A stretch of DNA of 37,034 nucleotides from Desulfonatronovibrio sp. (lineage in GTDB: Bacteria > Desulfobacterota > Desulfovibrionia > Desulfovibrionales > Desulfonatronovibrionaceae), in NCBI GenBank assembly GCA_007121655.1, contig SKKD01000087.1:1-37034 (forward strand), read 5' to 3'. How positions within the stretch are numbered: the first letter of the stretch is position 1; every line of letters starts with the position of its first letter. Below the pieces are notes generated by a model. That model ran no database searches. It worked only from the letters and a program-made list of their open reading frames with translations, and was not told the DNA's origin. This document shows positions 1 through 37,034 of this stretch, in pieces. Position numbers and translations under genes: made by a program.

Positions 1-615
1 ATCCTGAAATGAGAAGGGGAAGCTTCTGTTTTCCAGAAAAACGACGACTGATTCCAGGTCATGGTCCTGCTGCTGGTCTTCAATATATAAAATTGGCAGG
101 GATACATACCTTACGGGGCTGACCGCGGTTATTATCCGTCCGTTTTTATCGGCGTAGTAGAGTTTATCCCGGTTCTGAAGCCAGAAATATGCCTGCCTTT
201 CCCTGCATTTAACCACCAGCCTGTCCGGAAAGACCCTTTTAATGGAAACTTCATCAATCCAGGGATTGCCGCTCAGCTTAGCGTGAAGATCAAACATCCG
301 CAGTTGCAGGATGCTGTCTCCGGGATGTACATCCATAAGTTCAGTCATTTGTGCGTGCGTCAGTTGTCTGTTTCCGCTGATCTTAATTTCTTTAAGGGCA
401 AAAAAATCACTGCTCATGGCGCTATTGTATCCATATAAAAGTGCAATGCTGATACAAACAACAAACCCTGTACTCAGGATCAGAACAAATGACAGGCGGG
501 CGAGCCTGAAAAGGGCCGTGAATGTACCCCAGATTAAACCCTTATAGTCTTTTTTCCTGTATTTTGAGGGTTTTGATGTCCTTTGTCCGCTATGTATGCT
601 TCTGTTATAAGCCAT
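1..615 (-). CDS. ftsQ: Cell division protein FtsQ (partial, C-terminus beyond window)
   Basis: Bitopic divisome protein of the inner membrane that links early and late division proteins through FtsL/FtsB. Reading the minus strand from ATG at 615 gives 205 open codons to the window edge. A basic N-terminus (residues 1-30) is followed by one membrane segment (about 37-60). Next comes a POTRA-like domain (FALKEIKISGNRQLT, then LMDVHPGDSILQL and GNPWIDEVSIKRVFPDRL), which is the FtsQ/DivIB signature. The start overlaps the murB stop by one base (TGATG), so translation is probably coupled. Position after murC-murB is the normal dcw order, and ftsA/ftsZ would be expected next. The C-terminal beta domain is not visible. 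Confidence 0.9.
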   Translation of the reverse strand, partial: MAYNRSIHSGQRTSKPSKYRKKDYKGLIWGTFTALFRLARLSFVLILSTGFVVCISIALLYGYNSAMSSDFFALKEIKISGNRQLTHAQMTELMDVHPGDSILQLRMFDLHAKLSGNPWIDEVSIKRVFPDRLVVKCRERQAYFWLQNRDKLYYADKNGRIITAVSPVRYVSLPILYIEDQQQDHDLESVVVFLENRSFPFSFQD

Positions 616-1493
616 CAAACAACCTTGATTTCCAGTTCAAGCCTTGCCCCGGAAATTCTCAGCACAGCATCTCTGGCCTCTGAGATCAGCTCCAGGGCTT
701 CCCTGCTGCCGCCCCTGCCCAAATTGACAAGAAAATTGGAGTGTTGGGCCGAAAAACATACCCCTCCTCTTGTTTTTCCCCGAAATCCGGCTTTCTCCAG
801 AAGAAGACCCGCGGGCTCCAATTTATCGGGGTTCTTGAAAACACATCCACATGTATTTTTTAGAATCGGCTGAGATTTTTTTTTCAAAGAATAATATTTA
901 TTCATTTTTGACCTGACAGTGACGGAGTCGCTTTTTTCAAAACAGAAACAGGCCTTAAGGATAAGAAAAGGTTCAGGCATATATTTAAGCCTGAATTTTC
1001 TGTATCCAGCCTCAAAACCATCTCTGCTTATTTCCACTATTCCGGAATCAGGAGTCCAGACCGTAACGCTTTTCAGTGCATCCCCTGTTTCAGCACCATA
1101 AGACCCGGCGTTCATGGCGATAGCTCCTCCCAGCCTGCCGGGAATTCCAGCCAGTCCTTCAAGGCCGGTCAATCCATGTTTCGCGCACCACCCGAGAAGT
1201 CCCGGCAGACTCATGCCGGAGTCCACCTGGACCATTACCTTGCCTTCAATTCCATCTGTTACAACAGGGTCATCTCGTTTTTCCCAGACAATTATGGAAA
1301 ATCCCCTGATTCCATCCTGAAAAAGAATATTGCTGCCCCTTCCCAGGATCAGTACGTCAGGCCCAAGTTCCGGCCAGATTTTGCCCAGGGCTTCAAGCCC
1401 GAGGTAATCCTGTGGAAAGTAGGCAGCCAGGGCCTGTCCCCCCATCTTCAGGGTAGACATCTGTTTCAGGTCAGGTCTTTGAACTATTTTCAT
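615..1493 (-). CDS. murB: UDP-N-acetylenolpyruvoylglucosamine reductase MurB
   Basis: FAD enzyme of the cytoplasm that reduces UDP-GlcNAc-enolpyruvate to UDP-MurNAc with NADPH. The 292 residues match the short (type II) MurB length. FAD-binding motifs are visible: GRGSNIL (51-57) and [19 protein letters not shown] (113-131). The substrate-domain YR (164-165) and a C-terminal LELEI with the expected glutamate are also present. In the motif around the proton-donating residue the usual serine of G-S-x-F-K-N-P is cysteine (Cys217, GCVFKNP). The gene starts inside the murC stop (ATGA overlap of 4 bases) and ends at the ftsQ start, so it is read as part of the dcw operon. Confidence 0.96.
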
Positions 1494-2854
1494 TTGGCTC
1501 CGAGGAAATCATCTCCCACTTTCCATACATTTCCCGCACCAAGAGTCAAAAACAGATCACCGGGATTCAGGATCTCTCCAAGCTTTTCCAAAGCTGTTTC
1601 CAGGTTTTCAAAAAATCTGACATCGGCCTGGCTTATCTGTCTGATCCCCTGGACCAGACTCTGACCGTTGACTCCCGGGATTGGAGACTCAGATGCCGGA
1701 TATATTTCTGTGATGAGCAAAACATCTGTTTTTGCCAGTTCCCTGCAAAAATCCCCGAACAAGGCTTTGGTCCTGGTAAACCTGTGAGGCTGAAAAAGCA
1801 CCACCACTCTCCGGTCAGGATAACACATTCGTGCGGTCTCAATGGTGGCCCTGATCTCTGTGGGATGGTGCCCGTAATCATCAACTACCAAAACCTGGTT
1901 TCTTATTCCCTTAATCTCAAACCTGCGGCCTACGCCGCCGAAGCCTGAAAGTCCCAGGATAATATTATTTTTGCTGATTCCGCAGTGAATGGATATCCCG
2001 ATTGCGGCCAGGCTGTTGAGTATGTTATGGATTCCGGGGTGGGCCAGCTTGACCCGTGCCCAGAAATCTCCGTCAAGAAATACATTGAATTCCGATCCGG
2101 TTGAAACGCTGAGTATCTCCGCTCTGATATTGTTGTCCGGACCCAGGCCGAAAGTCATGACCGGGCGCTTGATCCTGTGCAGCAGGGACTGAACTCCCGG
2201 ATCATCCCCGCAGACCACATTGATGCCGTAAAAGGGGACACTGTTCATAAAGGCTACGAAACATTCCTTGATCTCGTCCAGGTCATTATAAAAATCCAGA
2301 TGATCCGCATCCACATTGGTCACAATGTTCATTATGGGCTGGAGACACAAAAATGAGCCGTCTGACTCGTCTGCCTCTGCAATAAAATATTCCCCTGTGC
2401 CGGGCAGGGCGCTGCTTCCGTAGGAATTGAGCCTGCCGCCGATTATAACAGTGGGATCAACACCGGCCTCCTTGAAAATTGTTCCTAAAAAAGACGTGGT
2501 TGTTGTCTTTCCATGAGTGCCCGCCACTGCAATGCCGGTTTTCAGGCGCATTAACTCGGCCAGCATCTCAGCTCTGGGAATTACCGGAACATTATTTTTT
2601 CTGGCTGCTATCACCTCGGGATTATCCTCCCCAACTGCTGTGGATTTAACCAGTACCTGGGCTTCCCCCAGATTCTGAGTCAGGTGACCGGCAAAAACCC
2701 GGGCACCCAGGTTTTTAAGCCTTGCCAGTCCCGGGCCTGATGAAAGATCAGATCCGCTGACTTCATAACCAAGATTCAGGAGCACCTCGGCTATGCCACT
2801 CATGCCTGAGCCGCCGATGCCCACCATGTGAATTTTTGTTATCTTGCCTTTCAT
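1490..2854 (-). CDS. murC: UDP-N-acetylmuramate--L-alanine ligase MurC
   Basis: Cytoplasmic ATP-dependent ligase adding L-alanine to UDP-MurNAc, the first amino acid of the stem peptide. 454 residues, normal for the family. The N-terminal Rossmann-like UDP site reads [17 protein letters not shown] (9-25). The P-loop is GTHGKTTTT (about 112-120). The C-terminal domain has VGRRFEIKG and [10 protein letters not shown], both standard in MurC. A modest ribosome site (AGGAT) lies about 8 bases before the ATG. A 140-base spacer separates it from murG upstream; I found no gene or clear promoter in that spacer. It overlaps murB by 4 bases. Confidence 0.97.
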
Positions 2855-2994
2855 GAATTATATCCTGAGCCTGTATTTGCTGCAGCGGGATTTATTTTCA
2901 AATTATTGAATTCGTTCTTTTACTCTGTATAGTCCGGAATCTCAGTGCCCGGTCTTTCTCAACTCCATAAAGGACACAAAGATCACCCGAAAAC

Positions 2995-4080
2995 TTAGTC
3001 GCCCGGTTTTTTTATTTTTTCAATTTCCTGAACAATCTTTTTGGCTGCGTCCGGTCTGCCCGCATTATGGGCTGCCAGGCCCATTTCTCTGAGCTTGCCC
3101 GGCATTGCCAGCAAATCCAGTATAACCCGGGCCAGATTCACCTCGTCCAGATAACTTTGAGCCAGGACCAATGCCGCGCCCCGCTGTTCCAGATACCTTG
3201 CATTGGTCATCTGGTGATCATGGGTGGCGTAAGGGAAAGGAACCAGAATGGAAGGCTTCCCCATAACGCACAGCTCGGCCAGGGTTGAAGCTCCAGCCCT
3301 GCATACGACCAGGGCTGCAAAACCATATGCTTCCGCCATATCCTTAATAAAAGACTCCACTCTTGCCTGAGGATATTCCTTTTCATAAATTCTGCTGACC
3401 CGTTCATAGTCCGCCTTGCCTGTCTGGTGCCAGATTTCCACATCCATGGCCTTAAGTTCGTGGAGATTGCGCAGTATGTGATCATTGATGGCCTTTGCGC
3501 CCTGACTGCCTCCAATCACCAGCAGTCTTTTTGCCTGTCCGGTCATTGCCGTACTATGCCTGACCCTGTCTACCAGCTCCTTCCGAACGGGGTTGCCTGT
3601 TTCAATAACTTTATCTTCGGGGAAAAAGTTATTTTCATCAGGGAAGCTAAGCAGAACCCTGTCCGCTTTTTTCCCCAGAATTCTGTTGGTCACTCCGGGG
3701 AAGCTGTTTTGTTCATGTATGGCTGTGGGTATTCTCAGCCACCTCGCGGCAAATACCGGCATGAATCCGGCGTATCCCCCGAATCCGATAACTACTTCAG
3801 GTTTAAAAGAACGGAGAAATATCAGCGACAAGACCAGGCTCTTACTCATCCAGTAAAATGTACCCAGGGACTTCAAACCCCTGCCGAGCACTCCCCGGGC
3901 CGGAAAAGATTTGAACCTTATTCCCGCGCTGGAAACAATCTCTTTTTCAGGTCCATACTCACCTCCGGCAAAAACTATTTCGCAGTCGGGAAACATTTCC
4001 CTGATTGTCTGGGCAACCGCAAGGGCAGGGAATATATGCCCGCCTGTACCTCCCGTGGCCAGGAGAACTCTCTTCAGCAT
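2995..4080 (-). CDS. murG: Undecaprenyl-PP-MurNAc-pentapeptide GlcNAc transferase MurG
   Basis: Peripheral membrane GT-B glycosyltransferase on the cytoplasmic face that adds GlcNAc to lipid I, giving lipid II. 361 residues, the usual size. The N-terminal lipid-binding glycine loop reads ATGGTGGHIFPALA (8-21). HEQNSFPG follows, then the second-domain loop GGSQGA, and an acidic/Gln UDP-GlcNAc region ending HDHQMTNARYLE. The start lies within the end of ftsW (7-base overlap), so ftsW and murG are probably translated together. The 140 bases after its stop run to murC. Confidence 0.97.
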   Translation of the reverse strand: MLKRVLLATGGTGGHIFPALAVAQTIREMFPDCEIVFAGGEYGPEKEIVSSAGIRFKSFPARGVLGRGLKSLGTFYWMSKSLVLSLIFLRSFKPEVVIGFGGYAGFMPVFAARWLRIPTAIHEQNSFPGVTNRILGKKADRVLLSFPDENNFFPEDKVIETGNPVRKELVDRVRHSTAMTGQAKRLLVIGGSQGAKAINDHILRNLHELKAMDVEIWHQTGKADYERVSRIYEKEYPQARVESFIKDMAEAYGFAALVVCRAGASTLAELCVMGKPSILVPFPYATHDHQMTNARYLEQRGAALVLAQSYLDEVNLARVILDLLAMPGKLREMGLAAHNAGRPDAAKKIVQEIEKIKKPGD

Positions 4081-5186
4081 CGTCTTTCTCTTGAGAGGTT
4101 GAGTAAGAACCCGGCACAGAACATGGACACTAAAAGACTGCTTCCTCCGTAACTGATAAACGGCATGGGTAATCCTTTGGGAGGAACCATTCCCAGCACA
4201 ACAGCCAGATTCAAAAGGCTGCCCAGAATAATAATCATGCCCATTCCGAATCCTGAAAACCTGTCCGCCAGATCAGCCTGGCTGGTAGAAATAACCATAA
4301 CCCTCCAGATGATTATTCCCAGAAGGATGAATACCAGTGATATGCCGATAAAACCCAGTTCTTCTCCGGTCACCGCCATTATGAAATCATTATGTGCCTC
4401 GGGAAGAAAAAAAAGTTTTTGCCTGCCTTCGCCAAGGCCCATTCCCCATATTCTTCCCGCGCCGAAAGCGTAAAGGGACTGGACCAGTTGATAACCGGAA
4501 TCCTGGGCATCCTTAAATGGATCCAGAAAGGAAAACCACCTTCTGAACCTGTAAGGGGACTGCATAATCAGCATGGCCGCGGTAATTCCGGCCAGAACAG
4601 ATGATGAAAACAAGTAAATCAACCTTGTCCCGCCCACCAGGCTCATGAGAAAGAACAGAATCGCGATAAAAACCGCTCCGCCAAAATCAGGCTGCATTAA
4701 AAGCAGGACACAAAACAAACCGGTAATAATTGTCGGGGGCAAAAAGCCCACGCTGAATCTTTTGATCAGTTCCTGTTTGCCTGCAAAAAAACAGGCCAGA
4801 TATATTACCAGAGATATCTTGGCCAGCTCCAGTGGCTGGATATTGATCAAACCCAGATCAAGCCATCTCGTTGCTCCGCCCGCGCTGAAACCAAGAGGTG
4901 AAAAAACAAGCCCCAGGGCAACAATCGCAGCGAGTATCCACAGGTATTTAAGCTTGTAAAACAGGCTCCTGGGAGTCATGTACACCGCGAACATAACTGC
5001 TGTTCCCGCCAGGACAAAAACAAGCTGCCTTTTGAAAAAGAAATATTTATCCGAATAAAACCTTTCAGCCATGATGGCACTGGTGCTCAGTATCATGGTC
5101 AGGCCCAGGCCGCACAGGATCATTACTGAAAACAAAAGCCATAAATCCGGGCTGTTAACCTGGTTTGTTTTATTTACCTTACTCAT
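4074..5186 (-). CDS. ftsW: Septal peptidoglycan glycosyltransferase FtsW (SEDS family)
   Basis: Polytopic inner-membrane SEDS protein that polymerises lipid II at the septum together with the class B PBP encoded upstream (ftsI). About 370 residues with roughly ten hydrophobic segments. Family motifs are ATRWLDLG, QPLELAKIS, SGYQLVQSLYAFGAG, LPEAHNDFI and, near the C-terminus, KGLPMPFISYGGSS. I prefer the ATG at 5186 (MSKVNK) to an in-frame TTG two codons upstream, because neither start has a clear ribosome site. A 105-base gap separates it from murD upstream; its end overlaps murG by 7 bases. Confidence 0.95.
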   Translation of the reverse strand: MSKVNKTNQVNSPDLWLLFSVMILCGLGLTMILSTSAIMAERFYSDKYFFFKRQLVFVLAGTAVMFAVYMTPRSLFYKLKYLWILAAIVALGLVFSPLGFSAGGATRWLDLGLINIQPLELAKISLVIYLACFFAGKQELIKRFSVGFLPPTIITGLFCVLLLMQPDFGGAVFIAILFFLMSLVGGTRLIYLFSSSVLAGITAAMLIMQSPYRFRRWFSFLDPFKDAQDSGYQLVQSLYAFGAGRIWGMGLGEGRQKLFFLPEAHNDFIMAVTGEELGFIGISLVFILLGIIIWRVMVISTSQADLADRFSGFGMGMIIILGSLLNLAVVLGMVPPKGLPMPFISYGGSSLLVSMFCAGFLLNLSRERRC

Positions 5187-5297
5187 GGGCAATCAATCTG
5201 ACTTCGCCCGGACAAAGAAATGGCCAGGCTTGATTTCCTGTTCTCCACAACCTCTCACTTTGCCAACGTTCTTAATGAATAGACTTGCATGGCTGTG

Positions 5298-6593
5298 CTA
5301 GGTCAATCCCAACTTTTTTTTAACCAGGTTCATGAACGTATCGCCGCGCTCCTGATAGTCGGCAAATAGATCAAAGCTCGATGTGCCCGGAGAAAGCAAA
5401 AAGGTATCCCCGGAAGCCGACTCTGAAAGAGCTTTGTTAACGGCCGGTTCCAGAGTATGGAAATATTCCATTGATGCCGCATTTTTCCAGGCTTTTTCAA
5501 AAACATCCCTGCCTGCTCCAAAGAGATATATCTTGGCCACCTTGCTGCGTATCAAGGAAGTTAGTTCTGAAAAATCCCCCCCCTTGTATACTCCTCCGGC
5601 AAAAAGCTTTATGGGCGCCGGGAAGGCCTGAAGGGCCGCCGACATTGCCGAGACAGTAGTGGCCTTGGAGTCGTTGACAAAAATTTTACCTTCGTACTTC
5701 AAAAAAACTTCCTGCCTGTGACCAGGCGCGGAAAAATCATTAAGGGCCGATGAAAACAGACTTTCATCCATTCCAAAATATTTGCAGGCCAGGAAAGCTG
5801 CTTCCATATTAGCCTGATTGTGTTCCCCGGTCAGGGCGGGACAGGAAAACCTCTTGGAGGGTGCAAAGTATACCCGTCTGGAATTGAGGATGCCCAGGCT
5901 TTCCATCTCCTGCTTTAGCTCCAGGGCTATAACTGCGAGGTCTTCCTCTTTCTGCCGGGCAAAAAGACGGGTCTTGGCCCGGAAGTATTCTTCCCTGCTG
6001 CTGTGGTGATCAAGATGATTGGTTGAAAAATTTAGAAAAACCCCCACCCGGGGATGAAACCCGCTGCAACCTTCAAGTTGAAAACTGCTTACCTCCAGCA
6101 CAAGGATGTCGCTGCTGTACCCGCCCAATACATAATCCCCGAGAGGTACACCAAGATTGCCTCCGGCAAATACTTTCTTGCCCATCTTTTCAAGGGCGTG
6201 GGCTATGAGCATGGTGGTCGTGGTTTTCCCATTGGTCCCGGTAACAGCTATAATGGGCTCATGAGTAAACCATGAAGCCAGTTCAAGTTCGGAAAAAATC
6301 TTTGCATTACCCGGAATTAATTTTTCCATGCTCCGGACGGGAATTCCCGGACTGACTATTACCATGTCCGCGTCCCGGAAGTGCTCTTTTTTGTGTTCTC
6401 CGATGATAGGTTCTGCCATTGAAAGATTAAACCTGGTCAGAGATTTTATATCAAACCGTTCGTTTTTTTCCAGGATCCGGACCTTTGCACCAAGTTCAAT
6501 GGCCAGGGCTGCGGCCGAGAGACCGGATCTGCCTGCTCCAACCACAACCACGTTGTGGCCTTTAAGCTGTTCTGAATGGATAAGTTCTTTCAT
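5298..6593 (-). CDS. murD: UDP-MurNAc-L-alanine--D-glutamate ligase MurD
   Basis: Cytoplasmic Mur ligase adding D-glutamate to UDP-MurNAc-L-Ala. 431 residues, close to the family norm of about 440. The N-terminal Rossmann motif is VVVGAGRSGLSAAALA (15-30). The ATP loop is VTGTNGKTTTT (about 117-127), followed by FLNFSTNHLDHH and the C-terminal NDSKATTVSAM and LLSPGTSSFDLF motifs typical of MurD. It lies between two intergenic gaps, 105 bases to ftsW and 196 bases from mraY; the latter contains a 10-bp stem inverted repeat. The ribosome site is weak (GGACAT directly before the ATG). Confidence 0.97.
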   Translation of the reverse strand: MKELIHSEQLKGHNVVVVGAGRSGLSAAALAIELGAKVRILEKNERFDIKSLTRFNLSMAEPIIGEHKKEHFRDADMVIVSPGIPVRSMEKLIPGNAKIFSELELASWFTHEPIIAVTGTNGKTTTTMLIAHALEKMGKKVFAGGNLGVPLGDYVLGGYSSDILVLEVSSFQLEGCSGFHPRVGVFLNFSTNHLDHHSSREEYFRAKTRLFARQKEEDLAVIALELKQEMESLGILNSRRVYFAPSKRFSCPALTGEHNQANMEAAFLACKYFGMDESLFSSALNDFSAPGHRQEVFLKYEGKIFVNDSKATTVSAMSAALQAFPAPIKLFAGGVYKGGDFSELTSLIRSKVAKIYLFGAGRDVFEKAWKNAASMEYFHTLEPAVNKALSESASGDTFLLSPGTSSFDLFADYQERGDTFMNLVKKKLGLT

Positions 6594-6705
6594 ATGTCCG
6601 TTATCTGTTATCTGCTTTCCGGCTGCTACAGTCTGCCCGGCAATTGTTTGTCGAATTATCTTTATGCTGAATCATCACCCGGCTGTAAAAGCGGTGCAGG
6701 GAAAT

Positions 6706-6746
6706 GACAGAGTACGGAATCCGCGGCCTCTGCTCAGTACTCTGTC
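6706..6746. repeat. Perfect 10-bp inverted repeat in the mraY-murD spacer
   Basis: GACAGAGTAC at 6706-6715 is matched by its exact reverse complement at 6737-6746, with a 21-base loop that contains CCGCGG. It sits in the 196-base spacer of the dcw operon. There is no T-run after the stem on the minus strand, so it does not look like a standard terminator. It may be an mRNA processing or stabilising hairpin, but this is inference. Confidence 0.6.
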
Positions 6747-6789
6747 CTTATTCCCCAGTCTTCTTCCTTCTGCCTCTAACATCTGTCGA

Positions 6790-7866
6790 TCACCTCAGCT
6801 TAAGCGTACTCAGGGCTGCCAAGGCAAATAATATGGATAAAATCCAAAATCTTATGATGATTTTTGATTCAGGAATCCCTTTAAGCTCAAAATGATGATG
6901 AAGGGGAGCCATGCGAAATATTCTTTTTCCTCCGCTCATCTTGAAATATCCCACCTGAAGGATCACCGACAGGGCTTCTATGACAAACAAACCGCCGACA
7001 ATTACCAGCAGCAGTTCCTGCTTGCACAAAACTGCAATGAAGCCGAGAGTTCCTCCCAGGCTGATACTCCCCGTGTCGCCCATGAAAATCTGGGCCGGAT
7101 AGGCGTTGAACCATAAAAAACCAAGGCCCGCGCCGACCATGGCTCCGCAGAATACCGTAACCTCGCCGATGTTGGGAATATAGGGAACCTGCAGGTAGGT
7201 GGCGATCTGTGAATGGCCAGAAACATAGACAAACACCGACAGACAGGCCGCGCTGACAATAAACGGACCAATGGCCAAACCATCAAGACCGTCAGTCAGG
7301 TTGACTCCGTTGGATGCCCCCACCATGACCAGCACTGCAAAGGGTATATAAAATAAATACAGATCAGGCCTGATACCTTTGAAAAAGGGAATCAGAAGCT
7401 CTGTGCTATATCCAGGCAGTGTAAGAAGTACCGATACCGCACCCAGAGCGATGACGCTTTGACCGAGAAGTTTCCCTGTAGCCCTCAGACCCTTGTTGTT
7501 TTTTTTCACCACTTTGAGATAGTCGTCAAAAAAGCCCACCAGGAAAAAACCAAGAAAAACAAATATGGTCAGCCAGAGATAGATATTGGTCAGATCACCC
7601 CATAATAAAATACTGACAAGCATGCTGAAGGCGATAAGCAGCCCGCCCATCGTGGGGGTGCCCTGCTTGCCCTTATGTTCGGGTCCGTCATCCTGCACAT
7701 ATTGTCCGCACTTTATATTCTTCAGCCAGCTGATAAACCGGGGACCCAGCCAGATGCTTATAATCAGAGCGGTAAGCAAAGCATATATGCTTCTGAAGGT
7801 TATATATCTGAAGACATTAAATACGCTTATGTCTTCACTTAACGGATACAGCAGGTGGTAAAGCAT
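6790..7866 (-). CDS. mraY: Phospho-MurNAc-pentapeptide transferase MraY
   Basis: Polytopic inner-membrane enzyme that moves phospho-MurNAc-pentapeptide from UDP to undecaprenyl phosphate, giving lipid I. 358 residues with about ten membrane segments, as expected. Conserved loops are visible: [15 protein letters not shown] (about 61-75), the FFDDYLK aspartate pair, [24 protein letters not shown] and the histidine cluster [11 protein letters not shown] near the C-terminus. Upstream is a 141-base gap to murF containing a short GGGGA/TCCCC hairpin. Downstream is the 196-base spacer before murD. Confidence 0.97.
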
Positions 7867-8007
7867 CCTTGTCCTCTTTAACTATTCAAAGCCGTTATGG
7901 GGAATGTCTCCCCTTCTAACCGGTTATGGGTGAGTCGTTCAGCAAAATTGTAAAATCCAATGACGATTAATGATTCCTCTCCGAGCAGGAAGCCGACTCA
8001 ATACCTT

Positions 8008-9405
8008 CTAATTTTTGTCACAGTCTTCCGGGTCATTTGCCCCGGAATTCCATTCCCTGAAACAGGCAACATACCTTTCCATGCCCATGTTTCTGGAACC
8101 TTTGAACAACACAACTCCACCGGGATAATCCAGCCGGTCAAGGATGGATCTGAAGTGTTCGGGATTTAGTATTTCATGAAAATGCTTTCTTGTTTGCTGA
8201 TCCAGTCCGGCTCTGACATTTTCGGCGTTTTTTCCCTGAAAAAACACACCCTGACAATCAACACTTGATATCTCCCTGCCAAGGTCCTGATGGGCTTTGG
8301 CCTCAGTATGGCCAAGCTCTCCCATGTCTCCCACAACTAAAAAAAGATTTCTCTGTCCAGCCAGATTGCGGGCGGAATTAACCGCCCGGATCATGGACAG
8401 GGGGTTTGCGTTGTAGGTATCATCAATAATGGTCCATGAACCGAAGTTCCCTACACAAAACCTCTGTTCAGGAAAGCTGAATTTTTCAAGTCCTTCAATG
8501 ATCCGGACGGGCGCCATTCCCGACTGTCTGGCCACTGCCCATGCAGCGCCGATATTCTCGCAGTATTGCTCTCCACCGGGCACGGATTTAAACTGAATAC
8601 TGTCTTCGCCGTCCCGCACCTGATAATGACCGGATTTCAAATAGTTTACTTTATAATCGGCCGGATTGTCAGAGCATGAGAACCAGACCGGATTAATATG
8701 GGGTCTTGACTTAAGTTCCTGTTCAAGAAGAGCGTAGTCCCTGCAGACGAACGCCTTCTTTGGACCTTGCAGATGATCCAGGATTTTTGCCTTGGATTTT
8801 GCAACACCCTCAAGCGTGCCCAGACCCTGCAAGTGGCACGGACCGATGTTAAGAATCACAGCCAGGTCAGGGCAGGCAATTTCCCCCAGTTCATCCATGT
8901 CTGTTGGTTTGTTTATTCCAAGTTCCAGAATCCAGAAATCCTCATCTCCGGAAAATTTTAATATGGATAAGGGCAGGCCTATCTGATTGTTCCAGTTTTT
9001 ATAGTTTTTGCCCACCTGATAATCAATCCCCAGGATATCCGACAGAATCTCCTTGGTGATGGTTTTCCCGGCTGAACCGGTAACGGCTATGACCTTCCTT
9101 GCCTTTACCATTCTCCAGTATCTGCCCAGCCTGCCAAGAGCTCTCAGAGTATCCTCAACCAATAATACAGGGCTCCCCGAGGAGGGCATCGGGTGGTGGG
9201 ATACAATAGCTGCCGCACCATTTCTTGAAGCCTGTCCGGAAAAATTATGTCCGTCCATTTTCTGCCCGCAGAGACAGATAAACAAATCCCCTTGCCTAAC
9301 CAGCCTGCTGTCGGTCTGAACATTGGTCACCACCGTCTTTTCAGAGCCGTTCAGATCGCCCACACTTTTCAGGGCAAAAGAGATTTCTTCCAGAGTCAGT
9401 TTCAT
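8008..9405 (-). CDS. murF: UDP-MurNAc-tripeptide--D-Ala-D-Ala ligase MurF
   Basis: Cytoplasmic Mur ligase that adds D-alanyl-D-alanine to the UDP-MurNAc tripeptide, completing the pentapeptide. 465 residues, normal length. The P-loop is VTGSAGKTITKE (about 108-119), followed by the MurF pattern NNQIGLPLSIL and, in the C-terminal half, DDTYNANPLSM and GDMGELG. The gene overlaps the end of murE by 4 bases (ATGA), so it is probably translationally coupled. No ddl gene lies in this cluster, so D-Ala-D-Ala must come from a ligase encoded elsewhere. Confidence 0.96.
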   Translation of the reverse strand: MKLTLEEISFALKSVGDLNGSEKTVVTNVQTDSRLVRQGDLFICLCGQKMDGHNFSGQASRNGAAAIVSHHPMPSSGSPVLLVEDTLRALGRLGRYWRMVKARKVIAVTGSAGKTITKEILSDILGIDYQVGKNYKNWNNQIGLPLSILKFSGDEDFWILELGINKPTDMDELGEIACPDLAVILNIGPCHLQGLGTLEGVAKSKAKILDHLQGPKKAFVCRDYALLEQELKSRPHINPVWFSCSDNPADYKVNYLKSGHYQVRDGEDSIQFKSVPGGEQYCENIGAAWAVARQSGMAPVRIIEGLEKFSFPEQRFCVGNFGSWTIIDDTYNANPLSMIRAVNSARNLAGQRNLFLVVGDMGELGHTEAKAHQDLGREISSVDCQGVFFQGKNAENVRAGLDQQTRKHFHEILNPEHFRSILDRLDYPGGVVLFKGSRNMGMERYVACFREWNSGANDPEDCDKN

Positions 9406-10853
9406 TTTAATACCGCATTCAAAGCATTTTTCAGCTCTTGAACATCTTTGAAGGGGCTTTTGATCCCTTTCACTTCCTGATATGTTTCGTGGCCTTTTCC
9501 AGCCACTAACAGAGCGTCGCCCGGTTTCATGAAATTTACCGCCATTTCTATGGCTTTTCTGCGGTCCGGTTCAATGATGAGCTTTCTGCAGCCGTTTAAG
9601 CCTGGTCTTATATCTTCAATAATATCGATGGGTTCTTCATCCCTGGGATTATCCGAAGTCAGAAAGACAACATCAGACAATGAGGCAACGGCCATCCCCA
9701 TGAGCGGCCTTTTGGATTTATCCCTGTTGCCTCCGCATCCAAAGAGAACAATAAGTCTGTCAAAATCAAGAGACTTGAGGGAATGACAGACATTTTTCAA
9801 CGCGTCCGGTGTATGGGCATAATCCACGTAAATATCCAGATTGCATTCATTCTCGACTTTTTCCAGGCGGCCGGGAGTCTGTCCCGAAGCTTCAAGACAG
9901 ACAAAATGTTCCGGATCAAGGCCCAGAGACAGGGCAGCTCCCTGGGCTGCCAACAGATTGGAGCCGTTATGCCTGCCGGTAAGCTGTGAGTTGATGATCC
10001 ATTTTTTATCCCGATACAAGCACTCCATGGTTATTCCTGTCCGGTCATTTTGAAGAAGCCTGCCCTTTAATTTTACAGATCCTGATTCCCTGAAACCGAA
10101 ACTTATGGCCCCGGATATGGATTTTAAAAGTATTCTGCCATGTTCATCATCGGCGTTGATAACCGCCTTGAAGGACTCTTTTCTTTGAGGACTTAAGAAA
10201 AGCTTTGACTTGGCCTGAAAGTATTTCTGCATATCCTCATGAAAATCGAGATGATCCTGGGACAGGTTTGTGAACACTCCGGCGTCAAAATCTATCCCGG
10301 CAACCCTGTCCTGAGCAAGGGCATGTGAGGATACTTCCATTATTACCATTTCTACTCCGTCTTTGTCCATCAGGGAAAGCATTTCATGCAGTCTCAAGCA
10401 GTCAGGGGTGGTCATGGATGCCTCAATTACCTTGTCGGCCCAGCGGTAATTGACGGTCCCGATTGTTCCGGTCTTAAAGCCGCTGCTCTGGAGAATATGT
10501 TCTAGTAGATAGCTGGTTGTGGTCTTGCCGTTTGTTCCGGTAATGCCGATTATTGCAAGCTTTAATCTGTCAGTATTGTATAGAGCCCTGGCCAGCTCTC
10601 CCAGGGCAAGGGCAGGGTCTTCATGACCCAGTATTTTTTTGCCGGGAAACCTGTCAATCTCGGAGTAGTCGGCTATCACCCACGAGGCTCCTTTTTCCAG
10701 AGCGTCAGGAATAAACCGGGCCCCGTTGAACCTGGTTCCGGGCAGGGCAACGAAAATATCTCCGGGCTCAACAAGGCCTGAATGAGTTTTTACCGGCCTG
10801 CCTTTCCTGGCTTCGTTTATGAGTTGTGCAAAATCCATAATTCCACCTGTCAT
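9402..10853 (-). CDS. murE: UDP-MurNAc-L-Ala-D-Glu--meso-diaminopimelate ligase MurE
   Basis: Cytoplasmic Mur ligase adding the third stem residue. 483 residues. The P-loop is ITGTNGKTTTSYLLE (about 103-117), then MEVSSHAL and the YAHTPDAL motif. The motif DNPRDEEP in the C-terminal domain is the one known to select meso-diaminopimelate rather than lysine, so the peptidoglycan is predicted to be DAP-type. The ATG at 10853 overlaps the ftsI stop (4 bases). A second ATG at 10838 (MDFAQL) has a better-placed AGGTGG, so the true start may be five codons later. It overlaps murF by 4 bases. Confidence 0.96.
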   Translation of the reverse strand: MTGGIMDFAQLINEARKGRPVKTHSGLVEPGDIFVALPGTRFNGARFIPDALEKGASWVIADYSEIDRFPGKKILGHEDPALALGELARALYNTDRLKLAIIGITGTNGKTTTSYLLEHILQSSGFKTGTIGTVNYRWADKVIEASMTTPDCLRLHEMLSLMDKDGVEMVIMEVSSHALAQDRVAGIDFDAGVFTNLSQDHLDFHEDMQKYFQAKSKLFLSPQRKESFKAVINADDEHGRILLKSISGAISFGFRESGSVKLKGRLLQNDRTGITMECLYRDKKWIINSQLTGRHNGSNLLAAQGAALSLGLDPEHFVCLEASGQTPGRLEKVENECNLDIYVDYAHTPDALKNVCHSLKSLDFDRLIVLFGCGGNRDKSKRPLMGMAVASLSDVVFLTSDNPRDEEPIDIIEDIRPGLNGCRKLIIEPDRRKAIEMAVNFMKPGDALLVAGKGHETYQEVKGIKSPFKDVQELKNALNAVLK

Positions 10854-12805
10854 GATTCACTAAGGCGCAAGATTACCTTCCCGCCGTTCTCGCTAAAGCT
10901 TTCACCCGGTGCCGGAACCTGATCCCTGACCATTACTCCGCGGCCTTCAAGAACAGGGACAATCCCGGCGCGCAAGAGATTTTCCACTGCCTCCCTGAGA
11001 GATTCTCCACGCAAGTCGGGCATTTCATTTCCCGGGGGAACCCGGTCTCTTCTGTGGTTCACGTTGAACCTGGCATTTTCGGTTGACCTGTCTGTCTGGG
11101 CAGTCTCAATGACCTGGCCCGGAATATTTCTAAGTTTCAGACCCCGGCCTGAAGAAATGATACTGTTTCCAATCCCGGCAAATACAGGGGCAGCCACCAC
11201 TCCTCCATAATGCTGGGGAGAAGGTTCATCAATGATGGCCATTATCATATATTCAGGCTCAAGAGCCGGAATAAAGCCTACAAACGAAGCCACATATTTA
11301 TCGCCGTATCCTCCCCTGGGTGAAGCCTTTTGAGCGGTTCCGGTCTTTCCGCCCACTTCAACGCCGGATATTCTGGCCATGGTTCCTGTTCCGTCCATTT
11401 CAACCGAATCCCTGAGCATCGATAAAACCTGCCTGCTCACTTCCCTGGAAAAGACACTTTGTCCGGCAGGAGACTGCCTGCTGTCATCTCTGATCAGCTT
11501 AAGCTCGGTAAATCTGCCTTCATTGGCAAGGGTCAGATAAGCTCTGGCCAATTGCAGAGTGGTGGAGGCCATGCCCTGTCCAAAGGAAATTGCAGCCAGA
11601 TCCATCTTGCTCCAGGCATGGGGAGGTCTTAATATCCCCCTTCCCTGTCCGGGGATGGGCAGATTTGTACCAGTTGTAAACCCGAGCCTGTCAAGATATT
11701 GAAAATACTGATCCTGTCCAAGGTCAAGACCGATTTTAGCCGAGCAGATATTGCTGGAATACCTGAGTACTCTGTTAAGGGTAAGCCAGCCGTGTCCCTT
11801 GACGTCCTTTATTTCGTTTCTGCCCAGACGCCACCTTCCATTTTCACAAAAATACAGAGAGTCGCTTTTTGCGATTCCCTCTTCCAGAGCAGCAGCCATT
11901 AGAAAAGGCTTCAGTGTAGAACCGGGTTCGATGAGATCCACCGCCGCCCTGTTGCGCCAGATTGAAGAATGAGAACGCTGAAAATTATTGGGATCAAAAA
12001 ATGGATAAGAAGCCCACGCCAGAATTTCTCCGCTGGGAACATGAACCACGAGAGATATGCCGGAGACGCCGTTGTGGCTTGTTACAGCTGACGCCAGATA
12101 TCTTTCTGCAGCGAATTGAATCTCAGAGTCAATAGTCAGCACCACGTCCTGACCGTCCATCTTCCTGGTGGGATCCTGGGGCAAAAGAGACATCTTGTGT
12201 CCGGAAGCATCCCTTTGCAGGACAATAATCATTTCCGCGCCGGCAAGCTCTTCATTGAGGGACCTCTCCAGGCCCTCGAGTCCCTGATTGTCGATGCCCA
12301 CAAAGCCCAGAACCTGTCCCAGCATGTGTCCCCTGGGGTAAACCCTGGAATGTTCGTCTATGATGAATACTCCGGGAATATTTAGCTCGGCCAGTCTATG
12401 TGCTGTTCTGTCGCTGACCTTTCTTGTAATCCAGACAAAATTCCTTTTCTGATTCAAAAGGGTCTTCATCCGGTTGGGGTCATCCTCCAAAACAGCGGCA
12501 AGGTCAATGGCGGCAGAATGGTTATTCTCAATCAGAAAAGGATTGGCGTATACAGATTTGCTTCTGACACTTTGCGCAAGAACTACATTGTTCCGGTCGA
12601 ATATCTCTCCTCTTTTTCCGGTGATCTTTTCCCTGCTGTAATATTGGCGGTCGGCCATGGCAGCCAGTTCTTCCCCCTGGATGACCTGTACAAACAGGGC
12701 TCTGCACCATAAACCCATCCAGGCAATAGCAAACAGGCCAAGGATCAGGATAATCTTTATCCTTGTTCTGTCTTTTACCTTACTTTTGGGAATTACTTTA
12801 GCCAT
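10850..12805 (-). CDS. ftsI: Septal class B penicillin-binding protein FtsI (PBP3) with PASTA domain
   Basis: Bitopic inner-membrane D,D-transpeptidase that crosslinks septal peptidoglycan, partner of FtsW. 651 residues. It has a basic N-tail, a membrane segment (about 17-40) and a PBP dimerisation region (RGEIFDRN, 65-72). In the transpeptidase domain the catalytic S296-T-L-K299, SSN (350-352) and KTGT (487-490) are all intact. A single PASTA domain occupies about 593-651 (MPDLRGESLREAVENLL onward). PASTA-bearing FtsI is known from several Gram-negative lineages outside the enterics. It follows ftsL after 6 bases and overlaps murE by 4. Confidence 0.96.
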   Translation of the reverse strand: MAKVIPKSKVKDRTRIKIILILGLFAIAWMGLWCRALFVQVIQGEELAAMADRQYYSREKITGKRGEIFDRNNVVLAQSVRSKSVYANPFLIENNHSAAIDLAAVLEDDPNRMKTLLNQKRNFVWITRKVSDRTAHRLAELNIPGVFIIDEHSRVYPRGHMLGQVLGFVGIDNQGLEGLERSLNEELAGAEMIIVLQRDASGHKMSLLPQDPTRKMDGQDVVLTIDSEIQFAAERYLASAVTSHNGVSGISLVVHVPSGEILAWASYPFFDPNNFQRSHSSIWRNRAAVDLIEPGSTLKPFLMAAALEEGIAKSDSLYFCENGRWRLGRNEIKDVKGHGWLTLNRVLRYSSNICSAKIGLDLGQDQYFQYLDRLGFTTGTNLPIPGQGRGILRPPHAWSKMDLAAISFGQGMASTTLQLARAYLTLANEGRFTELKLIRDDSRQSPAGQSVFSREVSRQVLSMLRDSVEMDGTGTMARISGVEVGGKTGTAQKASPRGGYGDKYVASFVGFIPALEPEYMIMAIIDEPSPQHYGGVVAAPVFAGIGNSIISSGRGLKLRNIPGQVIETAQTDRSTENARFNVNHRRDRVPPGNEMPDLRGESLREAVENLLRAGIVPVLEGRGVMVRDQVPAPGESFSENGGKVILRLSES

Positions 12806-12811
12806 TTGTCA

Positions 12812-13093
12812 TTAATCCCGGATTTTTCTGATTTGACTGTCTGCCGGGGTGGACATGCCCATTGCCTCACCTAACTCTTTCAGCCTGTAAGGCGAAAGCA
12901 GGTTGTTTTTTTCTATGGTCAGCTTTGTCCTTAACTCCTGGTTCTCCTGGTATTGGTTTTGAAGCCTCTGCATCTGATAAGACAGGTCAACCCTTTCAAT
13001 ATTCACCCACACCTTGGCCAGAGCCAGCAAAAAGGTCAGAGCCAGAACTATTGCCAGCCAACCCCATGACCGGAATCCGGTTTTTTTGCTCAT
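12812..13093 (-). CDS. ftsL: Cell division protein FtsL
   Basis: Small bitopic divisome protein that forms a coiled-coil complex with FtsQ and FtsB. 93 residues: short cytoplasmic tail, one membrane segment (about 11-32), then a helical stretch rich in Q/E/L/K (about 33-75) consistent with a coiled coil, ending in a polar tail. Sequence similarity within this family is low, so the call rests on size, topology and the position between rsmH and ftsI, where ftsL is normally found. It lies 47 bases downstream of rsmH and 6 bases before ftsI. Confidence 0.88.
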   Translation of the reverse strand: MSKKTGFRSWGWLAIVLALTFLLALAKVWVNIERVDLSYQMQRLQNQYQENQELRTKLTIEKNNLLSPYRLKELGEAMGMSTPADSQIRKIRD

Positions 13094-13140
13094 GTTCAGG
13101 AATTCCTTTTATCCGCCTTTGCCTTCAATCTCTTGCTTTC

Positions 13141-14079
13141 TTAAATCTTTTCCGCGGCTCTAAGTTTGGCGCTTCTGCTTCTGGAATTTTCCCTGATCTC
13201 CTCTTCTGATGGAATAAGAGGCTTTTTGGTTAATATTTTTAACTTTTTCTCATGGCCGCACCCGCAAACAGGATATCCCGGAGGACATAAACAGCCCGAA
13301 GCTTCGCGCTTAAAAAAATGTTTAACAATCCTATCCTCCAGGGAATGGAAGGATATGACGACGATCCTCGCTCCCGGGCCAAGCTGGTCAACTATTTTAT
13401 TTAAGAAAAATTCCAGGTTTTCAAGTTCTTTATTCACAGCTATGCGCAATGCCTGAAAGGTCTTGGTTGCCGGATGATTTCTGGCCAGAGCCCTTCTTTT
13501 TGCAGGGTAGGCATTTTCAACTATCTCTGCCAGTTCAAGTGTCGTACGGATTCCCTTTTTTTCCCGGGCATCAATTATTGCCCTGGCAACCCTTCCAGCC
13601 ATAGGTTCTTCACCATATTGACCGATTATTCTTTTCAGCTCGAAGTAGGATATCTTTTCCAGAAGACGGGCGGCTGAAACAAATCCCGCACCTTTGCCCA
13701 TTCTCATGTCCAAAGGTCCGTCTATGATGAAACTGAATCCCTTCTCCGCCTTTTCAAGCTGCAGGGAAGATACCCCGAGATCAAGTACAGCTCCGTCCAG
13801 CTTATCCCATTCAAGCTTCTCCTGATAGTAATCAAAATTTCTGTATGAATCCTGAAAAATAAATGTCCTGTCTTCAAATTCAGCCAGTCTTTCTCTGGAC
13901 AGGTTAACAGCATCCAGGTCAAGGTCAGTGCCCAGAACAAAGCACTCTCCGCCGCAGGCTTCCAGAATCTTCAGGGCATGCCCTCCGAGCCCGAGTGTAC
14001 CGTCAAGATATCTTCCACCAGGACGGGGTCTTAGAAAATCAATGACCTCCCGGGCCATTACAGTTTGATGAATGCTCAT
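13141..14079 (-). CDS. rsmH: 16S rRNA (cytosine1402-N4)-methyltransferase RsmH
   Basis: SAM-dependent methylase that makes N4-methylcytosine at 16S rRNA position 1402 (formerly MraW). 312 residues, normal size. The SAM-binding glycine motif reads GTLGLGGHA (28-36). Further family motifs are DGAVLDLGVSSLQLE, FSFIIDGPLDMRM and, near the C-terminus, VISFHSLEDRIVKHFF. A CxCP-like segment (CLCPPGYPVCGCG) is also typical of RsmH. Second gene of the dcw cluster, starting 2 bases after the mraZ stop. Confidence 0.97.
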   Translation of the reverse strand: MSIHQTVMAREVIDFLRPRPGGRYLDGTLGLGGHALKILEACGGECFVLGTDLDLDAVNLSRERLAEFEDRTFIFQDSYRNFDYYQEKLEWDKLDGAVLDLGVSSLQLEKAEKGFSFIIDGPLDMRMGKGAGFVSAARLLEKISYFELKRIIGQYGEEPMAGRVARAIIDAREKKGIRTTLELAEIVENAYPAKRRALARNHPATKTFQALRIAVNKELENLEFFLNKIVDQLGPGARIVVISFHSLEDRIVKHFFKREASGCLCPPGYPVCGCGHEKKLKILTKKPLIPSEEEIRENSRSRSAKLRAAEKI

Positions 14080-14081
14080 AA

Positions 14082-14537
14082 TTAAAGTCTGAGTTCAAAA
14101 CCGTTTACAGCCAGGGAATCCATTATTTCGTCAAAATCCTGCTCCATTTTTCTTCGCTGTTCTTCAAACCTGGACAAAGCCCAGATTTCGAATTTTCTGC
14201 CGACTCCCGCCAGGATAACTTCCTTATTAATTTCAGCGTATGAACGCAGATATGGAGGGACCAGAATTCTTCCCTGCTTATCAAGGGTGACCGGTGATGC
14301 TCCGGATATAAAAAATCTGTGAAAATCCCTGAATTTTCTGTTGGCCATATTCAATTTACCAAAGCTCTTCTCAATTTCCTCCCATTCAGGAAAAGGGTAG
14401 GCCACAACACAATCATCAAAGTTTGTAATCATGATGTTGCCGTCTGGTGACTTTTCCATTATCTTATCCCTAAATTCGGGAGGCAGCATTAGCCTGCCCT
14501 TGGGATCGATGCTTCTTTGGCTGTGTCCTCTGAACAT
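14082..14537 (-). CDS. mraZ: Transcriptional regulator MraZ
   Basis: DNA-binding AbrB/SpoVT-like protein that represses its own dcw operon in bacteria where it has been studied. 151 residues with the two expected swapped-hairpin repeats: DPKGRLMLPPEFRD (12-25) and DKQGRILVPPYLRS (about 86-99). The start (MFRGHSQ) is fixed by family alignment. No usable ribosome site precedes it, because the bases upstream are taken by three direct repeats that look like MraZ's own operator. First gene of the cluster. Confidence 0.96.
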   Translation of the reverse strand: MFRGHSQRSIDPKGRLMLPPEFRDKIMEKSPDGNIMITNFDDCVVAYPFPEWEEIEKSFGKLNMANRKFRDFHRFFISGASPVTLDKQGRILVPPYLRSYAEINKEVILAGVGRKFEIWALSRFEEQRRKMEQDFDEIMDSLAVNGFELRL

Positions 14538-14541
14538 ATTT

Positions 14542-14571
14542 TATTAACCACTATTTACCACAATTTACCAC
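14542..14571 (-). promoter_or_regulatory. Predicted MraZ operator: three 10-base direct repeats
   Basis: On the minus strand GTGGTAAATT, GTGGTAAATA and GTGGTTAATA follow one another with an exact 10-base period, ending 4 bases before the mraZ ATG. Known MraZ sites are short G-rich boxes (for example TGGGN in E. coli) repeated at about one helical turn upstream of mraZ, so position, spacing and sequence agree. The third copy is slightly diverged. Confidence 0.8.
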
Positions 14572-14590
14572 CTGATTTCACTTTAGGCAA
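14562..14590 (-). promoter_or_regulatory. Candidate promoter of the dcw operon
   Basis: TTGCCT (14590-14585) and TAAATT (14567-14562) on the minus strand are separated by 17 bases, each 4/6 matches to sigma-70 hexamers. The -10 lies inside the first MraZ repeat, which would explain repression by steric block. A transcript from here would have a leader of only about 18 bases. A nearby TTGACT at 14601-14596 has no good -10 partner. Confidence 0.4.
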
Positions 14591-14838
14591 GGAAAAGTCA
14601 AGAAGAAAAAGTATTATCGTTAATATTTATTTTGCATTTAATAAGCTCAAACAGGTAAGCAGCTTAATTATTTGAGATTATTTTCAATAATTTTTTTTGA
14701 TATTTTTATCATTTAATAATTTTATTTTTAATGAAGACAGCCAGTCATTGATTTAACAGTTTTAATCAGGCAAGAGCGCTTTCTAAAATGAAAACTAAAG
14801 TAGTTTTTAAGCACTACTCTTGATTTCAGGAGATTAAC
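14591..14838. other. AT-rich divergent spacer between mraZ and pyk
   Basis: This is the rest of the 301-base divergent region between mraZ and pyk. The part at 14620-14730 is almost entirely A/T and could act as UP-element sequence for either direction. AGTAGT at 14799-14804 and ACTACT at 14813-14818 form a small inverted repeat just before pyk. A TAAAAT at 14784-14789 could be a -10, but no convincing -35 pairs with it. An 11-codon reading frame from ATG at 14788 has no clear ribosome site. Confidence 0.4.
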
Positions 14839-16245
14839 ATGCATACCAAAATAATCGTCACTATCGGCCCTTCGACCCGGGACAAACATATCCTCATAGG
14901 CCTGATCCAGAGAGGGGTCCGGATTTTTCGCTTAAACTTTTCTCATGGCTCCGCCGATGATTTCAAGGAAATATTCAATAGAATCAGAGAGGTTGAAAAG
15001 GAGACCGGAACCAGCCTGACAATTCTTCAGGATCTTTCCGGTCCCAAGATACGGACCGGGGACCTCAAAGAATCGCCCATGACCGTTAATGCAGGAGACG
15101 AGATATATATGGGGCCTTCTGAATTTCAGGACGAACATTCCCAGTATATCCCTTTTGATCATCCAAATATCCTGGCGGACATCGATATGGGGGATATCGT
15201 CCGGGTCAGCGACGGGGGGCTGAAGTTTGAAGTGACCGGCCTGAGTAAAAAAGCCGTCAGGCTCAGGGCGGAAGATACAGGGATAATCAGTTCGCGCAAG
15301 GGCGTCTCTTTTCCAGGAATCAAAACATCCATTTCCGCACTTACCGACAAAGACAAAATCGACCTTGTAGAGGGCCTTAAGCTCGGTATCGATGCGGTAG
15401 CCCTGTCTTTTGTTCAGGACCCGGAAGATATTGCCGAAGCCAAAGACATCATTGAAGAACAGGGTAAGTGGATTCCGGTGGTCGCAAAACTGGAAAGGGA
15501 AATAGCACTAAACAGGCTGGAAGAAATAATTGATATCAGTGACGCTGTCATGGTTGCCAGAGGTGACCTCGGTCTGGAATGTCCTCTGCCTTCTTTACCC
15601 ACTCTCCAAAAAAGAATTATTTCATCATGCAACGATGCCGCCACTCCAGTCATAGTAGCAACTCAAATGCTTTTATCCATGGTCCACAATCCCATGCCCA
15701 CCCGGGCCGAGACTACCGACATTGCCAATGCTGTTCTGGATGGGGCTGATTGCCTTATGCTCTCCGAAGAAACAGCCATCGGGCAATATCCATTGGAATG
15801 TGTCGGATACATGGGAGAAATCGCTGAAGAGGCTGAAAAGCTTTTTTTCGAAAAAGGAAGCAGTCCTGTCAAGCCAGGCAGAGAAGGAGGAGAAACATTT
15901 CTGGCTTTCGCTGCTTGTCTCATGGCCCAGAAAGTCAACGCCAAAGCGCTGGTGGCCCACACTGATTCCGGCTTTACCGCAAGGCTTATAAGTTCATGCA
16001 GGCCGATTCAACCAATTTACGGCCTCAGCCCAAACGTGAACATGCAGAAGTATATGAACTTCTCCTGGGGGGTGACATCAATAAACATTCCGGAAGAACC
16101 CCAGGATCATTTGCTTAGAACAGAAAAATTCGTTGAAAACAATCCTGATTTTATTTCCGGCGACAAGCTGGTCATCACAGCAGGACATCCCAAGCTCGGG
16201 CAGGAAAGATCTCTTACAAACCTATTGAAAATATATAGAAAATAG
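14839..16245 (+). CDS. pyk: Pyruvate kinase
   Basis: Glycolytic enzyme converting phosphoenolpyruvate and ADP to pyruvate and ATP. 468 residues, normal bacterial length. It begins KIIVTIGPSTRDKH, has the RLNFSHG motif (about 30-36), DLSGPKIRTG, the catalytic lysine region VAKLEREIAL, VMVARGDLGLE, and MLSEETAIGQYP around the potassium/metal site. The C-terminal domain is present. The ribosome site AGGAG lies 6 bases before the ATG. It is divergent from the dcw operon and convergent with queD; a bulged hairpin follows the stop. Confidence 0.97.
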   Translation: MHTKIIVTIGPSTRDKHILIGLIQRGVRIFRLNFSHGSADDFKEIFNRIREVEKETGTSLTILQDLSGPKIRTGDLKESPMTVNAGDEIYMGPSEFQDEHSQYIPFDHPNILADIDMGDIVRVSDGGLKFEVTGLSKKAVRLRAEDTGIISSRKGVSFPGIKTSISALTDKDKIDLVEGLKLGIDAVALSFVQDPEDIAEAKDIIEEQGKWIPVVAKLEREIALNRLEEIIDISDAVMVARGDLGLECPLPSLPTLQKRIISSCNDAATPVIVATQMLLSMVHNPMPTRAETTDIANAVLDGADCLMLSEETAIGQYPLECVGYMGEIAEEAEKLFFEKGSSPVKPGREGGETFLAFAACLMAQKVNAKALVAHTDSGFTARLISSCRPIQPIYGLSPNVNMQKYMNFSWGVTSINIPEEPQDHLLRTEKFVENNPDFISGDKLVITAGHPKLGQERSLTNLLKIYRK

Positions 16246-16250
16246 CAGAG

Positions 16251-16286
16251 AGACCACCTGTTGCGTATATGTTTCTTCAGGTGTCT
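16251..16286. terminator. Hairpin between convergent pyk and queD (possible terminator)
   Basis: AGACCACCTG (16251-16260) can pair with CAGGTGTCT (16278-16286) with one bulged C and a 17-base loop. It lies 5 bases after the pyk stop. There is no clear T-run on either strand, so intrinsic termination is uncertain. Confidence 0.4.
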
Positions 16287-16301
16287 GCCGGCTTGATTGA
16301 T

Positions 16302-16688
16302 TTATACTTCCCGGTAATAGGCTCTGGAAGAGTCCTTTTCAGCTACCATTACCCAGACTAGTTCAACCTTATTCCCTGGAAGGAGAAACTTCAGCCGGTC
16401 GTAAATAAATTTGGCCAGGTTTTCCGAAGACGGATTGATCTTTCGAAAATATTCATGTTCGTTCAGGTGCTTATGATCAAGTTCGTCTAGAACGCCTGCC
16501 AATTTATTTTTTAAATCCTTAAAATCCATCAGCATGCCTGTATCGGGTTCAAGCTTTTTCCCTTTAACTTCCACCTCAACCAGAAAATTGTGTCCGTGAA
16601 GGCCTTCGCATTTTCCCCCGTAATTCAGCAACTGATGAGAAGAACTGAAATCAGAACTTACCCTGAGGCTCCATTGCGCTTCCAACAT
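16302..16688 (-). CDS. queD: 6-carboxy-tetrahydropterin synthase QueD (PTPS family)
   Basis: Zinc enzyme of the 6-pyruvoyl-tetrahydropterin synthase fold that, in the QueD branch, makes 6-carboxy-5,6,7,8-tetrahydropterin for queuosine. 128 residues, normal for QueD. Zinc ligands His18 (SSHQL), His31 and His33 (GLHGHNF) are present, as are catalytic Cys27, the LDHKHLNE motif and a C-terminal glutamate (AEKDSSRAYY). The spacing of C27 from HGH fits QueD. The ribosome site AGGAG is 6 bases before the ATG. It lies 54 bases downstream of dnaE on the same strand and may be co-transcribed. No other que gene is in the window. Confidence 0.9.
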   Translation of the reverse strand: MLEAQWSLRVSSDFSSSHQLLNYGGKCEGLHGHNFLVEVEVKGKKLEPDTGMLMDFKDLKNKLAGVLDELDHKHLNEHEYFRKINPSSENLAKFIYDRLKFLLPGNKVELVWVMVAEKDSSRAYYREV

Positions 16689-16742
16689 ATCCGACTCCTG
16701 TCTTGTCTTTTTGTTTTTGCTTTCCCGGGAGCAGCTTGCAGT

Positions 16743-19700
16743 CTACCTCTCCTTGTCTCCTGTCATCCGGGACAAGTCGGTCCAAAACTCCTGTCCGGGG
16801 GTAATCCCGAAATTTGGACCGAGTTGCAGCCTGCACTGTACGTCATTATCCAGAACAAGATTCATATGGATCGGAACCTTGCCGGGATACTTCTGGATGA
16901 TTGTCTTCAATAATTCAAACATCTCATCCCTGGTGTCCTGACTGTTTATGGACATATTAATCTTTACGGGTTCACAGCCAACGGAAATGACATCTTCCAG
17001 CCTGCTTATCTCCACGGCCGTTAGCTTGACCTTTCTGGATGATTCTTCATCTCCGTTATTATCAGACTGCAACCCTCCCTGATAACCGCTTATTTTGGCC
17101 CTGATCACCAGGGGTTCATCACTGTCGACGAGGTTTTTGTATTTAGTATAAATATCCCCGAAAAGAGTAATTTCGGCTGATCCTGTCATGTCTTCAATCT
17201 GGCAAAAAGCCATTTTTTCGCCTTTTTTATTCATGATCTCTTTTTTACCCACTACAACAACAGGCAGTTCAGCCTCAGCATGAACACCAAGACATCGGCA
17301 TTCCTGAATATTTTTAAGATTAAGTCTTTTGATATCCTGCTGAAAAGGAAACAGCGGGTGTCCGCTTAAATAAAATCCCAGAGCTTCTTTTTCCTTTTTG
17401 AGTTTTTCATCCTCCAGGAATTCGGACAGATCATTTTCAGGGCAATTTATGCCCAGACCGAGAACAACGCTGGTTTTTCCTGGAGATACCAGACTCAGCA
17501 GGCTTGGCTGGCCGTGATTTTTTTGTTTTGCGCTGCGCTGCGATCGGGCCGCAATCATGTCCATTCCTTCAAGAAGTCCTTTTCTCGTGCAGCCAAAGCA
17601 GTCCATCCCGCCACTCTTGATGAGCATCTCTATCACCCTTCTGGTCACTTTACGCGAGTTTATCCGTTCGCAAAAATCAAGAAGACTTTTAAAGGGACCG
17701 TTTTTCATCCGTTCTTTAATAATGCATTCAATGGCTCCCTTGCCCACGTTTTTGATCACACTGAGCCCCAGGCGAATTTTATCTTCCTCCACGCTGAACT
17801 GGGAAAGGCTTGAATTAATACAAGGCGCCAGGACTTCGATTCCCAGGTCACGGCAGGCATTAACATGAGTAATCACCTTGTCGGTGTTGTTTACTTCGGA
17901 AGTAATAAGAGCCGCCATAAATTCATGGGGATAATGGGCCTTGAGATAAGCTGTCTGATAAGAGATAAGCGCATAGGCGGCGCTGTGGGATTTGTTGAAT
18001 CCGTATCCTGCAAATTTTTCCATGAGGTTGAAAATATGCCGGGCGACATCTTCAGGAATATTGTTTTGTTTTGCTCCCTGCAAAAACTTGGTTCTTTGCT
18101 GGGCCATTACTGCTGGTTGCTTTTTACCCATGGCCCGCCGAAGCATATCTCCATCGCCCAGGGAATATCCTGCCAGAACCTGGGCAATTTTCATGACCTG
18201 CTCCTGGTAGAGGATAACCCCGTATGTCTCGTTGAGAATAGGCTCAAGTTCAGGATGGATGTATTCCACCTGAATCCTGCCGTGTTTGCAGTTGATAAAA
18301 TCATTGACCATGCCGCTTTCCAGAGGACCAGGACGGTAAAGTGCCAGAAGCGCAATGATCTCCTCAAAGCAATTGGGTTTGAGGTCGGTAAGAACGCCGC
18401 GCATGCCTGAGCTTTCAAGCTGGAATACTCCATCCGTCAGTCCCTGCCCCAGAAGTTCGAAGGTTTTGGAATCGTCCAGAGGCAGCCTGGTCATGTCGGG
18501 AGCAGGTTGTCCGCCTGACTTGATCAGCTTTAAAGCATCGTTGATTACGGTCAGGGTTTTGAGACCCAGAAAATCAAACTTGATCAGGCCGACATCCTCA
18601 ACTCTTTTCATGTCATACTGAGTGACAATTTCACCCTTTTTCCCTTTGTACAGGGGAAGATATTCCTGCATGGCCCCATCTGAAATCACTATTCCGGCTG
18701 CATGAGTGGAGGCGTGTCTCACCATTCCTTCCAGACGTCTGCAGACATCCACCAGTTTGGCCATGTCCTTATCGTCATTAATTATCCTGTGCAGTTCGGG
18801 TTCCTTTTCAAGGGCCTTGTCAATGGTCACCCCCAGTTCCTCCGGAATCAACTTGGCAACCTTGTCCACCCTGGCCAGGCTTATGCCCATGGCCCGGCCC
18901 ACATCCCTTATTACCGCTCTGGCCTTCATCCTTCCGAAGGTGGTTATCTGGGCCACGCTGTCATGACCATACTTATCTGAAACATAATGGATAACCTCTT
19001 CCCGGCGATCATAACAGAAATCCACATCAATATCCGGCATGCTGGCCCGTTCCACATTGAGAAATCTCTCAAAAAGAAGGCTGTACTTTATGGGATCAAG
19101 ATCGGTTATGCCCAGGGCGTACGCAGCCAGGCTTCCGGCTGCCGATCCTCTGCCAGGGCCTACCGGGATATTTCTGGCCTTGGCCCAATTGATAAAATCC
19201 TGAACGATAAGAAAGTAACCCGGGTAGCCCTTGCCGCAGATAATGGCTGTTTCTTCCTCAAGTCTTTTGTCATACTCTTTCCGGTCCACCTGGTAGGGCA
19301 TGCTCTTTAATCTTTGTTCAAGTCCCTCCCTGGCCAGGCTGTTGAACTCGCCATCCAGTGTATCTTCCCTGGATGGTATGTATTTCGGGAAGTGATGCCT
19401 GCCCACTTCCAGCTCAAGATTGCATTTTTGAACAATATCGTGAACACTTTCAAGGGCCATGGGACAATGGGAAAACTCCTTTTCCATTTCTTCCGGCGAT
19501 TTGAAATATAGTTCATCGGTGTTAAAACGCATCCTTGCTACGTCATTGATTCTGGAGTTGGTCTGAATGCAAAGCAGGGTGTCATGAGCCTCCACGTCGT
19601 CGGCGCTCAGGTAATGACAATCATTGGTGGCTACCAGGGGCAGGCCTGTTTTTCCAGACAATTCAATGAGCTTCTCATTGACTTCCTCCTGTTCCCTGAT

Positions 19701-20225
19701 GCCGTTGGCTTCAAGTTCCAGGTAAAACCTGCCCGGGAAGATCTCTGCGTACTGCCCGGCGCATTCGCGGGCCTTTTCAAATCCTTTCCCGCGCATAACG
19801 TGCTGCACCTCGCCCTGAAGGCAGGCAGACAGCGCGATAAGACCCTCACTGTGATTTCTCAGGATTTGTTTATCCACTCTGGGCTTGTAATAAAAACCTT
19901 CCAGCCAGCCCGTGGTTACTATTTTGATCAGGTTTTGATATCCTGCATTGTTCATGGCCAGCAGAACCAGGTGATATCTGAGTTTTTCGTTGTCTGTAAG
20001 TTCTTTATGGGCCACATAGACCTCGCAGCCGATAATGGGTTTTATTCCGTATTTCCTGGCTGTCAGGTAAAAGGTCATGGCTCCGAAAAGATTCCCGTGA
20101 TCAGTGATGGCTGCTGCAGGCATGCCCAGATCGACCGCTCTGGAGCAGAGGTCATTGATCCGTATGGCTCCGTCCAGAAGACTGTATTCGGTATGGCAGT
20201 GAAGGTGGGTAAAGTTAGACATCAA
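16743..20225 (-). CDS. dnaE: DNA polymerase III alpha subunit DnaE
   Basis: Replicative DNA polymerase catalytic subunit (C-family). 1160 residues, uninterrupted, typical of DnaE1. The N-terminal PHP domain starts HLHCHTEYSLLDG (H9, H11) with DHG at 42-44. The polymerase core has GPGRGSAAGSLAAYALG (356-372) and PDIDVDF (397-403) carrying the catalytic aspartates. The tail holds a helix-hairpin-helix region and an OB-fold (about 980-1060: VVVVGKKEIMNKKGEKMAFC). No intein is visible. The start may be the second Met (MSNFTH). The gene overlaps the acyl-CoA synthetase gene by 4 bases. Confidence 0.97.
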   Translation of the reverse strand: MMSNFTHLHCHTEYSLLDGAIRINDLCSRAVDLGMPAAAITDHGNLFGAMTFYLTARKYGIKPIIGCEVYVAHKELTDNEKLRYHLVLLAMNNAGYQNLIKIVTTGWLEGFYYKPRVDKQILRNHSEGLIALSACLQGEVQHVMRGKGFEKARECAGQYAEIFPGRFYLELEANGIREQEEVNEKLIELSGKTGLPLVATNDCHYLSADDVEAHDTLLCIQTNSRINDVARMRFNTDELYFKSPEEMEKEFSHCPMALESVHDIVQKCNLELEVGRHHFPKYIPSREDTLDGEFNSLAREGLEQRLKSMPYQVDRKEYDKRLEEETAIICGKGYPGYFLIVQDFINWAKARNIPVGPGRGSAAGSLAAYALGITDLDPIKYSLLFERFLNVERASMPDIDVDFCYDRREEVIHYVSDKYGHDSVAQITTFGRMKARAVIRDVGRAMGISLARVDKVAKLIPEELGVTIDKALEKEPELHRIINDDKDMAKLVDVCRRLEGMVRHASTHAAGIVISDGAMQEYLPLYKGKKGEIVTQYDMKRVEDVGLIKFDFLGLKTLTVINDALKLIKSGGQPAPDMTRLPLDDSKTFELLGQGLTDGVFQLESSGMRGVLTDLKPNCFEEIIALLALYRPGPLESGMVNDFINCKHGRIQVEYIHPELEPILNETYGVILYQEQVMKIAQVLAGYSLGDGDMLRRAMGKKQPAVMAQQRTKFLQGAKQNNIPEDVARHIFNLMEKFAGYGFNKSHSAAYALISYQTAYLKAHYPHEFMAALITSEVNNTDKVITHVNACRDLGIEVLAPCINSSLSQFSVEEDKIRLGLSVIKNVGKGAIECIIKERMKNGPFKSLLDFCERINSRKVTRRVIEMLIKSGGMDCFGCTRKGLLEGMDMIAARSQRSAKQKNHGQPSLLSLVSPGKTSVVLGLGINCPENDLSEFLEDEKLKKEKEALGFYLSGHPLFPFQQDIKRLNLKNIQECRCLGVHAEAELPVVVVGKKEIMNKKGEKMAFCQIEDMTGSAEITLFGDIYTKYKNLVDSDEPLVIRAKISGYQGGLQSDNNGDEESSRKVKLTAVEISRLEDVISVGCEPVKINMSINSQDTRDEMFELLKTIIQKYPGKVPIHMNLVLDNDVQCRLQLGPNFGITPGQEFWTDLSRMTGDKER

Positions 20226-21931
20226 ATTTCCTCAATATATAAATATCGTTTGATTTTCTGGGTGGGGGTCTTTTCAAAAGGTTCCGTCTGTTCAATAATT
20301 TTGTTTAGTCTGGAAAAGTCAGAAACCTTTAAATTAACATTTGTTTTAAGTTCTTCCAGGATTTTTTTGACCCTGGAGAGGGCCTCTGATTCGGAAATGC
20401 TGTTCAGTCCAAAATCCTGTTCAAGCTGTTCATAATTTAGATGAACTCTGGCCACCAGTTTTCCGTACACTGAATAGACAAGGGATTCCAGGACATAATC
20501 AAATTGATTGATTATCGCTTCCACTTCTTCAGGATAAATATTCTCTCCGCTTGGCCCCACAATTACATTTTTGAGCCTGCCCTTGATGTAAAGGTAATTG
20601 TCCTTGTCCAGCCTGCCCAGGTCTCCGGTAGACAGCCAGCCATCTTCTGTAAGTACCTGCCGGGTGATTTCAGTCGCCTTGTAGTAACCCTGCATTACAT
20701 TGGGTCCTTTAACCAATATCTCGCCTATCCCGGTTTCCGGGTCCGGATTGTCGATTTTCAGTTCAAGACCTTCAAGAGGTGGGCCTGTAGAGGTGAACCT
20801 GGTTTCGGAAGGTTTCGCTCCAGCTACCAGAGGAGCTGTCTCTGTAAGGCCGTATCCTACAGAATAAGGAACACCGGCATCCCTCAAGAACTTTTCCGCT
20901 TCAGGAGAAAGGGCTGCTCCTCCAATACAGATTGCCTTGATCTCTCCTCCGAAAGAGGTCATGAGTTTTTTGCCGGCCAGCTTATGCAGCTTTCTGCGAA
21001 CCGGGGAAAAACCGTACAATCCGCGCATGAGGCGGTTTTTGTTAAGCTGGGGCAGAATTTTGTTCTTGAATATTTTTTCAATTACCAGAGGAACCATAAG
21101 CATGATCGTGGGTTTAACCTTGCCCATTGCAGGCAGGAGTATCCTGGGAGTAGGGGCTTCGCGCAGGTAGGTGACCGAAGCGCCAACCAGAAGCGGAACA
21201 ATCAGGCCCAGGGAGCATTCGTAGGTGTGAGCCAGGGGCAGAATGGATAAGAACCTGTCTTTTGATTCGGCGTCTACCAGCCTGCCGGCCATTTCCGCGT
21301 CATACACCAGGCTCCCGTGAGCCAGCATCACTCCTTTGGAGTGCCCTGTGGTGCCGGAAGTATAGACAATCAGCGCCGGATCATCAGGGTTGACCGGGTT
21401 TAAAAGATCCCTGCCCGCAAATTTGTATGCTGACTGCTTTAGTCTGTCCAATCCTTTTAACCCTGAATTCAGGGCGCTTTTTATTCTTTTTCTGCCGGCG
21501 AACCGGTTGTTGTCTCCGCCGTCTGCCTCAGTAAAATCATCTATAAAGATTATCCCCAGGTCCTGGAAATCAGTCTCCCCGATTTTAGGAAAAAGAGTTT
21601 TGGAAACAAAGACCAGTTTGGCTTCGGAATGCCTGATTATATGAACCACCGCACTTGAATGAAACTGGGTAAGAATGGGTACGGCCACCGCGCCTATAGA
21701 AGTGACGGCCATCAGGGCTACCGCCCAGTGAGGACAATTTTCGCTCAAAATGGCGATTTTATCGCCCTTTTTGATGCCTGCCTCCTCAAGTATGGCGCTA
21801 AGACTAATTACCTTGTCGTTCAGTTGGGAATAAGTAAGGGGTTGTTCATCAACGTAGCCCAGGGCCGGCCTGGAAGGAAATTTTTCAACGCTTCTGTAAA
21901 AAATTTCAGGGATTGTCTGATAAGTGCTCAA
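20222..21931 (-). CDS. Long-chain acyl-CoA synthetase / AMP-dependent ligase
   Basis: ANL-superfamily enzyme that adenylates a carboxylic acid, most likely a long-chain fatty acid, and transfers it to CoA. 569 residues. The AMP-binding signature is YTSGTTGHSKGVMLAHG (190-206). GYGLTETAPLV and GWLSTGDLG follow, then the hinge region DNYLYIKGRLKNVIV and a GENIYPEE motif, the form found in FadD/Faa-like synthetases. Translation starts at TTG (21931), supported by GGGAG 7 bases upstream and no nearby ATG. It is coupled to dnaE by a 4-base overlap. Exact chain-length preference cannot be read from sequence. Confidence 0.9.
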   Translation of the reverse strand: MSTYQTIPEIFYRSVEKFPSRPALGYVDEQPLTYSQLNDKVISLSAILEEAGIKKGDKIAILSENCPHWAVALMAVTSIGAVAVPILTQFHSSAVVHIIRHSEAKLVFVSKTLFPKIGETDFQDLGIIFIDDFTEADGGDNNRFAGRKRIKSALNSGLKGLDRLKQSAYKFAGRDLLNPVNPDDPALIVYTSGTTGHSKGVMLAHGSLVYDAEMAGRLVDAESKDRFLSILPLAHTYECSLGLIVPLLVGASVTYLREAPTPRILLPAMGKVKPTIMLMVPLVIEKIFKNKILPQLNKNRLMRGLYGFSPVRRKLHKLAGKKLMTSFGGEIKAICIGGAALSPEAEKFLRDAGVPYSVGYGLTETAPLVAGAKPSETRFTSTGPPLEGLELKIDNPDPETGIGEILVKGPNVMQGYYKATEITRQVLTEDGWLSTGDLGRLDKDNYLYIKGRLKNVIVGPSGENIYPEEVEAIINQFDYVLESLVYSVYGKLVARVHLNYEQLEQDFGLNSISESEALSRVKKILEELKTNVNLKVSDFSRLNKIIEQTEPFEKTPTQKIKRYLYIEEI

Positions 21932-22035
21932 AGTAAGGCTCCCGGAGGTTAGGGTCAGGAAAGTAAACAGCGACTCATTTTTTTATGCACAAACTACTCT
22001 GAGCATAATTTTTCCTCAAGCCAAACCTGAAGGAC

Positions 22036-22061
22036 AAAAAAAATCATACCGTTAATACGAT
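22036..22061 (-). terminator. Probable intrinsic terminator after the LUD-domain gene
   Basis: On the minus strand, 25 bases beyond the LUD gene stop, ATCGTA (22061-22056) pairs with TATGAT (22048-22043), with one G-U pair and a 7-base loop. An 8-base T-run follows (22043-22036). The stem is short, so strength is uncertain. Confidence 0.5.
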
Positions 22062-22085
22062 ATTCCCCGGGTCCTGTTACAGACA

Positions 22086-22739
22086 TTACAGTCCAAGGTC
22101 CTGGTTGATCAACCCTACGATAATCCTTCCCCTGGGAAAAGATTTTTCGGTAATTGTCCAGACGTTACATATCCGGTCGGGACTTTCACAATCATGACAA
22201 CAGGCGGTCTTGACGCAGGGAGTCTTTTTGTTCAGGCGCATGGCATTGGCCGGGGCGGAAATACTCTTGATCCGATCCATGGCTTCGTCTACATCACCCA
22301 CGATCTTGTTCCGACCGCAAAGAACCAGAACGTTCCTGGGACCAAAAGCAATGGCTCCCACCCGGTTGCCGATCATGTCCAGATTAACCAGGAAACCCTG
22401 CCCGGTTATAGCGTTTGTGCCGGTAATGAACAGATCGGTCAGCAGGGCTTTGCGTCTGATTTCCAGAGCCATCTCAGGCCCTTTGCTTTTATCAAAGGTA
22501 TCCAGGACTTCCATGTCCTGACTTTCCTTAAGGATATCATAAAGACCGGTATCCTTGAATGTGGCCGAACCACCCCAGGATATGGAAGATGGTCTGATCC
22601 TGGGGATTAAGTCTTTAAGGACCTTATCCCTGGCCTCCTGTAGATCCTTTGCCAGAAAACATTCAAAATTGTTTTCCTCAAGATTTTTCCTGATCAGATC
22701 AAGCCTTATCCACCAGAATTTATCAATTTCATTGCTCAT
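22086..22739 (-). CDS. LUD-domain (LutC/YkgG, DUF162) protein with C-terminal cysteine cluster
   Basis: Member of the LUD family, which includes LutC of the lactate-oxidation LutABC complex and many stand-alone proteins of unknown role. 217 residues from ATG at 22739, chosen because GGAGGTGA lies just before it; an in-frame ATG inside that site is unlikely. Visible LUD features are SSISWGGSAT (51-60), LFITGTNAITGQGFLVNLD (103-121) and RNVLVLCGRNKIV. The tail has Cys175, 180, 181, 184 and 191, suggesting a metal or Fe-S site. No LutA or LutB partner is in the window. It appears to be a single-gene unit with its own terminator. Confidence 0.8.
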   Translation of the reverse strand: MSNEIDKFWWIRLDLIRKNLEENNFECFLAKDLQEARDKVLKDLIPRIRPSSISWGGSATFKDTGLYDILKESQDMEVLDTFDKSKGPEMALEIRRKALLTDLFITGTNAITGQGFLVNLDMIGNRVGAIAFGPRNVLVLCGRNKIVGDVDEAMDRIKSISAPANAMRLNKKTPCVKTACCHDCESPDRICNVWTITEKSFPRGRIIVGLINQDLGL

Positions 22740-22820
22740 GTTCACCTCCATAAATAATAAAACCAGGTACCACAATCCGGGCTAAAAATCATCCCTTGCC
22801 CCAGGTTTTGGCGGCATTTG

Positions 22821-22856
22821 ATATTTTATAAGTTATTTCATTATCTTATAAAATAT
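22821..22856. promoter_or_regulatory. 12-bp perfect inverted repeat, operator-like
   Basis: ATATTTTATAAG (22821-22832) and CTTATAAAATAT (22845-22856) are exact reverse complements with a 12-base spacer. The site lies in the 393-base divergent region between the LUD-domain gene and nagZ, about 80 bases upstream of the LUD start. Arm length and spacing suit a dimeric regulator, though the A/T composition makes chance more likely. Confidence 0.5.
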
Positions 22857-22883
22857 TTTAAGGTCCTTGAGTCACAAATTTTG

Positions 22884-22920
22884 TTGCGTCTGACATGTTT
22901 TTCCGTATAAATTACGGAAA
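22884..22920 (+). promoter_or_regulatory. Candidate nagZ promoter overlapped by an 8-bp inverted repeat
   Basis: TTTCCGTA (22900-22907) and TACGGAAA (22913-22920) are perfect inverted repeats around TAAAT. A -10-like TATAAA (22906-22911) lies within it, with a weak TTGCGT (22884-22889) 16 bases upstream. The repeat could be an operator over this promoter, or the dyad alone may be the signal. The rest of the region down to 23132 shows no gene I can support. Confidence 0.35.
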
Positions 22921-23132
22921 CCACCCTGGTAAAGCCGGTTTTTGGTGTGAAAAAATATAATCATTATTTCCAGCCTGCTAAATATTCACTTGCAGCCCGG
23001 ATCAGAAGACTTTATTGTTCAGGTATATTGTTGAAGATGCTTACAATGCTGCAATCCCGGATGTTATTGTCTTGAGCTTGAAAAGCGCCGGTTTAAATTC
23101 AGCACATAAACCCTTAACCGAAGAGTATAAGC

Positions 23133-24266
23133 ATGAAGAAATTATTTTTAACCGCTTTCCTGCTGGCTCTGGTGTTGCCTGCCCAGGTTTGCGCCAGGAC
23201 TCTTGAACAGATGATCGGACAAATGCTTATGGTGGGCTTCAGGGGATACATGGTGGATGAACAGAGTCGTGTGGCAAGGGATATTTTGGAGCATGGCATA
23301 GGGGGGGTAATTCTTTTTGATTATGATGTAGAAAAGAAGGCTTTTGAGCGTAACATCAAAAATCCTCAACAATTGACAAAGCTCATTGCTGATCTGCAGG
23401 AATTGTCTGGAGATGATATCCTGCTGGTTGCTATTGATCAGGAAGGGGGCAGAGTTTCAAGGTTGAAGAAGAACTATGGGTTCAGGGACTCGGTGTCTCA
23501 GGCATATCTTGGAGGGCTCAACGATCTTGAAATCACCCTTGATTACGCATTAAGGACGGCTCAGGACCTGTCTGAAATTGGAATCAACCTGAACCTGGCG
23601 CCTCTGGTGGATTTAAACACCAACCCGGATAATCCGGTCATTGGTCTACTGGACAGGAGCTTTTCCGGTGATCCCGAGGTGGCGGCCAGGCATGCCTGGG
23701 AGGTTGTCAATGCGCACCGCGTTTTTAATGTCCTGACTGCTGCAAAGCATTTTCCCGGTCATGGCAGTTCCCTGGAGGATTCCCATCTGGGTTTTGTAGA
23801 TGTGACCGATACCTGGAATGAAACAGAGCTTTTACCTTTTAAAAACCTGATAGCGGATCAGGGTTGTGATATGATCATGACTGCTCACATCTATAACCGA
23901 AATCTCGATCCGGACTGGCCGGCCACCATGTCTGAAAAAATTATTGGCGGAATTTTGCGCAGCGAGCTTGGTTTTGAAGGAGTCGTGATTTCCGACGATA
24001 TGCAGATGAAGGCCATCCGGGAGCATTATCCGCTGGAGCAGGCCCTGGAGATGACTATTCTGGCCGGAGTGGATATCATTATTTTTGCCAACAACATGAT
24101 CTATGAAGAGGATATTGTCTCCAGGAGCATAGCCATCATCAAAAATCTGGTGGAAGAGGGCAGGGTGTCTGAAGACAGGATCAGACAATCTTACCGGAGA
24201 ATATCCCACCTGAAAGCCGGGCTGAATCCTCTGGAACAGAGCAGCTGTTCATTTTGCCTGAAGTAG
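23133..24266 (+). CDS. nagZ: Glycoside hydrolase family 3, NagZ-like beta-N-acetylhexosaminidase, secreted
   Basis: Enzyme that removes beta-linked GlcNAc, in NagZ from peptidoglycan fragments. 377 residues. The N-terminus (KKLFLTAFLLALVLPAQVCA) is a clear signal peptide with cleavage expected near residue 21, so the enzyme should act outside the cytoplasm, unlike cytosolic E. coli NagZ. Motifs are IDQEGGRVSRL (101-111), KHFPGHG (205-211), the acid/base dyad D216-S-H218 and VISDDMQMKAI, with Asp288 as likely nucleophile. No lipobox is evident and the ribosome site is weak (GAAGAG). A strong terminator follows. Confidence 0.88.
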   Translation: MKKLFLTAFLLALVLPAQVCARTLEQMIGQMLMVGFRGYMVDEQSRVARDILEHGIGGVILFDYDVEKKAFERNIKNPQQLTKLIADLQELSGDDILLVAIDQEGGRVSRLKKNYGFRDSVSQAYLGGLNDLEITLDYALRTAQDLSEIGINLNLAPLVDLNTNPDNPVIGLLDRSFSGDPEVAARHAWEVVNAHRVFNVLTAAKHFPGHGSSLEDSHLGFVDVTDTWNETELLPFKNLIADQGCDMIMTAHIYNRNLDPDWPATMSEKIIGGILRSELGFEGVVISDDMQMKAIREHYPLEQALEMTILAGVDIIIFANNMIYEEDIVSRSIAIIKNLVEEGRVSEDRIRQSYRRISHLKAGLNPLEQSSCSFCLK

Positions 24267-24298
24267 ATTTCTGAAGCGTACAGGGATTAAACAACAAT

Positions 24299-24332
24299 AA
24301 AAAAGCCCGGGCCATTGCGGCCCGGGCTTTTT
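24299..24332. terminator. Strong bidirectional intrinsic terminator
   Basis: GCCCGGGCC (24305-24313), loop ATTGC, GGCCCGGGC (24319-24327): a perfect 9-bp G+C stem flanked by A-run and T-run, so it should end transcription of both nagZ (plus) and the convergent coiled-coil protein gene (minus). Confidence 0.93.
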
Positions 24333-24352
24333 AAACAATTTTATCGGTTATA

Positions 24353-24799
24353 TTATTCAGCAGTCAGCTCTTCCTGGACCTGATTCATCAGCTCCCGGGC
24401 CTGGTCAAGCTTTTCCTTCTGTTCTTCAGTTAAGCGTTCTCCAATATATCCGGCTTTCTGATTTATTTCCTCGAGCATTCCGCCAAGAACCATGCTTCTG
24501 ACCACTTCCGGCAGATTTTCCACCTCAGCTATGCGTGCATCCATCTCGGTCATCTTGGTGTCCAGATCCTGAACCATTTGTCTTGTTTCGGTGATCTGTC
24601 CGACTTCCTGGGACAGCTCATCCATGTTATTATTCACCGCGTAATAAAAGACAACCAGCAATAGGACGGCCATGACAGAGATAACTATCCCCACAAGTCC
24701 CATATCTTTTTTGACGCCGCCAACCTCATCATTTGAAAAAGCGGGGTTGGAGCCACTCATGCTATCTTCGCCAACCGGCTTAATTTTTTCCTGTGCCAT
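24353..24799 (-). CDS. Small membrane-anchored coiled-coil protein, unknown function
   Basis: 148 residues from ATG at 24799, supported by GGAGG 9 bases upstream; longer in-frame starts lack such a site. A polar cytoplasmic N-tail (1-32) is followed by one membrane segment (about 33-56, GIVISVMAVLLLVVFYYAV). Then comes a long helical stretch rich in E, Q, M and L (60-148) predicted to form a coiled coil, ending in EELTAE. I do not recognise the family. The topology suggests a periplasmic coiled coil anchored in the inner membrane. It is a single-gene unit: its own palindrome-bearing upstream region, and the shared terminator downstream. Confidence 0.75.
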   Translation of the reverse strand: MAQEKIKPVGEDSMSGSNPAFSNDEVGGVKKDMGLVGIVISVMAVLLLVVFYYAVNNNMDELSQEVGQITETRQMVQDLDTKMTEMDARIAEVENLPEVVRSMVLGGMLEEINQKAGYIGERLTEEQKEKLDQARELMNQVQEELTAE

Positions 24800-24885
24800 C
24801 AACCAGACCTCCTTTAGAATTTCACTCCATTTCGTTGAGTTTGAGAAAACAATAACTGAGCATATAATAAACAATAACAATTAAT

Positions 24886-24912
24886 GACTATAAACATTTA
24901 ATGTTTATAGTC
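24886..24912. promoter_or_regulatory. 27-base perfect palindrome, operator-like
   Basis: GACTATAAACATT (24886-24898) and AATGTTTATAGTC (24900-24912) are exact reverse complements around a single T. It lies 86 bases upstream of the coiled-coil gene start and 81 bases beyond the stop of the hydrogenase-protease gene. No T-run follows on the minus strand, which favours a regulator site over a terminator. It could still form an RNA hairpin. Confidence 0.6.
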
Positions 24913-24993
24913 AAATCCTGCTGATTGATAAATCAATACATGATTTGCGCTTGTATTGCAAGTTTAAAAAAGGGGCTCTCAGGATATTGAGTT

Positions 24994-25455
24994 TCAGGAC
25001 ATAAGAATTTTGTTTATTTCCCTTGCAGCCAGCTCTACAAAGTCAGGAAAAGCCTCTTCCAGAGTTTTAGTGAGACCCTTTTTCCAGAAAATCTCTTCCG
25101 GTTCGACACCCACAACCGTGAAGCTGATTTTATTGCCCAAAAGTTCGGCCATCTTCAAAGAATCCAGAAGGCCGATACCATGCAGGGAAATGTTGTTTTT
25201 TCTTGTTTCAACCAAATCCCCTGCTTTCAGACGGTATAGCGTGCCTGGCTTGTTGCCTCCCCTTACCGCGTCCAGGACCAGAAGATAGCTGAATTTTTCA
25301 AACATGCCAAAAAAATCCTGGGTGAATATCCCTCCATCAACAAAGGTTACATTATCCGGCCAGGCTTTCTTTTTCAGTGCCTGCATGCAGTAAATCCCGG
25401 CACCTTCATCCTTCAGCAGAATATTCCCTATTCCCAATACTAATAGTGTTTTCAT
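24994..25455 (-). CDS. Hydrogenase maturation protease, HyaD/HybD family
   Basis: Nickel-dependent endopeptidase (family M52) that trims the C-terminus of a [NiFe]-hydrogenase large subunit after metal insertion. 153 residues from ATG at 25455; an upstream TTG at 25464 lacks a usable ribosome site. The three nickel ligands known from HybD are present: Glu17 in GIGNILLKDEGAG, Asp62 in LVLDAVRGG and His92 in SLHGIGLLD. No hydrogenase structural gene is in the window, so its substrate is encoded elsewhere. Confidence 0.9.
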   Translation of the reverse strand: MKTLLVLGIGNILLKDEGAGIYCMQALKKKAWPDNVTFVDGGIFTQDFFGMFEKFSYLLVLDAVRGGNKPGTLYRLKAGDLVETRKNNISLHGIGLLDSLKMAELLGNKISFTVVGVEPEEIFWKKGLTKTLEEAFPDFVELAAREINKILMS

Positions 25456-25602
25456 GATTTGCAAGCCCTTGAAAGTATCTAAAAAAGTTGCCGGAACATT
25501 AGATTCAAGAATCTTTTCCAGTTATGATTGTCTGACGTCCCGCTGTTTTACCATATAAAGGGGGCACTTGACAAAATAGGTCATTATTGATCAAACATCA
25601 AT

Positions 25603-25640
25603 TTTTATGATCTTATTCTTGTACGGAGAGGATCATAAAA
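25603..25640. promoter_or_regulatory. 10-bp perfect inverted repeat upstream of the TraB-family gene
   Basis: TTTTATGATC (25603-25612) and GATCATAAAA (25631-25640) are exact reverse complements with an 18-base spacer, about 90 bases before the gene at 25730. A TTGACA lies on each side (25568-25573 and 25644-25649), but neither has a good -10 at the right distance. An 8-base palindrome TTGATCAA (25587-25594) is next to it. Confidence 0.4.
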
Positions 25641-25729
25641 CATTTGACAGACTTTGAATTCAAATACATGTAAGAGAGCGGCAAACACCAAGAAAAAACA
25701 ATTCGGAAAAGACTTAAAAAACATAAAAC

Positions 25730-26923
25730 ATGAATAAAGACAGCCATATTACACAAAATCAGTCAAGCAATGAAAACCTGACTTATATCCAATTGAAAAA
25801 TAAAGATGTTTATCTGCTTGGAACAGCACATGTTTCCAAACAGAGTGTTGATGATGTCAAGGCAGCGGTCCTGGAAATAGAACCGGATACCATTTGCGTG
25901 GAGCTTTGTCACTCAAGGTATCAGGTTCTGGCAAAAGAGGACGACTGGCAAAAGATGAATATTTACCAGGTAGTCAAGGAGAACAAGGCATTGTTTCTAC
26001 TGGCTCAGCTGGGTCTCAGTACATTTTACCGCAAAATTGGAAAAAAGCTCGGAGTCAAGCCCGGAGCGGAAATGCTTGAAGGAGTACGCCAGGCTGAAAA
26101 AATCGGAGCGCGGCTGGTTCTGGCTGACCGGGACGTGAACATCACTCTCAAGCGGATCTGGTCCTCGCTTTCCATCTGGTCCAAGTTTAAATTGCTCTCT
26201 CATCTACTGCTTAGTGTGATATTTCAGGGAGATATCAAAAAAGAAGATATTGAAAAACTTAAAAAAAAGGACCAGCTCCAGCTGGTCATGGATGAGTTTT
26301 CCAAGTCATTCCCCCAGGTTCAGAAAGCATTGGTTGACGAACGGGATCAGTTCCTTGCACACAAGATATCAACCGGTACCGGACAAAAGGTTCTGGCTAT
26401 AGTGGGAGCGGCTCATGTGCCGGGCATCACCGGGTACCTGGACAAAGACATTGACATTTCTCCTCTGACCCGGATTCCGCCCAAGCCTGTCTGGCCCACT
26501 CTGGTCAAATGGGGCATCCCTCTGGTTATCCTGGGACTTTTGACGTATGGCTTTCTGGTCCATGGTGCTGAGCATTCAGTCCAGTCAATTTATATCTGGA
26601 TACTGATCAACGGGATATTCTCCGCCATAGGGGTGAGCCTGGCTCTAGGCCATCCTCTGACCATCCTGAGCGCTTTTGCGGCCGCACCCATTACCAGCCT
26701 CAACCCCACCATGGCTGCCGGCTGGATTGCCGGACTTGTTCAGGCGTGGGTAAAAAAACCCATTGTGGCGGACCTGGAAAATTTACCCCAGGCTCTGTCT
26801 ACCTTTAAAGGCTTCTGGTTCAATCCCATCTGCAGGATTCTGCTGGTGGTTGTTCTGGCCAACCTGGGCAGCTCCCTGGGCACTTTTGTGGCCGGAACCT
26901 GGATAGCCTCCCGTGTGCTTTGA
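25730..26923 (+). CDS. TraB/PrgY-family membrane protein
   Basis: Member of the TraB/PrgY family (distantly related to TIKI/GumN putative metalloproteases), named after the enterococcal pheromone-shutdown protein. 397 residues. The N-terminal TraB domain (about 18-245) has the hallmark GTAHVS (31-36), ELCHSRY (58-64) and a second histidine motif IVGAAHVPG (224-232). The C-terminal part (about 262-395) holds several membrane segments, as in PrgY-type members. The ribosome site before the ATG is poor, but domain similarity begins near residue 18, so this start is plausible. It is first of a run of plus-strand genes. The cellular role in Gram-negative bacteria is not known. Confidence 0.88.
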   Translation: MNKDSHITQNQSSNENLTYIQLKNKDVYLLGTAHVSKQSVDDVKAAVLEIEPDTICVELCHSRYQVLAKEDDWQKMNIYQVVKENKALFLLAQLGLSTFYRKIGKKLGVKPGAEMLEGVRQAEKIGARLVLADRDVNITLKRIWSSLSIWSKFKLLSHLLLSVIFQGDIKKEDIEKLKKKDQLQLVMDEFSKSFPQVQKALVDERDQFLAHKISTGTGQKVLAIVGAAHVPGITGYLDKDIDISPLTRIPPKPVWPTLVKWGIPLVILGLLTYGFLVHGAEHSVQSIYIWILINGIFSAIGVSLALGHPLTILSAFAAAPITSLNPTMAAGWIAGLVQAWVKKPIVADLENLPQALSTFKGFWFNPICRILLVVVLANLGSSLGTFVAGTWIASRVL

Positions 26924-26995
26924 TCTCCGGGAATACTGTAAAACCCTTATCATCAGGTTTTGGACCGTTGTTCAATAAGGACTTTTAAGACGGTT

Positions 26996-27310
26996 ATGAA
27001 ATTTCCAATGCGCATATTCGGTGAGGTCAAGGGACTTGACCCGGAAAAAATTGATTCCCTTTCCCGGAAAAATTTGTCACCATTTGAATTCAGGGATAAC
27101 TTCCTGGAGATAGAATACGAGGGTCCCTATATAGATATTGAGCCGCTTCTTGATGATGTCGTTCAGGCCCTGGAAGAACAGGGTTACGGCCATGTGGACT
27201 GTATCGACCATGAAAACTGGGAGGTTTTAAGATATCAAATCAGCCGGGGGTCATGGTCCTGCAAGAGAATAAACCCGGACAACGTCCTTGAGGCGTACAA
27301 GTGGCAGTAG
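26996..27310 (+). CDS. Small conserved-looking protein, unknown function
   Basis: 104 residues from ATG at 26996 (MKFPMRIFGEV); a TTG 12 codons upstream is also in frame, and AAGGA lies 14 bases before the ATG. Acidic and compact, no signal peptide or membrane segment. A central acidic helix reads DIEPLLDDVVQALEEQGYG, then HVDCIDHENWEV and YQISRGSWSCKRI. I do not recognise a family. It begins 73 bases after the TraB-family gene on the same strand and may share its transcript. Confidence 0.7.
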   Translation: MKFPMRIFGEVKGLDPEKIDSLSRKNLSPFEFRDNFLEIEYEGPYIDIEPLLDDVVQALEEQGYGHVDCIDHENWEVLRYQISRGSWSCKRINPDNVLEAYKWQ

Positions 27311-27465
27311 GCGGGAGTCGGTTTGTTAGATAAAGGATGCGCTTTTTTTGTCACTTGAGTAAGCAGGAAACGGACTTTTCTTCAAAAGCCTTATCAAGGG
27401 GCAGAAGTTAAAAAAGGCCACAGTGAAGTACAAATATGATATAAATCTTCTTAAGTTGTTTATGC

Positions 27466-28056
27466 ATGGGCGTGGTAATCATGACTGAACAGGACGGTAT
27501 TTTCAAAATGGCCCTGGATACCTTAAAGGCATCCAGGAATTTTATTTTTCTTGCCCTGCTGATATATTGCACAGCAGCTGTTGTAGGATGGATGTATCCG
27601 GAAAACCTGGATTTTTTGAAAAACCAGTTTGAAGAACTGGTCCATAAATTTGAGGGTCTTGGCCCACTTGGATTTATGGCCAGAATTTTTATGCATAATC
27701 TCATAGCCAGTTATCTGGCCATGTGTTTTATTGTTTTCTGGGGGATCATCCCCATGTCCCTGGCTGCATTCAATGGGCTTCTGCTGGGATGGTTCGCCGG
27801 GTGGATGGAAGCTCTCACCTGGACACAACTGTTGATTTTTCTTGGGCCACATGGCATTTTTGAATGGCCGGCCATGTTTATCGCCTTCGGAGTGGGCATG
27901 TGGAGAGGACTTGGAAACTTTTTTTCCCCTGAGAAATTGAGCTGGATCCAGCGCTGGAAAAGAGCCAATTCCGCCTACCTCATTTTTGTGGTGCCGCTTC
28001 TTTTTGTGGCGGCCATCATAGAAGGTCGCTATCATTTGCTGGAGCTGCTTTCCTGA
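27466..28056 (+). CDS. SpoIIM/DUF95-family integral membrane protein
   Basis: 196 residues. It resembles the stage II sporulation protein M family, which is widespread in non-sporulating bacteria where its role is unknown. It has a first membrane segment (about 27-45), a central helical loop (FLKNQFEELVHKFEGLGP) and a cluster of membrane segments from about 72 onward. The family-type motif GPHGIFEWPAMFIAFGVGM lies in the second half. The start could be ATG 27466 or ATG 27481 (MTEQDG); neither has a strong ribosome site. 155 bases separate it from the gene before and 23 from the gene after, suggesting a pair with the latter. Confidence 0.82.
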   Translation: MGVVIMTEQDGIFKMALDTLKASRNFIFLALLIYCTAAVVGWMYPENLDFLKNQFEELVHKFEGLGPLGFMARIFMHNLIASYLAMCFIVFWGIIPMSLAAFNGLLLGWFAGWMEALTWTQLLIFLGPHGIFEWPAMFIAFGVGMWRGLGNFFSPEKLSWIQRWKRANSAYLIFVVPLLFVAAIIEGRYHLLELLS

Positions 28057-28079
28057 TTCCTGTCCCTAATTAAAACAAG

Positions 28080-28601
28080 ATGTTATCCATGGATAAAAAA
28101 GAACAGTTAACCATAATTGTAAAAGACCTCTGCGATTACGCCCTGGACCGCGAGGACGTGAAGTGGATCACCGACAATGTGCCTGAATTCGCAGGTCTCA
28201 GCATTGATAAGCTGGAATACGAGCTACAGCTGTTGAAAATTGTCACTGTGGGCTGGAGCATCTCTTACTACCTTCAGGATGATCCGGTTAAGGATAAAGT
28301 AGTGGAGCCCTTCTGGCAGAACATTTATGAAGTTTCAGGCAATCTTTCCCAGGCCACCAGCCTGTTTATCGGAAAAGAAATTGATTATTTCAAGATATTG
28401 AAATGCAGACTGGATGATTATGTGCTTGCCATGTCCAGAATAAAGGACGACAACCCTGTATCAGCCATAGGGCCTGAGTTTGCAAAACATTTTGGCGGCC
28501 CGGATGACCTGTTCTCTTTTATGGCCGGGTCGAAAATGTTTATGGCCGCTCTTGGCGGAGTAAAGCAGTATTTACAGGCCGCGGGCTTCAGGGTTTCATA
28601 A
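28080..28601 (+). CDS. Helical protein of unknown function
   Basis: 173 residues from ATG at 28080, or 170 from ATG at 28089 (MDKKEQL). No signal peptide and no clear membrane segment. The sequence is mostly predicted helix with aromatic-rich stretches (VGWSISYYLQDDP, FWQNIYEV). It ends FFxxFMAGSKMF-like (SFMAGSKMFMAALGG). I do not recognise the family. It follows the SpoIIM-family gene by 23 bases, so the two are probably co-transcribed and may be functionally linked. Confidence 0.75.
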   Translation: MLSMDKKEQLTIIVKDLCDYALDREDVKWITDNVPEFAGLSIDKLEYELQLLKIVTVGWSISYYLQDDPVKDKVVEPFWQNIYEVSGNLSQATSLFIGKEIDYFKILKCRLDDYVLAMSRIKDDNPVSAIGPEFAKHFGGPDDLFSFMAGSKMFMAALGGVKQYLQAAGFRVS

Positions 28602-28752
28602 AATAACCGCATCTTGATCTACTTTTGCACCCACCGAAGTCGGCTGGTCAGATGCTAAACGGATCAAGCTTAAATGGGCGCCCTGCATTTGAATTTTAAA
28701 CACCCTGAATGGTAAGGGTTATTCCAATAGATTGACAACAAAAGAGGTATTT

Positions 28753-30057
28753 ATGAGCGTAAAATTCAAGAGAAAATTTTATATTTTCATTGCCCTGATT
28801 ATAATCGCCGGTGGCGGCGTGCTTTACCTGAAGTACGCGGACATGGAAGAACCGGTTGTTTACCTTCATCCGGAAGTTACTCACACAAATGACAGGCAGC
28901 CGTTTAAAATCGAGGTGAAAGACCCTGGCCTCGGACTGAAAAGCGTTGAAGTCAAGGTAATCCAGGGGGACAGGGTTCATACTGTAGTCACCGAGCAGTT
29001 TGGGGAAGCGATTGACAGCTTTAGAACGGAGATGGAGCTTCCCAGGCTTGACCAGGGCGAATTTCAGGTGATTATAAACGCTCTGGACAGGTCCATTGTC
29101 AACTGGGGCAGAGGCAATCTTTCCACATTGTCCAGGACAATGACCTTTGACAATGTTCCTCCGTCAATCTCCCTGTATTCTATGGTCCACAATCTCAATC
29201 AGGGCGGCTCAGGCCTGACGATTTATGAATTGTCCAAGGATGTGGTCAAAACCGGTGTTGTTGTGGGAGATTATTTTTTTCCTGCCTACAGGCAGCCGGA
29301 CGGCAAATATCATTGTCTGTTCGCTTTCCCCCATGATGCGGATACAAAAAGCGACATTCCAAGGATACTGGCCAGGGACAGGGCAGGGAACGAACAGATT
29401 TCAGGAATCAACTATCATGTAAATTCAAGAAGCTTCAGGCACGACCGCCTGAATATCGGCGATAATTTTCTTCGTTCCCAGATGCCTCAGTTTGAAAGGG
29501 ATTTCCCCGAGGAGAATGATCCTTTTGATATATTTTTAAAGGTGAACAGACAAATGCGCCAGGACAACCGGACTAAGGTCGAGGAGATAGCCGGAAAAAC
29601 ATCCCATGTGCTGGACTTTGAGGGCGTCTTTCTCAGAAAGTCCAACTCGGCACAGATGGCCGGTTTTGCCGATCGCAGGACCTATTACTACCAGGACCAG
29701 GAGATTGACCGGCAGGTGCATCTCGGCGTTGACCTGGCCTCTACGGCCCAGGCACCGATTCCCGCAGCCAACAAAGGGAAGGTGGTTTTTACCGGGATCA
29801 TCGGAATTTACGGCCAGACAGTTGTCATTGACCACGGTATAGGCCTTCAGACTTTGTACGCCCATTTAAGCAGCATAGATGTACAGGAAGGCCAGATGGT
29901 CGCCAAGGGAGAAATCATCGGACGCACCGGAACCACAGGTTTGGCTGTTGGGGATCACCTGCACTTTGAGGTTCTGGTGTCGGGCATTTCAGTCAATCCG
30001 GTTGAATGGTGGGATATTAACTGGATCAATAATAACATCAACAGCAAGCTGCAGTAG
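28753..30057 (+). CDS. Membrane-anchored LytM-type (M23) peptidase
   Basis: Peptidoglycan endopeptidase-like protein facing the periplasm. 434 residues from ATG at 28753, chosen for AGAGGT 5 bases upstream. A single N-terminal membrane anchor (about 8-26, no cleavage site) precedes a beta-rich region (about 35-225) that looks like Ig-type repeats, then a linker. The M23 domain lies at about 318-418. Zinc ligands His323, Asp327 (HLGVDLAS) and His404, and catalytic His371 (YAHLSS) and His402 (GDHLHFEV) are all present, so it should be active rather than an EnvC/NlpD-type inactive activator. A terminator follows. Confidence 0.93.
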   Translation: MSVKFKRKFYIFIALIIIAGGGVLYLKYADMEEPVVYLHPEVTHTNDRQPFKIEVKDPGLGLKSVEVKVIQGDRVHTVVTEQFGEAIDSFRTEMELPRLDQGEFQVIINALDRSIVNWGRGNLSTLSRTMTFDNVPPSISLYSMVHNLNQGGSGLTIYELSKDVVKTGVVVGDYFFPAYRQPDGKYHCLFAFPHDADTKSDIPRILARDRAGNEQISGINYHVNSRSFRHDRLNIGDNFLRSQMPQFERDFPEENDPFDIFLKVNRQMRQDNRTKVEEIAGKTSHVLDFEGVFLRKSNSAQMAGFADRRTYYYQDQEIDRQVHLGVDLASTAQAPIPAANKGKVVFTGIIGIYGQTVVIDHGIGLQTLYAHLSSIDVQEGQMVAKGEIIGRTGTTGLAVGDHLHFEVLVSGISVNPVEWWDINWINNNINSKLQ

Positions 30058-30081
30058 TTTAGATAAAAAGAAAAGGTAACG

Positions 30082-30133
30082 GGTCCGGAAAAGGGCTGGA
30101 TTTGAAATGTCATGACCCCTTTCCGGACCTTTT
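30082..30133 (+). terminator. Intrinsic terminator after the M23 peptidase gene
   Basis: GGTCCGGAAA (30082-30091) pairs with TTTCCGGACC (30120-30129), extended by GGG/CCC across a one-base bulge, and is followed by TTTT. It starts 25 bases after the stop codon. Confidence 0.8.
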
Positions 30134-30194
30134 ACTTTATGAAGTAACTTTAAACTTATCAGCAATTATTCCAAAATATTATATTTTTATCATA

Positions 30195-30394
30195 CAGATT
30201 GCTTCTGTCGCTTCGCTCCCTCGCAATGACAAATGGAGGCGTAACCAAGCCGTGACTATTGGTTTGTCGTGCAGATTGCTTCTGTCGCTTCGCTCCCTCG
30301 CAATGACAGGTGAGGCGTAACTAAGCCGTGACTATTGGTTTGTCATGCAGACTGCTTCTGTCGCTTCGCTCTCTCGCAATGACAGGTGAGGCGA
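30195..30394. repeat. Three tandem copies of a 76-77 base REP-like unit
   Basis: Copies start at 30195, 30272 and 30348; the third is truncated after about 47 bases. Each begins CAGATTGCTTCTGTCGCTTC and runs through GCTCCCTCGCAATGACA; the first two continue with a near-identical 40-base tail ending TTTGTCRTG. The core, read in reverse (TGTCATTGCGAGGGAGCG then GAAGCAATCT), is like a dispersed repeat I recall from many bacterial genomes. Non-coding; no plausible protein spans it. Confidence 0.88.
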
Positions 30395-30408
30395 TGCTCC
30401 CTGGTCTC

Positions 30409-30438
30409 TTCTTCCTCTCTTCCTCTCTTCCTCTCTTC
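30409..30438. repeat. 8-base polypyrimidine tandem repeat
   Basis: About three and a half copies of CTTCCTCT in a row, all C/T on the plus strand. This is the kind of tract that can slip in replication or form triplex DNA. It sits between the REP-like copies and the 15-base tandem repeat. Confidence 0.8.
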
Positions 30439-30440
30439 AA

Positions 30441-30556
30441 AATTCCGGAATTCCTCAATTCCGAAATTCCTCAATCCTGAATTCCTCAATCCTGAATTCC
30501 TGAATCCTGAATTCCTGAATCCTGAATTCCTGAATCCTGAATTCCTGAATTCCGGC
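30441..30556. repeat. 15-base tandem repeat (AATTCCTGAATCCTG unit)
   Basis: Four consecutive units lie at 30480-30539: the first carries TCAAT in place of TGAAT, the other three are exact. A partial fifth begins at 30540, and two to three diverged units precede it (TCAAT variants at 30449 and 30465). Because 15 is a multiple of three, one plus-strand frame stays open as repeated NPEFL, but it has no ribosome site and no family, so I treat it as non-coding. Confidence 0.88.
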
Positions 30557-30635
30557 TGTCATTGCGAGCGAGTCCTCGAGCGCGGCAATCTCATTCTCAT
30601 TGGCACAGAAGGTTGCGAACAAAGCGAAGCAATCT
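30557..30635. repeat. Inverted, interrupted REP-like copy
   Basis: TGTCATTGCGAG (30557-30568) and GCGAAGCAATCT (30624-30635) are the two ends of the REP-like core in the opposite orientation to the copies at 30195-30394, split by about 55 bases. Its outer GAAGCAATCT mirrors AGATTGCTTC at 30196-30205, so the whole cluster is bounded by inverted 10-base ends. The remaining bases to 30711 show only another GCGAGCGCGGCAATC fragment. Confidence 0.7.
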
Positions 30636-30711
30636 ATAAAGCATAGATCATTTCAAGTTACTTGTCGGTTGGTCCCGGGCCGCCCAGGCGAGCGCGGCAA
30701 TCACCCTTCTG

Positions 30712-33627
30712 CTAAAGTATTCTGAACCTGTTTTCCAGTCCTAACTCCGGGGCCGCCTTTTCCACCTGTTCTTCGCCCCCCATTACGCAGATCATGCCCG
30801 GATCATTTTTTAATCCGAAGTCCAGGGCTTTGCCGAATTCTCTGAAATCATCCAGGCTGGTTTCAAGAATCTGCTCCCTTACCTTTTGACGGTGCTGGTC
30901 GGTGATTCCCGCCATATATCTGGCCAGGGAGGAAAATCCTTTGGCATCCGGCAGCTGATAGGAGTCCATTTCACCGATGGCCCCGATAACGGCTTTTTCC
31001 ACTTCATCCTTGTCCAGTTCGTCCCGGATCAGATAAGCGCCCGAACCCAGAAATGCCTTTATGGTTTCCAGGATATTGGGGTCGCGGTAGGATGCAAAGG
31101 CCACGAAGTTGGACAGGTAGTCATAACTGCCGAATGCCCCGTACGCGCCTCCCTGTACCCTTATCTGGTCCCAGAGCCAGCTGGCCCGCAGGAATCTGCT
31201 CGCCACCAGGCTGGAGCCGTGAAATTTATAACCCGATGACTTGAGATCAACTGATTTTCCCACATAGTTTACCTGGGCGGGAATGAACATGCCTTCATTT
31301 CCATGCATGCAACATGATACCCAGGTTGAAGGGGAAATATTATGCCGGGGTATAAGGCTGAAAAAGTTGTCCGTGGAGTTTTGATTCAGGTCAAAAAGGC
31401 TTTGTTCGGAAGTAATATTAACCAGCATGGCGTCCTTGTGGAAAAGGAGAAATTTTATTTCCTCCAGGTCCATTCTGACCCTGTCCCAATCCTTGTCTAT
31501 GAGTCTGGCAAGGTGTCTGAGAAAAAGCAGATAGCTTATTCCCGACATATGTTCCTGGGACCAGTCAGCCTCATTGTACCTTGCTTTCAGGCGCATGCTC
31601 ACGAATCTGTGTCCGGCCGGGACAAGGCTTTGCTCCAGGGAGGCTTTTTCTTCAAGGACTATCTGTCTGAATCTCTCTTTATTGTCCAGGTTGACGTCCA
31701 TGATGATGTCTTTCAGGATGTTGTACAATTCCTCTATGTTTTCGGGAAGTGACTTGCCTCTCAAAAAAAGGCGGCAGGCGCTGTGGTCCTGTCCCATTAT
31801 AGTATGCGCGAATATCGCCGGAGAAATTCCGCCGGTTTTTTGCCTGATCCTGGTGGTCAGCCTGACAAAATCCTGCTTTTTTGTGCCCATTTCCACCAGA
31901 GCCCGGCCGAACAGCGGCGCATAGGAAAGGTACCTCTGGGGAAGGAAGTGTAAGTCGAATCCAAGATCCAGGTAGTAAATTCCGGCTGTGGGCTGTGGAT
32001 GAAACAGGACTTTGACCTGATTAATTTCTGTTTCCTCTCTCGTGGTAATCTTAATTTCCTTTTCCAGATCATTGCGCCCGAGTCTTGGTATCCTGGCCAG
32101 TTCCTCGGGGTCGTCCTGCGCGGACTGGACTTTTTTAAGCTCCCGGGTGTTTTCAATTACTTTTTCCAGCTCTTCTTCTGACAGGCGCTGCTTAACCCGG
32201 TCAAGAGCGGAATTCTCTTTTTCCTGGAGCCTGGCCTCAAGGTCGGGATCAGGCTCGAGAACAACAACCGATTTATGGGAATTGTCCAGAAGGTAATCTT
32301 TGATCAGATTCTCAAATATCTTTTCATTATTTTCCAGCCGCTTCTTAATCTCATCAAGCACAGGTGAAAACTCAACCAGGGTAAAGGGGCTTCCATCATA
32401 AAGCCAGGTGGTCAGAGCCCGGAACATCACAGCCATTCCCCTGGGAAAAGAGCCCGTGTTATTTTCGCGCAGGGCGAACTCAAGACTGTTCAGGGCGGCC
32501 ATGATTATTTCAGGATCAATCCCTTGCCCGGCCAGATCTTTCAGGGTGGACTCTATCAGCTTTTCCACCTTGTCCAGATTTCTGGATTCCACTCCCATAA
32601 GGCCGGTGGAATAATACATCTGCAGAATGTCCGTCTCCAGTCCCGTCCCTGTCAGATCTTCTCCGAGGCCGGATTCGATGAGCACCCTGCGCAGTGGCGA
32701 GGCAGGCATACCGGTCAGGATAAAATCCAGAATGCGCAGGCTGAGGTTCAGCTGGGCATCAAAGGTGTCCGGCAAAAGCCAGTTGATCGTCAGGTAACAT
32801 TTGGGATCGTTTTCTCCCGAAGAGCTGTACTGTTTGACTATTTTCCGGTTAAGACTTTTTTTACTCTGAGTTATAACAGTTGAATCAACTTCAAGCTTGT
32901 CAAATTCGTCCAGATACACAGCCAGTTTATTCAGCCTTTCGTCCTCAGGATTATCCCCGTAAAAAAATATAAAAGCATTGGATGGATGGTAAAACTTTTT
33001 ATGGAAATCAATAAAGTCTTCATAGGTCAGGGTGGGTATTTTTTCCGGATCCCCTCCGGCGTCAAAGCCATAGGTGGAGTCGGGGAATATTGACTGCTGG
33101 GAATAATCGGCCAGCAGACTTTCAGGTGAAGAGTACGCGCCTTTCATTTCATTAAAAACTACGCCTTTGTATTTAAGGGGAGATCCGGGCTGTTCCAGTT
33201 CATAGTGCCAGCCTTCCTGTTCAAAGATATGTCTGGAAATACTGGGATAAAATACGGAGTCCAGATAAACGTCCATGAGGTTGTAAAAGTCCTGTATGTT
33301 CTGGCTGGCCACCGGATAGCAGGTCTTGTCAGGAAATGTGACCGCGTTGAGGAAGGTCTGCAAAGAACTCTTGAGGAGTTCGACAAAAGGTTCCTTTACT
33401 TTGTATTTGCGTGACCCGCACAGCACCGAATGCTCCAGAATATGGGGGACTCCGGTATTGTCCCGGGGAGGTGTGCGGAAATTTATACTGAAGACCTTGT
33501 TCTCATCATCATTGAGCAGGGAAAGAATTCTGGCTCCTGTTTTTTTATGTACAAAAAGCCTGGCCCTGGAGTTGATCTCCGAAATTTGCTTTTCTTCCAT
33601 CAGATCATATTTTTCAGAATAACTCAC
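30712..33627 (-). CDS. M16C zinc metalloprotease, presequence-protease (PreP) type
   Basis: Large two-half peptidase of the insulinase superfamily; characterised relatives degrade unfolded peptides inside a closed chamber. 971 residues, the normal single-chain M16C size. The inverted zinc motif H62-I-L-E-H66 and the third ligand Glu160 (VVFNEMKGAYSSPES) are present. A middle M16C-associated helical region (about 450-540, charged) links to the inactive C-terminal half. No signal peptide, so a cytoplasmic location is expected. Translation starts at GTG (33627), supported by AGGAGG 6 bases upstream. A single-gene unit, convergent with the M23 gene across the repeat cluster. Confidence 0.93.
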   Translation of the reverse strand: MSYSEKYDLMEEKQISEINSRARLFVHKKTGARILSLLNDDENKVFSINFRTPPRDNTGVPHILEHSVLCGSRKYKVKEPFVELLKSSLQTFLNAVTFPDKTCYPVASQNIQDFYNLMDVYLDSVFYPSISRHIFEQEGWHYELEQPGSPLKYKGVVFNEMKGAYSSPESLLADYSQQSIFPDSTYGFDAGGDPEKIPTLTYEDFIDFHKKFYHPSNAFIFFYGDNPEDERLNKLAVYLDEFDKLEVDSTVITQSKKSLNRKIVKQYSSSGENDPKCYLTINWLLPDTFDAQLNLSLRILDFILTGMPASPLRRVLIESGLGEDLTGTGLETDILQMYYSTGLMGVESRNLDKVEKLIESTLKDLAGQGIDPEIIMAALNSLEFALRENNTGSFPRGMAVMFRALTTWLYDGSPFTLVEFSPVLDEIKKRLENNEKIFENLIKDYLLDNSHKSVVVLEPDPDLEARLQEKENSALDRVKQRLSEEELEKVIENTRELKKVQSAQDDPEELARIPRLGRNDLEKEIKITTREETEINQVKVLFHPQPTAGIYYLDLGFDLHFLPQRYLSYAPLFGRALVEMGTKKQDFVRLTTRIRQKTGGISPAIFAHTIMGQDHSACRLFLRGKSLPENIEELYNILKDIIMDVNLDNKERFRQIVLEEKASLEQSLVPAGHRFVSMRLKARYNEADWSQEHMSGISYLLFLRHLARLIDKDWDRVRMDLEEIKFLLFHKDAMLVNITSEQSLFDLNQNSTDNFFSLIPRHNISPSTWVSCCMHGNEGMFIPAQVNYVGKSVDLKSSGYKFHGSSLVASRFLRASWLWDQIRVQGGAYGAFGSYDYLSNFVAFASYRDPNILETIKAFLGSGAYLIRDELDKDEVEKAVIGAIGEMDSYQLPDAKGFSSLARYMAGITDQHRQKVREQILETSLDDFREFGKALDFGLKNDPGMICVMGGEEQVEKAAPELGLENRFRIL

Positions 33628-33863
33628 TATATTCCTCCTGGTTGGATTATTTTTTTGTCTGGAGTACGCAAAAACTTTTGAATTATAGGACTTTTTTCCC
33701 CCAAGCTCAACCTTTGTTTAGCTGACCGACACGGCTGCCGGTTTCCTTGTCCTACACAAAACTGGTTACATAAGTCAGGAATAAGTAGAGAGAGACAATT
33801 GTCATTGCGCCATTTTGCGAAGGGCGGAGATAGAAAATCCAGCAAAAGAGCATAAACCTAAAT

Positions 33864-34520
33864 ATGAATAATATCTTCAAAATGTTTCACACTGGAAAGA
33901 ACAATTTTATTCCCGCGCTTCTGATAGTTTCCGGACTGGTTTTGTCCGGCGCCTGGGGTTGTACGTCCAGGTCACCCGAAGCCCTTCTTAATAAGCATCA
34001 GGTTGCATTACCGGAAATTGATAATCTGGTTGTTTGCGTGTCTTATGGATGCCGGCACAGAGAAACAACTCTTATCGATTCATTGGAGTGGGAGCAGGTG
34101 AGGGAAATGATGGAGTCGGGTGACGGGGATTCCCCTGAACATGAGAGACAGCGGGTATCCTGGACTATAGGTTTGCTGGAAAGGATCGTCGGACCCAAGG
34201 TGGGTACGGAACATAACAAGGGCCGCAACAGGGAAGGACCTCCTGGTTCAAGGCAACTGGACTGCATTGCCGATACGGTAAACACCACTACTTATCTGTT
34301 GCTGCTTTCCAGAGAAAACCTCCTGATTAATCATGAGGTGGTTGAACCGGCGCGAAAGGGTCCTCTTCGTCTCAGTTACTGGCATAAAACAGCAGTAATG
34401 GAAGAAAAAGGTTCAGGAAAGCGGTTTGCCGTGGATCCCTGGTTTTTTGACAACGGCCGGCCGGCAGCTGTCCTGCCGCTGGAGGAATGGAGGTCCGGAG
34501 ATTACCCGGTTGCTGAATAA
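33864..34520 (+). CDS. Exported protein of unknown family, possible transglutaminase-like fold
   Basis: 218 residues. The N-terminus (about 10-32) is a hydrophobic export signal ending LVLSGAWGC; Cys33 could be lipidated, but Trp before the Gly makes a poor lipobox. The mature part has CVSYGCRHRE (58-67), then Cys134 at the start of a helix (QLDCIADTVNTTTYL), His174 (YWHKTAVM) and Asp191 in FAVDPWFFDNG. The order Cys, His-strand, D-P-W matches the catalytic layout of transglutaminase-like and related papain-fold enzymes. That is inference from pattern; I do not recognise the family. No strong ribosome site is visible. It is divergent from the M16C gene. Confidence 0.75.
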   Translation: MNNIFKMFHTGKNNFIPALLIVSGLVLSGAWGCTSRSPEALLNKHQVALPEIDNLVVCVSYGCRHRETTLIDSLEWEQVREMMESGDGDSPEHERQRVSWTIGLLERIVGPKVGTEHNKGRNREGPPGSRQLDCIADTVNTTTYLLLLSRENLLINHEVVEPARKGPLRLSYWHKTAVMEEKGSGKRFAVDPWFFDNGRPAAVLPLEEWRSGDYPVAE

Positions 34521-34756
34521 GAGCAACGCGAAACTGAAGCACCATGATATATAGGTAAGTGCTTGCTGAAGACCGGGTATGAGCTTAGTAAGGCCCGTGG
34601 ATGATATTATGGTGTCTACCTCCACTGCCTTCCACAGACAGTCAAAAAGATCCCTTTTACGCACTGCTTTTCCCCGGTATCAAAGACTTATCTGGACATC
34701 GGCAGAAATTCTGTTATTAAAAACAAAGTTAATTTAAAAAACCTCAGGGAGGCATT

Positions 34757-35353
34757 ATGTCAAATGCTCTATGGATTGTTCTGGTGGTGCTGCTTGTCCT
34801 CTTTGTTTTATTTACGCTTAAGACATATAACCGTCTTGTGAAACTGAGGAACCGTTACAAAAACGCTTTTTCCCAGATAGACGTTCAGCTCAAGCGCAGA
34901 TACGACCTTATTCCCAACCTGGTGGAAACAGCCAGATCATACATGAAACATGAACGGGAAACCCTTGAAAATGTGGTCAAGGCCCGAAATCAGGCCCTGG
35001 ATGCCTCGAAACAGGCAAGTTCAGATCCCGGAGCGCCGGACTTAATGAAGAAACTGGCCGGGGCCGAAGGCATGCTTTCGGGTTCACTTGGCAGACTGTT
35101 CGCCCTGGTTGAGAATTACCCTGATCTTAAGGCCAACCAGAATATGATGCAGCTATCCGAGGAACTGACAAGCACGGAAAACAAGATTTCCTTTGCCAGG
35201 CAAGCCTATAACGATGCTGTAATGACTTACAACAATTACGTTCAATCCATGCCCCAGGCTGTTTTTGCTCCCGCCCTCGGATTCAGGGAAGCTTCTTTTC
35301 TGGAATTTGACAGAGAGGAAATCAAAGAAGCCCCCAAAGTTTCTTTTTCGTAA
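34757..35353 (+). CDS. lemA: LemA family protein
   Basis: 198 residues, usual LemA size. An N-terminal membrane segment (about 5-22) is followed by the family signature TYNRLVKLRNRYKNAFSQID and VQLKRRYDLIPNLVETA. Long helices follow, with ENYPDLKANQNMMQLSEELT. The C-terminus FAPALGFREASFLEFD is also typical. LemA proteins are anchored in the membrane with a helical domain; their function is not established. GGGAGG lies 6 bases upstream. The next gene, 60 bases on, is a zinc protease of the HtpX/M48 type, a pairing seen in many bacteria. Confidence 0.95.
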   Translation: MSNALWIVLVVLLVLFVLFTLKTYNRLVKLRNRYKNAFSQIDVQLKRRYDLIPNLVETARSYMKHERETLENVVKARNQALDASKQASSDPGAPDLMKKLAGAEGMLSGSLGRLFALVENYPDLKANQNMMQLSEELTSTENKISFARQAYNDAVMTYNNYVQSMPQAVFAPALGFREASFLEFDREEIKEAPKVSFS

Positions 35354-35413
35354 CAGATGTTGCAGTATCCCGATTTCCGCGGCTGATAAGCATCGGATCA
35401 CCAAGAGGAAAAA

Positions 35414-36442
35414 ATGGATTTTTTCGAACATAAGGAACAGGCCATCAAAATCAGCAGATACCTGGTATTGCTTTTTATTTTGGGCACGATCGGGGTAATT
35501 GTAATAATTTATCTGTTTATTTTCGGCTATTTCTATTTTCATTTCGGTTCACTCAGCCAGGCCTGGCAGTCAATACATATTCATTGGCCGGAACTGGCTG
35601 TTTTCGGCGCTGTTGTTACTCTTGTGATTGTGGGTGGTACTTTTTACCAGGTTTCAAGGCTCAGTAAAGGCGGTTCGGCTGTGGCCGACATATTAAAAGC
35701 CAGGCTGGTTACGGAAAACACCCAGAATCCAGACGAGCAGAAAGCCTTGAATATTGTTCACGAAATGGCCATAGCATCAGGCCTGTCCAAAATTCCCAAA
35801 TTATACATCATGGACGGAGAAGACTCAATCAACGCCTTTGCCGCAGGATGGCGCGAGGATGACGCAGTGATCGGTCTTACTTCGGGGGCAGTAAAACATC
35901 TGGACAGGTCGGAGCTCCAGGCGGTAGTCGGCCATGAAATAAGCCATATTCAAAACGGGGATATGTACCTGAATATAAAGCTCATGGGAATAGTGTTCGG
36001 CCTTCTTGTTCTGACTTATTTCGGCAGCTTTGTTATTCGCAACGCCCTGTACGGCTCCATGATGTCAGGCAGAAGATCAAGGACCGACCCGAGGGCGCTC
36101 ATAGTTTTTATTGTTCTGGGTGTGGGACTGATTGTAGCCGGATTTGTGGGCATGTTGTTCGGCAACATCATCAAGGCTGCAATCTCAAGACAAAGAGAAT
36201 ATCTGGCTGACGCGTCGGCTGTGCAGTTTACCCGCATGCCCGAGGCAATGGAAGGAGCTCTGGTTAAGATCAGGGATATGTCAAAAACGGAAAATAAAAA
36301 CCATCTGAACAATCCCAATGCTGAACAGGCAAGCCATATGTTTTTTACTGAAGCAGTGAGCAGGTTTGAAAGCCTGTTTGCCACTCACCCACCCATCGAG
36401 GAGAGAATAAGACGGATAAATCCCGTCCGCAACAAGATATGA
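35414..36442 (+). CDS. M48 family zinc metalloprotease, HtpX-like
   Basis: Integral-membrane protease; HtpX homologues cleave misfolded membrane proteins. 342 residues, somewhat longer than E. coli HtpX. Two N-terminal membrane segments (about 17-42 and 60-80) are followed by the zinc motif H174-E-I-S-H178 with NGD next to it. Two more membrane segments come next (about 189-208 and 228-253). The third ligand is Glu262 in SRQREYLADASAV. The C-terminal FATHPPIEERIRRI is standard for the family. AGAGGA lies 6 bases before the ATG. It is probably co-transcribed with lemA. Confidence 0.93.
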   Translation: MDFFEHKEQAIKISRYLVLLFILGTIGVIVIIYLFIFGYFYFHFGSLSQAWQSIHIHWPELAVFGAVVTLVIVGGTFYQVSRLSKGGSAVADILKARLVTENTQNPDEQKALNIVHEMAIASGLSKIPKLYIMDGEDSINAFAAGWREDDAVIGLTSGAVKHLDRSELQAVVGHEISHIQNGDMYLNIKLMGIVFGLLVLTYFGSFVIRNALYGSMMSGRRSRTDPRALIVFIVLGVGLIVAGFVGMLFGNIIKAAISRQREYLADASAVQFTRMPEAMEGALVKIRDMSKTENKNHLNNPNAEQASHMFFTEAVSRFESLFATHPPIEERIRRINPVRNKI

Positions 36443-36563
36443 ACTTCCGGCCTGTCAATCCGGCCTGTCTACATACCGGACCAGATATGCGACTTGTGTT
36501 TTCAATCCGCCCCAGGTAAAAGCCCGGTCAAAAGCGGGCCAAGGTCATTACGCCCCGGTTGAG

Positions 36564-36597
36564 GAGTGATTCATTTTTTGTGCTTCACTCTTTTTTT
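36564..36597 (+). terminator. Intrinsic terminator after the HtpX-like gene
   Basis: GAGTGA (36564-36569) pairs with TCACTC (36585-36590), loop of 15 bases, then seven Ts. A second hairpin-forming pair GCCCG/CGGGC lies just upstream near 36515-36540. The stem is short but the T-run is good. Confidence 0.6.
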
Positions 36598-36638
36598 ATT
36601 ATGTGCAATGAGGAGATAGCCTGACACCTTAAGCTTTG

Positions 36639-37034
36639 ATGGATATGAAGTTGTATAATCTTTCTTTTAAACAGCGCTTGTCCAGGGAATCCCTGCTGAT
36701 CATTATCGGGGTGGTGTGGATCATCGGCGTTGTTGTGTCTCTTGGCTGGAACCGGCATCAAATCCAGGAATCCTTTTTGATGCTGGCCAGATCAGAGGCC
36801 CATAACTCGCTTCAGAAAGACCTGGTATACCGAAGATGGGCCAGCATGCATCAGGGCATATACGTCCCGCCCACCGAGTCGACCCCTCCCAATCCATTCC
36901 TGGACCACATTCCTGACAGGGATCTGGTCACCACCGGCGGCCAGGAGCTGACCCTGGTCAATCCGGCCTATATGACCAGGCAGGTGCAGGAATTAGGCGG
37001 AGAAGAGTACGGCCTGCGGGCTTATCTGGTAAGC
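36639..37034 (+). CDS. Sensor protein N-terminus with Tll0287-like (DUF3365) domain (partial)
   Basis: 132 open codons from ATG at 36639 to the window edge; ATG 36645 or TTG 36636 are alternative starts, and the only purine-rich site (AGGAG) is too distant for any of them. A membrane segment (about 19-38, LLIIIGVVWIIGVVVSLGW) is followed by a periplasmic domain carrying YRRWASMHQGIYVPP, PNPFLDHIPDRDL and LTLVNPAYMTRQVQE. That pattern is typical of the DUF3365/Tll0287-like heme- or ligand-sensing domain found at the head of histidine kinases, diguanylate cyclases and chemoreceptors. The output domain lies outside the window. Confidence 0.8.
   Translation, partial: MDMKLYNLSFKQRLSRESLLIIIGVVWIIGVVVSLGWNRHQIQESFLMLARSEAHNSLQKDLVYRRWASMHQGIYVPPTESTPPNPFLDHIPDRDLVTTGGQELTLVNPAYMTRQVQELGGEEYGLRAYLVS

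What the first reader, a model, noticed from the sequence alone, without database searches (positions are those of the whole stretch)
33864..34520. Exported protein with a Cys-His-Asp pattern like a transglutaminase-type enzyme
Cys134 at a helix start, His174 and Asp191 in a D-P-W context appear in the order and rough spacing of transglutaminase-like/papain-fold catalytic triads, in a protein with an export signal but no recognised family. It might act on peptides or cell wall crosslinks in the periplasm.
Basis: inference. Interest (0 to 1): 0.5.

Follow-up and report, generated by a model that had tools for sequence, protein, structure and literature searches.

The report
Unnamed envelope lipoprotein cysteine enzyme
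This gene encodes an unstudied, probably lipid-anchored envelope protein whose predicted shape and conserved Cys-His-Asp residues make it most likely a cysteine enzyme of the transglutaminase/papain kind, from a family that the protein-family libraries searched do not name and that one phage also carries.

Summary
ORF 33864-34520 (+) encodes 218 aa with an export signal ending in a conserved Cys33, so probably a lipoprotein. Pfam, NCBIfam and PDB sequences give nothing above chance. Relatives were found in 11 further bacterial genomes of the same phylum and on one phage. In 13 aligned sequences (23-65% identical to the window's), 17 of 186 columns are invariant, including Cys134, His174 and Asp191, the only invariant Asp of nine. 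AlphaFold2 of the mature protein is confident (pLDDT 92.1, pTM 0.90) and puts Cys134 at the N-terminus of the core helix, His174 in the second strand after it and Asp191 at the end of the third, the published papain-fold layout. The 50 rows VIA-align printed are all, as far as titles and chains show, proteins of that fold, but Z is modest (3.6-6.0) and Foldseek finds nothing significant. Profile comparison links it neither to LapG/DvhG (C93) nor to Transglut_core. Best reading: a periplasm-facing thiol hydrolase (peptidase or amidase/deamidase). Substrate and activity are unknown; neighbours give no shared clue.

The parts
33864..34520 (+). ORF, 218 aa: transglutaminase/papain-fold probable lipoprotein of an unnamed family
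   Evidence: homologues; alignments
33864..33962 (+). export signal, residues 1-33, ending in Cys33 (probable lipidation site)
   Evidence: hydrophobic segment read from sequence; Cys invariant in 11 of 11 untrimmed bacterial sequences, and present in L072
34035..34052 (+). Cys58-x4-Cys63 pair (CVSYGC), both Cys invariant in 13 of 13; possible disulfide (inference)
34254..34283 (+). active-site segment Q131-L-D-C134 to N140: Gln131, Cys134 and Asn140 invariant in 13 of 13; Cys134 at the start of the core helix
34383..34385 (+). His174, putative general base, in the second strand after the core helix
34434..34442 (+). Asp191-Pro-Trp193: third triad residue (13 of 13) and a nearly invariant Trp (12 of 13)

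Best explanation
The protein is exported, lipidated on Cys33 and held at the periplasmic face of a membrane (probably the outer one). Its mature domain has the papain/transglutaminase fold. Cys134, at the N-terminus of the core helix, is the nucleophile; His174 activates it; Asp191 orients the His. The enzyme would attack an amide (peptide, isopeptide or Gln side chain) of an envelope protein or peptide, form a thioester and release it with water: a thiol hydrolase (peptidase or amidase/deamidase) rather than a crosslinker. Shown here: conservation, predicted fold, placement of the triad in it. Inferred: lipidation, which membrane, catalysis, hydrolysis rather than transfer, and a Cys58-Cys63 disulfide that steadies the N-terminal lobe.
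For: Triad invariant in 13 of 13 sequences, with Asp191 the only invariant Asp of nine, at kept spacing. AlphaFold2 of the mature protein: pLDDT 92.1, pTM 0.90, five models at 91.7-92.1. Layout there: helix 102-118 beginning with Cys134 (mature residue 102); strands 125-136, 140-149 (His174 = 142), 155-159 (Asp191 = 159) and 170-173. This matches the published description: Cys at the helix N-terminus, strands 2 and 3 giving His and a polar group (PMC10318531, passages). VIA-align: all 50 printed entries appear to have this fold, e.g. PNGase Z 6.0, PMT C-terminal region 5.8, Rad4 4.9, TglA 4.8, TGase 3 4.6, LapG 4.4, VASH1 4.4, NAT 4.4, SseI 4.1, menin 3.9. Cys33 conserved.
Against: Z stays below 8, which the tool warns may mean only a common arrangement; Foldseek has no significant hit in either run. 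No sequence or profile link to a known enzyme family; in global mode the true profile scored 0.3 against C93, below the mean 3.5 of 60 column-shuffled copies. Listed fold matches include inactive proteins (Rad4, human menin; PMC10318531 section 10), so fold does not prove activity. The same section calls the nearest cluster 'mostly deamidases/transglutaminases', so hydrolysis rather than transfer is a guess. Side-chain geometry was not measured. No shared neighbour or known substrate.
Confidence: 0.65

Rival explanations
1. A true transglutaminase: Cys134 takes a Gln side chain and passes it to a Lys or other amine, crosslinking envelope proteins or tying proteins to peptidoglycan.
For: Fold neighbours include TglA and TGase 3. 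PMC10318531 (section 10) describes the cluster holding these families as 'mostly deamidases/transglutaminases'. The window's stretch ends in V-D-P, and 19 of 20 Transglut_core loci read D-P-T or D-P-A there.
Against: No Pfam Transglut_core match, no profile similarity (E 0.13, and the alignment does not lay active site on active site). It reads H-K-T-A-V where 17 of 20 Transglut_core loci read H-A-W. Most of the family reads D-S, not D-P (9 of 13). The same cluster also holds peptidases and amidases (C93, C71, PNGase).
Confidence: 0.17
2. A LapG/DvhG-like calcium-dependent periplasmic protease that trims a surface adhesin.
For: Periplasmic side, C-H-D triad, LapG among the fold matches (4fgo, Z 4.4, rmsd 4.6, 118 aligned). 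Homologues L012 and L013 read D-C-E-D around the Cys, as all 16 C93 loci fetched do. The best local C93 profile match, 17 columns, lays Cys on Cys but at E 0.19-0.29. A DvhG protease of this kind works in Desulfovibrio vulgaris (PMC13090378, abstract and passages).
Against: The window's protein reads D-C-I-A-D, without the Glu of the calcium motif; no PF06035 match and none in the whole own genome; profile match not significant, global score below shuffles. By eye no adhesin, type 1 secretion or c-di-GMP receptor gene among the window ORFs listed. Genome G001 has both a C93 match and this protein.
Confidence: 0.08
3. A non-catalytic binding protein that kept the fold, as Rad4 and human menin did.
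For: Several listed fold matches are inactive members (PMC10318531 section 10).
Against: All three triad residues and Gln131 are invariant in 13 of 13 sequences; an inactive family would be expected to lose some (inference).
Confidence: 0.07

Closest known systems
C93/BTLCP periplasmic proteases (LapG, DvhG)
   Same: Exported, papain/transglutaminase fold, Cys-His-Asp order and similar spacing (C to H 35, H to the Asp/Asn taken as third residue 15 in all 16 C93 loci; C to H 37-40, H to D 16-17 here).
   Different: No PF06035 or significant profile match; calcium motif incomplete in the window's protein; probable lipoprotein; invariant Cys58/Cys63 pair; no lap/dvh-type gene cluster recognised by eye in the window.
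Transglut_core enzymes (PF01841; e.g. TglA, animal TGases)
   Same: Fold and triad order; a V-D-P stretch at the third catalytic residue.
   Different: No Pfam or profile similarity; H-A-W absent; a stand-alone 218-aa protein, while the own-genome PF01841 match sits in a 695-aa open frame.
Deamidase/transglutaminase domains of bacterial effectors (PMT C-terminal region, SseI, RavJ)
   Same: Fold matches with rmsd 3.0-4.2 over 96-113 residues (that chain 4xa9_g is RavJ is inferred). RavJ is reported to have transglutaminase activity (PMC12207909, search listing only).
   Different: Those are injected or secreted effectors; this is a probable lipoprotein, and no sequence similarity was found.
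Vasohibins (VASH1/2)
   Same: Fold match 6k81_A, Z 4.4, rmsd 4.6, 116 aligned.
   Different: Vasohibin triad is Cys-His-Ser/Thr (PMC4866520, passages); here it is Cys-His-Asp.

Membership tests
Papain-like/transglutaminase-like cysteine protease superfamily (as described in PMC10318531) | Catalytic Cys at the N-terminus of the core helix | tested here: met
   Helix 134-150 and helix 102-118 of the mature model begin with Cys134
Papain-like/transglutaminase-like cysteine protease superfamily (as described in PMC10318531) | His on core strand 2 and a polar residue on strand 3 | tested here: met
   His174 in the second strand after the helix, Asp191 at the end of the third; description from PMC10318531 passages. 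Sheet order and distances not seen.
Papain-like/transglutaminase-like cysteine protease superfamily (as described in PMC10318531) | Triad residues conserved among homologues | tested here: met
   13 of 13 sequences
Papain-like/transglutaminase-like cysteine protease superfamily (as described in PMC10318531) | Structural similarity to solved members at clear significance | tested here: inconclusive
   The 50 printed VIA-align rows appear to be members, but Z 3.6-6.0; Foldseek not significant
Papain-like/transglutaminase-like cysteine protease superfamily (as described in PMC10318531) | Thiol-dependent catalysis | not testable with these tools
   needs biochemistry
Peptidase C93 / BTLCP (LapG, DvhG) | Match to PF06035 | tested here: not met
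   No hit listed at E<=10 for the window protein or the 8 members of A1; no PF06035 match anywhere in the own genome
Peptidase C93 / BTLCP (LapG, DvhG) | Profile-profile similarity to C93 | tested here: not met
   hhalign against 16 C93 loci: E 0.29 (12 sequences) and 0.19 (13 sequences); global score 0.3, below the mean of 60 shuffles; positive control C93 against Transglut_core E 4e-6, probability 87%
Peptidase C93 / BTLCP (LapG, DvhG) | Calcium-binding D-C-E active-site motif | tested here: not met
   Window reads D-C-I; homologues L012 and L013 do read D-C-E-D; DvhG D316/C317/E318 from PMC13090378 passages
Transglut_core (PF01841) | Match to PF01841 or its profile | tested here: not met
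   No Pfam hit; hhalign against 20 Transglut_core loci E 0.13
Transglut_core (PF01841) | Gln-Lys transamidation | not testable with these tools
   needs biochemistry

The most novel reading that the evidence does not exclude
An unnamed peptidase/amidase family of envelope lipoproteins in Desulfonatronovibrio-like and other bacteria of that phylum, with an N-terminal lobe held by a Cys58-Cys63 disulfide, that has also been taken up by a phage as a membrane-anchored version to modify the host envelope during infection.
Probability: 0.25. Interest if true: 0.55.

Novelty: new member of a known kind. Interest (0 to 1): 0.38.

Why it matters
It would add an unnamed family to a large enzyme superfamily and gives a short list of residues (Cys134, His174, Asp191, Gln131) to test. 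Its patchy presence (12 bacterial genomes seen) and the phage-borne copy hint at a dispensable, mobile envelope function rather than housekeeping (inference). It does not overturn anything known.

Tried and rejected
Weak hits set aside as chance, all below cut-off where one exists: Pfam holin, ATP-grasp, CATASP, ATP-grasp again for L014 and Ser_hydrolase (E 0.038) for the phage copy; PHROG holin and membrane protein; PDB carbonic anhydrase, PARP4, homeobox, YagE. The search of predicted viral structures gave nothing at E<=0.001. The G198 match (E 0.007, query residues 3-47 only) was dropped as a signal-region match. The Azospirillum plasmid hit (E 7) was read and is a different protein without the motifs.

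Gene neighbourhood: the window has a divergent PreP-like M16C peptidase upstream and LemA plus an M48 peptidase downstream. The nearest relative L002 keeps the PreP-like neighbour (by eye) but has an M28 peptidase downstream. UbiD lies beside the L006 gene and, by eye, the L007 gene; L012 and L013 lie near DUF1285 genes and a ComEC-like ORF (recognised by eye). No partner is shared by all, so no operon argument was made. No promoter-like site was found on the + strand at 33600-34800, and the 174 bases before the ORF are single-copy in the genome. Defence: no PADLOC hit in 5 of 5 proteins given.

Relatives outside the phylum were barely tested: the one genome-contig scan used a single protein, which finds close relatives only. 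tblastn of plasmids with five sequences held here and of phages with two found no true relative; three viral-contig scans found only the one phage. I recall similar proteins in Pseudomonadota but could not confirm it. Rows left out of the 13-sequence alignment as copies: L001, L011 (the window), L003 (same contig as L002), L016 and L019-L022 (the same phage places), L048, L069-L071, L073-L075 (genomes already represented). Papers: no paper naming this family was seen in search listings 47, 66 and 67.

Full report
What was checked. The ORF at 33864-34520 (+) encodes 218 aa. The window is a whole contig (G000:C23) of a draft genome given as 89.56% complete. The nearest named relative is in a Desulfonatronovibrio sp. 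MAG (L002, 60% identity in the best segment); that genus is in the order Desulfovibrionales, phylum Thermodesulfobacteriota. The protein has no match above chance in Pfam, none in NCBIfam and none in PDB sequences.

Relatives. Searching 297 genomes of the order gave 9 matches including itself, of which one (G198) is only a signal-region match. A profile search of 395 genomes of the phylum gave 4 including itself. The classes of G343 and G420 gave 2 of 10 and 2 of 26, one of the four new (G679). Genus g33 has it in 3 of 3 genomes. In all, 12 bacterial genomes carry it. Presence is patchy: in the window's own genus G017 (97% complete) and G054 (86%) have no match. Other phyla were barely tested.

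Phage copy. One relative lies on two IMG/VR contigs with identical copies of the stretch searched. The contig (L015) carries a RecT-like protein, a DNA polymerase exonuclease subunit, an HNH endonuclease, an endolysin and Rz-like spanins, so it is a phage. Its copy (ORF 4644-5471, start uncertain, overlapping the end of the HNH ORF) has hydrophobic segments in place of the lipoprotein signal and keeps Cys58, Cys63, Gln131, Cys134, His174 and Asp191. Its membrane topology was not resolved.

Conservation. In 13 sequences (12 bacterial, 1 phage; 23-65% identical to the window's), 17 of 186 mature columns are invariant: C58, C63, E94, R95, E106, Q131, C134, N140, L145, L153, H157, P162, G166, H174, D191, G198, W209. 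H157 is the only other invariant His, in the first strand after the core helix, and so the one residue that could compete as the base. Cys33 is invariant in the 11 untrimmed bacterial sequences.

Structure. The first AlphaFold2 model (8 sequences, full length) had pLDDT 83.7 and pTM 0.79. The second (12 sequences, mature protein) had pLDDT 92.1 and pTM 0.90, the five models within 0.4 of each other. Both put Cys134 at the N-terminus of the core helix, His174 at or just after the start of the second following strand and Asp191 at the end of the third; PMC10318531 (passages and section 10) describes the papain-like core so. VIA-align compared 994 of Foldseek's candidates; it counts 104 with Z>=2, 4 with Z>=5 and none with Z>=8 (five of the printed rows show Z above 5 after realignment). 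The 50 rows printed are PNGase, PMT, Rad4/XPC, TglA, RavJ, TGase 3, LapG, NAT, VASH, the PSL1a/MOA lectins, SseI and menin. Which chain is meant is inferred for four rows (4xa9_g RavJ, 4u65_E LapG, 6j8o_B VASH1, 8ebw_H XPC), and that MOA/PSL1a have this fold is recalled, helped by E-64 and 'papain' in their titles. Foldseek itself has no match at E<=0.001, so the case rests on the uniform list and the triad's layout, not on any single score.

Known families. Compared as profiles, this family does not reach C93 (16 loci; E 0.29 with 12 sequences, 0.19 with 13) or Transglut_core (20 loci; E 0.13). The best local C93 match, 17 columns, lays Cys on Cys, but in global mode the score (0.3) is below the mean (3.5) of 60 column-shuffled copies; as a positive control C93 and Transglut_core find each other at E 4e-6. 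Direct reading shows H-K-T-A-V...F-A-V-D-P-W in the window, H-A-V-L...I/V-L-D/N in the C93 loci, and H-A-W in 17 of 20 Transglut_core loci with D-P-T/A in 19 of 20: similar in plan, different in letters. Two homologues, L012 and L013, read D-C-E-D like all 16 C93 loci. I therefore file it in the superfamily on fold and layout, and in no named family.

Mechanism. Most likely a periplasm-facing thiol hydrolase: Cys134 nucleophile, His174 base, Asp191 orienting residue. Gln131, invariant and three residues before the Cys, may help bind the oxyanion (inference; PMC10318531 notes that most families of the nearest cluster lack a canonical oxyanion residue). Transglutaminase, LapG-like calcium protease and non-catalytic readings are kept as rivals. 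Neighbouring genes in the window include peptidases and LemA, but the arrangement is not shared by relatives, so nothing is built on it.

Verdict. It is a new member of a well-known kind, with unknown substrate and untested activity.

Noticed in passing
L015:4644-5471 (IMG/VR contig IMGVR_UViG_3300024520_004699): A phage carries a membrane-anchored relative of the window protein with the triad intact, overlapping the end of an HNH endonuclease ORF; endolysin and spanin ORFs lie within about 3.3 kb on the other strand.
   Followed up: partly
window 30186-30553: Tandem arrays in the gap between the M23 peptidase gene and the PreP-like gene: a 76-bp unit (2.7 copies, 92% matches) at 30186-30393 and a 15-bp unit TCCTGAATTCCTGAA (7.1 copies) at 30444-30550.
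   Followed up: no
window 30715-33627 (-), 34757-35353 (+), 35414-36442 (+): Neighbours are a PreP-type M16C peptidase (divergent), LemA and an M48 peptidase; of these only the PreP-like one was seen again, by eye, in the closest relative L002.
   Followed up: partly
L012:1498-2115 (-) and L013:1495-2118 (+): These two relatives read Q-M-D-C-E-D around the catalytic Cys, the same D-C-E-D letters as the 16 C93 loci fetched; the other 11 of the 13 sequences do not.
   Followed up: partly
window 615-14537: A run of minus-strand ORFs that reads like a division/cell-wall (mra/mur/fts) cluster; recognised by eye from the translations, not tested.
   Followed up: no
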